This document shows positions 1 through 64,000 of a DNA stretch of 64,000 nt, one piece after another (position 1 is the stretch's first letter; every line of letters begins with the position of its first letter). Position numbers and translations under genes: made by a program. The notes beneath the pieces were generated by a model. The model was given only the letters and a program-made list of their open reading frames with translations, did not search any database and had not been told where the DNA came from. Source of the stretch: Cymodocea nodosa. Lineage: Eukaryota; Streptophyta; Magnoliopsida; Alismatales; Cymodoceaceae. Location: positions 18,577,501 to 18,641,500 of the forward strand of contig JAZBRI010000003.1 in NCBI GenBank assembly GCA_036874045.1. The letters run 5' to 3'.

Positions 1-1631
1 GATTTACTTGAGCTGCAACTAATAAATCCTTTATTGACTTGAGATTCAGGATATTCAGGATAATCAAATCCTACGCCAAATTTATATGACACTGCAGGGG
101 TACTAGTTTGTTTGTTTAACTTAGTTTGACTTAAATTTCATTTCTCAATGGTAGAATTTAAATCTAGCTCTCTTATTTTTAACTTATCAATCTCTAACTC
201 GAGATCATTTATATTTTTTCTCAACATTTCATTTTCAGATTCTATCTTTAATTTTTCAGCATTTGTATTCTGTATTTGTTCATACAAGATACATTTATTA
301 AATCTAAATTTATGCAAATCTCTAGCATGATTTTCATTATCACATTTAAAATTTTCTAAAGTAGTAGATAGGAAACAATTTTTTTCTTTCACAATGGACA
401 AAGAGTTTCTAATATTCTTATTTTCCAATTTACAAACTTTAAGTTTTTTCAATAATGCATGATAAGCACATAATAATTCATCAAAATTAAAATTTGAATA
501 ACTTTCAGGATCAGATATTACCTTAGACTCATTTACCATGAAGCACACATGAGCAATGTCTGCTAACTCTGGTTCTCCTTCTGAATGTGAAGATTTTGAT
601 GATGATTCCTCAGATTTAGACTCTTCTAACGTGTCATCCCAAGTGACCTTCAAAGCCTTTTTCTTGTAAAACTTTTTCTGAGTTTTCTGAGCCGTCTTCT
701 TCTGATTAGTCCTACTATACTTTTCATTTTTCCTTATAGGATAGTTTGGAGAAAGATGTCTAGGTTTCTTACAGTTGTAACATACATACTTTCTAGATGA
801 AGAATTCTTGTCATTTAGTGATTTTGATGTTGAGGGTTTATCATTTTTGTTCCTTTGCTATTTCCTAGCTTTCCATGCTTTCTTAAATTTCCTAGTCAGC
901 AAGATCAAATCCTTGTCAGAATCAGTAGATATATCAGAATCTGAATTAATTTCGAAGGCTATTTCTTTCTTCATTTTTAGTTTATTTTGACTCACTAATT
1001 CATGTAATTGAACTTCATAAGCTGTTAAGTTTCCTATAAGTTCATTCATGGTATAAACATTTAAATCTCGTGATTCCTCAATTGATGTTATTTTCTGAGA
1101 CCATTTAGAACATAGGGATCTGAGAATTTTCCTCACCAAATCCTTCTATTCAAAATTCTTTCCTAAGCATTTTAAAGAGTTTATGATATCAAGAAATCTA
1201 GAAAACATCTTAGAAATACTTTCATCTTCATGCATCTTAAAGAGTTCATACTTATGAATTAACATGTTTATCTTAGTCTCTTTAATGTGAGAAGTACCTT
1301 CATGTGAAACTTCTAATGCATGCCACACCTCATAAGCAGATTTATATGCCGACACTTTATTGAATTGTTCATAACTCAATGCACAAAATAAAATATTTAA
1401 GCCCTTGGCATTCAGAGTTTCATTTTCTTTTTTAGTAATTGTCCAAGTATTATAAGGGGTAGATAATGGAGTATATGGTTTAGAAATCATGAGCCACAAC
1501 TTGTGATCTATACTTTGAAGAAAAACTGTCATCCTATATTTCTAATATTCAAAATGTATTCCATCAAATAAAGGAGGACGATTAAGATTTTGACCTTCAT
1601 ATAAAGAAAAATTACCATTTCCAATAGTCAT
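1..1631 (-). pseudogene. gag: C1 copia gag, truncated by window edge
   Basis: Sirevirus-like Ty1/copia Gag, the structural protein of the virus-like particle. It reads right to left from an ATG at 1631-1629, and the start matches the gag start of C2, C3 and C6. The window ends within its C-terminal third. The N-terminal capsid-like part (KYRMTVFLQSIDHKLW) and the acidic and coiled-coil middle are recognisable. It is broken: a Trp codon has become TAG near 1541, there is another stop near 1143, and further interruptions. The zinc knuckle (about 745-785) is degraded: it begins CYNCKKPRH, but the Gly before His is Arg and the last Cys is Tyr. That is decay, not function. Family assignment is firm because three other copies align along the whole length. 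Confidence 0.9.
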
Positions 1632-1816
1632 CTTACCTTAGATTTTTCAACCTATTTGATTTTAAGTAGTCTAAAACAATAAAACAATTTGAGCCTTATA
1701 TCAAGAAAGTTAAACGTATGCTCAAATATTAATTTCTGTTTAAAAATAAGGAAGGTAGAATAAGCAATGATATTAAATAAGTTGGTATCGATTTTATTTC
1801 AAAGATTATTAACAAG

Positions 1817-1828
1817 GCTCTAATACCA
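1817..1828 (-). other. C1 primer binding site
   Basis: On the minus strand this reads TGGTATTAGAGC, one base different from the initiator-methionine tRNA primer site TGGTATCAGAGC seen in C2. Two bases separate it from the LTR. It marks the junction of C1's 5' LTR and internal region and confirms the element's minus orientation. Confidence 0.85.
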
Positions 1829-1830
1829 CT

Positions 1831-2255
1831 TGTAGGATTGTATGGCTACACAAGAGAGGGGTGAATTTTGTTTTTCAACATTTTCGAATATAATTGAAAC
1901 TTTAAAACTCAAAAACAAGTCAAGACACTATTTTCATAAAATCATTTTTATTCAAGGTTTCAATTACAATATACAATTCAATTCTCCTTGGAAATTGTGG
2001 ATGCAATTATATATCAATACCATGTTTCATCTATACAATTTCATAACTACAAACAAAGAAAACTAATTTGCGGAATTTAAAACATTTCTCCCTGTTTGAG
2101 ATCTTTCTTCTTCTTCTTCTCTTTATTCTTTAGCAATTCTTCAGTGACGAATATCTTGTCTTTCTCTACTTCACCAAATTTACTTTCTTCTAATACTTTA
2201 AATGTTCAGTTACATAAATTTGACATTTTCTACTTCAATGAATTTTCTTCCATCT
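1831..2255 (-). repeat. C1 5' LTR, left segment
   Basis: The 3' part of a copia LTR, seen from the minus strand; it starts TGTAGGATTGTATGGCTACA (reverse complement of the LTR end). It aligns with the corresponding ends of the C3 and C4 LTRs. It stops at 2255 where C2 is inserted and resumes at 17596. The last five bases, CATCT at 2251-2255, are the left copy of C2's target-site duplication. Confidence 0.9.
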
Positions 2256-2439
2256 TGTTGAGTATTTTTGTTTTGATGATGTGTGCTGAATGAAAATAAT
2301 CATATTTGCTCAATTACTATTGCTTGTGAAAAGAAATTAAAATCATCAATTAATACAGAAAAAGCTTACTGATATAAATACTTGTCTGTATTGGATCTAA
2401 AGTTAATAACTAGTCATTTCGTTGCATTAATTTCTCATT

Positions 2440-3090
2440 TAGCTAAACGTTAAGTTAACGTGTGTTTTTATTGAAAAGCATGATATGTTTTAATGTTATA
2501 TCTTCTGTATCATGAATAGTGCACGTTTAGACAACTCGTTAAGTTAGAGTTTTGTTTGTTTAAAGGTCACGTGAGAACTCGTTAAGTTAGAGGCTTAAAG
2601 GTTAAAATAGGTTACGTGATAACTCGTTAAGTTAGTGAGTAAAAGAAGAGACGAACTCGTTAAGTTAGTGCTATACACGTGGTGAAATTATAAGTTACGA
2701 ATGTTGCATTGTATCACGTGAGGTGCACATGTTTAACTCGTTAAGTTAACATAACTAAACGCGTTGAGTTGCTATATTGAACACTAAGGCAACGCGTTAG
2801 GTTAGCATTATAAACTTAAGTTGTTATTTTTGCACGTGGTAAAATTCTTATTATAAAAACATTTGTTTATTACTAGTTCGTTGAGTTATCATAAAACAAC
2901 GGAGATGGTTCGTTGAGTTATCATAACACAACGGAGATGGTTCGTTGAATTAGCATAATACCACGGACTTAGTTCGTTGAGTTAGCTACATTACTTGTCA
3001 CGTGAAATGGCACATGAGGAACTCGTTAAGTTAGAAACGTTAAGTTATATATATACTTGTGTTACTCGTTTAGTTAACATTAGAGTAACG
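2440..3090 (+). promoter_or_regulatory. LTR motif array: CACGTG boxes with GTTAAGTTA/GTTGAGTTA motifs
   Basis: Five CACGTG hexamers lie at 2568, 2676, 2715, 2833 and 2999. Between them are many copies of CTCGTTAAGTTAG and TTCGTTGAGTTA, for example near 2535, 2577, 2622, 2655, 2732, 2877, 2940 and 2970. CACGTG is the plant G-box, bound by bHLH and bZIP factors (established). The second motif I do not recognise as a named element; it is the same motif found in the gypsy LTRs. The array is conserved in C1, C3, C4 and C6. An enhancer role is inferred. Confidence 0.7.
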
Positions 3091-3461
3091 ACTTCTTATT
3101 ACACTGATGAAAAACTTTTGGACAAGAAAGTTTATTTTGTAGGAAATTTTTCAAAGATCCAGGACTGATGATTAAAGAAAATTCGAAATATAAACGTGGG
3201 TTAGAACATGTGTGTTTCGATGAAGGAAAAAGAAAAGACGTGGAGAAGTGGAAAACTGGTGGTGGTTAAATGTGAAGGATATGCATGAAATGAAGATACA
3301 GTATAAAAGGCATAGAATTCTCGTTGATCAATTCATCCTTGCACACAAAAAGAAAAATCTTTTCAAGGATCAAACCATCCCTGCACACCAAAAGAAAAAT
3401 CTTTTTCAGGGATCAAAAACACCTTCTCGAGGAAAATCTCTCAAGTGGAAGAAAGTTCAAT

Positions 3462-3625
3462 GAAGCATAAAAAGGTAAGATTTTCGTCATTGAAGATTTG
3501 AAGTATCAGAAGAAAGAAAATTCAGTGAAGCATAAAAAGGTAAGATTTTCGTCACAGAAGATTTGAAGTATTAGAAGAAAGCAAATTCGGTGAAGCATGA
3601 AAAGACAAGATATTCGTCACTGAAG
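3462..3625 (+). repeat. 65-bp tandem repeat in copia LTR
   Basis: Units start at 3462, 3527 and 3592, each beginning GAAGCAT, giving an exact 65-bp period for two full units plus a partial third. Each unit contains a version of TTCGTCA...GAAG. The same repeat occurs in reverse in C3 (about 23440-23640) and C4 (about 40530-40770), with apparently different copy number. It lies in the downstream part of the LTR. Confidence 0.8.
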
Positions 3626-3935
3626 AATTGCTGAAGAAGAAAAAGAAGAAGAAGAAAGATCGCAAACAGGGAGAAAAGTTTTAAATTCCGCAAATTAGTT
3701 TTCTCTGTTTGTAGTTATGAAATTGTTTAGATGATACATGGTATCGAAATATAATATCATCTACAATTTCTAAGGAGAATTGAATTGTATATTGTAATTG
3801 AAACATTGAATAAAAATGATTTTATGAAAACAATGTCTCGACTTGTTTTAGAGTTTTAAAGTTTCAATTATATTTCAGAAAATATTAAAAATACACAATT
3901 CACCCCCCTCTTGTGTAGCCATACGATCCTACAAC

Positions 3936-3949
3936 TGGTATCAGAGCTT
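3936..3949 (+). other. C2 primer binding site (initiator Met tRNA)
   Basis: TGGTATCAGAGCTT two bases after the LTR end. This is the usual plant Ty1/copia primer site, complementary to the 3' end of initiator tRNA-Met, from which minus-strand cDNA synthesis starts. The downstream leader (3950-4133) holds no ORF. Confidence 0.95.
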
Positions 3950-4133
3950 TGTTAATAATCTTTGATATAAAATCGATACCAACTTATTTAATATCATTGC
4001 TTATTCTACCTTCCTTGTTTTTAAACATAAATTAATATCTGAGCATACGTTTAACTCTATTGATTTAAGGCTCAAGTTGTTTTAAAGTTTTTAGACTGTT
4101 TAAAATCAAATAGGTTGAAAAATCTAAGGTAAA

Positions 4134-6383
4134 ATGGCTACTGGAAATGGTAATTTTTCTTTATATGAAGGCCAAAATCTTAATTGTCCTCCTTTATTTG
4201 ATGGAATACATTTTGAATATTGGAAATATAGGATGACTGTTTTTCTTCAAAGTATAGATCATAAGTTGTGGTTCATGATTTCTAAACCATATACTCCGTT
4301 AACTACTCCTTATAATACTTGGACAATTACTGAAAAAGAAAATGAAACTCTAAATGCTAAGGGCTTAAATATTTTATTTTGTGCATTGAGTTATGAACAG
4401 TTCAGTAAAGTGTCGGCATATAAATCTGCTTATGAGGTGTGCCATGCATTAGAAGTTTCACATGAAGGTACTTCTCAAGTTAAAGAGACAAAAATAAACA
4501 TGTTGATTCATAAGTATGAACTCTTTAAGATGCATGAAGACGAAAATATTTCTAAGATGTTTTCCAGATTTCTTGATATCATAAACTCTTTAAAATGTTT
4601 AGGAAAGAATTTTGAACAGAAGGATTTGGTGAGGAAAATTTTCAGATCCCTAAGTTCTAAATGGTCTCAGAAAGTAACATCAATTGAGAAATCACGAGAT
4701 TTAAATGTTTATTCTATGAATGAACTTATAGGAAATTTAACAACTTATGAAGTTCAATTAAATGAATCACTGAGTCACAACAAACTAAAAATGAAGAAAG
4801 AAATAGCCTTTGAAATTAATTTAGATTATGATATATCTACTGACCTTGACGAGGATTTGATTTTGCTGACTAGAAAATTCAAGAAAGCATGGAAAGCTAG
4901 GAAACACCAAAGGAACAAAAATAATAAACCCTCAATGTCAAAATCATTGAATGACAAGAATTCTTCATCCAGAAAGTATGTATGTTACAACTGTAAGAAA
5001 CCTGGACATCTTTCTCTAGATTGTCCTATGAGCAGAAATGAAAAGCAAAGTAGGACAAATCAGAAGAAGACGGCTCAGAAAACTCAGAAAAAGTTTTACA
5101 AGAAAAAGGCTTTGAAGGTCACTTGGGATGACACGTCTGAAGAGTCTGAATCTGAGGAATCAGCATCAAAATCTTCACATTCAGAAGGAGAACAAGAGTT
5201 AGAAGACGTTGCTCACGTGTGCTTCATGGCAGATGAGTTTGAGGTAATTTTTGATCCTGAAAGTCATTCAAATTTCAACTTTGATGAATTATTATGTGCT
5301 TATCATGCATTATTACAAAAACTTAAAGTATGTAAACTGGAAAATAAGAATATTAGAAAATCTTCATCCATTATGGAAGAAGAAAATTGTTTCCTGTCTA
5401 CTACTTTAGAAAAGTTTAAATGTGATAATGAAAATCATGCTAGAGATTTGCAAAAATTTAGATTTAATGAATGTATCTTGCATGAACAAATACAGAATAT
5501 AAATGTTGAAAAATTAAAGATAGAATCTGAAAATGAAATGTTGAGAAACAATATAAATGAACTTGAATTAGAAATAGATAAATTAAAACTAAGAGAGCAA
5601 GATTTAAATTCTACCTTTGAGAAATGGAATTTAAGTCAAACTAAGTTAGACAAACTAACTAGTACCCTTGCGGTGTCTTATAAATTTGGCTTAGGATTTG
5701 ATTATCTTGAATCTCAAGCCAATAAAGGATTTATTAGTTGCACTACAAGTAAATCTAAGACTAAAATTCCTTTTATTATGAAACAAGGTAATAAATATGT
5801 AGAAGTAGATACTTCAAGGGATGAATCACGCAGTAATAATATAAATCAATGTGATTTGTCAAATTGTACTTCTAACATGACTATAAATGTTTCTAAAAAT
5901 CTTGTTTTTTGTTTTGGAAATTCAGTTTCTAATGTTTCTAAAATTTCAAACAATTGTAGTAAACTGAAAATTCAGAAACCTGAGCATGTAATTCAATACA
6001 CTGGTATTAGACGAACTACTCATTCTGCATGTGATAAAACAAAAAATTCTTGTGCAGAAAAAGATTTTGTATGTACGGAAAGTATTAATATAAGTACAAA
6101 ATCTTGGTATGAACTTACAGAAATGTATAAGCATGACCAAAATAAATTAACATCTGATAAAAATATGGTTGGTCTTGATTATACTACATCTGAAAACAAA
6201 AAGAATGATTGCAAAAGCAATAATGCTATATGTGAGTATGAAGCTAATTATAAATCAATAGTTCTTACAACTAATAAGAATATAAATGATAATGTTAAAC
6301 TATTTTTAAACAAAAAGAAGAAATATGCGTTTAATGAACTTGATCCTCAACAACATTGGGTACCAAGAAAAAGTTTTTCTTAA
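4134..6383 (+). CDS. gag: C2 Gag, intact, 749 aa
   Basis: Nucleocapsid and capsid polyprotein of a Sirevirus-type copia element. Seen: an N-terminal capsid-like region with YWKYRMTVFLQSID, then the Sirevirus-like pattern HEGTSQVKETKINML and DLVRKIF; a CCHC zinc knuckle at about residues 284-297 (CYNCKKPGHLSLDC); a Lys-rich then acidic Ser/Glu stretch; and a long leucine/lysine-rich probable coiled coil at about residues 390-505. The roughly 200-residue Asn/Ser-rich tail ends in PRKSFS. The long post-knuckle part is usual for Sirevirus Gag. The only intact gag here. It stops at UAA in frame with pol (see the site at 6381). The start ATG is shared with the other gag copies. Confidence 0.95.
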   Translation: MATGNGNFSLYEGQNLNCPPLFDGIHFEYWKYRMTVFLQSIDHKLWFMISKPYTPLTTPYNTWTITEKENETLNAKGLNILFCALSYEQFSKVSAYKSAYEVCHALEVSHEGTSQVKETKINMLIHKYELFKMHEDENISKMFSRFLDIINSLKCLGKNFEQKDLVRKIFRSLSSKWSQKVTSIEKSRDLNVYSMNELIGNLTTYEVQLNESLSHNKLKMKKEIAFEINLDYDISTDLDEDLILLTRKFKKAWKARKHQRNKNNKPSMSKSLNDKNSSSRKYVCYNCKKPGHLSLDCPMSRNEKQSRTNQKKTAQKTQKKFYKKKALKVTWDDTSEESESEESASKSSHSEGEQELEDVAHVCFMADEFEVIFDPESHSNFNFDELLCAYHALLQKLKVCKLENKNIRKSSSIMEEENCFLSTTLEKFKCDNENHARDLQKFRFNECILHEQIQNINVEKLKIESENEMLRNNINELELEIDKLKLREQDLNSTFEKWNLSQTKLDKLTSTLAVSYKFGLGFDYLESQANKGFISCTTSKSKTKIPFIMKQGNKYVEVDTSRDESRSNNINQCDLSNCTSNMTINVSKNLVFCFGNSVSNVSKISNNCSKLKIQKPEHVIQYTGIRRTTHSACDKTKNSCAEKDFVCTESINISTKSWYELTEMYKHDQNKLTSDKNMVGLDYTTSENKKNDCKSNNAICEYEANYKSIVLTTNKNINDNVKLFLNKKKKYAFNELDPQQHWVPRKSFS

Positions 6384-6434
6384 TTTTTATTGTAGGGGGA
6401 AACAACATCAAAATGGATCTTGGACATTGGAGCG
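6381..6434 (+). promoter_or_regulatory. In-frame UAA gag/pol boundary
   Basis: The gag stop TAA is followed in the same frame by a short linker and then the protease active site (WILDIGASSHMT). The same arrangement, ending KSFS then TAA, occurs in C3 (stop at 20667-20665), C4 (51024-51022) and C6 (55525-55527). In C3, C4 and C6 the linker after the stop contains TTTGTGTTGCAG-like sequence resembling a plant 3' splice site. In C2 this has become TTATTGTAG, adding a second stop. Expression of pol by readthrough or by splicing is inferred; the sequence alone does not decide. Confidence 0.6.
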
Positions 6435-9400
6435 TCAAGTCACATGACCAGACAAAAAAGTCTATTACAAAATTTTACAAATACCATGAAAGGAAGTGTA
6501 ACATTTGGAAACAAAAGCAAAGATAAAATCATAGGTATGGGCAATGTTCAAATAACTCCTACTTGTGTTATTTCGAATGTACTATATGTAGAAAACTTAG
6601 GATTTAATTTGCTGAGTGTCATAAAACTAACTGAAAATGGAAATTATGTAGTCTTTGAAGATAATGTATGTAAAATAATTGATAAAAATACAGATGAAAT
6701 TAAGTTTATTGCTAAAAGAAAAGGTTATGTATGTATTTTATCTTTACCTTTTGGTGTAGTTGATTTAAATTCATGTTTGCTAGCTGAAACTAGTGATGCA
6801 TATCTATGGCATAGAAGGATTGGGCATATAAATATGAGACTGTTACATAAACTATCTAGAAAACATTTAGTGAGAGGTTTACCAAAGATTAAATACTCAA
6901 AGAACTTTATGTGTGATGCATGTGAGTTAGGTAAACTTCACAAAAACTCTTTTAAATCCAAAACTGATATTTCAAGCAAGAGAGTCTTAGAACTTATACA
7001 TATGGATCTATTTGGACCAACAAGAATCATGAGTCTTGGTGGTAAACGGTATGTATTTGTTTTAGTAGATGACTTCTCTAGATACACTTGGGTATATTTT
7101 CTAGCATCTAAGACAGAAGTTTTTGAAAAATTTAAAATGTTTTGCAATTTTGTTCAAAATGAGCAAAGTGTCTCTATTCAAATACTTAGGAATGATCATG
7201 GAACTAAATTTGATAATGATCAAATGGATAACTATTGTAATGAGCATGACATTGATCATAGATTTTCTTTTCCAAGAGCACCGTGTCAAAATGGTGTTGT
7301 TGAGAGAAAGAATAGATCACTTCAAGAAATGGCCAGAACTATGTTGAATGAACATAAGTTACCTCAAAATCTTTGGGCTGAAGTAGTAAATACAGCTTGT
7401 TATGTTATTAATAGAAGTCATTTAAGACCTCATGTTAATAAAACTCCTTTTGAAATTATGTTTAATAGGGTTCCAAAAATTTCCTATATGAAACCATTTG
7501 GCTGCAAGTGTTTTATTCTTAATACTAAGGATAAAAGGGATAAATTTCAAGCCAAATCGGATGAAGGAATTTTTGTAGGTTACTCTACTAGAAGTAAAGC
7601 CTATAGAGTATATAACAAGACTTCTAGGACTATTAAAGAAACCCTCCATGTAAGTTTCAATGAAAATTCTCTTAGAGAATCTCAATCTAAAGCTGATAAT
7701 GATGATATGATCAATTTTCCAAATGAGTTAGAGATCAATAGAGAGATTAATGATTTATCTGAGAAAATAAAAAATATGAACTTAAATGATCAAACTAATG
7801 ATGAAAGTGATGGACTTTCAGATGTTGATGAGAATATTGAGGAAAATCAGAGAAATTGGCGTTATTCTTCATCGCATCCCATTACTCAAGTCATTGGTAA
7901 TATTAATGAGGGAGTTAAAACTAGAGCTTCAGTAAATTTAAATAGTATGTGTATGTTTGTTTCTATAGTGGAACCAAGGAATATACAAGAAGCATTATCT
8001 GATGAAAATTGGATAGTGGCAATGCAAGAAGAACTAAATCAATTCATCACAAATGATGTATGGGAATTAGTCTCTCCACTAGAAAATCTGTCCATAATAG
8101 GTACAAAGTGGATCTTTAGAAATAAAACTAACGAAACTAGTCAAATTATAAGGAATAAAGCTAGATTAGTTGCACAAGGGTATACACAGGAAGAAGGATT
8201 AGATTATGATGAAACATTTGCTCCTGTGGCTAGGTTAGAAAGTATTAGAATATTATTGGCCTATGCTTGTTATATGGATTTTAAATTATATCAAATGGAT
8301 GTAAAGAGTGCATTTTTAAATTATTTAATTAATGAAGAAGTCTATGTAAAACAACCACCTGGATTTGAAGATATTAAAAATCCTGACTTTGTATATAAAT
8401 TGAAGAAAGCCTTATACGGTTTGAAGCAAGCCCTAGATCATGGTATGAAAGATTGTCTACTTTTTTAATAGAAAAAGGCTATATCATGGGAAAAGTGGAT
8501 CATACTCTATTTATTAAGAGAGATGGTAAAGATCAGATTGTTGTTCAAATATACGTGGATGATATAATCTTTGGAGCAACCTTTGATATGTTGATAGAAA
8601 TATTCTCTAAAGAGATGACTAATCAGTTTGAAATGAGTATGATAGGAGAACTTTCATATTTTCTAGGACTTCAAATTAAGCAAATGGATAAAGGTATATT
8701 TTTAAATTAGGAAAAATATGCAGATGAAATGCTTAAGAAATTTAATTTTAATGATACAAGGATTCGAGGAACTCCTATGAGTACTACTTTAAAGTTAGAT
8801 ATTGATGACATAGGAAAATCTATAGATCAAAGAAAATACAGAAGTATGATTGGTTCTTTACTTTATTTGACTGCTAGTAGACCTGATATTATGTTTGTTG
8901 TGTGTGTTTGTGTTAGATTTCAATCTAATGCTAAAGAATCACACTTAATTGTAGTTAAAAGAATATTTAGATATATACAAGGAACTAAAAATTTTGGACT
9001 ATATTATTCTAAGGATAGTTCAATAGATCTTATAAGATATAATGATGCTGATTATGCAGGATCTAAATCTGATAGAAAGAGTACCAATGGCACATGTCAA
9101 TTGTTGGGAAATAATTTGGTGTCATGGTTTAGTAAAAAGCAAAACTGTGTAGCACTTTCTACTACAGAAGCTGAATATGTTGCTGCTGCACTGTGTTGCA
9201 CTCAGATTCTATGGATAAGGCAAACTTTAGAAGATTTTGGATTATCTTATGATACAATTGAGATTTATTGTGACAATAGTTCTGCAATAAATCTTTCCAA
9301 AAATCCTGTATTACATTCAAGAGCAAAGCATATAGAGGTTAGACATCATTTTCTAAGAGATAACGTAATTAAAGGAAAAATTAAATTAGAATTTGTGTCT

Positions 9401-9502
9401 AGTAAAAATCAATTAGCTGATATATTTACAAAACCTCTAGATGAAAATACATTCTACAACATTAGATTAAATTTAGGTATTTATAGGCTATGTGATGTGT
9501 AA
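6384..9502 (+). pseudogene. pol: C2 Pol: protease, integrase, RT, RNase H (one frameshift, stops)
   Basis: Copia order is clear: protease (D-I-G-A-S at about 6420), integrase zinc-binding region (LWHRRIGHINM then CDAC, about 6807-6930), integrase core with catalytic Asp (7003, HMDLFG), Asp (7194, NDHG) and Glu (7302, VERKNR), then RT (VARLESIRILLAYACYMDFK onward) with YVDD at about 8552, and RNase H with STTEAEYVAAALC and the tail ADIFTKPLDENTF. Breaks: a one-base loss near 8432 that shifts the frame inside RT, a Gln-to-TAG change at 8708-8710, and stops at the pol entry. These make it inactive as read, but it is otherwise nearly complete. Confidence 0.93.
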
Positions 9503-10850
9503 AATGCTTAAACTCCACATAAAAAGATAAATATTATTGATGATGTTGTTCACCTCATAGATATTATACTTATTATAAATATCTAAAGTAATATTTAAAC
9601 TACTGCTTAAGATATTATGTATTTATTGTAAAATCATAGTAGTATCTTATTGATTTTAAGTAGTTTATCAATTTTAATGGCTTTTACGATTTTAAGTGGA
9701 AGTGTAAATGAAAAACATTAAATACTTTTGACATTTTGAAATTTTTATTAAATGTTTTCTTTGAATCAAGGAAAATGCATATGATCATGCATAATTTTGA
9801 CTTAATTGATTAAACTTGTAGAATAAGTTATATGTAACTCATCTTAAACTGTTAATCAAAAGTATAAGCTTATTGAAATTGATTCATATTCTCAGTACAA
9901 TCATAGACGTAAAAATTGTATGAGATTTGTGTTTTATTGCATCTGTATTAATGGAATACATATATACTGTGCTTAAAATGAAAAGTGCTTACAAAGTGAA
10001 AATTTTTGAGAGTTTATTGATCAGTTTGATCACGAGCCTTTTGTACTTGAGCAGATAGGTATGTAAGGATTGTTGTCCTAAAAGAGGATTCTTTAAATCT
10101 GGCAACCTAAGGTCCTGATCAGATATGGGATTGTTGACTGAAAGCTCATTACACGGGTACATTAGAAAGCTCTTGTATGATTCAAGCTTTTCAAACTAAC
10201 TTTTAAAGAAAATTATCAATATTTACTGTTTTGAAAAGAAAAAGTTGTTTCATTAATTACAGATATCTTTTAATTGCATATAGTTTATACCAATATGACT
10301 ACTGATTTATTGAATCAACATTAGTACTTTTGAAAACGTTTATTTGAGATACATTCTTTTATTCTCCTTGAATTAATCGAATTGAGTTCAAAGTTGTGTT
10401 TTGATTCATATACAGTAGGAATTGATTCTGGAAATCATTTTTGATGATGTCAGGATAACAGAAGTCTTTGAAAAGAAAATGTAAAAGTATAGTTATACTT
10501 AACATCTATTGTCACTACAAGTATATTTTGTATTTTGATTGAATATATTTGAAGTATATTTGTAGGGGGAGCATTAACAATGTCAAAAATAGATTAATAT
10601 AATTTAAAATACAAATCTTAGTTAATCTGAATTAATGTTCGCTTAAAATCTTGATGAAATAATTTAAAAAGACAAATAAACTATTCTAGATTCAAAAAGA
10701 CAAAATGTTCAAATAGTTTACTATGTTCTCAACATAATGTTAAGTTTTAGCATGTGTGTTGTTTTCGGAACGTTTTAGTTGGAAGCATCCAAAACTTGTT
10801 TAAGTGTACTAACTAGACATTATATTAGATAAGGTAACGTGTAAAACTGC
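9503..10850 (+). other. C2 post-pol noncoding region with cassette shared with gypsy
   Basis: No ORF. About 9762-10580 aligns with C4 (45200-46090, minus), C6 (58900-59722) and, unexpectedly, with gypsy element G2 at 34918-35705. The best-conserved stretch includes TTTGATCACGAGCC and TTGTACTTGAGCAGATAGG. Inside it, AG then GTATGTAA (GT at 10059) resembles a plant 5' splice site and TATATTTGTAG (ending 10565) a 3' splice site, 507 bp apart. TAGGGGGAG at the end could instead be an internal polypurine tract. Function is not known. Confidence 0.6.
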
Positions 10851-10854
10851 CTCT

Positions 10855-11012
10855 AGACAGCGTTTTACTCGTTAGGTTAGTTAACTCAACGAGTTATACT
10901 TGAATATTTCGAGTACCTTGATTGAATAAACTTTATTCAATATTTATTTAATTTCTGAACCCGACTTATCTTCACGTTGAGTTATACGCCTAAAAGCCCT
11001 ATTTAAACACTT
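10855..11012 (+). promoter_or_regulatory. Candidate internal promoter of C2 accessory ORF
   Basis: Contains TTTACTCGTTAGGTTA close to TAACTCAACGAG (about 10862-10890), a further CACGTTGAGTTA near 10973, and a TATA-like CTATTTAAACAC at about 11000. The accessory ORF ATG follows at 11090. The same layout stands before the accessory ORF in C4 and C6. Promoter function is inferred from motif plus TATA plus conserved position. Confidence 0.45.
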
Positions 11013-11089
11013 ATAACACGGGGACTTAGGTTATTTGTAAACTTTGTCAAGAAAGTCTTTCCCGCTTGTTGCTGTTACAACCTGTGACG

Positions 11090-11185
11090 ATGGTCTCCAA
11101 GTTGTACAAAGGTCGTGGCAGAGGAAAAGGTAAAAGTAGAAGAGATGCAAAAGGAAAAGAAATAGGAACGAAATGGAAGCAATAC
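11090..11185 (+). pseudogene. C2 accessory ORF remnant
   Basis: Starts MVSKLYKGRGRGKGKSRRDA, the same basic N-terminus as the C4 and C6 accessory ORFs. After about 76 bases, at about 11166, it jumps to a segment (GAACGAAATGGAAGCAATAC) that in C6 lies about 1.43 kb further on, near 61738, so the middle of the gene is deleted. At 11184-11185 it runs into gypsy G1 through a few shared bases (ATAC). The rest of the gene and nearly all of the 3' LTR are gone. Confidence 0.85.
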
Positions 11186-14100
11186 TTCTTGTCCTATTTC
11201 AAAGTTTTTAGGAATAATTTTTCTATCATGCCAGAATTTAATTTTCTCTTTTTCTCTTACAGTCTTTGAATAAGCTTCATTTCTAAATTCTTCTAATTCA
11301 ATTAGTTGCATTTTCCTATTTTCAGTAGCTTGATTTAAATTAGTGTTCAGAGTTTTTAATGCCCAATAAGCTTTATGTTCTATTTCAGCAAGTAAATGAC
11401 AACTTTTTCCATATACTAGCCTAAAAGATGACATACTTAAGCTCGTTTTATAAGCAGTTCTATAAGCCTAAAGTGCATCAATCAATCTATTTGCCCAATC
11501 TGTTCTAGTAGGATTTACTACTTTTTTCAAGATTAATTTAATTTGTTTGTTTGCACTTTCTATTTGTCCACTTGTTTGCAGATGATATGATGTTGCAATT
11601 TTGTGGTTTACTCCATATTTCTTCATTAAGGCTTCAAAACTTCTATTACAGAAATGAGTTCCTCTATCACTGATAATAGCTTTAGGTATTCCAAATCTAG
11701 CAAATATATTTGTTCTTATAAATTGTATTACTACTTTGTTATCGTTAGTTTTTGTAGGAATAGCTTCTATCCATTTAGATACATAATCCACTCCCAACAA
11801 TATGTAATTAAATTGATTAGATATAGGAAATGGACCCATAAAATCTATTCCCCACACAACAAAGATTTCAACCTCAACAATAGGATTAAGAGGCATCATA
11901 TTCCTCTTTGATATTCTTCCTATTTGTTGACATCTTAAACAACTTAAGCAATATTTATGAGCATCTTTGAATAGTGTTGGCCAATAAAACCCACATTGCA
12001 GAATTTTTGCAGTAGTTTTCCCAGAACCAAAATGTTCTCCACAAGCTTGGTCATGACAGAAAGACAATATGTTCGAATATTCAGTTTCTGGAACACACCT
12101 CCTTAAAACCAGATCAGGACATTTCTTAAATAAGTAAGGGTCTTTCCAATAGAAATATTTTACTCTTGAGAAAAACAATTTCTTATCCTGTCTATTCCAA
12201 TCCTTAGGTGTTAAACCAATAACTAAGTAATTAACTATGTCTACATACCAAGGCATTGTGTTGATTGTCATTAATTTTTCATCAGGAAAATTATCCTTAA
12301 TTTCAATATTTGATTTTTCTATTTGTAATCTTGATAAATGATCTGCTACTACATTCTCACAACCTTTTTTATCTTTAATTTCTAGATCGAATTCTTGCAA
12401 TAATAATATCCATCGGATCAATCTAGGTTTAGTTTCTTTTTTCTTTATTAGATGTTTTAGAGCTGAATGATCCATGTATACTATTACTTCAGCTCCAATC
12501 AAATATGATCTAAACTTTTCTAAAGCAAACACAACAGCTAATAATTCTTTTTTAGTAGTTGTGTAATTAACTTGAGCATCATTTAAGGTTTTGCTTGCAT
12601 AATGAATCACTCTAGGAGATTTTTCTATTTTCTGTCCTAACACTGCTCCTACAGCAAAATCAGAAGCATCACACATTAATTCAAATGGATGGTTCCAATT
12701 AGGTGCTTGAATTATAGGAGTTGAAATTAAGCTAGTCTTAAGTCTAAAAAATGCTTCCTTGCAATTTTTATCAAAGTTAAATGGAACATCTTTTAATAGA
12801 TTAGTTAAAGGTCTAGCTATCTTGCTAAAGTCTTTAATAAATCTTCTATAAAAACCAGCATGTCCTAGAAATGATCTAATATCTTTTACTGATTTAGGTT
12901 CTAGTAGATTAGAAATTACTTCTATTTTAGCTTTATCTACTTCCAACCTTTTTTTAGAAACAACATGCCCTAAGACTATTCCTTGTTTAACCATGAAGTG
13001 ACATTTTTCCCAATTTAAAACCAGATTTTTTTCCACATAGCGTTTTAATATTTGGTCTAAATTGCTTAAACACACTTCATATGAGTTGCCATATATAGTA
13101 AAATCATCCATAAATATTTCTAAAAATTCATCAGTCATTCTAGTAAATATGCCCTGCACACACCTTTGAAAGGTAGTTGGTGCATTGCATAATCTGAATG
13201 GCATTCTTTTAAAAGCATAAGTTCCATTAAGATAGGTGAAAGTTGTTTTCTCTTGATCCTCTAATGCTACTGGAATTTGATTATACCCTGAATACACGTC
13301 TAGGAAACAAAAATATTCTTGCCCTACTAATCTTTCCAGCATTTGATCTATAAAAGGTAAAGGAAAATGATCTTTCCTAGTCACAACATTCAGTTTTCTA
13401 TAGTCTATACATACTCTCCAGCCTGATTGAATTCTAGTAGGTATCAAGTCTTGACTTTCATTTCTAATAACTGTTAATCCTGATTTCTTGGGAACTACAT
13501 GGATTGGACTAACCCACGAGCTATCAGAAATTAGATATATTATATCATTATCTAACCATTTAACTATTTCCTTCCTAACTACTTCCTTAAGGTTTGGATT
13601 TAATCTCCTCTCAGGAATTCTAACAGGTTTAGCATTCTCTTCTAAATATATGTGGTGACAGCATAAAGTTAAACTTAACCCTTTTATATCAGTCATAGTC
13701 CATCCTGTTGCTTCTTTATAACTTTTTATTACCTCTTTTAATTTAGCTATTTGATCCTCTTTCAAATCTAAAGCAATAATGATTGGACAGGTCCGTTTAT
13801 CTTCCAGAAATATATAGGTTAATTCAAGAGGTAAATGTTTTAATTCTAAATGCTGCCCATCAGAAGCTAGAGCTCCTAATTGAACATCATCATTTTTTAA
13901 ATTAATTTCTTCCTGATCTCCTTCTATATTTATGCTTTCACTTTCTTCTAAAGTTTCAAAATTGATTTGCCTATTTAATTTTTCTTGAATCACATCATCT
14001 AACATATCTCCTTCATCCTCTAAAAAGTCTATGGTATGTAAGGACATTTCTAACTCCTCAAACCTTTCTAGTTTGAAAATATTTAATTGAGTATCCTCAT

Positions 14101-15049
14101 TACCATATGCTAATTTCATTACTCCAGTTTTACAATTTATAACAGCCCCTGATGTTGCTAAAAATGGCCTTCCCAAAATTAAAGATGTATCACTATTTTT
14201 ATGCTTAATTTGTTGGGAATCCAAAATTACAATATCAATAGGATATATAAAATTCTTGATTTTAATTAAGACATCCTCTATTTTTCCTCTAGGGTATCTT
14301 ATACTTCTATCAGCCAATTGAATAACCGTACTAGTAGGAGTTAAGCTTTCTAATCCTAAGGATGCAAATATATCACTTGGCATAATATTTATACTTGCAC
14401 CTAAGTCTATTAAGATTCTTTCTAGAATGGTATTTCCTATGGTGCATGATATAACAGGGATTCCAAGATCAAATAACTTTTTAGGAATTTGTGGCAGAAA
14501 TAGGTAACTACTTTGCTTAGCTAAAAAGATTTTTCTAAGAACTTTTCGTTCTATTTTCTTAGTACACCAATCCTTTAGAAATTTAGGACAAAGTGGCATA
14601 TTCTGCAATAGATCTAACAAAGGAATGTTAACTTGTACTTTTTCAAAAATTTCTCTTATTTTTTCTTGTTTTTCAGGAATTGTTTGTTGTAATCTTTTAG
14701 GATAGGGTGCTAAAGATTTTGATTTCAAAGACTCTTTTTCTTTCAGTTGATTTGTTTGATTATTTTTAGCTTCAATTACAGATTCAGATTGTTCTTCAGT
14801 GATTTCTAGGTTTTCAGCTATTACATTTTCATTATCATTTTGATTTTTACTCTTGTCCACCTTCATATCATTTTCATTTTGAGTTCTTGGTGGTATATGA
14901 GTTCCAGATCTTAATGTTACACATACATCTTCCAGATTTTCGTTACTTTCATGATGTTTTTGTATATCATTTTTGTGATTATGATCTTCAATTGTTTTTA
15001 GTTTTAAAGTGCATTCTTTAAATTCTATTACATTTGTGTTTTCTGTTTG
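11184..15049 (-). pseudogene. pol: G1 Pol: protease, RT, RNase H, integrase (near intact)
   Basis: The frame is open from 15049 to 11469, then a Trp-to-TAG change at 11468-11466, then open again to the truncation. Seen: protease ILIDLGASINIMPSDIF; RT with YSGYNQIPVALEDQ and FMDDFTIYG, the Athila-like form of YxDD; RNase [30 protein letters not shown] and VADHLSRL; integrase zinc-binding CLSCLRCQ; core [19 protein letters not shown] and [12 protein letters not shown] supplying D, D and E; C-terminal [20 protein letters not shown]. The stretch before the protease (VTLRSGTHIPPR) is the typical Athila linker. The most complete gypsy pol here and a good reference for G2. Confidence 0.93.
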
Positions 15050-15673
15050 TTATATATTTTGCAAGTTGTGCAGGTTTATAACATTATAATTTTCATTGTC
15101 CTGTTGCAAAACTTGTATTTTCATTGCATTCTTGTCTAATGCTTTTAATTTTGTTTCTAGCTCATCTAATTTCATTGCATTCAATTTTTGATCAATTTTC
15201 TTTATGGCTTTTTCAGTTTCGTAAATTATATCCTGTTTAGGTTCTGAATATGCCTCCTTATAGTTTAATTGGTTGACTTCTTGTTGTTGACACACAAAGT
15301 ATTTCAGTTTGTCCAGATTTTGCTCTATACTATGCTCCAATCTGTCATAGCTATCCCAAACTTTAGTGTCTCTCATCATATTACACATTCTATACTGACC
15401 ATCAGTTGGGTAAACTATAGGATTCTCATACTCGGCTCTATTATATTGAGGATAATTCATTTGTTGTTCATGGGATCTATCAATCTGTAAATGTCTCAAT
15501 TTCAAACAATCAGAAATGTCGTGTCCTTTAGAATTGCAAAATTCACATATGCTAATTAAAGGTTTTAGAAATCTTTGAGCATAAGCATATGCCATATTCT
15601 CAATTACAGAAGAAAACATACAACTCTGACTATTAAAATGAAACAACTCTAACAGTTGCTTATATCTATTCAA
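15050..15673 (-). CDS. G1 zinc-knuckle ORF (Gag C-terminal part without capsid)
   Basis: 207 aa in frame with pol, separated from it by one TAA at 15050. A CCHC knuckle (CEFCNSKGHDISDC) sits at about residue 43. Downstream are Gln/Tyr-rich sequence and a probable coiled coil (KKIDQKLNAMKLDELETKLK). The usual gypsy capsid domain should precede the knuckle, but only about 40 residues separate the knuckle from the start and only about 30 bases separate the start from the primer site. So the capsid is absent here. A capsid Gag without a knuckle occurs in G2 and G3. Deletion and split architecture are both possible. Confidence 0.75.
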   Translation of the reverse strand: MNRYKQLLELFHFNSQSCMFSSVIENMAYAYAQRFLKPLISICEFCNSKGHDISDCLKLRHLQIDRSHEQQMNYPQYNRAEYENPIVYPTDGQYRMCNMMRDTKVWDSYDRLEHSIEQNLDKLKYFVCQQQEVNQLNYKEAYSEPKQDIIYETEKAIKKIDQKLNAMKLDELETKLKALDKNAMKIQVLQQDNENYNVINLHNLQNI

Positions 15674-15700
15674 TTCAGTTCAATTCAATTCAATTCAATT

Positions 15701-15717
15701 CCCTGGCAACGACGCCA
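15701..15717 (-). other. G1 primer binding site (Asp-tRNA-like)
   Basis: Minus strand TGGCGTCGTTGCCAGGG, one or two changes from the TGGCGCCGTTGCCGGGG site widespread in Athila/Tat elements. It lies seven bases from the LTR end at 15725. A short (GAATT)n run follows in the leader. Confidence 0.8.
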
Positions 15718-15996
15718 TAAAACTTGTTCGTGTTTTCCCAACACTACACTAGAAAAACTTGGATTTGTTACTTCTATTTTTACTTAGTTAATTTATCTTT
15801 ATGCCTATTCTTTCTTTTAGAAGTAAACAAACAATCTTTAATACAATTTAGATATTAATTCCAATTTGTACTTTAACTGCAAGTGCACAGTGTCTATTGT
15901 ATTAATGTGCAAGTACAGGTCGATCCCATAAGGAATTGTTGACGAATTTAAGAAATGTTTGATTGTGAACAATTCAAATTTATATTCAATTAGCAC

Positions 15997-16089
15997 TCCG
16001 TTGAGTTACAGTTAACTCAACGGACTAAGTTCGTTGAGTTATGGATAACTCAACGGACTATCCTCGTGGACTTAAGTTAACTCCACGAG
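15997..16089. repeat. Three consecutive inverted-pair motifs in gypsy LTR
   Basis: Pair 1: TCCGTTGAGTTA (15997-16008), 4-nt spacer, TAACTCAACGGA (16013-16024), a perfect 12-bp inverted repeat. Pair 2: TTCGTTGAGTTA (16030-16041), 4-nt spacer, TAACTCAACGGA (16046-16057). Pair 3: CTCGTGGACTTA (16063-16074), 3-nt spacer, TAACTCCACGAG (16078-16089). Regular 12-4-12 geometry and co-variation of arms suggest a dimeric protein site or hairpin. Another pair is at 17102-17129. Confidence 0.85.
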
Positions 16090-16645
16090 CCTATCTCTTC
16101 TTTATAATACTGCTAATTACAGAGGAATTCGGCCAACCATTGGGCGATTCCACAGATTGTAAATAACATCAATTAAGCTTTTTTTAATGCTAGTTAACAT
16201 TGGATTTATCATTATGCAATACTAACATTCAGATGATTCAAACAGTAACCATTAAAATCTTTCAGTTGTTTTGTACGTACCAATTTCAGTAAACTGTAAA
16301 ATTAAAATTAACATAAAACAATCATAAAATTGGTACAGATAACATTAATCACGATACAACACCAACAATACAACACTCAAATACAACATACAAACAAAGA
16401 TAAATTGTTTTTGGTATTTTTGTTTTGATGTGATGGGCGAAAGGCGAAATGTAAAGTAATTTCACTTGACAGTAAATACTTCCGACACTACTTGCAACAC
16501 GATTACACCACTGAAAATTGAACCACTTACAATTCTGTCTCCTCTCCCTATAGAATCGCGAGTCTAGAATTGTAAGATGATCTCCTCTTCAGCATACAGG
16601 CATCAACCCGAAGCCAAGGCTAAAAGCTTTACGATCTCCTAAAAT

Positions 16646-16936
16646 ATGAGTCAGCGCTTGGTGAAAATGTCTTCCCTTCTCGCGACGCGATCACTCCTCA
16701 CAGTAGTTGTCAAGCATTGTGTTTGGCTCGGAATCAACCCGACATCAAGCAAGTATCCTCACAGACCTCCGATGATTGGTGATTATGGTGGTGATACGAT
16801 GGTTGGTGTGATACTTCGGAGAATCGCCGATATTGTCTGCAGAAAGCTCGGTGCTCGTCCTCTATGTACATTGGCCGTCCATCGATCACACCCTTTCTTT
16901 TTTTTCTTCTTTTCTTTTATATTTCTTCAGTGGTAA
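16646..16936 (+). other. Antisense ORF inside G1 LTR
   Basis: A 96-aa frame antisense to the LTR. Its first 48 residues match, with roughly 80% identity by eye, a frame in the same antisense position of the G2 LTR (36961 to 36761). Shared features: a hydrophobic patch (RSLLTVVV), then CVWLGINPTS, YPHRPPM and GDYG. After GDYG the two copies diverge. Local base composition is richer in GC than its surroundings. It may be a captured host fragment or simply constrained LTR sequence. I recognise no family. Confidence 0.3.
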
Positions 16937-17580
16937 CTGCTTCCGCTTGAATGGTCGGTTGGATTTCCTTCATTTAGATCAATGGCGATGATTTCTTTCT
17001 CCCTACGCGATTGAATTCCTACGTCATACGTGCAAACATGGTTTTTCCTTCCAACTGTCTGTTCCTGCAACCGCTATAGTGGCATATTAGAAAATATATA
17101 GTTCGTGGAGTTACAGATAACTCAACAGACTTCCTTCGTTGATTTAACTATAAAACACGTGCAAAAATAACAACTTAAGTTTATAACGCTAACCTAACGC
17201 GTTGCCTTAGTGTATTTTCATGTAACTCAACATGTGCAGTTATACTAACTTAATGAGTTATAACGTAAGTAAATCTACTAGCTCTCAACACGTGTCAACT
17301 GCAGTTTAAACATAAAATAACATTCCGGAGAGTTACAAGTATAACTGTCTGATGCTCAGATGCATTTTCGGATACTTAAGAATTTCACAGCCTGCAATTT
17401 ACCGACAGTTCATAAATATACTAAATTAACATTAATTCCCCAAAATTAAGCAGATTCTTCAATTAAAGCATATAATAGTGCAATTATAACATAATGGCTT
17501 AATTCTCATATGATAAGCTAAATATTATGCAATTAACCATCATTTAACCGTTAATAATATGCACTTTTTCATTCTAAACA

Positions 17581-17600
17581 CCATACGATCCTACACATCT
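17581..17600 (+). repeat. C2 3' LTR end (15 bp) plus target duplication
   Basis: CCATACGATCCTACA at 17581-17595 is identical to the end of C2's 5' LTR. CATCT at 17596-17600 repeats 2251-2255, after which C1's LTR resumes. The remnant fixes the right boundary of C2 and shows where G1 inserted, immediately upstream of CCATAC. Confidence 0.85.
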
Positions 17601-18592
17601 GATACTTCAAATCTTCAGTGACATATATCTTACCTTTTTATGCTTCACTGAATTTACTTCCACCTAAGAGCTTTTCCCTGAAGAGGTGTTTTTGATCTTT
17701 GAAAAGATTTTTTGTTTGGTGTGTAGGGATAATTGATCAACGCAAATTCTATGCCTTTTATACTGTATCTTCATTTCATGCATATCCTCCACATTTAATC
17801 ACTACCAGTTTTCCACTTCTTCACGTCTTTTTTTTTTCCTTCATCAAAATACACACGTTCTAACCCACGTTTACATTTTGAATTTTCTTTAATCATTAAT
17901 CGTGGATCTTTGAAAAATAAACTTAATTTTTCATCAAGTGTAATAAGAAGTTGTTACTTTAATGTTAACTAAACGAGTAACACAAGTAGATATATAACGA
18001 GTTCCTCATGTGTTAACTCACGTGACAAGTACTGTAGTTAACTCAATGAACCACCTCCGTTGTGTTACAGATAACTCAATGAACCAGTAATAAACAAATG
18101 TTTTTATAATAAGAATTTTACCACGTGCAAAAATAACAACTTAAGTTTATAATGCTAACCTAACGTGTTGCCTTAGTGTTCAATATAGCAACTCAACACG
18201 TTTAATTATGTTAACTTAACGAGTTAAACATGTGCACCTCACATGATACAATATAACATTCGTAACTTATAATTTCACCACATGTACAACACTAACTTAA
18301 TGAGTTCATCTTTTCTTTTACTCACTAACTTAACGAGTTCTCACGTGACCTATTTTAACCTTTAAGCCTCTAACTTAACGAGTTGTCTAAATGTGCACTA
18401 TTCATGATACTAAAGATATAATTTTAAAACATATCATGCTTTTCAATAAAAACACACGTTAACTTAATGTTTAGTTAAATGAGAAATTAATGCATGAAAC
18501 GACTAGTTATTAACTTAATATAATTTCAAATCCAATACACACTAGTATTTATATCAGTAAGCTTTTTCTGTATTAATTGATGATTTTAATTT
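17596..18592 (-). repeat. C1 5' LTR, right segment
   Basis: Continues the LTR broken at 2255, with the same order of blocks as the C3 and C4 LTRs: 65-bp repeat unit, CATGCATATCC block, then many TTAACGAGTT motifs and ACGTG boxes. It stops at about 18592, some 80-90 bases short of the LTR start, and joins C3 pol. Motif-dense part about 17930-18500. Confidence 0.85.
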
Positions 18593-20664
18593 CACAATCT
18601 TTCATACCATGATCTAGGTGATTGCTTCAAACCATATAAGGCTTTCTTCAATTTATACACAAAGTTAGGATTTTTAATATCTTCAAATCCAAGTGGTTGT
18701 TTTACATAGACTTCTTCATTAATTAAACCATTTAGAAATGCACTCTTTACATCCATTTGATATAATTTAAAATCCATATAACAAGCATAGACCAATAATA
18801 TTCTAATACTTTCTAACCTAACCATAGGAGCAAATGTTTCATCATAATCTAATCCTTCTGCCTGTGTATACCATTGTGCAACTAATCTAGCTTTATTCCT
18901 TATAACTTGACCAGTTTCGTTAGTTTTGTTTCTAAAGATCCACTTTGTACCTATTATGGACTGATTTTCTGGTGGAGAGACTAATTCCCATACATCATTT
19001 CTAATGAATTGATTTAGTTCTTCTTGCATTGCCACTATCCAATTTTCATCAGATAATGCTTCTTGTATATTCCTTGGTTCCACTATAGAAACAAACATAC
19101 ACATACTATTTAAATTTACTGAAGCTCTAGTTTTAACTCCCTCATTAATATTACTAATGACTTGAGTAATGGGATGTGATGAAGAATAACGCCAATTTCT
19201 CTGTTTGTCCTCAATATTCTCATCAACATCTGAAGGTACATCACTTTCATCATTAGTTTGATCATTTAAGTTCATATTTTTTATTTTCTCAGATAAATCA
19301 TCAATCTCTCTATTGATCTCTAACTCTTTTGGAAGATTGATCAAATCATCATTATCAGCTTTAGATTGAGATTCTCCAAGAGAATTTTCATTGAAGCTTA
19401 CATGGAGGGTTTCTTCAATAGTCCTAGAAGTCTTGTTATATACTCTATAGGCTTTACTTCTAGTAGAGTAACCTACAAAAATTCCTTCATCCGATTTGGC
19501 TTGAAATTTATCCCTTTTATCCTTAGTATTTAGAATAAAACACTTGTAGCCAAATGGTTTCATATAGGAAATTTTTGAAACTCTATTAAACATAATTTCA
19601 AAAGGAGTTTTATTAACATGAGGTCTTAAATGACTTCTATTAATAACATAACAAGTTGTATTTACTACTTCTGCCTAAAGATTTTGAGGTAACTTATGTT
19701 CATTCAACATAGTTCTGGCCATTTCTTGAAGTGATCTATTCTTTCTCTCAACAACACCATTTTGACACGGTGCTCTTGGAAAAGAAAATCTGTGATCAAT
19801 GTCATGCTCATTACAATAGTTATCCATTTGATCATTATCAAATTCAGTTCCATGATCACTCCTAAGTTTTTGAATAGAGACACTCTGCTCATTTTAAACA
19901 ATATTGCAAAACATTTTAAATTTTTCAAAAACTTCTATCTTAGATGCTAGAAAATATATCCAAGTGTATCTAGAGAAGTCATCTACTAAAACAAATACAT
20001 ACCGTTTACCACCAAGACTCATGATTCTTGTTGGTCCAAATAGATCCATATGTATAAGTTCTAAGACTCTCTTGCTTGAAATATCAGTTTTGGATTTAAA
20101 AGAGTTTTTGTGAAGTTTACCTAACTCACATGCATCACACATAAAGTTCTTTGAGTATTTAATCTTTGGTAAACCTCTCACTAAATGTTTTCTAGATAGT
20201 TTATGTAACAATTTCATATTTATATGCCCAATCCTTCTATGCCATAGATATGCATCACTAGTTTCAGCTAGCAAACATGAATTTAAATCTACACCAGAAG
20301 GTAAAGATAAAATACATACATAACCTTTTCTTTTAGCAATAAACTTAATTTCATCTGTATTTTTATTAATTATTTTGCATACATTATCTTCAAACACTAC
20401 ATAATATCCATTTTCAATTAGTTTTATGACACTCAGCAAATTAAATCCTAGGTTTTCTACATATAGTACATTCGAAATAACACAAGTAGGAGTTATTTGA
20501 ACATTGCCCATACCTATGATTTTATCTTTGCTTTTGTTTCCTAATGTTACACTTCCTTTCATGGTATTTGTAAAATTTTGTAATAGACTTTTCTATCCAG
20601 TCATGTGACTTGACGCTCCACTATCCAAGATCCATTTTGATGTTGTTTCCTCTTGCAACACAAA
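18593..20664 (-). pseudogene. pol: C3 copia pol, truncated inside RT
   Basis: Protease (WILDSGASSHMT, near 20620, with the canonical D-S-G), integrase (LWHRRIGHINM, CDACELGK, LIHMDLFGP, VERKNR) and the front of RT as far as YGLKQSPRSWYERL. The YVDD catalytic motif and all of RNase H are missing because the element is cut at 18593 against C1's LTR. Stops occur near 20595, 19898 and 19675. Same family as C2 throughout. Confidence 0.9.
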
Positions 20665-22923
20665 TTAAGAAAAACTTTTACTTGGCACCCAATGTTGTTG
20701 AGGACCAAGTTCATTAAACGCATAATTCTTCTTTTTGTTTAAAAATAGTTTAACATTATCATTTATATTCTTGTTCATTGTAAGTACTATTGATTTATCA
20801 TTAGCTTCATACTCACATATAGCATTATTGCTTTTACAATCATTCTTTTTGTTTTCAGATGTAGTATAATCAAGACCAAACAGATTTTTATCAGATGTTA
20901 ATTTATTTTGGTCATGCTCATACTTTTCAGTAAGTTCATACCAAGATTTTGTACTTGTATTAACATTTTCCGTACATACAAAATCTTTTTCTGCACAAGA
21001 ATTTTTAGTTTTATTACATGCAAAATGAGTAATTGGTCTAATACTAGTGTATTGAATTACATGCTTAGGTTTCTGAATTTTCAGTTTACTACAATTGTCT
21101 GAAATTTTAGAAACATTAGAAATTGAATTTCCAGAACAAGAAACAAGATTTTTAGAAACATTTATAGTCATGTTAGAAGTACAATTTAACAAATCACATT
21201 GATTTATATTATTACTGCATGATTCATCCCTTGAAGTACCTACTTCTACATATTTATTACCTTGTTTCATAATAAAAGAAATTTTAGTCTTAGATTTACT
21301 TGAACTGCAACTAATAAATCCTTTATTGGCTTAAGATTCAGGATATTCAGGATAATCAAATCCTAAGCCAAATTTATAAGACACCGCAGGGGTACTAGTT
21401 AGTTTGTCTAAATTAGTTTTACTTAAATTCCATTTCTCAAAGGTATAATTTAAATCTTGCTCTCTCAGTTTTAATTTATCTATCTCTAATTCAAGTTCAT
21501 TTATATTGTTTCTCAACATTTCATTTTCAAATTCTATCTTTAATTTTTCAGCATTTATATTCTGTATTTGTTCATGCAAGATACATTCATTAAATCTAAA
21601 TTTTTGCAAATCTCTAGCATGATTTTCATTATCACATTTAAACTTTTCTAAAGTAGTAGATAGGAAACAATTTTCTTCTTCCATAATGGATGAAGATTTT
21701 CTAATATTCTTATTTTCCAGTTTACATACTTTAAGTTTTTGTAATAATACATGATAAGCACATAATAATTCATCAAAGTTGAAATCTGAATGACTTTCAG
21801 GATCAGATATTACCTCAGACTCATCTACCATGAAGCACACATGAGCAACGTCTTCTAACTCTTGTTCTCCTTCTGAATGTGAAGATTTTGATGCTGATTC
21901 CTCAGATTTAGACTCTTCAGATGTGTCATCCCAAGTGACCTTCAAAGTCTTTTTCTTGTAAAACTTTTTTTGAGTTTTCTGAGCCGTCTTCTTCTGATTT
22001 GTCCTACTTTGCTTTTCATTTTTCCTCATAGGACAATTTGGAGAAAGATGTCCAGGTTTCTTACAGTTGTAACATACATACTTTCTAGATGAAGAATTCT
22101 TGTCATTCAGTGATTTTGACATTGAGGGTTTATCATTTTTGTTCCTTTGCTGTTTCCTAGCTTTCCATGCTTTCTTGAATTTCCTAGTCAGCAAAATCAA
22201 ATCCTCGTCAGAATCAGTAGATATATCAGAATCTGAATTAATTTCGTAGGCTATTTCTTTCTTCATTTTTAGTTTGTTGTGACTTAGTGATTCATTTAAT
22301 TGAACTTCATAAGCTTTTAAATTTCCTATAAGTTCATTCATAGTATAAACATTTAAATCTCGTGATTCCTCAATTGATGTTACTTTCTGAAACCATTTAG
22401 AACTTAGGGATCTGAGAATTTTCCTCACCAAATCCTTCTGTTCAAAATTCTTTCCTAAACATTTTAAAGAGTTTATGATATCAAGAAATCTGGAAAACAT
22501 CTTAGAAACATTTTCGTCTTCATGCATCTTAAAGAGTTCATACTTATGAATAAACATGTTTATTTTAGTCTCTTTAACTTGAGAAGTACCTTCATGTGAA
22601 ACTTCTAATGTATACCACACCTCATAAGCAGATTTATATGCCGATACTTTACTGAACTATTCATAACTCAATGCACAAAATAAAATATTTAAGCCCTTAA
22701 CATTCAGAGTTTCATTTTCTTTTTTAGTAATTGTCCAAGTATTATAAGGAGTAGTTAACGGAGTATATGATTTAGAAATCATGAACCACAACTTATAATC
22801 TATACTTTGAAGAAAAACAGTCATCGTATATTTCCAATATTCAAAATGTATTCCATCAAATAAAGGAGGACGATTAAGATTTTAGCCTTCATATAAAGAA
22901 AAATTACCATTTCCAATAGCCAT
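20665..22923 (-). pseudogene. gag: C3 copia gag, broken
   Basis: Full-length copia gag from an ATG at 22923-22921 to the conserved KSFS-TAA at 20667-20665. The zinc knuckle is intact (CYNCKKPGHLSPNC). It is interrupted by Gln-to-stop changes near 22883, 22660 and 21330. The acidic region and coiled coil match C2. The in-frame stop before pol is retained. Confidence 0.9.
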
Positions 22924-23109
22924 CTTACCTTGGATTTTTCATCCTATTTGATTTTAAACAGTCTAAAAACTTTAAAACAACTTGAGCCTTAAATCAAGAG
23001 AGTTAAACATATGCTCAGATATTAATTTCTGTTTAAAAACAACGAAGGTAGAATAAGCAATGATATTAAATAAGTTGGTATCGATTTTATATCAAAAATT
23101 ATTAACAAA

Positions 23110-23121
23110 GCTCTAATACCA
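23110..23121 (-). other. C3 primer binding site
   Basis: Minus strand TGGTATTAGAGC, one base from the initiator-Met tRNA site; two bases from the LTR at 23124. It marks this LTR as a 5' LTR. Confidence 0.85.
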
Positions 23122-23123
23122 CT

Positions 23124-24864
23124 TGTAGGATCGTATGGCTACACAAGAGGGGGGTGAATTGTGTATTTTTAATATTTTCTAAAATATAATTGAAACTTTA
23201 AAACTCAAAAACAAGTCGAGACATTGTTTTCATAAAATCATTTTTATTCAAAATTTCAATTACAATATACAATTCAATTCTCCTCAGAAATTGTAGATGC
23301 AATTATATTTCGATATCATGTTTCATCTATACAATTTCATAACTACAAACAGAGAAAACTAATTTGCGGAATTTAAAACATTTCTCCCTGTTTGATATCT
23401 TTCTTCTTCTTCTTCTTCTTCTTCTTTCTTCTTCAGCAATTCTTTAGTGACGAATATCTTGTCTTTTTATGCTTCACCGAATTTGCTTTCTTCTGATACT
23501 TCAAATCTTCAGTGACGAAAATCTTAACTTTTTATGCTTCACTGAATTTGCTTTCACTTGATACTTCAAATCTTCAGCGACATAAATTTAACCTTTTCTG
23601 CTTCACTGAATTTTCTTCCACTTGAGAGATTTTGCCTGAAGAGGTGTTTTTGATCCCTGAAAAAGATTTTTCTTTTGGTGTGCAGGGATGGTTTGATCAA
23701 CAAGAATTCTCTGTCTTTTATATTGTATCTTCATTTCATGCATATCCTTCACATTTAACCACTACCAGTTTTCCACTTCTCCACGTCTTTTCTTTTTCTT
23801 TCATTGAAACACACATTCTAACCCACGTTTATATTTTGAATTTTCTTCAATGATCAGTCCTGGATCTCTGAAAAATTTCCTACAAAATAAACTTTCTCGT
23901 CTAAAAATTTTTCATTAGTGTAATAAGAAGTCGTTACTTTAATGTTAACTAAACGAGTAACACAAGTATATATATATAACTTAACGTTTCTAACTTAACG
24001 AGTTCCTCATGTGCCATTTCACGTGACAAGTACTGTAGCTAACTCAACGAACTAAGTCCATGGTGTTATGCTAACTCAACGAACCAGCTTAACCTTTCTT
24101 TCGGAAGGTGAAACGTTAACTCACCGAAAATAGTTTAAGTTTCAGATAGTTACAGATGTAAGTCACCGAAAAACTCTTTATATTATAAAACAAGTGAGAC
24201 ACGTGTCAAGGCCTGAAAACATGACTTAAGTTACTTTTCGGATAGTTACGACTGTAAGTCTCCGAAAAAAGCTTTAACTCACTGATTTAGTAATAAACAA
24301 ATGTTTTTATAATAAGAATTTTACCACATGCAAAAATAACAACTTAAGTTTATAACGTTAACCTAACGCGTTACCTTAGTGTTCAATATAGCAACTCAAC
24401 GTGTTTAGTTATGTTAACTTAACGAGTTAAACATGTGCAACTCACATGATACAATACAGCATTCGTAACTTTTAATTTCACCACGTGTATAACACTAACT
24501 TAACGAGCTCGTCTCTTCTTTTACTCACTAACTTAACGAGTTATCACGTGACCTATTTTAACCTTTAATCCTCTAACTTAACGAGTTGTTTAAACGTGCA
24601 ATGTTCATGATACAGAAGATATAACTTTAAAACATATCATGCTTTTCAATAAAAACACATGTTAACTTAACGTTTAGCTAAATGAGAAATTAATGCAACG
24701 AAACGACTAGTTATTAACTTCAAATCCAATATAGACAAGTATTTATATCAGTAAGCTTTTTCTGTATTAATTGATGATTTTAATTTCTTTTCACAAGCAA
24801 TAGTAATTGAGCAAATATGATTATTTTCATTCAGCACACATCATCAAAACAAAAATACTCAATA
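23124..24864 (-). repeat. C3 5' LTR (about 1741 bp)
   Basis: Reverse-orientation copia LTR. It begins TGTAGGATCGTATGG and ends TACTCAATA, where TACTCAACA is expected, so the terminal TG has become TA. It is longer than the C2 and C4 LTRs because of extra sequence at about 24085-24295. It abuts gypsy G2 pol at 24865, showing that C3 inserted into or was joined to that element. 65-bp repeat units about 23440-23640. Confidence 0.88.
24085..24295. repeat. Extra module in C3 LTR with CGGATAGTTA/TCCGAAAA motifs
   Basis: Absent from the C2 and C4 LTRs. Contains CCTTTCTTTCGGAAGG (inverted arms), CTCACCGAAAA twice, and TTCGGATAGTTACGACTG opposite TCTCCGAAAA. CGGATAGTTA together with CATGACTTAAG also occurs in the gypsy G2 LTR (36180-36290). 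C6's 3' LTR keeps a short version (near 63550, CCTTCCGAAAGAAAGG). Exchange of LTR segments between families is inferred. Confidence 0.55.
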
Positions 24865-27800
24865 ATAAATGTTATGCCAAGTGATATATTTGCATCCTTA
24901 GGATTAGAAGGCTTAATCCCTACTAGGACTGTTATTCAATTAGCTGATAGAAGTATAAGATACCCTAGAGGAAAAATAGAGGATGTCTTAATTAAAATCA
25001 AAAACTTCATATATCCTATTGATATTGTAATTTTGGATTCCCAACAAATTAAGCATAAAAATAGTGATACATATTTAATTTTGGGAAGACCAATTTTAGC
25101 AACATTAGGGGCTGTTATAAATTTTAAAACTAGAATTATGAAGTTAGCATATGGTAATGAGGATACTCAATTAAACCATTTCAAACTAGAAAAGTTTGAA
25201 GAGTTAGAAATGTCCTTACATACTATAGACTTTTTAGAGGATGAAGGAGATATGCTAGATGATGTGATTCAAGAAGAATTAAATAGGCAACTTAATTCTG
25301 AGATTTTAGAAGAAAGTGAAAGCATAAATGTGAAAGGAGATCAAGAAGAAATTAATTTAGAAATTAATGATGTTCAATTAGGAGCTCTAGCTTCTGATGG
25401 GCAACAGTTAGAATTAAAACCTTTACCTCCTGAATTAACCTATATATTTTTGGAAGAAAAATGAACATGTCCAATCATTATTGCTTCAGATTTAAGAGAG
25501 GATCAAATTGCTAAATTAAAAGATGTAGTAAAAACTTATAAAGAAGCCATAGGATGGACTATGACTGATATAAAAGGGTTAAGTGCAACTTTATGCTGTC
25601 ACCACATATATTTAGAAGAGAATGCTAATCTAGTTAGAATTCCTGAGAGGAGATTAAATCCAAACCTTAAAGGAGTAGTCAGGAAGGAAATAGTGAAATA
25701 GTTAGATAATAACATAATTTATCCAATTTCTGATAGCTCATGGGTTAGTCCAATCCATGTAGTTCCTAAGAAATCAAGATTAACAGTTATTAGGAATGAA
25801 ATTCAAGACTTGATACCTACTAGAATTCAATCAAGCTAGAGAGTGTGTATAGACTATAGAAAGCTGAATGCTGTAATTAGGAAAGATCATTTTCCCTTAC
25901 CTTTTATAGATCAAATGCTAGAGAAATTAGCAAGGCAAGAATATTTTTGTTTCTTAGACAGGTATTCAGGATATAACCAAGTTCTAGTAGCATTAGAGGA
26001 TCAAGAGAAAACAACTTTCACCTGTCCTAATGGAACTTATGCTTTTAAGAGAATGCCATTCGGATTATGCAATGCACCAGTCACCTTTCAAAGGTGTATG
26101 CAGGGCATATTCACTAGAATGACTGAAGATTTTTTAGAAATATTTATGGATGATTTTACTGTTTATGGAACTTCATATGAAGTGTGTTTAAACAATTTAG
26201 ACCAAGTATTAAAACACTGTGTGGAAAAAAATCTGGTTCTTAATTGGGAAAAATGTCACTTCATGGTTAATTAAGGAATCATCTTGGGTCATGTTGTTTC
26301 AAAGAAGGGGTTGGAAGTAGATAAAGCTAAAATAGAAGTAATTTCTAATCTACCAAAACCTAAGTCAATAAAAGATATTAGATCATTTCTAGGACATGTT
26401 GGATTTTATATAAGATTTATTAAAGATTTTAGCAAAATAGCTAGACCTTTAACTAATCTATTAAAAGATGTCCCATTCAACTTTGATAAAAATTGCAAAG
26501 AAGCATTTTTCAAGCTTAAAACTAGCTTAATTTCAACTTCTATAATAGAAGCACCTGATTGGAGTCATCCATTTGAATTAATGTGTGATGCATTTGATTT
26601 TGCTGTAGGAGCAGTGTTAGGACAGAAGATAGAAAAATCTCCTAGAGTGATTCATAATGCAAGCAAAACCTTAAATAATGCTCAAGTTAATTACACAACT
26701 ACTGAAAAAGAGCTGTTAGCTGTTGTGTTTGCCTTAGAAAAGTTTAGATCACATATGATTGGAGCTAAAGTGACAGTATACACGGATCATTTAGCTTTAA
26801 AACACCTAATAGCAAAGAAAGAGACTAAACCTAGATTGATCCGATGGATATTATTATTATAAGAATTTGATCTCGAAATTAAAGATAAAAAATGGTTGTG
26901 AGAATGTAGTAGCAGATCATTTATCAAGATTACAAATAGAAAAATCAAATATTGAAATTAAGGATAATTTTCCTAATGAACAGTTAATGACCATCAACAT
27001 AATGCCTTAGTATGTAGACATAGTTAATTACTTATTTATTGGTTTAACACTTAAGGATTGGAATAGACAGGATAAGAAATTGTTCTTTTCAAGAGTGAGA
27101 TATTACTATTGGGAAGGCCCATACTTATTTAAGAAATGTCCTAATCTGGTTTTAAGGAGGTGTGTTCTAGAAACTAAATATCAGAGCATATTATTTTTCT
27201 ACCATGGCCAAGCATGTGGAGGGCATTTTGGTTTAGGGAAAACTACTGCAAAAATTTTGCAATGTGGATTTTATTCGCCAACACTATTCAAAGATGCTCA
27301 TAAATACTATTTAAGTTGTTTAAAGTGTCAACAAATAGGAAGAATATCAAAGAGAAATATGCTGCCTCTTAATCCTATTGTTGAGGTTGAAATCTTTGAT
27401 GTGTGGGGAATAGATTTTATGAGTCCATTTCCTATGTCTATTAATTTAATTATATATTGTTGGGGGTGGATTATGTTTCTAAATGGATAGAAGCTATTCC
27501 TACAAAAACTAATGACAACATAGTGGTAATACATTTTATAAGAACCAATATAATTACCAGATTTGGAATACCTAAAGCTATTATCAGTGATAGAGGAACT
27601 CATTTCTGTAATAGAAGTTTTGAAGCCTTAATGAAGAAATATGGAGTAAACCACAAAATTGCAACATCATATCATCTGCAAACAAGTGGACAAGTAGAAA
27701 GTGCAAACAAACAAATTAAGTTAATCTTAGAAAAAGTAGTAAATCCTACTAGAACAGATTGGGCTAATAGATTGATAAATGCACTTTGGGCTTATAGAAC

Positions 27801-28308
27801 TGCTTACAAGACAAGCTTAGGTATGTCACCTTTTAGGCTAGTATATGGAAAAAGTTGTCATTTACCAGCTGAAATTGAACATAAAGCTTATTGGGCATTA
27901 AAAACTCTGAACACTAATTTAAATTAAGCTACTGAAAATAGGAAATTACAATTGATTGAATTAGAAGAATTTAGGAATGAAGCTTATTCGAAAACTGTAA
28001 GAGAAAAAGAGAAAATGAAGTTTTGGCATGATAAGAAAATTATTCCAAAAACCTTTGAAGTAAGACAAGAAGTATATATTTATATAACCAGACTCCATAA
28101 CCATCTAGGAAAATTAAGATCTAGATGGGCAGAACCTTACATAGTTTGAAATATTTATCCCTATGGAGCTATTGAAATTGATAATGCTAAAAATTAGAAC
28201 ATATTTAAAGTAAATAGACAAAGACTTTGACCTATTTTGAAGATACCAAAAGGTTCTTTTGGAATTGTAGAAGAAGTAAGAGTAGAGGACTACTCAAGCT
28301 TTACTTAG
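24865..28308 (+). pseudogene. pol: G2 gypsy pol, several stops
   Basis: Matches G1 pol from MPSDIFASLGLE (protease, just after the active site) to the end of integrase. RT keeps YSGYNQ and FMDDFTVYG; RNase H keeps [18 protein letters not shown] (the second Asp is altered relative to G1) and [12 protein letters not shown]; integrase has [19 protein letters not shown] and GQVESANKQ. Stops at about 25462, 25698, 25837, 26272, 26860, 27008 and 27925, plus frameshifts near 26893 and 27455. The integrase C-terminus (KLRSRWAEPYIV) ends at TGA 28228, with a further in-frame tail to 28308. It shows what followed G1 pol before truncation. Confidence 0.9.
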
Positions 28309-28590
28309 TAAGAAAGTTTCTAAGTATATAACTTAAAAAAAAACTTATTTAAAACATAGTCACGGTTCAACTAGACGAAATTGTCAATTTTACCGAAACA
28401 TGTTTTAAAAAGAAAAAAAATTGTTGAGGTTCAACCAACAGGATCCATTAGTTTGACTAAAACGCAAAAACATAAAATATATATTATATTTAGTTAAGTG
28501 TCGATGTTACCGAAGTATAGTATCGGTTCAACCGATAAAAAAAGAAAAATTATTATTATTATATGTATTTTTATTAGATATAATTTTACA
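28309..28590 (+). other. G2 intergenic region with GGTTCAAC repeats
   Basis: No ORF; A-rich. GGTTCAAC occurs three times (near 28365, 28431 and 28532), the last inside ATCGGTT-C-AACCGAT, a 7-bp inverted repeat with one central base. GGTTCAA resembles a polymerase III B-box, but there is no A-box or terminator at suitable spacing that I can see. Function unknown. Confidence 0.35.
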
Positions 28591-28595
28591 GGAAG

Positions 28596-28815
28596 TCCGT
28601 TGAGTTACAGTTAACTCAATGAATTTACTCCGTTGAGTCTAGGAGAAGTTAACGAACTTACCTCGTTGAGTTAACTATAACTCAACGGAGTACTGTAGTT
28701 AAGTCCACAGACTTAGTCCATGGAGTTAACCGTAATTCCACGGATGAGAGAACGAGAGTTGGTGTGGGAAATGATTCGATTACCTGCCTAAACTTAGGGC
28801 TTATTTATATTAAAC
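28596..28815 (+). promoter_or_regulatory. Candidate internal promoter of G2 accessory ORF
   Basis: Two inverted pairs: TCCGTTGAGTTA (28596) with TAACTCAATGAA (28612), and CTCGTTGAGTTA (28662) with TAACTCAACGGA (28678), each with a 4-nt spacer. Single motifs and GTCCATGGAGTTAAC (near 28717) follow, and a TATA-like TTATTTATATTAAAC at 28801. The ORF starts at 28897. The same plan as upstream of the copia accessory ORF. Inferred promoter. Confidence 0.5.
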
Positions 28816-28896
28816 TTAGGGTTTGGGGGCATTATCCACAGAATCACTTAGAATAGTAAAGATCAGAGTGACTCTGTTCCATTGCATAACTCCACG

Positions 28897-31131
28897 ATGA
28901 GGAAGATGACACCTGAGTTCTGGGAAAAGGCAATAGACACATCAGAATTTCTTAAAGACTTAGAGGAATGGCACACGAGGCAGAAAATAAAAAATACGAC
29001 GAGGGAAAAAGAGCTACAAAAGGTAGAATCTGACCTTTTTTATTGGAGGAAAGAGTTAGTAGATATGGGTATACAAATTCCTTAGATAATGGAAATTAGA
29101 ATCAAAGTTGCTTCAAAAATTGCTGTAAGTAAAGAATGAAAAATCAGGCCAAATAATGAAGTTGCCCTAGAACTAATCCAACGTAAGTCCTGGCTCTGGT
29201 TCAAAAGACACATAGGTAGATGAGCTCGATGGGCAATCTGGGAGCAACAAAGGAAGGCAACTGAAGAATAAGAGGAACCGATTGCTGAAAGACCTGTTCC
29301 TGAGGAACAGCAACTAGGACCTTTAGTTCCACCACCAAGGCCGTTGGAACAAGCAGCAATTTTGGGGCCTTCTACTAAAGAAGAAAGAAGAGAATTTCAA
29401 GAACTGGTTCAAATAGGAAAAGACCAAGGAGAACCAGAAGAATTGGCAGTAGCTATAGCACATCTGGTGTTTGATGCACGATGCAAAAAGAGGGTTGTAG
29501 AAAAGCTAAAAGCCCAATATAAAATCAAAGTGGAACAACATTGTGAAGCTACTGCCAGACCTACTATAAAAGGAGATGAAGCTGGTCCTTCGAGACTAGT
29601 AATTATGGAAAGAGTTAAATAGGAAAAGCCAGTACCTGTGGCTAAAAGGCCTATAGAGCCTATTTTTGTGGATTTAATCTTAGATGAGGAAGAGGAAGAC
29701 CAGACACAATTAATTAGAAAAAGGAAAGGAAAAGAGATAGTGTCTAAATATCAAGAGGAGATTAAATTTGAAAGACAAATGTCAATAGAGCCTACAGAGC
29801 CAAATTTTGTAAACCTGCTATCCGATTTTGAAGAGGAGCAGGAGTAGCAGCAGCAAGAGCAAAGAGAAGAAGAAAAACAGGTTGAAACTAGTCTACAGCC
29901 TGTACAAATAGAAGAAACAGAAATTAGGGCAGAAGCTAATTTGCCCGGAACTCCATCCCAATCTGCCACATAATCAGAAAGAATAGTGACAATGCAGATT
30001 GGTAGTTAGGAGGAAGAAGAAGAAGAAAAAAATGAACAAGAAGCTAAACAAGTATATATGGAAAGAGATGACTCAACAGATTCCACTAAAGAGCAAAGAA
30101 CTCTTTAGCAAATTTTGGATAGTATTCAAGATAGAGTGGAGAGTTCTACTAGCTCACCACCATAGACAAAAGTAAAAGCAAAATTGCCAGAGTCTGTGGA
30201 GCATTTTCAGCAAGTACAAGTTCAGCATTTGGAAGAGGAAGTTCAAGAACAAACCCCTTAGGAGCAACAAATGCATATTCCTGATCCTTCTGAAGCAATA
30301 GTTTTAAATGAAGTACACTTTCGGAGTTAGGAAGCTTATGACAAATACCAAGAGATTAGGGGTTATAATATCATTTATAGTAGACCAATAAATTGGGACG
30401 GAATGCAAGAAATCAAAGAATTATTTGAATTCCAAGGTCTACTGAAGTTTATTTCTCAAGAAAGAGGGCATGCAATATATGAGAATCTAGTGCCCTGCTT
30501 TTATGCAAACTTAAGAGAAGGAGAAGGAAGATTAATTTCCGACGTGGAGAAAGCTGATGTACAAATAACACCAGAGCTTCTCCACAACATTCTTGGATTG
30601 AAGAATGAAGGACTAGAAATTCTGGAAAGCACAATTGCAATCGAGTGGACAAAGCAAGCAATAAAGGATTGTTTAGCTATCAATACTGGTGTGCCGTTAT
30701 TCAATAGACTAAAGTAGCTAAATGGTACAACACACATGATAGCAAACATTCTAATTAAGAATGTCTACCAACGACAAGGCCATGATATAGAACTGAGTCA
30801 ATTTGTCAAGTGGGCCACATATGCAGTTGTGAACAGAATTCAGATAAATTGGTCTGTAGTTTTCATCTCCAAGCTGAAAATAGTAAAGAAGAAATTATTT
30901 TATGGAGATCTGATTCCATTGCTGGTAGTGGACTGTATTGATTTCACGAAATGGGCATCTAAAAAGATCAAATTAAGAACTATTTCAGTGAAAGAATATA
31001 GAAATTATGTAGCTGCAGAGATTGCTGAACCTTCTAGAGGAATTACAGGAGCTGTAGAAAGGATTAACCAATTACAACAACAATTAGAAAAGCTTCAGAA
31101 GGAAGTAGATGAACTTAGGAGAAAAGATTAA
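28897..31131 (+). pseudogene. G2 accessory protein (plant-transposon-type domain), broken
   Basis: About 740 codons with roughly ten stops, otherwise in one frame. The ATG at 28897 is preferred (a TTG lies at 28882). N-terminal third Lys/Glu-rich; middle very Glu/Gln-rich and low complexity; C-terminal domain (about 30310-31040) with YSRPINWDGMQEIKELFEF, FYANL, ILGLKNEG, MIANILIKNVYQRQGHD, NRIQINW and LFYGD; a final coiled coil (NQLQQQLEKLQKEVDEL). The C-terminal domain is clearly homologous to the copia accessory ORF (C4, C6). From memory it resembles the putative plant transposon protein domain (Pfam PF20167); this needs an HMM check. No membrane segment or signal peptide, so it is not an envelope protein. 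Confidence 0.75.
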
Positions 31132-31572
31132 AATTGTATTGTTCGTCTACTTGTAATTGTATATATTTGTATGAAAAATATCTGACTGATTGTAATATAC
31201 ACTATTCATATAAATGAATGTATGTTTATCAGATGTTTTTGCATTTGTGTTTGAGAATGATGTATTGGATGAACTATCTTGAATATTAAACAACTGTTTG
31301 AACATTATGCAATTTGCTGAATGACAAGATTAAAGGCACGATAACTAATTAATGCCTGAAAATATCTACATGCTGCCAAGTAAAATATAAAATTCTACAC
31401 AACATGAAATGAACTGCAAGTTAAATATTTATATAATGTTCAGATGTAAATGAGTTTTAATTAGAATGCTGCATTAATGACATGTATTTAATTTTATTTA
31501 AGTTGGAAAAATGCAGGAGAGAAGAAAAATATAGAAGTTAACACGAGGAGTAAACTTAGAGGTTGCTAAGTA
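31132..31572 (+). other. G2 noncoding region after accessory ORF
   Basis: AT-rich, no ORF. Near the end TTTAAGTTGGAAAAATGCAG followed by GAG (about 31500-31525) is 3'-splice-site-like. I found no LTR end, primer site or polypurine tract here, so there is no direct sign of an element boundary. Confidence 0.4.
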
Positions 31573-31925
31573 TTAACTCAACGAAGTAAGTCCGTTGAGT
31601 TAACCTTAACTCCACGAGGTCAATAATATAATATAAGGTCACTCCGTTGAGTTATCTGTAACTCAACGAAGTTTGTCCATGGAGTTAGCAGTAGTAACCA
31701 AAGCTATTCCGTTGAGTTATCTGTAACTCAACGAGGTTAGTTCGTGGATTAAGCTAAATAGTTATTCGTTTAGCCATGAACGAAACTTTGTGGGTTTAGT
31801 AGTTACTGAAATTTGAAATTAGAAGTGGCACACATACCCATAAAAATAGGAACCATACTACACGTTACAAGACACGTTCTTGCAACGAGATTCATTTTCT
31901 TTATGGACGTGCATTATAAATATAG
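31573..31925 (+). promoter_or_regulatory. Candidate internal promoter of G2 capsid Gag
   Basis: Motif array: single sites at 31573, 31591 and 31604, then two inverted pairs with a 4-nt spacer, TCCGTTGAGTTA (31643) with TAACTCAACGAA (31659) and TCCGTTGAGTTA (31708) with TAACTCAACGAG (31724). A TATA-like ATTATAAATATAG lies at 31913-31925, about 170 bases before the Gag ATG. G3 keeps the TATA region (minus, about 40205-40220). Promoter role inferred. Confidence 0.5.
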
Positions 31926-32095
31926 AATAGAATGTTGTTTACAAGTTACCAGCATTTGAGAAAAGAAAATTCGTTGGGGAACTGGAAGGAGAAGCAACTG
32001 ATTCAACTTCATCCGTCAACAACTATCTACTGAATATAAAGCTTCAAACTAGTACATAATTGATCTTCTATTATTTTATTTTATGTTAAGAGTTT

Positions 32096-33438
32096 ATGAG
32101 CACATAGATTCATTCTCCTAGCACTAAACGATTAGTAAGAACACCTACACAGGATTATTCAACAAAGAGATGTACTAAAATTTTTTCTAAATTGGACTTT
32201 AATGAAATCCTTAGGGGTGTAGCTAACCTTTCTTTAAAAGAGAACGAAGATATGGCTGCTCCAGTAGAGAAACCATTAGGGGAAATTCTATATCCTAAAT
32301 TAGTTGATGAACCTTCATGTATTCGATTGTCAAACTTTAAGGGAGATAGGTTTGAATTGAAATCTAATTATATTAGTCAATTGCCACATTTTCATGGATT
32401 AGAAAGATAGGATGCCTATTATTTCCTTAGAGAATTTAATGAAGTTTGTCAAATGATGAAAATGCCGAATAAGAGTATAGATGCTATTAAACTTAGATAT
32501 ATCCCTTTTGCTTTAAAAGACACAACTAAGAGATGGTTATGTACTCTATCGCCTGATTCAATTTCTACATGGACTGAATTTTGCTCTATTTTTCTAGAAA
32601 GATATTATCCAACACATCAAACGATTAAAAAGAAAAAGGAAATATTAATGTGTAGCCAAAAAAAGGGAGAATCATTCTGGAAATATTTTGAAAGATTTAA
32701 AGATTTACTGACTCAATGTTCGCATCATGCAATGAGTAAAGTACAATTGATAGGTATAATTTATGAAGGCATAGATGTTTCAACGAAATCTTTATTAGAA
32801 TCTACTTGTCAAAATGGATTTTTAAAATTGTATAGTGAAGAAGCATGAGCATACTTAGAAAACTTTGCAAAAAGAACTGCATAGTGGGAAAACTCAACTG
32901 AAACTATTGTAGATAAAAGAATATTGCCAAGGGGAATGCATGAAATAGATTCAAGCACTATGCTTGAAGTTAAATTAACAAAGAAAATAGAAGAGTTATC
33001 ATTAAATCAAAAACTAGCAGAAAAGAGTGCAAACGTTAATGATTTAGATATTATTTATGCTAGAAACCAGAAAGATAACTTTGGAAATTCTTATAACCCT
33101 AAGTGGAGAAATTACCCAAATTTATCTTGGAGAAATAACAATTTCCAGGTAGGAGAAAATATAAATGACAAAAATATAAGTTATGAAGCATTAATTGAAC
33201 AAGGATCTAGAATAGAGAAGTTAGAAAAGATAATTCAACAATTAAAGAATCGTTTAGATTTTGTATTTGGAAATGCTGTAATTCAAAATCAAAATATAAA
33301 TAGAAATATACCCCTTAGATAGAAAGAATCAATAGAAGTTAGACCTACTAGAGGATTGCCAATGTAAAGTAGTACCTAACCCTATTAATAGAATTGTTAA
33401 TGAAATTGATACCTCCTCTAGGAGGGTAACTGAATGAA
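32096..33438 (+). pseudogene. gag: G2 capsid Gag without zinc knuckle
   Basis: Gypsy capsid-type Gag of about 440 codons. The ATG at 32096 is supported by the identical start in G3. Retrotransposon capsid pattern: ISQLPHFHGLE, YYFLREFNEVCQMMKMP, AIKLRYIPFALKDTTKRWL, TWTEFCSIFLERYYP, GESFWKYFERFKDLL, LIGIIYEGID. Then YNPKWRNYPNLSWRNN, normally found after the knuckle in Athila Gag, and a coiled coil (IEKLEKIIQQLKNRL). No CCHC knuckle lies between, in either copy. Stops near 32105, 32408, 32846, 32882 and 33319. It lies downstream of pol, not at the 5' end. Confidence 0.85.
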
Positions 33439-33553
33439 ACATCATAACTGAAGTAACTATGTATAATATAGTAAGTAGAAAAATATAAAAAAAATATAAG
33501 TTTAATTATAGTTAGTAGTATCATAGAGTTATTACTTAACTCAACAAACTTAA

Positions 33554-33649
33554 TCCGTTGAGTTATGACCTAACTCCACGAGGGTATGAAGTAGCTATGT
33601 TGATTTTGTCTTTGTTAATTTTTTTTTATGTCATACAGAATCATAACAG
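33554..33649 (+). promoter_or_regulatory. Motif pair and splice-acceptor-like site before F-box gene
   Basis: TCCGTTGAGTTA (33554-33565), 5-nt spacer, TAACTCCACGAG (33571-33582). Then a pyrimidine-rich TTAATTTTTTTTTATGTCATACAG ending at about 33638, just before the ATG at 33650. G3 has the equivalent (CTCGTGGAGTTA and TAACTCAACGAA at 38539-38567, and GTTTATGTTATATAG). A spliced or internally initiated F-box transcript is inferred. Confidence 0.45.
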
Positions 33650-34782
33650 ATGGAATTGATGAAACTATCACTGAATGCACTAAGGGTAATATTGAGTAAC
33701 CTATCAGCTAAAGATCTATGCAAATTTTGTTGTGTCAAAGGAAATCAAAGACTGTGTTAGAGAAAAATATTTTCATGGACTACAAGCTGCAAAGATGACT
33801 AAGATTAAAGATGGATTTTTATGGAAGTCATTTAATCGTAGTTCAATCAACTATGAATATCTGAATATGGATGAAACTACTGGAATTCCACCCAATACAT
33901 TAGAAGGAATAAATCATATTATGGGGATGGATGAATGATTAATTATATACAGAACCAAACCAAGGTATGCAATTCTGTTACCTGATATTTTGATTAGAAA
34001 TCCTATCACAAGAGAAGAATGGAATATAGGAAGACCTAACAGATATGAAGTACCATTTGAAAATTGTGGGTCAGCTTTAATCTTTTTTGAGAAATTTTCG
34101 ACCATTCCTAAAAAATTATATTATTGGAGACCAACTAGAAACTAGGATGAAGATTTATGCTTAAGTGTGTATAATTTTCTGAATAGATTTTGGACTGAAA
34201 ATATTATGATATATCTAGGATAGAAAGCATTAATTAACAACATGCATGTCATACTTGATGGATATATATATCTAGTCACAGATATATCAGTTGCATTTAG
34301 ATCTGATTTATGCATAGTAAGCATAGACAGTTATGATGATTTTATAGAAATATTACCTATACCAAGTGATATAGCTAAACCACCATCTGTAGAATATGAT
34401 AAAATTCAATTAGGAATGTGATATAATGAATATGATGATCCTACTTTGTCTGATAAGATGGTGGGATGAATTGAAGAAATTTCAAATACGGATTATAAAA
34501 GACCTAAATGAATGGATGTGGGAAGAGGAATATATTGAAATAGATGTAGAAATAGAAACAGCTACACTATCTTGGAACAGAAGAAGATCTCTTTCTGCAT
34601 TTCATTTTATTAATGGAAATACACTTATATTTATTATTGATAACATATTTCAAGTTTACAAATTAACAAGGAAAATAGAGTGCATTGAAACAGAATTGAT
34701 AGCAAGAAGAATTATACCAAAAAAGTTTGCTTGGACTGACACGCTTATTCCATTTGTTACTACTTTTCAATCATGTTCTTAA
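33650..34782 (+). pseudogene. G2 F-box / F-box-associated (kelch-like) gene
   Basis: Plant-type F-box protein of about 375 codons. N-terminal F-box: MELMKLSLNALRV then ILSNLSAKDLCKFCCV, matching the F-box pattern L-x-x-x-L-x-x-I-L-S-x-L-x-x-K-D-L and then C-V-S-K, the last part after a one-base frameshift near 33736. After it are ILIRNPITREEW, like the NPxTRE motif after plant F-boxes, MHVILDGYIYLVTD like a propeller blade (VDGxLY), and an ending WTDTLIPFVTTFQSCS like the common C-terminus of plant F-box propeller proteins. F-box proteins recruit substrates to SCF ubiquitin ligases. Several stops and frameshifts (33939, 34143, 34219, 34421). Conserved in G3 in the same place after Gag. Confidence 0.75.
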
Positions 34783-34917
34783 AGTGTGATTCTGTGTTTT
34801 TAATGTTGTGTAGTCTACATTTATGTGTTAAAAAAAAGAAAAGAAAAAGAAATCAGAATGTTTAACTGAAACTCAGTAAATTATCTGAAATCCTGAAAGA
34901 GCTAAAATGTTGATTTT

Positions 34918-35705
34918 TAGATTAAAGGAAATACATATGATCAATGATACATTTAATTTGATTGATTAAACTTGTAGAATGATTTATGTGTAGATCTTAT
35001 TAAACTACAAAAAAAGTATGAGCTTATTGATATGGATTCATATTTTCAGTAAATAATAAGAGTAGGAATATACGAGATTTGTGTTTCATTGCATCTATAT
35101 TAATGAAATACATATATATACTGTGTTGAAAAGAAAAAAAAAAAGAAAATTTTGCGAGTTTATTGACTTGTTTGATCACGAGCCTTTTGTACTTGAGCAG
35201 ATAGGTATGTAAGGATTGTTGACCTGAAAAAGGACTCTTTAAATCTAGCAACCTAAGATCCTAATCAGTTATGGGATTGTTGACTGAAAGCTCGATACAT
35301 GGGTACACTAGAAAGCTCTTGTATGATTCAAGCTTGTCAAATTAACTTTTAAAGTACAAATATGCATATACTGTTCTGAAAAGATACAAGTGTTTTGTGA
35401 AATACAGATATCTTCTGAATTGAGTATATGTTCTGTTATCTAAAATTGCTGAAGTATGAATCTAGAATAGACTTTTGAAGTTGTTTATTTGAGATACAAT
35501 TCTTTATTCTACTGTGTTAATCATATTGACTTGGATTGTGTTTTGATTCATATGTACTTGAAATTTATTCTAGAAATCATATTGGAAAATTCAGGATGAT
35601 AAATGTTGAAAAGAAAAAAAAAATGATAATATAATTAACACTTATGTGATGCTGATATATTTTGTATGTAATTTACATATATTCTAAATATATTTGCAGG
35701 TTGAA
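34918..35705 (+). other. Noncoding cassette of G2, homologous to copia post-pol cassette
   Basis: Aligns with copia C2 about 9762-10580 over its whole length: TGATTAAACTTGTAGAAT, TGAGATTTGTGTTT-like, TTTGATCACGAGCC, ACTTGAGCAGATAGGTATG, GAAAGCTCTTGTATGATTC. Splice-like ends: GTATGTAA with GT at 35205 and TATATTTGCAG ending 35699, 495 bp apart. The region is AT-rich without ORF. Such similarity between copia and gypsy elements is not expected by descent. Confidence 0.75.
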
Positions 35706-35865
35706 GAGGAGAAAACAAAGTTAAAATAGATTACTGAAGCATACAAAATATCTATATAGTAATCTAATTCATTATTCTGAAGAAGAACAAAATGAAGAAT
35801 TAAATCTAGCACTTTAGAAAGATCAATTAGTTAGATCTTAGTTTGCTAAGGGACTAGCAAAATTT

Positions 35866-35879
35866 AAGTATGGGGGAAG
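35866..35879 (+). other. G2 polypurine tract
   Basis: AAGTATGGGGGAAG directly before the LTR start TGTTTAG at 35880. This is the expected plus-strand primer of an LTR retrotransposon and shows this LTR served as the 3' LTR of the sequence to its left. Confidence 0.75.
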
Positions 35880-37842
35880 TGTTTAGATTGAAAAAGTACA
35901 TAATATTAACAATTAAATGATGGTTAATTACATAATTTTTAGCTTATCATATGAAAATTAAGTCATTATGTTATAATTGCACTGTTATATGCTTTAATGA
36001 AAGAATCTACATAATTCCAAGAAATTAACGTTAATTTAGTACATTATGAACTGTCGAAAAATTGCAGGCTATGAAACTCTTTAGTATCCGAATTTTCTAT
36101 TATTTTGAAGAGTTATGTTTAATGTATCAGACAATTATGTTTTAAATACTTAAAGAATATTTTATTATTTCTTAGATTACACGTGTTGAAACTATAATGC
36201 ATGACTTAAGAGGATTTTCAGTAAGTTATTTGTTAACTATCCGAAATGCATCTGAGCATCGGATAGTTAGGTTCATAAGTGTCCAAAATATTTGAACTTG
36301 TTAAGTTAGAATTATGCACATGTTGAATTTAAATGCTTTAGTATATCACGTGAGATGCACATGTATAACTCGTTAAGTTAGCATAACTGTATGCGTTGAG
36401 TTACATGAATACACACTAAGGTAACACGTTACGTTAGCAGCTTATTTCTTTAGTGCACGTGTTTTATAGTTAAATCAACGAAGTAAGTCCGTTGAGTTAT
36501 CTATAACTCCACGGACCATTTATTTTCTAATATGCCACTGTAGCAGTTACAGAAACAAGACATTCGAAGGAAAACCATGATTCCACGTATCATGCAGGAA
36601 ATCGCTCGTGGAAGGAAGAAGAAATCACCATCGTTGATATGAACGAAGGAAATCCAACTGATCATCGAAGTAGAAGCAGTTATTACTAAGAAATATAAAA
36701 GAAAAGGAGAAAAAACGAAGAAGAGTGTGGCTAGTGTGTGTGTAGAGGAGGAGGACCGTGCTAACTGTAGGCAGCGACGAAAGTTCCTTGAAGTTCCACA
36801 CAACCATCACCACCATGACCATAATCACCAACCATTGGAGGTCTGTGAGGATACTTTCCTGATGTTGGGTTGATTCCGAGCCAAACACAGTGCTTGACAA
36901 CCACTATGAGGAGTGATCGCGTCGTAGGAAGGGAAGCCACTTTCACCAAGCACCGACTCATATCTCAAGAGATTGTAATGCTTCTAGCCTTGGTTTTGGG
37001 TTGATGCCAGTATGCTGAAGAGGAGATCAACTTGCAATTCTGGACTCGCGATTCTATAGGGAGAGGAGACAGAATTGTAAGTTGTTAAATTTTCAGTGGT
37101 GTAATCACGTTGCATGTAGTGACGAAAGTTTTTACTATCGATAGAGATTACTTTTATATTTCACCTTTTGCCCATTTTCATGATCATATCAAAACAAAAA
37201 TACCAAAAACAACTTATCTATCTTTATAGTTTGAGTGTTGTATTGTTTGTTTTGTATCGTGATTAATATTATCATTGTCAGTGTTGTGAATGTTTCATGT
37301 TTGTTTAATTTAGAAAATAGAAAATAGTTTTATAGTTTACTGAAATTGAATCATTCTTGATACTTAAAGATTTTAATGGTTACTGTTTGAAATATCTGAA
37401 TGTTAGTGTTATTGAATGATAAATCTAATATTAACTAGCATTAAAGAGCCTAATTGATGTTATTTACAATCTGTGGAACCGCCCAATGGTTGGCCGAATT
37501 CCTTTGTAAATAGCAGTATTAAACTAGATAGATTGCTTCGTTGAGTTAATTCAATTCCACGAGATTAGTCTGTTGAGTTAGCTATAACTCAACAAAGTGC
37601 TTATTGAATATATAAATTCCATTATTAAAAATGGAATAGTACACAATTCTTGCTCAATTCTCTATAGGATTGACCTGTACTTGCACACAAATACAATATA
37701 CACTATGCACTTACAGTTAAAATACAAATTGGAATTAATATCTAATTTGTGTGAAAGATTGTTTGTTGACTTCTAAAAGGAATTACTGATATGCATAAAG
37801 ACAAATTAACTAAGTTATAAACAAAAGTTAATAAGACAAACA
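35880..37842 (+). repeat. G2 LTR (1963 bp)
   Basis: Begins TGTTTAGATTGAAAAAGT and ends AAGACAAACA; aligns with the G1 LTR. Inverted pairs at 36488-36515 (TCCGTTGAGTTA, TCTA, TAACTCCACGGA) and 37569-37596 (TCTGTTGAGTTA, GCTA, TAACTCAACAAA). TATA-like ATATAAAAG near 36695. GTACTTGCAC...GTGCA-like block near 37675. CGGATAGTTA near 36258. It contains the second copy of the antisense ORF (36961 to 36761). Confidence 0.9.
36761..36961 (-). other. Antisense ORF inside G2 LTR
   Basis: 66 aa, antisense to the LTR. Its first 48 residues resemble the G1 LTR antisense frame (16646): LVKVASL, SLLIVVVKHCVWLGINPTSG, KYPHRPPMVGDYG. The tails differ. Conservation could reflect selection on the LTR sequence itself. 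Not recognised. Confidence 0.3.
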
Positions 37843-37849
37843 AGTTTTC

Positions 37850-37867
37850 TAGCGTTGTTGCCGAGGA
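37850..37867 (+). other. Gypsy primer-site sequence after the G2 LTR
   Basis: TAGCGTTGTTGCCGAGGA resembles the Asp-tRNA-like site of G1, at the same 7-base distance from the LTR end. A shorter partial duplicate (AACAAGTTCTCTAGTGCCGCC) follows. So this one LTR has a polypurine tract on its left and a primer site on its right. The right-hand internal region is lost after about 50 bases, at the G3 junction (about 37898). Confidence 0.6.
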
Positions 37868-37898
37868 ACTAAACAAGTTCTCTAGTGCCGCCTAAAAA

Positions 37899-38470
37899 TT
37901 CAATCAATATATCATAGTATTTTTAGTCCAAGATCTATTCAAAAAATTATACACACTTAAGCATAGATCCTCATCCCAATTTCCAATTTGTCTCCAGTAA
38001 TACAATCTTTTAGGAATTGTCGAATTTTTATCAGAAAATGTTAAAGCTAACCCACAATTTTCAGTTGATACTTCAAATCTATTAGGCATTCCTATATTCC
38101 ATTCTTCTCTAGTGATAGGAATTCTAATCAAAATATCGGGTAATAGAATTGCATACCTTGGTTTGGTTCTGTAAACAATTAATCATTCATCTATTCCCAT
38201 AATATGATCTATTCCTTCTAATGTATTGGGTGGAATTCCAACATTGTCTTCCATATTCAAATATTCATAACTGATTGAACTATGATTAAATGACTTCCAT
38301 AAAAATTCATCTCTAATCTTAGTCATCTTTGCAACTTGCAGTCCATGAAAATATTTTTCTCTGACACAGTCTTTAATCTCTTTTGACACAACACAATCTG
38401 CATAGATCTTTAGCTGATAGTTACTCAGTACTTCCCTTAGCGTATCTAGTGGTAATTTCATTAATTCCAT
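37899..38470 (-). pseudogene. G3 F-box gene, 3' truncated
   Basis: Second copy of the transposon F-box gene, minus strand, ATG at 38470-38468. It starts MELMKLPLDTLREVLSN, with the canonical F-box L-P-x-D-x-L. One-base losses then shift the frame through the middle of the F-box before VSKEIKDCVREKYFHGLQ. Downstream: IPITREEW, CGLALTFSDKNSTIPKRLYYW. Cut at about 37899, corresponding to G2 position about 34210, so the C-terminal half is absent. A stop near 38182 matches the G2 stop at 33939. Confidence 0.72.
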
Positions 38471-38688
38471 CTGTTGTGATTCTATATAACATAAACAAAA
38501 TTTAGCAAAGATAAAATTAACATAACTACTTATTTACCCTCGTGGAGTTAGGTCATAACTCAACGAATTAAGTTTGTTGTGTTAAGTAATAACTCTACGA
38601 TACTACTTACTATAATTAAACTTCCATTTTTTTCTTTTTATATTTTTCTTTTTACTATATTATACATAGTTACTTCAATTATATTGAT

Positions 38689-40029
38689 TCATTCAATTTC
38701 CCTCCCATAGGAGGTATCAATTTCATTAATAGTTCTATTGATAGGGTTAGGTACTACTTGCATTGGCAATCCTCCAATAGGTCTAACTTCTATTAATTCC
38801 TTTTGTCTAAGGGGTATATTTCTATTCATATTTTGATTTTGAATGGCAGCATTTCCAAATACATGATCTAGACGATTGTTTAATTGTTGAATTATCTTTT
38901 CTAACTTCTCTATTCTAGATCCTTGTTCAATTAATGCTTCATAACTTATATTTTTGTCATTTATATTTTCTCCTCCCTAGAAATTGTTATTTCTCCAAGA
39001 TAGGTTTGGGTGATTTCTCCAATTAGGGTTATAAGAATTTTCGAAGTTATCTTTCTAGTTTCTAGCATAAATAATATCTAAGTCATTAATGTTTGCATTC
39101 TTTTCTACTAGCTTTTGATTTAATGATAACTCTTCTATTTTCTTTGTTAATTCAACTTCAAACATAGTGCTTGAATCTATTTCGTGCATTCCCCTTGGCA
39201 ATATTCTTTTATCTGTAATAGCTTCAGCCGAGTTTTCCCACTATGCAATTTTTTTTGCAAAGTTTTCTAAGTATGCCCATGCTTCTTCACTACACAGTTT
39301 TAAAAATCCATTCTGATAAGTAGATTCTAATAAAGATTTAGTTGAAACATCTATGCTTTCATAAATTATACCTATTAATTGTGCTTTACTCATTGCATGA
39401 TGTGGACATTGAGTTAATAAATCTTTAAATCTTTCAAAATATTTCCAGAATGATTCTCCCTATTTTTAGCTACACATTAATATTTCCTTTTTCTTTTTAA
39501 TCGTTTGATGTGTTGGATAATATTTTTTCAAAAAAACTAAACAAAATTCAGTCCATGCATAAATTGAATTAGGCAATAGAGTATATAACCATCTAACTGT
39601 TATGTCTTTTAAAACAAAAGGAATATATCTAAGTTTAATAGTATCAATACTCATGTTCGGCATTTTCATCATTTGACAAACTTCGTTAAATTCTCTAAGG
39701 AAAAAATAGGTAACTTGTCTTTCTAATCCATGAAAGTGTGGCAATTGGCTAATATAATTAGATTTTAGTTCAAACCTATCTCCCTCAAAGTTTGGCACTC
39801 GAATACATGAAGGTTCATCAACTAATTCAGGATACAGAATTTCCCCTAATGGCTTTTCTACTAGAGTAGCCATATCTTCATTCTCCTTTAAAGAAAGGTT
39901 AGCTACACCCCTAAGGATTTCGTTAAAGTCTAATTCAGAAAATATTCCAATACGTCTCTGTGTTGAATAATCCTATGTAGGTATTCTTACTAATTGTTTA
40001 GTGCTAGGAGAACGAATCCATGTGCTCAT
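38689..40029 (-). pseudogene. gag: G3 capsid Gag without zinc knuckle
   Basis: Second copy of the capsid Gag, starting MSTW at 40029, with the same order as G2: SQLPHFHGLERQVTYFFLR, IKLRYIPFVLKDITVRWL, CLVFLKKYYPTHQ, GESFWKYFERFKDLL, YNPNWRNHPNLSWRNN, coiled coil, then VRPIGGLPMQVVPNPINRT, ending TGA at 38691-38689. Stops near 39465, 39975 and others. Again no CCHC knuckle, so its absence is a family trait and not one deletion. The leader to 40224 matches G2 31905-32095. Confidence 0.83.
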
Positions 40030-40224
40030 AAACTCTTAGCATAAAGTAAAATAGCAGAAGATTAATTACATACTAGTTCGAAACTTTGTTTTCAGTAAAT
40101 AGTTGTTAACGGATGAAGTTGAATCAGCTACTTCTCCTTTTAGTTCCCCAACGAATTTTCTTTTCTTTCCTCAAGTGCTAGTAACTCGTAAATAACATTC
40201 TGTTCTATATTTATAATGCACATC

Positions 40225-41896
40225 TATAGGATCGTATGGCTACACAAGAGAGGGGTGAATTGTGTTTTTCAATATTTTTGAATATAATTGAAACTTTAAA
40301 ACTCAAAAACAAGTCAAGACATTGTATTCATAAAATCATTTTTATTCAACATTTCAATTACAATATACAATTCAATTCTCCTCAGAAATTGTAAATGCAA
40401 TTATATATCGATACCATGTTTCATCTATACAATTTCATAACTACAAACATAGAAAACTAATTTGCAGAATTTAAAACATTTCTCCCTATTTGAGATCTTT
40501 CTTCTTCTTCCCTTTCTTCTTCATCAATTCTTCAATGACTAATATCTTGTCTTTCTCTGCTTCACCGAATTTGCTTTCTTCTGATACTTTAAATCTTCAG
40601 TGACGTAAATCTAACCATTTCTACTTCACTGAATTTTCTTCCATCTAATACTTCAAATCTTCAGTGACATATATCTTACCTTTTTCTACTTCACTAAATT
40701 TTCTTTCACCTGATACTTCAAATCTTCAGTGACATATATCTTACCTTTTTATGCTTCACTGAATTTTCTTTCACTTGAGAGCTTTTCCCTGAATAGGTGT
40801 TTTTGATCTCTAAAAAGATTTTTCTTTCGGTGTGTAGGGATAACTGATCAACAAGAATTCTATGCCTTTTATACTGTATCTTCATTTCATGCATATCCTC
40901 CACGTTTAATCACAATCAGTCTTCCACTTCTTCACATCTTTTCTTTTTCCTTCATCGAAATACACATATTCTGACCCACGTTTACATTTCGAATTTTCTT
41001 TAATCATCAATCCTGGATCTCTGAAAAATTTCCTGCAAAATAAACTTTCTCGTCCAAAATATTTCATCAAGTGTAATAAGAAGTTGTTAGTTTAATGTTA
41101 ACTAAACGAGTAACCCAAGTATATATATAACTTAACGTTTCTAACTTAACGAGTTCCTCATGTGCCAACTCATGTGACAAGCACTGTAGCTAACTCAACG
41201 AACTATCTTCGTGGTGTTATGCTAACTCAACGAACCATCTTTGTGGTGTTACGATAACTTAATGAACCAATAATAAACAAATGTTTTTATAATAAGAATT
41301 TTACCACGTGCAAAAATAACAACTTAAGTTTATAACGCTAACCTAACATGTTGCCTTAGTGTTCAATATAGCAACTCAACATGTTTAGTTATGTTAACTT
41401 AACGAGTTAAACATGTGCAGCTCATGTGATACAATATAACATTCGTAACTTATAATTTCACCATGTGTACAACACTAACTTAATGAATTCGTCTCTTCTT
41501 TTACTCATTAACTTAACGAGTTCTCACGTGACCTATTTTAACCTTTAAGCCTCTAACTTAATGAGTTCTCACATGATCTCTATACGAACAAAACTCTAAC
41601 TTAACGAGTTGTCTAAACGTGCACTGTTCAAGATATAGAGGATATAACTTTAAAACATATCATGCTTTTCAATAAAAATACACGTTAACTTAACATTTAG
41701 TTAAATGAGAAATTAACGTAATGAAACGACTAGTTATTAACTTAGTATAATTTTAGATCCAATACAGACAAGTATTTATATCAGTAAGCTTTTTCTGTAT
41801 TAATTGATGTACTTAATTTCATTTCACAAGCAATAGTAATTGAGCAAATATGATTATTTTCATTCAGCATACATCATCAAAACAAAATACTCAATA
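40225..41896 (-). repeat. C4 3' LTR (1672 bp)
   Basis: Copia LTR in minus orientation. Left end TATAGGATCGTATGG (expected TGTAGG), right end TACTCAATA (expected TACTCAACA); both terminal dinucleotides show one G-to-A or C-to-T change. A polypurine tract on its right makes it a 3' LTR. It is inserted into the G3 leader. It holds about four 65-bp repeat units (about 40530-40770) and the motif-rich part (about 41090-41720). Confidence 0.9.
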
Positions 41897-41911
41897 ATCT
41901 CTCCTTTTTGA
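41897..41911 (-). other. C4 polypurine tract
   Basis: Minus strand CAAAAAGGAGAGAT next to the LTR; the intact form in C6 is CAAAAAGGGGGAGAT. It confirms the LTR at 40225-41896 as the 3' LTR of the element to the right. 41912-42437 is AT-rich noncoding sequence. Confidence 0.8.
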
Positions 41912-42437
41912 TGATGGCAAAACCATATTAAATCAATTATGAAATATATTTAACTCAACAAAGCACCTTTGTTGGGTTAACTTTTAATTCAACAAACAAG
42001 TTTGTTGACTTAAGTTCACTTAAGCTTATTTCTATTGTTTGTGTAAATTTCATCTCTTAGAAATAAAACTTTCAAATGTCAATAATTACATAAGTATCAT
42101 TTCTCTTCCTTTCATTATATAATTCAATAACCATACAATTTTCTTTCAAATTACATTATCATCCGTTAGATTACAATAACCATATAAATATCATCTCCCT
42201 TTATAATATATGCAATTAAAATCATAATCATCTTCTTTTATAACATGTCTCCCCCTTTTTGTCATTAATCAAAAAGATAATTATAGAGAATATATATAGT
42301 AAGAGATATATTTACAACAACGCTTTTTGTAAACAATAATAAGAATTGTATGCATTTACAGAAAAATGTATTGTTCAATGAATCAAACAAGGAATAGAAA
42401 CATTACATTTTGTATTCAGATATAAGCAAGTAGATAG

Positions 42438-44702
42438 TTATCTATTCCTCCTAAGTATATCACTTATAGCATTACATATTTTATCTCCTAGATGCCTAAT
42501 ATCATTTTTGATGTCGTTAAGCACATCATCTAGGTCAAGAGGTAGCTGGGGTTGCTGTTCTGCTTGAACTGAGTAACTTGGTTGTTGTTGTTGTATATGG
42601 TCTATACAATCAGGTTGTTGTTGTTGTTGTTGAGGTTGATGCATAGCCTGGAATTTTTACAAATCTTTTACACTAAAAGCTCTCATGCCTTTAGTTTTAG
42701 AGGGCCAACCGGATAAATTCAATTAGCTTGCAAGGAGTCTACATACAACATCACTAAAAAATAACTTTGAACTCATATGCTGTAGTTGAGAAGTAAAAAC
42801 ATCAAACCAATTGATTTGAATTCTATGCAGTAGACCATAAGTTGCATATAAACAACTTCTACTGACTTCCATATTGTGTCCAACTCTTTGAAATAAATTG
42901 GCATGCAATATATTTGCAATAAACCATGCCTCTACATTCAGATTTTCCATGAGTCTCATTTCAGTATATACATTTGGAATTTTTGATAAAGACTGAATGT
43001 TCCATTCTAGTTGTCTAATCATGTCAAATTTGTTTGTAACAACAACACCTTCATTCTTTAATCCTAAAACTTCAAAAATTAATTCAGGAGACAATATTAA
43101 CTCTTGTTTATTTATTTGAGTTTTCAGTATATTTTCATTCTTCACTAGATTGCTATAAAAAGTTGCAATAAGCTCTGTGTATTGCTTTCATTTCGTTCCA
43201 ACTGGCAAGAATTGAATGAGGCCTTGATACTCAAATAGATCTTTTATTTCCATCAAATTTCTGAATTTTATTGGACGAGCATGCAGAATTTGACATGTAA
43301 TCAGATTTTTGTATTTTTGCACTGCTTCCTCAGATCTAAAATGAGTTGAATTACCTTGAATTTGTAATACTATACACAAAGAAGGTGATACTTGAAGCCG
43401 TGATTCAGAGTTTAATTCATCTTCAGGAACTTCTTCAAAATGAATGTCATGTTGTTCCTTTGTGAAAATATTTTCTTGAAGCTACTCAGGTAAGCTTAAT
43501 TCTTCAGCTTCAATAGTGTAAGGAACATTTTCAATATGCTCAACATTCATCTGTTCAATCTCTATAGAATGATCAGAGTTCAATTTTTCCATAAATTCTA
43601 CAGTTGGTGTATCTATCTATAATTGTTCATTTTGTTCAATAGATATTTCCATTAATACATGTTATGAATTCTCAAACTCTGCTTCTATAGATTCTGAATA
43701 AGGCTGGTTGACTTTTAGCTATTCTAGAGTCTTAACATTTTCAATAACTGCTACTCCAGACAATTCAACCTGTGAACTAGTTACTGCCTTAACAATGTCA
43801 ATTATATCTGCAATAACTTGTTCAATGTCAATTGCCTAATGCTCTGATTTTTCAATTTCTGCATCATCGGGACTTGCATTAATAGGAAAACTTGAGCTCA
43901 TATTTGACTTGCATTTCTTCTCAAGTTTTCTTTCTAGAGAAAATAAAGTCTCATTATCATCATCAGTTTCAGTATGTTCAGAACTAATGAGTTTATCAGA
44001 TGCACTAAAAGGTACAATGTCTAGACATATATTGTCCTTTGGAAATAAATGTTCATCTGATTTTCCTTTTTCAATAGACTTTGTTTCCTTAGACATAATT
44101 TTTCTAATTTTCCTTCTTCTATAAAATTTATGTTTCTCCTCTTGAAGTATTGATGTTTTCTTTTTAAATTGCTCCATAAAAGTATTTTGCTTTAATTCTT
44201 CAAAAGCACTTTTTATTGCTATAGCCTTCCAAAGACTATCAACTTTTCTTTTATCTACAGCAATATTTGAGTCTACTTGTTTTGAATATAAAGGAGTAGG
44301 GATAGCTGATTCATGTTCTTCCTCAAATGCATGTAGTCTTGTACCATTTATATGTATTTGAGGAATTCTAGTTGATATACCTACACCTTTTTCCAAATAT
44401 TTTGCATACTATTTTAAAAATACAATTTCAGCACATTTCATTCTATATTCTCTATCATATTTACTTCGAATACCCATATATGCAATATTTTCATCAGTAT
44501 TTTGAAGCTCTTGTCTAACTTCATCTAGTATACCTTGAGGAAATAAGTAATCCCTATAAATTTCTGCTAACCTTTTGTCCACTCAAAGTATCTTCTTGAA
44601 CCAAGTGCATGGAACTTCATCAGTATCAATTTCTTTTCCTTTTGCATCTCCTATGTTTTTGCCTTTTCCTCTACCACGACCTTTGTAGAACTTGGAGACC
44701 AT
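42438..44702 (-). pseudogene. C4 accessory protein (plant-transposon-type domain), broken
   Basis: About 750 codons from MVSKFYKGRGRGKGK (ATG at 44702) to SDILRRNR. N-terminal basic GRGRGKGK patch (possible nuclear-localisation or RNA-binding sequence); middle acidic, Glu/Ser-rich; conserved domain in about 42660-43380: RPIKFRNLMEIKDLFEYQGL, FYSNLVKNEN, EVLGLKNEG, FIANILHANLFQRVGHN, NRIQINWFDVF, KLFFSDVV; then a Gln-rich stretch (QPQQQQQQP) and an amphipathic end. About ten stops. Homologous to the G2 accessory protein over the conserved domain. It stands where Sirevirus envelope-like ORFs stand, but has no transmembrane segment or signal peptide. Confidence 0.8.
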
Positions 44703-44739
44703 CGTCACAGGTTGTAATAGCAACAAGCGGGAAAGATTT

Positions 44740-44960
44740 TCTTGACAAAGTTTACGAATAACCTAAGTGCCCGTGTAATAAGTGTTTAAATAGGGTTTTT
44801 AGGTGAGTAACTCAACGTGTATAAGTCAGGTTTGGACTTTAAATGAGTATTGAATATAGTTTATTCAATCAAGGTACCTAAAATATTCAAGTATAACTCG
44901 TTGAGTTAACTAACCTAATGAGTAAAACGTTGTCTAGAGGCAATTTTACACGTTACCTTA
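44740..44960 (-). promoter_or_regulatory. Candidate internal promoter of C4 accessory ORF
   Basis: Minus strand: CTCATTAGGTTAGTTAACTCAACGAG (about 44895-44920; a motif pair), a further motif near 44810 (TAACTCAACGTG on plus), and TATTTAAACACTTATTACAC near 44790. The same plan as C2 and C6. Confidence 0.4.
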
Positions 44961-46311
44961 TATAACATAACATTCAGTTAGTACACTTAAAAAAAGTTTC
45001 AGATGCTTTCAACCGAAACCTTCCAAAGACAACACACATGCTACACATAACATTATCTTGAGAACATTGTAAACTATTCTAACATTCTCGTCTTATGAAT
45101 CTAAAATAGTTTGTTTGTCTTTTTTTAAATTGTTTCATCAAGATCTTAAGAGGACTTTAATTCATATTAACCAAGATTTGTATTCTGAATTATATTAATC
45201 TGTTTTGGACATTGTTAATCGTCCCCCTACAAATATGCTTCTAATATATTCAATAACATACAAAATATACTTGTATAACAGTAGATGTTAAGTATAACTA
45301 GACTTTTAAATTTTCTTTTTAGAAACTTCCGTTATTTTGAATTCATCAAAAATGATTTCCAGAATCAATTCCTACTGTATATGAATCAAAACACAACTTT
45401 AAACTTAATAAGATTAATTCAAGGAGAATAAAAGAATGTATCTCAAACAAACGTTTTCAAAAGTACTAATGTTGATTCAATAGATCAGTAGTCATATTGG
45501 TAAAAACTATATTCGATTCAAAGATATCTCTAATTAATGAAACACCCTTTTATTATTTTTTTATTTTTATTTTTATTTTTTCAAAATAGTAAATATTCAT
45601 AATTTTCTTTAAAAGTTAGTTTGAAAAGCTCGAATCATATAAGAGCTTTCTAATGTACCTGTGTAATGAGCTTTCAATCAACAATCCAAGATTTGATCAG
45701 GACCTTAGGTTGCCAGATTTAAAGAATCCTTTTTTGGGACAACAATCCTTACATACCTATCTGCTCAAGTACAAAAGGCTTGTGATCAAACTGATCAATA
45801 AACTCTCAAAGATTTTCACATTGTAAGCACTTTTCATTTTAAGCATAGTATATATGTATTCCATTAATACAGATGCAATAAAACACAAATCTTATACAAT
45901 TTTTACTTTTATGATTTTACTAAAAATATGAATCAGTTTCAATAAGTTCATACTTTTGATTAACAGTTTAATATTATTTATATATAAATTATTCTACAAG
46001 TTTAATCAATTAAGTCAAATTTTTGCATGATCATATGCACTTTTCTCGATTCAAAGAAAACACTTAATCAAAATTTTAGAATTTTAGAAGTATTTAATGT
46101 TTTTCATTTACACTTCCACTTAAAATCGTGAAAACCATTAAAATTGATAAACTACTTAAAATCAATAAGATACTACTATGACTTTACAATAAATACATAG
46201 TATCTTAAGCAGCAGTTTAGATATTACTTAGTTATTTATGATAAGTATATAATATCTATGAGGTGAACAACATCATCAATAATTTTTATCTTTTTATAAA
46301 GTCTAAGCATT
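44961..46311 (-). other. C4 post-pol noncoding region and cassette
   Basis: Cassette about 45200-46090, homologous to C2, C6 and gypsy G2. Splice-like GTATGT starts at 45756 (minus) and ATATTTGTAG ends at 45227 (minus), 530 bp apart. GGGGGACG after the AG could be an internal polypurine tract. No ORF. A short poly-T/A expansion is near 45550. Confidence 0.6.
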
Positions 46312-48697
46312 TTACACATCACATAGCCTACAAATACCCAAATTTAATCTTATGTTGCAAAATGTATTTTCGTCTAGAGGTTTTGTAAATATATCAGCTA
46401 ATTGATTTTTACTAGACACAAATTCTAATTTAATTTTTCCTTTAATTACGTTATCTCTTAGAAAATGATGCCTAACCTCTATATGCTTTGCTCTAGAATG
46501 TAATACAGGATTTTTGGAAGGATTTATTGTAGAACTACTATCACAATAAATCTCAGTTGTATCATAAGATAATCCAAAATCTTCTAAAGTTTGCCTTGTC
46601 AACAGAATCTAAGTGCAATGCAGTGCAACAGCAACATATTCAGCTTCTGTAGTAGAAAGTGTTACACAGTTTTGCATTTTACTAAACCATGACACCAAAT
46701 TATTTCCCAATAATTGACATGTGCCACTAGTACTTTTTCTATCAGATTTAGATACTGCATAATCAGCATCAGTATATCCTATAAGATCTATTGAACTATC
46801 CTTAGAATAATACAGTCTGAAATTTTTAGTTCCTTGTATATGTCTAAATATTCTTTTAACTGCAATTGAGTGTGATTCTTTAGGATTAGATTGAAATCTA
46901 GCACAAGCACACATAGCAAACATAATATCAGGTCTACTAGTAGTCAAATAAAGTAAAGAACCAATCATACTTCTGTATTTTCTTTGATCTATTGATTTTC
47001 CTATGTCATCAATATCTAACTTTAAAGAAGCACTCATAGGAGTTCCTCGAATCCTTGTATCATTAAAATTAAATTTGTTAAGCATTTCATCTGCATATTT
47101 TTCTTGATTTAAAAATATACCATTATTCATTTGCTTAATTTGAAGTCCTAGAAAATATGAAAGCTCTCCTATCATACTCATTTCAAACTAACTAGTCATC
47201 TCTTCAAAAAATATTTTTATCAGTTTATTAGAAGTTGCTCCAAAGATTATATCATCCACATATATTTGAACAACAATCTAATCTTTACCATTTCTCTTGA
47301 TAAATAGAGTATGATCTACTTTTCCCATGATATAACCTTGTTCTATTAAAAAAGTAGATAATCTTTCATACCATGATCTAGGTGCTTGCTTCAACTTATA
47401 CACAAAGTCAGGATTTTTAATATCTTCAAATCCAGGTGGTTGTTTTACATAGACTTCTTCATTAATTAAACCATTTAGAAATGCACTCTTTACATCCATT
47501 TGATATAATTTAAAATCCATATAACAAGCATAGGCCAATAATATTCTAATACTTTCTAACCTAACCACAGGAGAAAATGTTTCATCATAATCTAGTCCTT
47601 CTTCCTATGTATACCCTTGTGCAACTAATCTAGCTTTGTTCCTTATAACTTGACTAGTTTCATTAGTTTTGTTTCTAAAGATCCATTTTGTTCCTATTAT
47701 GGACTGACGTTCTGGTGGAGAGACTAATTCCCATACATCATTTTTGATGAATTGATTTAGTTCTTCTTGCATTGCCACTATCTAATTTTCATCAAATAAT
47801 GCTTCTTCTATATTCCTTGGTTCCACCATAGAAACAAACATACACATACTATTTAAATTCACTGAATCTCTTGTTTTAACTCCCTCATTAATATTACCAA
47901 TGACTTGAGTAATGGGATGTGATGAAGAATAACGCCAATTTCTATAATTTTCCTCAATATTCTCATCAACATCTGAAAGTCCATCACTTTCATCATTAGT
48001 TTGATCATCTAAGTTCATATTTTTGATTTTCTTAGATAAATCTTAAATCACTCTATTGATCTCTAACTCTTTTGGGAAATTGATAATATCATCATTATCA
48101 GATTTTCATTGAGGCTTACATGGAGGGTTTCTTCAATAGTTCTAGAAGTCTTGTTATATACTCTATAGGCTTTACTTCTAGTAGAGTAACCTACAAAAAT
48201 TCTTTCATCTGCTTTGGCTTAAAATTTGTCCTTTTTATCCTTAGTATTAAGAATAAAACATTTGCAGCCAAATGGTTTCATATAAGAAATTTTTGGAACC
48301 CTATTAAACATAATTTCAAAAGGAGTTTTATTAACACAAGGTCTTAAGTGACTTCTGTTAATAACATAACAAGTTGTATTCACTACTTCAGCCCAAAGAT
48401 TTTGAGGTAACTTATGTTCATTCAACATAGTTCTGGCCATTTCCTGAAGTGATCTATTCTTTCTCTCAACACCATTTTGAGATGGTGCTCTTGGAAAAGA
48501 AAAACTGTGATCAATGCCATGCTCATTACAATAATTATCCATTTGATCATTATCAAATTCTGTACCATGGTCACTCCTATGTTTTTGAACAAAGACACTT
48601 TGTTCATTTCGAACAAAATTGTAAAACATTTTAAATTTTTCAAAAACTTCTGTCTTAGATGCTAAAAAATATACCCAAGTGTATCTAGAGAAGTCAT
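46312..48697 (-). pseudogene. pol: C4 copia pol: integrase (part), RT, RNase H
   Basis: RNase H (STTEAEYVAVALHC; ADIFTKPLDENTF at the end), RT (YVDD near 47255; DVKSAFLNGLINEEVYVKQPP) and the C-terminal half of integrase (HRSDHGTEFDNDQ, NGVERKNRS with a one-residue loss). Stops near 46605, 47190, 47280 and 47610. A short deletion removes the LKKALYGLK region near 47395. Interrupted at 48697 by solo LTR X1; the rest of integrase and the protease continue at 50332. Confidence 0.9.
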
Positions 48698-50331
48698 TGT
48701 TTGGATTTTTTGAAGTTTTAAATTTTTAAACCGCAAGTGCACAGCATCTAATGAAGTACGTCGGCAAGTACGGGTCGAACCACAGGGAAATAGGGATAAT
48801 CTAGGATTCTAATTACAAGAATATGGCAAGCAAATACTTTTCAAATATAGATTAGACTACAAAAAAGGTAAGTCCACAGATTTTTAATTTATTGACCAAT
48901 CAACAGATTAGACTGAAAATTTAATCTCAATCAAATCTATTAATGTGGACTTTAGATAAAAAGTTTCACACTTAAAAATGCACGAATGTTATGACTGAAA
49001 ATTCAGACATTGAAAATGATGCATAAAATTGGAAACTTCTGCGCGTTAACAATAGTATCCTAAAAGCCTTATAAATCCCGAATTACTCAACCAAAAATTT
49101 CAAAATCAAATGCGTTGCAAAATAGACAGGATGTAGATATTAATGAAATATTTATTAGAATTTTTACGTGATCTAAGTTGTGAGAAAAATGTATTACAAT
49201 GCATTACAATCACGACAAAAGAGTCTTAGACCAAATTCTATGCTCGATACAGTTATAGATTCAAAATGGCATCAAATCTTTTCAGATTGCTATGAAACTT
49301 TAGAGAATTACAGAAGACTTATAATAGCACGATTATGAATTTTTTCATAATTTTCAGTTAAACAAAAACACTCCAAAACACATATGAATTCTCGGAATAA
49401 AAATAGATCAACAAAACTACAAATCTACAAACAACATGCACAACCTTCAACAATTCTATGTTGTTTTAGGCATAACAGAATGTAATATCCAGATTTCAAC
49501 ATCAACAAACAACAATAAATGAATATATATCAATAACAGCACCTGTTTTTATGATTTTCAAATGAAAATAACAAAGATTCACGGATTCAAAAGGGAACAT
49601 ACAAATAAAAACGAATCTGTTTTCTACTTTTACCCTATTACAATGAAAACTAAGAACATAAATAACTACCTATGTGAAACATAATAAAATGTGATACATC
49701 TGAAGCCAAAGAAGAGGGGAAAGTGGAGAAACGATTTGTGGAATCTCACAAATGAAAAAGAAAACCCTTGTGAAGGTAGACATCCCTCCTCCAAGATGTG
49801 GAATGAAGGCTTTCACATTGGAGATGACTTGTGGGATGAAGATGATGAGATCCGAGTTGAAGAGAGGTGGTGGAATGACCGGCGTTCTCCTTCCTTGCTT
49901 CAAGACATGGAGCTCCAAGAGAGGGTGACAACTAGTGGTGTTGGAGGTGGAAAACAAAAGAGCCCAAGAGAGCCCTAGATGTGCATCACTCTCTTTTATA
50001 AAGAGTGTTTCCAAGTTTGGAGATCCATCTTTGATTCAACGATTGGGATTAAATCCCACTTGATTTTCTTCCTCCAATCTTCAATCTTCATGATCTTCTA
50101 TTGAATTATAAACTTTTCATAACAATAAATACATCAAAGTATCAAGTCATCCATAAAATTTATAAATGATGCATGTTTGAAATAATTTCCTACTTTTAAC
50201 TATATAAAATGGGGATTGGTTCTTATTGGTTAAATAATGAAACAAATGTATAATATGACTATAATAAATCTCATGTAAATCTATTTAACTAATAATATCT
50301 TATAAAAATATGCAACATTTTAATCCAAACA
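48698..50331 (-). mobile_element. X1: solo LTR of a third, gypsy-like family (1634 bp)
   Basis: Termini TGTTTGGATT and AATCCAAACA, flanked by GTCAT on both sides (48693-48697 and 50332-50336), and the copia integrase reads through cleanly once it is removed. It contains GCAAGTGCACAG then GGCAAGTACGGGTCGAACCACAGGG near 48725-48790, the block seen near the end of plant gypsy LTRs, so it is probably in minus orientation. TATA-like CTCTTTATAAAAGAGAG near 49990 and a GC-richer segment 49690-49980. No internal domain, primer site or polypurine tract: a solo LTR left by recombination between two LTRs. Confidence 0.85.
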
Positions 50332-51021
50332 GTCATCTACTAAAACAAACAAATACCGTTTACCACCAAGACTCATGATTCTTGTTGGTCCAAATAGATC
50401 CTTATGTATAAGTTCTAAGACTCTCTTGCTTGAAATATCAGTTTTGGATTTAAAAGAGTTTTTGTGAAGTTTACCTATCTCACATGCATCATACATAAAG
50501 TCCTTTGAGTATTTAATCTTTGGTAAACCTCTCACTAAATGTTTTCTAGATAGTTTATGTAATAGTTTCATATTTATATGCCCAATCCTTCTATGCCACA
50601 GATATGTATCACTAGTTTCAGCTAGCAAACATGAATTTAAATCAACTACACTAGAAGGTAAAGATAAAATACATACACAACCTTTTCTTTTAGCAATAAA
50701 CTTAATTTCATCTGTATTTTTATCAATAATTTTGCATACATTATCTTCAAACACTACATAGTATCCATTCTCAGTTAGTTTTATAACACTCAACAAATTA
50801 AATCCTAGGTTTTCTACATATAGTACATTCAAAATAACACAAGTTGGAGTTATTTGAACATTACCCATACCTATGATTTTATCCTTACTTTTGTTTCCAA
50901 ATGTTACACTTCCTTTCATGGTATTTGTAAAATTTTGTAGTAGACTTTTCTGTCTGGTCATGTGACTTGATGTTCCACTGTCTAAGATCTATTTTGATGT
51001 TGTTTCCTCCTGCAAAACAAA
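50332..51021 (-). pseudogene. pol: C4 copia pol: protease and integrase N-terminal part
   Basis: Continues C4 pol after X1. Protease active-site region ILDSGTSSHMT near 50985, with a preceding Trp-to-stop change; integrase zinc-binding part LWHRRIGHINMKLL and YDACEIGK (first Cys changed to Tyr); LIHKDLFGP has Lys where the other copies have Met before the catalytic Asp. Confidence 0.88.
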
Positions 51022-51313
51022 TTAAGAAAAACTTTTTCTTGGTACCCAATGTTGTTGAGGACCAAGTTCATTAAACGCATATTTCTTCTTTTTGTTTAAA
51101 AACAGTTTAACATTATCATTTACATTCTTATTAGTTGTAAGCACTATAGACTTATCATTAGTATCATACTTACTTATATCATTATTGCTCTTATAATCAT
51201 TCTTTTTGTTTTCAAATGTAGTATAACCAAGACCAAATTGATTTTTATCAGATGTTAATTTATTTTGGTCATGCTCATACATTTCAGTAAGTTCACACCA
51301 AGATTTTGTACTT
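51022..51313 (-). pseudogene. gag: C4 copia gag, C-terminal end only
   Basis: About 97 codons ending PRKSFS then TAA at 51024-51022, with the conserved in-frame gag/pol stop and a CTCCTGCAAAACAAATT linker on plus (TTTTGCAGGAG on minus). Cut at 51313 against X2. The rest of C4 (most of gag, 5' LTR) is not in the window. Confidence 0.85.
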
Positions 51314-51743
51314 TAAGATTATTAGTTGAATCATTAAAAGATTTATCATTGAATGAGGTGGAGGTCCAAAAAGGCAAGAGAGTTGCCCTAGACGTGCACC
51401 ACTCCTTTTATAAGGAGTGTTTCCATGTTTGGAGATCCATCTTTAATTCAATGATTGGGATTAAATCCCACTTGATTTTCTTCCTCCAATCTTCAATTTC
51501 CATGATCTTCTATTGAATTATAAACTTTTCATAACAATAAATACATCAAAGTATCAAGTCATCCATAAAATTCATAAATGATGCATGTTTGAAATAATTT
51601 CCTACTTTTAATTGTATAAAATGGGGATTGGTTCTTATTGGTTAAATAATGAAATAAATGCATAATATGACTTTAATAAGTCTCATGTAAATCTATTTAA
51701 CCAATAAGATCCTATAAAAATATGCAACATTTTAATCCAAACA
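51314..51743 (-). repeat. X2: truncated LTR of the X family
   Basis: Aligns with the right-hand 400 bases of X1, from the GCCCTAGACGTGCACCACTC region to the same terminus AATCCAAACA. The left part is missing. It sits between C4 gag (minus) and C5 pol (plus), so it marks a rearranged junction. No target duplication can be shown. Confidence 0.75.
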
Positions 51744-52888
51744 AACTACTTGGATATGAAGATATTAAAAATCTTGTTATGTGTATAAACTAAAGAAAGC
51801 CTTATATGATTTGAAGCAAGCACCTAGATCGTGGTATGAAAGATTATCTACTTTTCTTATAGAACAAGGATATATCATGGGAAAAGTAGACCATACTCTT
51901 TTTATCAAGAAAGTTGATAAAGATCAGATTGTTGTTCAAATATATGTGGATGATATAATCTTTGGAGCAACTTCTAATAAACTGATAAAAGTATTTTCTG
52001 AAGAGATGACTAGTCAATTTGAAATGAGTATGATAGGTGAACTTTAATATTTTCTAGGATTTCAAATTAAGCAATTGGATAAAGGTATATTTTTTACGAA
52101 AAATATGTAGTTGAAATGCTTAAGAAATTTAATTTTAATGATACAAGGATTTGAGGAACTCCTATGAGTACTTCTTTAAAGTTAGATATTGATGAAATAA
52201 GAAAATCAATAGATCAAAGAAAATACAGAAGTATGATTGATTCTTTACTTTATTTAACAGCTAGTAGACCTGATATTATGTTTGAAGTGTGTGCTTGTGC
52301 TAGATTTCAATCTAATCCTAAAGAATCACACTCAATTGTTGTTAAAAGAATATTTAGATATATACAAGGAACTAAAAATTTTGGACTGTATTATTCTAAG
52401 GATAGTTCAATAGATCTTATAAGATATACTGATGTTAATTACATAGGATCTAAATCTGATAGAAAGAGTACCAGTGGCACTTGTCAATTATTGGGAAATA
52501 ATTTGGTGTCTTGGTTTAGTAAAATGCAAAACTATATAGCACTTTGAACCATTGAAGCTAAATATGTTACTACTGCATTGTGTTGTACTCAAATTCTATG
52601 GATAAGGCAAACTTTAAAAGATTTTGGATTATCTTATGATACAACTGAGATTTATTATGATAGTAGTTCTACAATAAATCTTTTCAAAAATCCTGTATTA
52701 CATTCTAGAGCAAAGCATATAGAGGTTAGACATCATTTTTTAAGAGATAATGTAATTAAATGAAAAGTTAAATTAGGATTTGTGTCTAGTAAAAATCAAT
52801 TAGCTAATATATTTACAAAACCTCTAGATAAAAATACATTCTACAACATAAGTTTAAATTTAAGTATTTGTAAGCTATGTGATGTGTA
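51744..52888 (+). pseudogene. pol: C5 copia pol tail: RT end and RNase H
   Basis: RT from GYEDIKN with KALYDLKQAPRSWYERL and YVDDIIFGATS, then RNase H with DRKSTSGTCQLLG. The normally conserved STTEAEYVAA is damaged (stop near 52546, ATIEAKYVTTALC-like). Several stops (52045, 52151, 52761). The 3' end corresponds to C2's pol stop. 52889-53250 is the start of the post-pol noncoding region. The most decayed copia copy. Confidence 0.88.
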
Positions 52889-53250
52889 AAATGCTTAAAC
52901 TCCACAAAGATAAACATTGTTGATGATTTTGTTTACCACATAGATATTATATACTTATCATAAATATCTAAGTAACATCTAAATTGCTGCATAAGATACT
53001 ATATATTTACGACAAAATTATAGTAGTATCTTATTGATTTTGCTAATTTTTCTAAGTTTAATGGTTTTACAATTTTAAGTGAAAATGTTAATGAAAAAAC
53101 ATTAAATGCCTTTGAAATCCTAAAATTTTGATTGAGTATTTTCTTTAGATCAATGAAAGTGCATATGATCAAGAATGAGTGTGACTTGGTTGATTAAACT
53201 TGTAGAATAATTTATATGTAAATTACATTAAGCCACTGATCAAAAGTATG

Positions 53251-53271
53251 AGCTTGTACTTGCACACAAAG
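53251..53271 (+). other. C5/C6 junction with gypsy-LTR-like filler
   Basis: C5's post-pol region breaks at GAGCTT, then TGTACTTGCACACAAA, identical over 16 bases to the gypsy LTR (G2, about 37677-37692), then C6's gag ATG at 53272. C6 therefore has no 5' LTR or primer site here. Confidence 0.55.
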
Positions 53272-55527
53272 ATGGCTACTGGAAATGGTAATTTTTCTTT
53301 ATATGAAGGCCAAAATCTTAATGGTCCTTTATTTGATGGAATACATTTTCAATATTGGAAATATAGGATGACTGTTTTTCTTCAAAGTATAGATCATAAG
53401 TTGTGGTTCATGATTTCTAAATCATATACTCCGTTAACTACTCCTTATAATACTTGGACAATTACTGAAAAAGAAAATGAAACTTTGAATGCTAAGGGCT
53501 TAAATATTTTATTTTGTGCATTGAGTTATGAACAGTTCAGTAAAGTGTCGGCATATAAAACTGCTTATGAGGTGTGGCATGCATTAGAAGTTTCACATGA
53601 AGGTACTTCTCAAGTTAAAGAGACTAAAATAAACATGTTGATTCATAAGTATGAACTCTTTAAGATGCATGAAGACAAAAATGTTTCTGAGATGTTTTCC
53701 AGATTTATTGATATCATAAACTCTTTAAAATGTTTAGGAAAGAATTTTGAACAGAAGGATTTGGTGAGGAAAATTCTTAGATCCCTAAGTTCTAAATGGT
53801 CTTAGAAAGTAACATCAATTGAGGAATCACGAGATTTAAATGTTTATACTATGAATGAACTTATAGGAAATTTAACAGCTTATGAAGTTCAATTAAATGA
53901 ATCATTGAGTCACAACAAACTAAAAATGAAGAAAGAAATAGCCTTCGAAATTAATTCAGATTCTGATATATCTACTGATTCTAATGAGGATTTGATTTTG
54001 CTGACTAGGAAATTCAAGAAAGCATGGAAAGCTAGGAAACAGCAAATGAACAAAAATGATAAACCCTCAATGTCAAAATCACTAAATGACAAGAATTCTT
54101 CATCCAGAAAGTATGTATGTTACAATTGTAAGAAACCTAGACATTTTTCTCCAGATTGTCCTATGAGGAAAAATGAAAAGCAAAGTAGGACAAATTAGAA
54201 GAAGATGGCTTAGAAAACTCAGAAAAAGTTTTACAAGAAAAAGGCTTTGAAGGTCACTTGGGATGACACGTCTAAAGAGTCTGAATCTGAGGAATCAACA
54301 TCAAAATCTTCACATTCAGAAGGAGAACAAGAGTTAGAAGACGTTGCTCATGTGTGCTTCAAGGCAGATGAGTCTGAGGTAATATCTGATCCTGAAAGTC
54401 ATTCAGATTTCAACTTTGATGAATTATTATGTGCTTATCATGCATTATTACAAAAACTTAAAGTATGTAAACTGGAAAATAAGAATATTAGAAAATCTTC
54501 ATCCATTATGGAAGAAGAAAATTGTTTCCTGTCTACTACTTTAGAAAAGTTTAAATGTGATAATGAAACTCATGCTAGAGATTTGCAAAAATTTAGATTT
54601 AATGAATGTATCTTGCATGAACAAATACAGAATATAAATGTTAAAAAATTAAAGATAGAATCTGAAAATGAAATGTTGAGAAACAATATAAATGAACTTG
54701 AATTAGAGATAGATAAATTAAAACTAAGAGAGCAAGATTTAAATTCTACCATTGAGAAATGGAATTTAAGTCAAACTAAGTTAGACAAACTAACTAGTAC
54801 CCCTGCGGTGTCTTATAAATTTGGCTTAGGATTTGATTATCCTGAATATCCTGAATCTCAAGCCAATAAAGGATTTATTAGTTGCAGTTCAAGTAAATCT
54901 AAGACTAAAATTCCTTTTATTATGAAACAAGGTAATAAATATGTAGAAGTAGGTATTGCAAGGGATGAATCATGTAGTAATAATATAAATCAATGTGATT
55001 TGTCAAATTGTACTTCTAACATTACTATAAATGTTTCTAAAAATCTTGTTTCTTATTCTAGAAATTCAGTTTCTAATGTTTCTAAAATTTCAGACAATTG
55101 TAGTAAACAGAAAATTCAGAAACTTAAGCATGTAATTCAATACACTAGTATTAGACCAATTACTCATTCTACATGTGATAAAACTAAAAATTCTTGTGTA
55201 GAAAAAGATTTTGTATGTACGGAAAATGTTAATACAAGTACAAAATCTTGGTATGAACTTATTGAAATGCATGAGCATGACCAAAATAAATTAACATCTG
55301 ATAAAAATCTGTTCGGTCTTTATTATACGACATCTGAAGACAAAAAGAATGATTGTAAAAGCAATAATGCTATATGTGAGTATGAAGCTAATGATAAATC
55401 AATAGTACTTACAACTAATAAGAATATAAATGATAATGTTAAATTATTTTTAAACAAAAAGAAGAATTATGCGTTTAATCAACTTGATCCTCAACAACAT
55501 TGGGTACCAAGAAAAAGTTTTTCTTAA
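53272..55527 (+). pseudogene. gag: C6 copia gag, near complete
   Basis: Full-length gag aligned to C2 from MATGNGNFSLYEGQNLNGP to PRKSFS and the in-frame TAA at 55525. Stops near 53803, 54196 and 54211. The knuckle reads CYNCKKPRHFSPDC, with Gly to Arg before the His. The coiled coil is intact. It keeps YPEYPESQ near residue 535, of which C2 has lost one PEY repeat. Confidence 0.9.
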
Positions 55528-58500
55528 TTTGTGTTGCAGGACGAAACAATATCAAAATGGATCTTGAACAGTGGAGCGTCAAGTCACATGACCGGATAGA
55601 AAAGTTTATTACAAAATTTTACAAATACCATGAAAGGAAGTGTAACATTTGGAAACAAAAGCAAAGATAAAATCATAGGTATGGGCAATGTTCAAATAAC
55701 TCCTACTTGTGTTATTTCGAATGTACTATATGTAGAAAACCTAGGATTTAATTTGCTGAGTGTCATAAAACTAACTGAAAATGGATATTATGTAGTGTTT
55801 GAAGATAATGTATGCAAAGTAATTGATAAAAATAGAGATGAAATTAAGTTTATTGCTAAAAGAAAAGGTTCTATATGTATTTTATCTTTACCTACTGGTG
55901 CAGTTGATTTAAATTCATGTTTGCAAGCTGAAACTAGTGATGCATATCTATGGCATAGAGGGATTGGACATATAAATATGAAACTATTACATAAACTATC
56001 TAGAAAACATTTAGTGAGAGGTTTACCAAAGATTAAATACTTAAAGGAATTTATGTGTGATGCATGTGAGTTAGGTAAACTTCACAAAAACTCTTTTAAA
56101 TCCAAAACAGATATTTCAAGCAAGAGAGTCTTAGAACTTATACATATGGATCTATTTGGACCAACAAGAATCATGAGTCTTGGTGGTAAACGGTATGTAT
56201 TTGTTTTAGTAGATGACTTCTCTAGATACACTTGGGTATATTTTCTAGCATCTAAGACAGAAGTTTTTGAAAAATTTAAAATGTTTTGCAATTTTGTTTA
56301 AAATGAGCAGAGTGTCTCTATTCAAAAACTTAGGAGTGATCATGGAACTGAATTTGATAATGATCAAATGGATAACTATTGTAATGAGCATGACATTGAT
56401 CATAGATTTTCTTTTCCAAGAGCACTGTGTCAAAATGGTGTTGTTGAGAGAAAGAATAGATCACTTCAAGAAATGGCCAGAACTATGTTGAATGAACATA
56501 AGTTACCTCAAAATCTTTGGGCTGAAGTAGTAAATACAGCTTGTTATGTTATTAACAGAAATCATTTAAGACCTCATGTTAATAAAACTCATTTTGAAAT
56601 TATGTTTAACAGGGTTCCAAAAATTTCCTATATGAAACCATTTGGCTGCAAGTGTTTTATTCTAAATACTAAGGATAAAAGGGATAAATTTCAAGCCAAA
56701 TTAGATGAAGGAATTTTTGTAGGTTACTCTACTAGAAGTAAAGCCTATAGAGTATATAACAAGACTTCTAGGACAATTGAAGAAACCTCCATGTAAGCTT
56801 CAATGAAAATTCTCTTAGAGAATCTCAATCTAAAGCTGATAATGATAATTTGATCAATCTTCCAAAAGAGTTAGAGATCAATAGAGAGATTGATGATTTA
56901 TTTGAGAAAATAAAAAAATATGAACTTAAATGATCAAACTAATGATGAAAGTGATGTACCTTTAGATGTTGATGAGAATATTGAGGACAATTATAGAAAT
57001 TGGCGTTATTCTTCATCACATCTCATTACTCAAGTCATTGGTAATATAAATGAGGGAGTTAAAACTAGAGCTTCAGTAAATTTAAATAGTATGTGTATGT
57101 TTGTTTCTATGGTGGAACCAAGGAATATACAAGAAGTATTATCTGATGAAAATTGGATAGTGGCAATGCAAGAAAAACTAAATCAATTCATCAGAAATGA
57201 TGTATGGGAATTAGTCTCTCCACCAGAAAATCAGTCCATAATAGGTACAAAGTAGATCTTTAGAAACAAAACTAACGAAACTAGTCAAGTTATAAGGAAT
57301 AAAGCTAGATTAGTTGCACAAAGGTATACACAAGAAGAAGGATTAGATTATGATGAAACATTTGCTCCTGTGGTTAGGTTAGAAAGTATTAGAATATTAT
57401 TGGCCTATGCTTGTTATATGGATTTTAAATTATAGCAAATGGATGTAAAGAGTGCATTTCTAAATGGTTTAATTAATGAAGAAGTCTATGTAAAACAACC
57501 ACCTGGATTTGAAGATATTAAAAATCCTAACTTTGTGTATAAATTGAAGAAAGCCTTATATGATTTGAAGCAAGCACCTAGATCATGGTATGAAAGGTTG
57601 TCTACTTTTTTAATAAAAAAAGGCTATATCATGGGAAAAGTGGATCATACTCTATTTATTAAGAGAGATGGTAAAGATCAGATTGTTGTTCAAATATATG
57701 TGGATGATATAATCTTTGGAGCAACCTCTGATAAGTTGATAGAAATATTCTCTGAAGAGATGACTAATCAGTTTGAAATGAGTATGATAGGAGAACTTTC
57801 ATATTTTCTAGGACTTCAAATTAAGCAAATGGATAAAGGTATATTTTTAAATCAGGAAAAATATGTAGATGAAATGCTTAAGAAATTTAATTTTAATGAT
57901 ACAAGGATTCAAGGAACTCCTATGAGTACTACTTTAAAGTTAGATATTGATGACATAGGAAAATCTATAGATCAAAGAAAATACAGAAGTATGATTGGTT
58001 CTTTACTTTCTTTGACTGCTAGTAGACCTGATATTATTTTTGCTGTGTGTGTTTGTGCTAGATTTCAATCTAATCCTAAAGAATCACACTTAATTGTAGT
58101 TAAAAGAATATTTAGATATATACAAGGAACTAAAAATTTCGGACTGTATTATTCTAAGGATAGTTCAATAGATCTTATAGGATATATTGATGCTGATTAT
58201 GCAGGATCTAAATCTGATAGGAGTACTAGTGGCACATGTCAATTATTGGGAAATAATTTGGTGTCATGGTTTAGTAAAAAGCAAAACTGTGTAGCACTTT
58301 CTACTACAGAAGCTGAATATGTTGCTGCTGCACTATGTTACACTCAAATTCTGTGGATAAGGCAAACTTTAGAAGATTTTGGATTATCTTATGACACAAT
58401 TGAGATTTATTGTGACAGTAGTTCTATAATAAATCTTTCCAAAAATCTTGTATTACATTCAAGAGCAAAGCATATAGAGGTTAGACATCATTTTCTAAGA

Positions 58501-58644
58501 GATAACGTAATTAACGGAAAAATTAAATTAGAATTTGTGTCTAGTAAAAATCAATTAGCTGATATATTTACAAAACCTCTAGATGAAAATACATTCTACA
58601 ACATTAGATTAAATTTAGGTATTTGTAGGCTATGTGATGTGTAA
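55528..58644 (+). pseudogene. pol: C6 copia pol, frameshifts but full length
   Basis: Protease WILNSGASSHMT: the catalytic Asp is Asn. Integrase LWHRGIGHINM, CDACELGK, HMDLFGP and VERKNRS are present; RT has an intact stretch from 57439 with YVDDIIFGATS; RNase H has LSTTEAEYVAAALC and ADIFTKPLDENTF. Breaks: stop near 56299, frameshifts near 56790 and 56915, Trp-to-TAG near 57253, stop near 57433. RT/RNase H (57439-58644) is a 401-codon open frame, the longest in the window for this part. Confidence 0.92.
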
Positions 58645-60000
58645 AATGCTTAAACTTCACATAAAAAGACAAATATTATTGATAATGTTGTTCACCTCAT
58701 AGATATTATATACTTATTATAAATATCTAAAGTAATATCTAAACTGCTGCTTAAGATACTATGTATTTATTGTAAAATCATAGTAGTATCTTATTGATTT
58801 TAAGTAGTTTATCAATTTTAATGGTTTTTACGATTTTATGTGGAAGTGTAAATGAAAAACATTAAATACTTTTGACATTCTGAAATTTTGATTAAATGTT
58901 TTCTTTGAATCAAGGAAAATGCATATGATCATCCATAAATTTGACTTAATTGATTAAACTTGTAGAATAAGTTATATGTAACTCATCTTAAATTGTTAAT
59001 CAAAAGTATAAGCTTATTGAAACTGATTCATATTCTCAGTACAATCATAGAAGTAAAAATTGTATGAGATTTGTGTTTTATTGCATCTGTATTAATGGAA
59101 TACATATATACTATGCTTAAAATGAAAAGTGCTTACAAAGTGAAAATCTTTGAGAGTTATTGATTAGTTTGATCACGAGCTTTTTGTACTTGAGCAGATA
59201 GGTATGTAAGGATTGTTGTCCTGAAAAAGATTCTTTAAATCTGGCAACCTAAGGTCCTGATTAGATCTGGGATTGTTGATTGAAAGCTCATTACATGGGT
59301 ACATTAGAAAGCTCTTGTATGATTCGAGCTTTTCAAACTAACTTTTAAAGAAAATTATCAATATTTACTGTTTTGAAAAGAAATAGTTGTATCATTAATT
59401 ACAGATATCTTTGAATCGCATATAGTTTCTACCAATATGACTACTGATTTATTGAATCAACATTAGTACTTTTGAAAATGTTTATTTGAGATACATTCTT
59501 TTATTCTCCTTGAATTAATCACATTGAGTTCAAAGTTGTGTTTTGATTCATATACAGTAGGAATTGATTCTGGAAATCATTTTTGATGATGTCAAGATAA
59601 TGAAAGTCTTTGAAAAGAAAATTTAAAAGTATAGTTATACTTAACATCTATTGTCACTACAAGTATATTTTGTATTTTGATTAAATATATTTGAAGTATA
59701 TTTGTAGGGGGAGGATTAACAATGTCAAAAATATATTAATATAATTTAGAATACAAATCTTAGTTAATTTGAATTAATGTCCTCTTAAAATATTGATGAA
59801 ATAATTTAAAAAGACAAATAAACTATTTTAGATTCAAAGGACAAAATGTTCAAATAGTTTACAATGTTCTCAAGATAATGTTAAGTTTAGCATGTGTGTT
59901 GTTTTCTAAACGTTTCAATTGGAAGCATCCAAAAATTGTTTTAAGTGTACTAACTAGATGTTATGTTAGATAAGGTAACGTGTAAAACTGCCTCTAGATA
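58645..60000 (+). other. C6 post-pol noncoding region and cassette
   Basis: Cassette about 58900-59722, very similar to C2 9762-10580. Splice-like GTATGT with GT at 59202 and TATATTTGTAG ending 59707, 506 bp apart. The run TAGGGGGAGG follows. No ORF. Confidence 0.6.
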
Positions 60001-60002
60001 GC

Positions 60003-60152
60003 GTTTTACTCGTTAGCTTAGTTAACTTAACGAGTTATACTTGAATATTTCGGGTACCTTGATTGAATAAACTTTATTCAATATTTATTTAATTTCTAAA
60101 CCCGACTTCTCTTCACGTTGAGTTATACGCCTAAAAACCCTATTTAAACACT
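60003..60152 (+). promoter_or_regulatory. Candidate internal promoter of C6 accessory ORF
   Basis: TTTTACTCGTTAGCTTAG followed by TTAACTTAACGAG (60003-60035), CACGTTGAGTTA (about 60115) and TATTTAAACA at 60141-60150, 80 bases before the ATG at 60231. Matches C2 and C4. Confidence 0.45.
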
Positions 60153-60230
60153 TATTACACGAGCACTTAGGTTATTTGTAAACTTTGTCAAGAAAATCTT
60201 TCCCACTTGTTGCTGTTACAACCTGCGACG

Positions 60231-62495
60231 ATGGTCTCCAAGTTCTACAAAGGTCGTGGTAGAGGAAAAGGCAAAAGCAGAAGAGATGCAAAAGGAAAAG
60301 AAATAGAGAATGATGAAGTTCCACGTACTTGGTTCAAGAAAATATTTCTAGTGGACAAAAGGTTAGTAGAAATTTATAAAGATTACTTCTTTCCTTAGGG
60401 TATATTAGATAAAGTTAGACAAGAACTTCAACATACTGATGCAAATATTACATACATGGGTATTCGTAGTAAATTTGATAGAGAATACAAAATGAAATGT
60501 GTTGAGATTACATTTTTGGAATAGTATGCAAAATATTTAGAAAAAGGTGTAGGCTCATCAAATAGAACTCCTTAAACTCCTATAAACGGTACAAGACTAC
60601 ATGCATTTGAGGAAGAGCATGAATCAGCTATCCCTACTCCTTTATATTCAAAACAAGTAGAATCAGATATTGCTGTAGATAAAACAAAAGTTGATAGTCT
60701 TCGAAAGGTCGTTGCAATAGAAAGTGCCTTAGAAGAATTAAAGTAGAAAACTTTTATGGAGCAATTTGAAAATAAAACAGCAATACTTGAAAAGTAGAAA
60801 CAGAAATGTTATAGAAGAAGGAAAGTTAGAAAAATTATGTCTAAGGAAACAAAGTCTATTGAAAAAGGAAAATCAGATGAAAATTTATTTCCAAAGGAAA
60901 ATGTATGTCTAGACATTGTACCTTATTGTGCATCTCATAAACTCATCAGTTCCGAATACACTGAAACTGATGAAGATAATGAGACTTTATTTTCCCTTGC
61001 TAGAAAGCTTGAGAAGAAATACAAGTCAAATATGAGCTCAAGTTTTTCTATTAGTACAAGTCCTGATGATGCAGAAATTGACAAATCAGAGCATCAGGCA
61101 CCTAACATTGAACAAGTTATTGCAGATATAATTGACAATGTTGAAGCAGTAACTAGTTCACAGGCTGAATTGTCTAGAGTAGCAGATATTGAAAATGTTA
61201 AGACTCCAGAATAGCTAAAAGTTAACTAGCCTTCTACAGAATCTATAGAAGCAGAGTCTAAGAATTCACAGCATGAATCAATAGAATTATCTGTTGAACA
61301 AAATGAACAATTACAGACAAATACATCGACTATAGAATTTGTGAAAAAATTGAACTCTGAACATTCTATAAAGACTGAACAGATGAATGTTGAGCATATT
61401 GACAATGTTCCTAACACTATTGAAGTTGAAGAATCAAGCTTACCTGAGCAGCTTCAAGATAATATTTTGGAAGAGGAACAACATGACATTCATTTTGAAG
61501 AAGAGGTTCCTGAAGATGAATTAAACTCTGAATCATGGCTTCAGGTATTACCTTCTTTGTGTACAATATTAAAAATTCAAGGTAATGCAATTCATTTTAG
61601 ATCTGAAGAAGCATTGTACAAATACAATAATCTGATTACATGTCAGATTCTGCATGCTCGTCCAATAAAATTCAGAAATTTGATGAAAATAAGAGATCTG
61701 TTTGAGTTTCAAGGCCTCATTAAATTCTTGCTAGGAGGAATGAAATGGAAGCAATACATAGAGCTTATTGCAGCTTTTTATAGCAATTTGGTCAAGAATG
61801 GAAATTTTCTGAAAACTCAAATAAATGAACAGGAGTTTATATTGTCTCTTGAGTTAATTTTTGAAGTTTGAGGATTAAAGAATGAAGGTGTTGTTGTTAC
61901 AAACAGATTTGACATGATAAGACAACTGGAATGGAACATTCTGTCTTTATCAAAAATTCCAGATGTATATTCTAAAATGAGATTAATGGAAAATCTGAAT
62001 GCAGAGGCAAGGTTTATTGCAAATATATTACATGCAAATTTATTTCAGACAGTTGGACACAATTTGGAAGTCAGCAGAAGCTGTTTATATGCAACTTATG
62101 GCCTACTAAATAGAATTCAATTAAATTGGTTTGATGTTTTTATGTCTCAACTACAGCATATGAGTTCAAAGTTATTTTATGGTGATGTTGTATGTAGAAT
62201 CCTTGCAAGCCAATTGACTTTATCCGACTGGCCCTCTGAAACTAAAGGCATGAGAGCATTTAGTGTCAAAGATTTGCAAAAATTCCAAGCCATGCATAAA
62301 CCTCAACGACAACAACAACAACCTGATACAAACCATATACAACAACAACAACAAAGTTATTCAGTTCAAGCAGAACAGCAAACTCAGCTACCTCCTGACT
62401 TAGATGTAGTGTTTAACAACATCAGAAATGATATTAGGCATCTAGGAGATGAAATATGTAATGCTATAAGTGATATACTTAGGAGGGGTCGATAA
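60231..62495 (+). pseudogene. C6 accessory protein (plant-transposon-type domain), most complete copia copy
   Basis: About 755 codons, MVSKFYKGRGRGKGKSRRDA to SDILRRGR, with about ten stops (for example near 60396, 60522, 60573, 61212 and 61869). Conserved domain at about 61590-62260: ARPIKFRNLMKIRDLFEFQG, FYSNLVKNGN, GLKNEGVVV, FIANILHANLFQTVGHNLE, NRIQLNWFDVF, KLFYGDVVCR. Then a Gln-rich segment and LGDEICNAISDILRR. Same gene as C4; homologous to gypsy G2's accessory protein. In Sireviruses this position holds an envelope-like ORF, but here neither membrane segment nor signal peptide is visible. Confidence 0.82.
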
Positions 62496-62895
62496 CTGTT
62501 TTTGTTTGTTTCTGAATACAAAATGTAATGTTTGTATTACTTGTTTGATTCATTGAACAATACATTTTTCTGTAAATGTGTTCAATTATTATTCTTGTTT
62601 ACAGAAAGAGTTGTTGTAATTCTCTTATATATATATATATTCTTTGTAATTATCTTTTTGATTAATGACAAAAAGGGGGAGAAATATTATAAAAAGATGA
62701 TTATGATCTTAATTGCATATATATATTATAAAAGGAGATGTTATTTAAATGGTTATTGTAATCTAATAGATAATTAGAAAACTGATACTTATATAATTAT
62801 TGACATCTAAGAGTTTTAGTTTTGAGAGGTAAAATTTACACAAACAATAGAAATAAGCTTAAGTCATAATTGATTTAATATGGTTTTGTCATCAT
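62496..62895 (+). other. C6 3' untranslated region
   Basis: AT-rich, no convincing ORF. Contains ATGACAAAAAGGGGGAGAAA near 62665, a second polypurine-rich run about 230 bases before the LTR-adjacent one. Repeated polypurine tracts fit the multiple-PPT feature described for Sireviruses. Confidence 0.5.
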
Positions 62896-62910
62896 CAAAA
62901 AGGGGGAGAT
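62896..62910 (+). other. C6 polypurine tract
   Basis: CAAAAAGGGGGAGAT immediately before the LTR start TGTTGAGTATTTTTG at 62911. Plus-strand primer for cDNA synthesis. Confidence 0.9.
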
Positions 62911-64000
62911 TGTTGAGTATTTTTGTTTTGATGATGTGTGTTGATTGAAAATAATCATATTTGCTCAATTACTATTGCTTGTGAAAAGAAATTAAAATCA
63001 TCAATTAATATAGAAAAAGCTTACTGATATAAATACTTGTCTATATTGGATCTGAAGTTAATAACTAGTCGTTTCGTTGCATTAATTTCTCATTTAGCTA
63101 AACATTAAGTTAACGTGTGTTTTTATTGAAAAGCATGATATGTTTTAAAGTTATATCTTCTGTATCATGAATAGTGCACGTTTAGACAACTCATTAAGTT
63201 AGAGTTTTGTTTGTATAGAGGTCACGTGAAAATTCGTTAAGTTAGAGGCTTAAAGGTTAAAATTGGTTGCATGATAACTCATTAAGTTAATGAGTAAAAG
63301 AAGAGACGAACTCGTTAAGTTAGTGTTATACACATGGTGAAATTATAAGTTATGAATGTTGTATTGTATCACGTGAGGTGCACATGTTTAACTCGTTAAG
63401 TTAATATAAGTAAACGCGTTGAGTTGCTATTTTGAACACTAAAGCAATGCATTAGGTTAGCGTTATAAACTTAAGTTGTTATTTTTGCATGTGGTAAAAT
63501 TCTTATTATAAAAACATTTGTTTATTACTAAATCGGTGAGTTATCGTTTAACCTTCCGAAAGAAAGGTTAAGCTGGTTCGTTGAGTTAGCATAACACCAC
63601 GGACTTAGTTCGTTGAGTTAGCTACAGTACTTGTCACGTGAAATGGCACATGAGGAACTCGTTAAGTTATATATATATACTTGTGTTACTCATTTAATTA
63701 ACATTACAGTAACGACTTCTTATTACACTAATGAAAAATTTTTGGACGAGAAAGTTTATTTTGCAGGAAATTTTTCAGAGATCTAGGACTGATGATTAAA
63801 GAAAATTTGAAATATAAACATGGGTTAGAACGTGTGTGTTTCAATGAAGGAAAAAGAAAAGACGTGGAGAAGTGGAAAACTGGTAGTGGTTAAACGTGAA
63901 GGATATGCATGAAATGAAGATACAGTATAAAAAGCATAGAATTCTCGTTGATCAAACCATCCCTGCACACCAAAAGAAAAATCTTTTTCAGGGATCAAAA
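62911..64000 (+). repeat. C6 3' LTR, truncated by window end
   Basis: Begins TGTTGAGTATTTTTGTTTTG, identical to the C2 LTR start. It shows the same sequence of CACGTG or near-CACGTG boxes and GTTAAGTTA motifs (63110-63680). Near 63550 it has CCTTCCGAAAGAAAGG, the short form of the module expanded in C3. The window ends before the 65-bp repeat part. Confidence 0.93.

Follow-up and report, generated by a model that had tools for sequence, protein, structure and literature searches.

Among plant Ty3/gypsy retrotransposons, Athila, Calypso and Bagy-2 belong to the closest described systems to the element reported here. Shared features, as set out in parts of PMC7264820 and PMC1142308, are long LTRs (TG...CA), a primer-binding site (PBS) soon after the LTR, gag-pol and, in the interval from pol to the 3' LTR, an additional sense ORF; splicing has also been reported for Bagy-2 (in parts of the same two papers). 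Their extra ORF is env-like, whereas the one described below encodes an F-box protein, and here the capsid part of gag lies downstream of pol, inside an apparent intron. Extra ORFs of the same position and sense as the F-box gene (eORF-3'F/aORF-3S) are widespread in plant LTR elements: sections of PMC6317226 report eORFs in most elements of the Ogre/Tat/Athila superclade, find resemblance to a known domain in only 21.4% of the eORF proteins and ask whether these ORFs do anything. In contrast, the present ORF has a clear domain, measured selection and splicing visible in genome copies. The word F-box has no occurrence in the main texts, as distinct from the supplements, of PMC7264820 and PMC6317226, and among the literature matches listed none describes an LTR element family with an F-box gene of its own.

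Two further systems offer parallels. The KIU genes of VANDAL MULE transposons, which carry a Ulp1 domain and are linked to escape from silencing in parts of PMC13317346, likewise represent, by our own classification, a domain that was captured from a ubiquitin-like system and retained as a gene of the element. They belong to a DNA transposon and encode a protease-type domain, whereas the present case is an RNA element with a predicted adaptor of the SCF type. An F-box or F-box-like motif also occurs in other parasites, namely in the plant viral proteins polerovirus P0, crinivirus p22 and fijivirus P7-2, of which P0 acts against AGO1. Literature titles and abstracts describe binding of p22 and P7-2 to SKP1. 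Unlike these proteins, the one studied here is a 378-residue, plant-type F-box plus F-box-associated protein, and the likeness drawn here is one of description.

The window analysed is a stretch of 64,000 nucleotides from Cymodocea nodosa. It contains an F-box plus F-box-associated gene within an LTR retrotransposon, downstream of a capsid gag, and the element was read with the help of a complete copy elsewhere in the genome (C12). Its features in window coordinates are as follows.

24866..28075 (+): pol part (RT, RNase H, integrase), from Pfam RVT_1, RT_RNaseH and rve on pieces; colinear with the C12 copy and cut at left by a copia LTR
30331..31131 (+): ORF-A after pol, with weak Transposase_32/PF20167 resemblance (19.3 bits, under the 45-bit cut-off)
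32052..33638 (+): putative intron of the F-box message, GT...AG, with the capsid gag ORF inside; precisely missing in spliced copies elsewhere
32150..33430 (+): capsid gag ORF (Retrotrans_gag, PF03732; 7e-19 in a natural relative), ends approximate, broken here
33650..34782 (+): F-box gene, 378 codons in relatives; four stops and two 2-nt deletions here
33659..33775 (+): F-box domain, placed by the PF00646 match to residues 4-42 in the intact relative
34905..35733 (+): non-coding 3' region, with 74-78% identity to the part that follows pol in the window's Ty1/copia elements
35866..35879 (+): polypurine tract (PPT)
35880..37842 (+): LTR (TG...CA), by comparison with the C12 copy
37850..37867 (+): PBS-like sequence after the LTR, followed by the inverted fragment at 37907
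37908..38470 (-): second F-box copy, its first ~188 codons, broken, by sequence comparison
38500..40228 (-): capsid gag belonging to the inverted fragment, with approximate limits; a copia LTR cuts it at 40228

An earlier, sequence-only reading had placed the F-box gene after capsid gag in two copies, both with propeller motifs. Both copies are present, and the second is inverted, with its ATG at 38470 (-) and a capsid gag preceding it at ~38500-40228 (-); the stretches 31902-34214 (+) and 40228-37907 (-) are 89% identical across 2.3 kb. However, the second copy holds only ~188 of 378 codons and ends at the junction with LTR/PBS sequence at 37907, and is thus a truncated fragment and no full second gene. 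NPITREEW, VILDGYIYLVTD and the TDTLIPFV end were found in the first copy, whereas the second lacks them and reads IPITREEW. The reading frame is open in neither: the stops of the first copy are in frame, its lesions being counted against an intact relative, and the second is also broken. Intact copies of 376-379 residues exist elsewhere in the genome.

The F-box domain expected from the sequence-only reading was recovered in these intact copies. In the natural relative L013, PF00646 was matched at E=2.7e-10 (40.2 bits, cut-off 20.5), and a second natural intact copy scored 37.7 bits against the same cut-off. For the C-terminal part, NCBIfam F_box_assoc_1 (TIGR01640) matched L013 at E=3.5e-7 with 29.8 bits, below its cut-off of 37.9, and L032 with 27.9 bits; FBA_1 reached 14.7 bits on L013 (cut-off 21.1) and was not listed for L032. 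The F_box_assoc_1 cut-off was passed by 38 of 145 matched genome places, few of them inspected and five of the 38 only with neighbouring matches; these 145 come from 150 places scored among 1,636 candidates. AlphaFold models of nine natural F-box proteins had a mean pLDDT of 34.5. With this low value and the reference copy below cut-off, the assignment of a substrate-binding part follows profile similarity. A PDB sequence search with one protein returned five matches (best E=1.1), no F-box protein among them, and a search with the alignment gave only a weak F-box match, FBXO4, at E=0.56.

The carrier of the F-box gene is an Athila-like Ty3/gypsy element. The C12 copy, 17.06 kb long, reads LTR, PBS, gag zinc-knuckle and pol, ORF-A, gag capsid, F-box, PPT, LTR; its LTRs measure 1970 and 1971 bp and are 92.4% identical to each other, its F-box ORF is intact at 378 codons, and its 5-bp target-site duplication agrees at four of five bases (ACCCT/ACCCC). 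The LTR pair, PBS, PPT and duplication of this copy, together with the RT-RH-INT order from Pfam on window pieces, are the Ty3/gypsy features. RNase H and integrase ORFs in the window are separated by only 148 bases, and no second RNase H (Tat-type aRH) was found in the scanned window pieces, the scan covering pieces outside 27011-27444 and the Athila-like assignment being drawn from element structure. The PBS-like TGGCGCCATTGCCGGGGA lies 7 bases past the LTR end. It is presumably complementary to tRNA-Asp, which we take to be a trait of the Athila clade. Such complementarity is supported for relatives in parts of PMC1142308. As in elements with an env-like eORF, the sense F-box ORF lies between pol and the 3' LTR, and genome copies point to a spliced message. 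Unlike the Athila arrangement, in which the capsid is upstream, capsid gag (PF03732) lies downstream of pol. Only the zinc-knuckle part of gag precedes pol, in an ORF read by eye; a Pfam scan of the G1 piece gave no match.

This element family has reached thousands of copies in the genome. All 40 places scored among 4,647 first-look candidates, one of them the window itself, matched essentially the whole 1,146-base query at no less than 93%, and in each of two subfamilies all 40 scored places were near full length. A nearly full capsid gag lay directly upstream in 16 of 23 loci, a partial one in two, and none within 1.5 kb in five, with seven near-identical C2 copies omitted from this count. 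The search for further Gag plus F-box elements suggested earlier therefore yielded more copies with the same order. In a far-diverged family, whose F-box is 35-42% identical, the order is end of pol, F-box, capsid. Full-length copies, the complete LTR element, this second family and the purifying selection described below strongly support the view that the gene is a member of the element family and no chance host neighbour.

A view of how the gene might be expressed comes from copies that lack a segment. The same 1.59-kb GT-AG segment, holding the capsid ORF, is absent in six of 47 aligned sequences. These intron-less copies agree in their end points, except for small indels within exon 2, and fall in three separate tree regions. 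The donor reads ...ACTG|GTATGT and the acceptor TACAG|AATC, 11 bases ahead of the F-box start, with a T-rich tract before the AG. The acceptor-like site noticed earlier (T-rich tract, CATACAG, directly before the ATG) is confirmed, and the missing segment has its acceptor end at this very site. Allowing up to one mismatch, the genome contains 220 places with the exon junction (control 0) and 2,482 with the unspliced donor (control 1). One spliced copy has an LTR pair, a PBS-like sequence and the gag-pol start at the predicted place. The six copies and the 220 junction places thus indicate, as read from the genome, that the element RNA is spliced to give the F-box message and that spliced RNA has been re-inserted. 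Genome copies therefore show retrotransposition of spliced element RNA, the same event proposed for env loss in Diaspora in part of PMC1142308.

Intron-less copies could also have arisen without splicing, through deletions or recombination events that recurred, or an older element without the intron could have acquired the capsid segment by insertion. Both ordinary deletions and nested insertions are frequent, and overlapping stretches are missing from L022 and L024, where the breakpoints differ; L041, L063 and L064 join LTR and F-box at the exact LTR terminus (..CA) and are thus nested insertions. However, shared ends in three tree regions, GT and AG at those ends, the T-rich tract and a junction count against a control of zero make such an origin highly improbable. 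The L041 join, a candidate from a pattern search that itself favoured LTR-F-box joins, had been considered as a splice and was rejected.

The F-box frame is under purifying selection. For 19 copies, the MGK codon model in IQ-TREE gave omega 0.451, the best fit among the kappa values tried (lnL -5733.1 versus -5787.3 at omega=1, 54 log units worse), and all 41 copies gave 0.473; comparison of dN/dS between copies, as proposed in the sequence-only reading, was thus not neutral. Wrong frames of the same 19 copies gave 0.83 and 1.18, and omega was 0.38 for codons 1-48 and 0.49 for the remainder. Parsimony N/S was 2.08 on terminal and 1.13-1.40 on internal branches (p=1.2e-4), and the F-box tree count in a 16-copy subset reached only p=0.052. 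Singleton-versus-shared counts were significant for the F-box in the right frame (p=2.3e-4), but also in one wrong frame (p=0.01) and for capsid gag in a wrong frame (p=1.6e-4); they are weak alone, and the codon model was relied on. Pairwise dN/dS is likewise a weak test, since the same pairs read in wrong frames gave 0.31-1.04, values that for the closest pair lay below the right frame's 0.47. Seven near-identical C2 tandem copies, the second copy in the window, which is misaligned beyond its own end, and L041_0 (the same place as L017) were removed before counting; L061 and L007 are one place, and gag counts additionally omit the partial L016 and L018 as well as L032, which is the C12 copy.

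These values bear on whether the gene is a passenger, that is, a host F-box gene transduced once and copied along although it does nothing for the element. In rice, sorghum and maize, genes captured by LTR elements are reported to number in the hundreds (in part of PMC3726574), and 32 of the 41 copies are not fully open. Some stops are common to several copies: that at codon 192 occurs in 11 of 41, and nine stop gains fall on internal branches and 61 on terminal ones, so either lineages with a broken F-box were copied or mutation recurred at the same sites. We nevertheless regard a useless passenger as quite unlikely, given the omega well below wrong frames near 1, an intact frame kept across subfamilies at dS ~0.3, splice sites apparently in use and an F-box association also in the family at 35-42% identity. 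A protein database search gave 1,370 candidates, none at E<=0.001, and hence no host donor gene or named-species relatives.

The best reading of the sequence is that the F-box protein would be an SCF adaptor acting for the element. We consider it probable that an Athila-like family carries the gene as a genuine accessory gene, expressed from a spliced message and helping the element in this way. Both the gene and the capsid part of gag lie between pol and the 3' LTR; the splice joins an upstream exon to the acceptor and removes the 1.59-kb intron with capsid gag. Unspliced RNA would then give the capsid and spliced RNA the F-box protein. Spliced RNA has itself been packaged and reverse transcribed, and capsid-less elements were founded in this way. 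The F-box would be expected to bind plant SKP1/ASK, while the C-terminal F-box-associated region may bring a target to the SCF ubiquitin ligase; the benefit to the element would most likely be the removal of a host restriction factor. A silencing component as that target is a hypothesis only.

Alternatively, the F-box protein might act on the element itself, reducing its capsid or integrase and so restraining copy number or setting the time of assembly. A single splice choice appears to decide whether one RNA yields capsid or F-box, a switch-like design; a family at thousands of copies and a capsid weakly constrained in the sampled subfamily make such self-regulation unlikely. More tentatively than the SCF adaptor itself, and with rather less than even confidence, we suggest a strategy of complex retroviruses in plant LTR retrotransposons: an SCF adaptor from alternatively spliced RNA would remove some host restriction factor (a silencing component, for example), the gene would have been kept since before the split of the families that are 35-42% identical in it, and its success would account for the thousands of F-box copies in the genome. 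With its clear domain, its frame under selection, its intact natural copies and a splice visible in the genome, the present case makes the function of an extra ORF testable.

Capsid gag in the 16-copy subset is nearly neutral (omega 0.76, wrong frame 0.72), which would be odd if the element were autonomous. An ordinary host F-box gene, L005, the one such gene met, had no tblastn match to the element gene at E<=10. Among 22 distinct Pfam F-box places inspected, 13 of them chosen for long ORFs, 21 are relatives of the element gene; F-box gene counts in this genome can be swamped by a retrotransposon.

Two copies of an F-box gene lie in the window, which is C3:18577501–18641500, and the stretches that carry them (capsid gag plus F-box) are 89% identical over 2.3 kb. 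The second copy stops at 37907, where it abuts LTR/PBS sequence. The first is part of an Athila-like Ty3/gypsy element of the same kind as a complete copy on contig 12 (the C12 copy).

24866–37842, forward strand: F-box element of the C12 kind, lacking the 5' end and some 0.6 kb at 34847
32052–33638, forward strand: intron of the F-box message, the counterpart of the segment absent from spliced copies
33650–34782, forward strand: F-box gene, first copy; 378 codons in relatives, with four stops and two 2-base deletions here
38470–37908, reverse strand: F-box gene, second copy; first ~188 codons only, 3' of an inverted capsid gag

Searches of the plant's own genome (374.6 Mb, 28 contigs) returned many further copies. 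At the DNA level, all 40 scored places (of 4,647 candidates; the window copy itself is among the 40) matched the F-box gene over essentially its whole length at a level of at least 93%. A second subfamily, queried with a neighbour in locus L041, likewise gave 40 of 40 scored places (of 4,456 candidates; query included) at a level of at least 95%. Of the 150 Pfam F-box places listed, 22 distinct ones were inspected: 21 are the element gene, and the sole exception is L005, a normal F-box gene of the host. The frame is open in nine of 41 distinct copies compared, the fractions being 7/13 for copies chosen for long ORFs and 2/23 for those chosen purely on DNA similarity. When a distant relative served as protein query (147 of 5,334 candidates scored), 34 of the 148 matches listed have, by our own count, an open frame of at least 374 residues with no stop within the match. 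Near-identical copies on one strand, about 60–200 kb apart, occur at 8.75–9.71 Mb of contig C2 (L026–L028, L031, L033–L036), an arrangement like that of an extensive tandem or segmental array. Loci L004 and L065 are alike chimeric, with the F-box cut at CDS base 386 and followed by an inverted LTR, perhaps representing a duplicated rearranged element.

The C12 copy (L040+L043), read from adjacent stretches, is 17,059 bases long. Its order is an LTR of 1970 bp, a PBS-like sequence (TGGCGCCATTGCCGGGGA), a short stretch of gag whose zinc knuckle was identified by eye, pol, an extra ORF (ORF-A), capsid gag (PF03732), the F-box gene, a 3' region, the PPT and an LTR of 1971 bp. The LTR pair is 92.4% identical, with a target-site duplication ACCCT/ACCCC; the F-box ORF is intact, yet the capsid stretch holds four stops. 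The layout resembles that of Athila, except that the capsid domain lies 3' of pol, so that gag is split, with the zinc-knuckle part alone before pol. Across 23 loci of one subfamily (the window/C12 type), capsid gag directly 5' of the F-box is nearly full in 16, partial in two and lacking within 1.5 kb in five; these five comprise two spliced copies (L010, L011), a nested insertion (L017) and other deletions (L022, L024).

In G1, another LTR element of the window, a zinc-knuckle gag part stands alone after the LTR (15050–15679, reverse strand). ORF-A (30331–31131) is related to the post-pol ORF of a copia element (61230–62495; also 42723–43187), with 32% identity over 84 aa between 30331–30714 and 61230–61871 (E=1e-12). 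The gypsy 3' non-coding region at 34905–35733 has 74–78% DNA identity to the post-pol region of the window's Ty1/copia elements and is a module common to both superfamilies.

9750–10596, 58846–59708 and 46113–45226: Ty1/copia counterparts of 34905–35733

The 75 aligned bases 5' of the F-box start codon are of two kinds among 47 sequences. Six copies (L010, L011, L048, L054, L056, L057) carry at the acceptor a sequence that other copies have about 1.6 kb further upstream. Aligned to the C12 copy, both L010 and L011 match to base 12878 and resume at 14469/14470 (one base fits either side); the absent segment starts with GT, finishes with AG and holds the entire capsid ORF. The other four break off at that donor too and resume no more than a few bases from the acceptor, small indels being present in exon 2. 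Exon spacing is 1591–1599 bases in the three 10-kb unspliced copies tested. The deletions in L022 and L024 have ends that differ from those of the GT-AG segment. The six spliced copies are spread over three tree regions. Genome-wide, with at most one mismatch allowed, 220 places match the exon-junction word (control 0) and 2,482 match the exon-intron word (control 1). In L011, examined at its ends and F-box side, LTRs are present at both positions predicted if the intron alone is missing and have an internal deletion in common; a PBS-like sequence and then the start of gag-pol lie 3' of the first LTR. This LTR pair is 87.5% identical, and the target-site duplication is unreadable. Together, the intron-less copies with common GT-AG ends, the junction counts and the structure of L011 show that element RNA has been spliced, reverse transcribed and re-inserted.

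For 19 diverse F-box copies with stops masked, a codon model gave omega 0.451 (kappa 5.4, lnL −5733.1), against a best lnL found of −5787.3 with omega fixed at 1 and the tree unchanged; wrong frames gave 0.83 and 1.18. Omega was 0.38 for codons 1–48 alone, 0.49 for the remainder and 0.473 with all 41 copies. When both genes were compared over one set of 16 copies, omega was 0.51 for the F-box frame (wrong frames 0.79 and 0.98) and 0.76 for the capsid frame (single wrong frame tested, 0.72). Neutral evolution simulated under the observed mutation spectrum gave a pairwise ratio of ~0.85 (95% range 0.58–1.24 at the largest divergence); ten of 12 listed F-box pairs lie at 0.29–0.41 and the remaining two at 0.47 and 0.57. 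Pairwise ratios alone are little proof, because one further F-box pair has 0.68 and wrong-frame ratios in the set including it span 0.31–1.04. On the tree, right-frame N/S is 2.08 on terminal and 1.13–1.40 on internal branches (p=1.2e-4), whereas in wrong frames it goes up on deeper branches. Against selection, stops are common to up to 11 of 41 copies, and a simpler count gave a false positive on gag.

Two natural intact proteins score 40.2 and 37.7 bits with the F-box profile PF00646 (cut-off 20.5). With TIGR01640, the F-box-associated profile, they reach 29.8 and 27.9 bits, short of the cut-off of 37.9. That cut-off is reached at 38 of 145 matched genome places (five of the 38 only with neighbours); 150 of the 1,636 candidates were scored, and no match exceeded 49.8 bits. 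Of nine places inspected, picked among the best or longest TIGR01640 matches, eight are the element F-box gene (81–88% protein identity) and the ninth is a distant relative; judged by these matches, the F-box-associated signal there is that of the retroelement gene. Structure prediction gave no reliable model (mean pLDDT 34.5), with averages above 50 per ten-residue block only in the first 40 residues, the site of the F-box.

The F-box protein most likely works for the element as a substrate adaptor of the SCF complex. Spliced element RNA would yield this protein and unspliced RNA the capsid; the protein would bind SKP1 and present a target. The viral F-box or F-box-like proteins p22 and P7-2 are reported to bind SKP1, and the KIU genes of VANDAL transposons to carry Ulp1 (PMC13317346); by analogy with these, a host-defence target is plausible. 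Extra ORFs and spliced env-like ORFs have already been described for plant LTR elements (PMC7264820, PMC1142308 and PMC6317226). Among the literature matches listed, none describes an F-box gene that is a family gene of an LTR element; since the search covered only these and excluded subscription papers and supplements, an earlier annotation may exist.

The association recurs in a distant family (L067/L076), in which the end of pol is followed by the F-box and then capsid gag. The copy that was read is broken, and six further places in the protein search are 61–85% identical to L067/L076. The F-box/capsid order is reversed relative to the window-type element, the capsid lying 3' of the F-box in L076. 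Its F-box, again behind a T-rich CAG site, is 35–42% identical to the window type, and its capsid gag has 62% protein identity over 179 residues.
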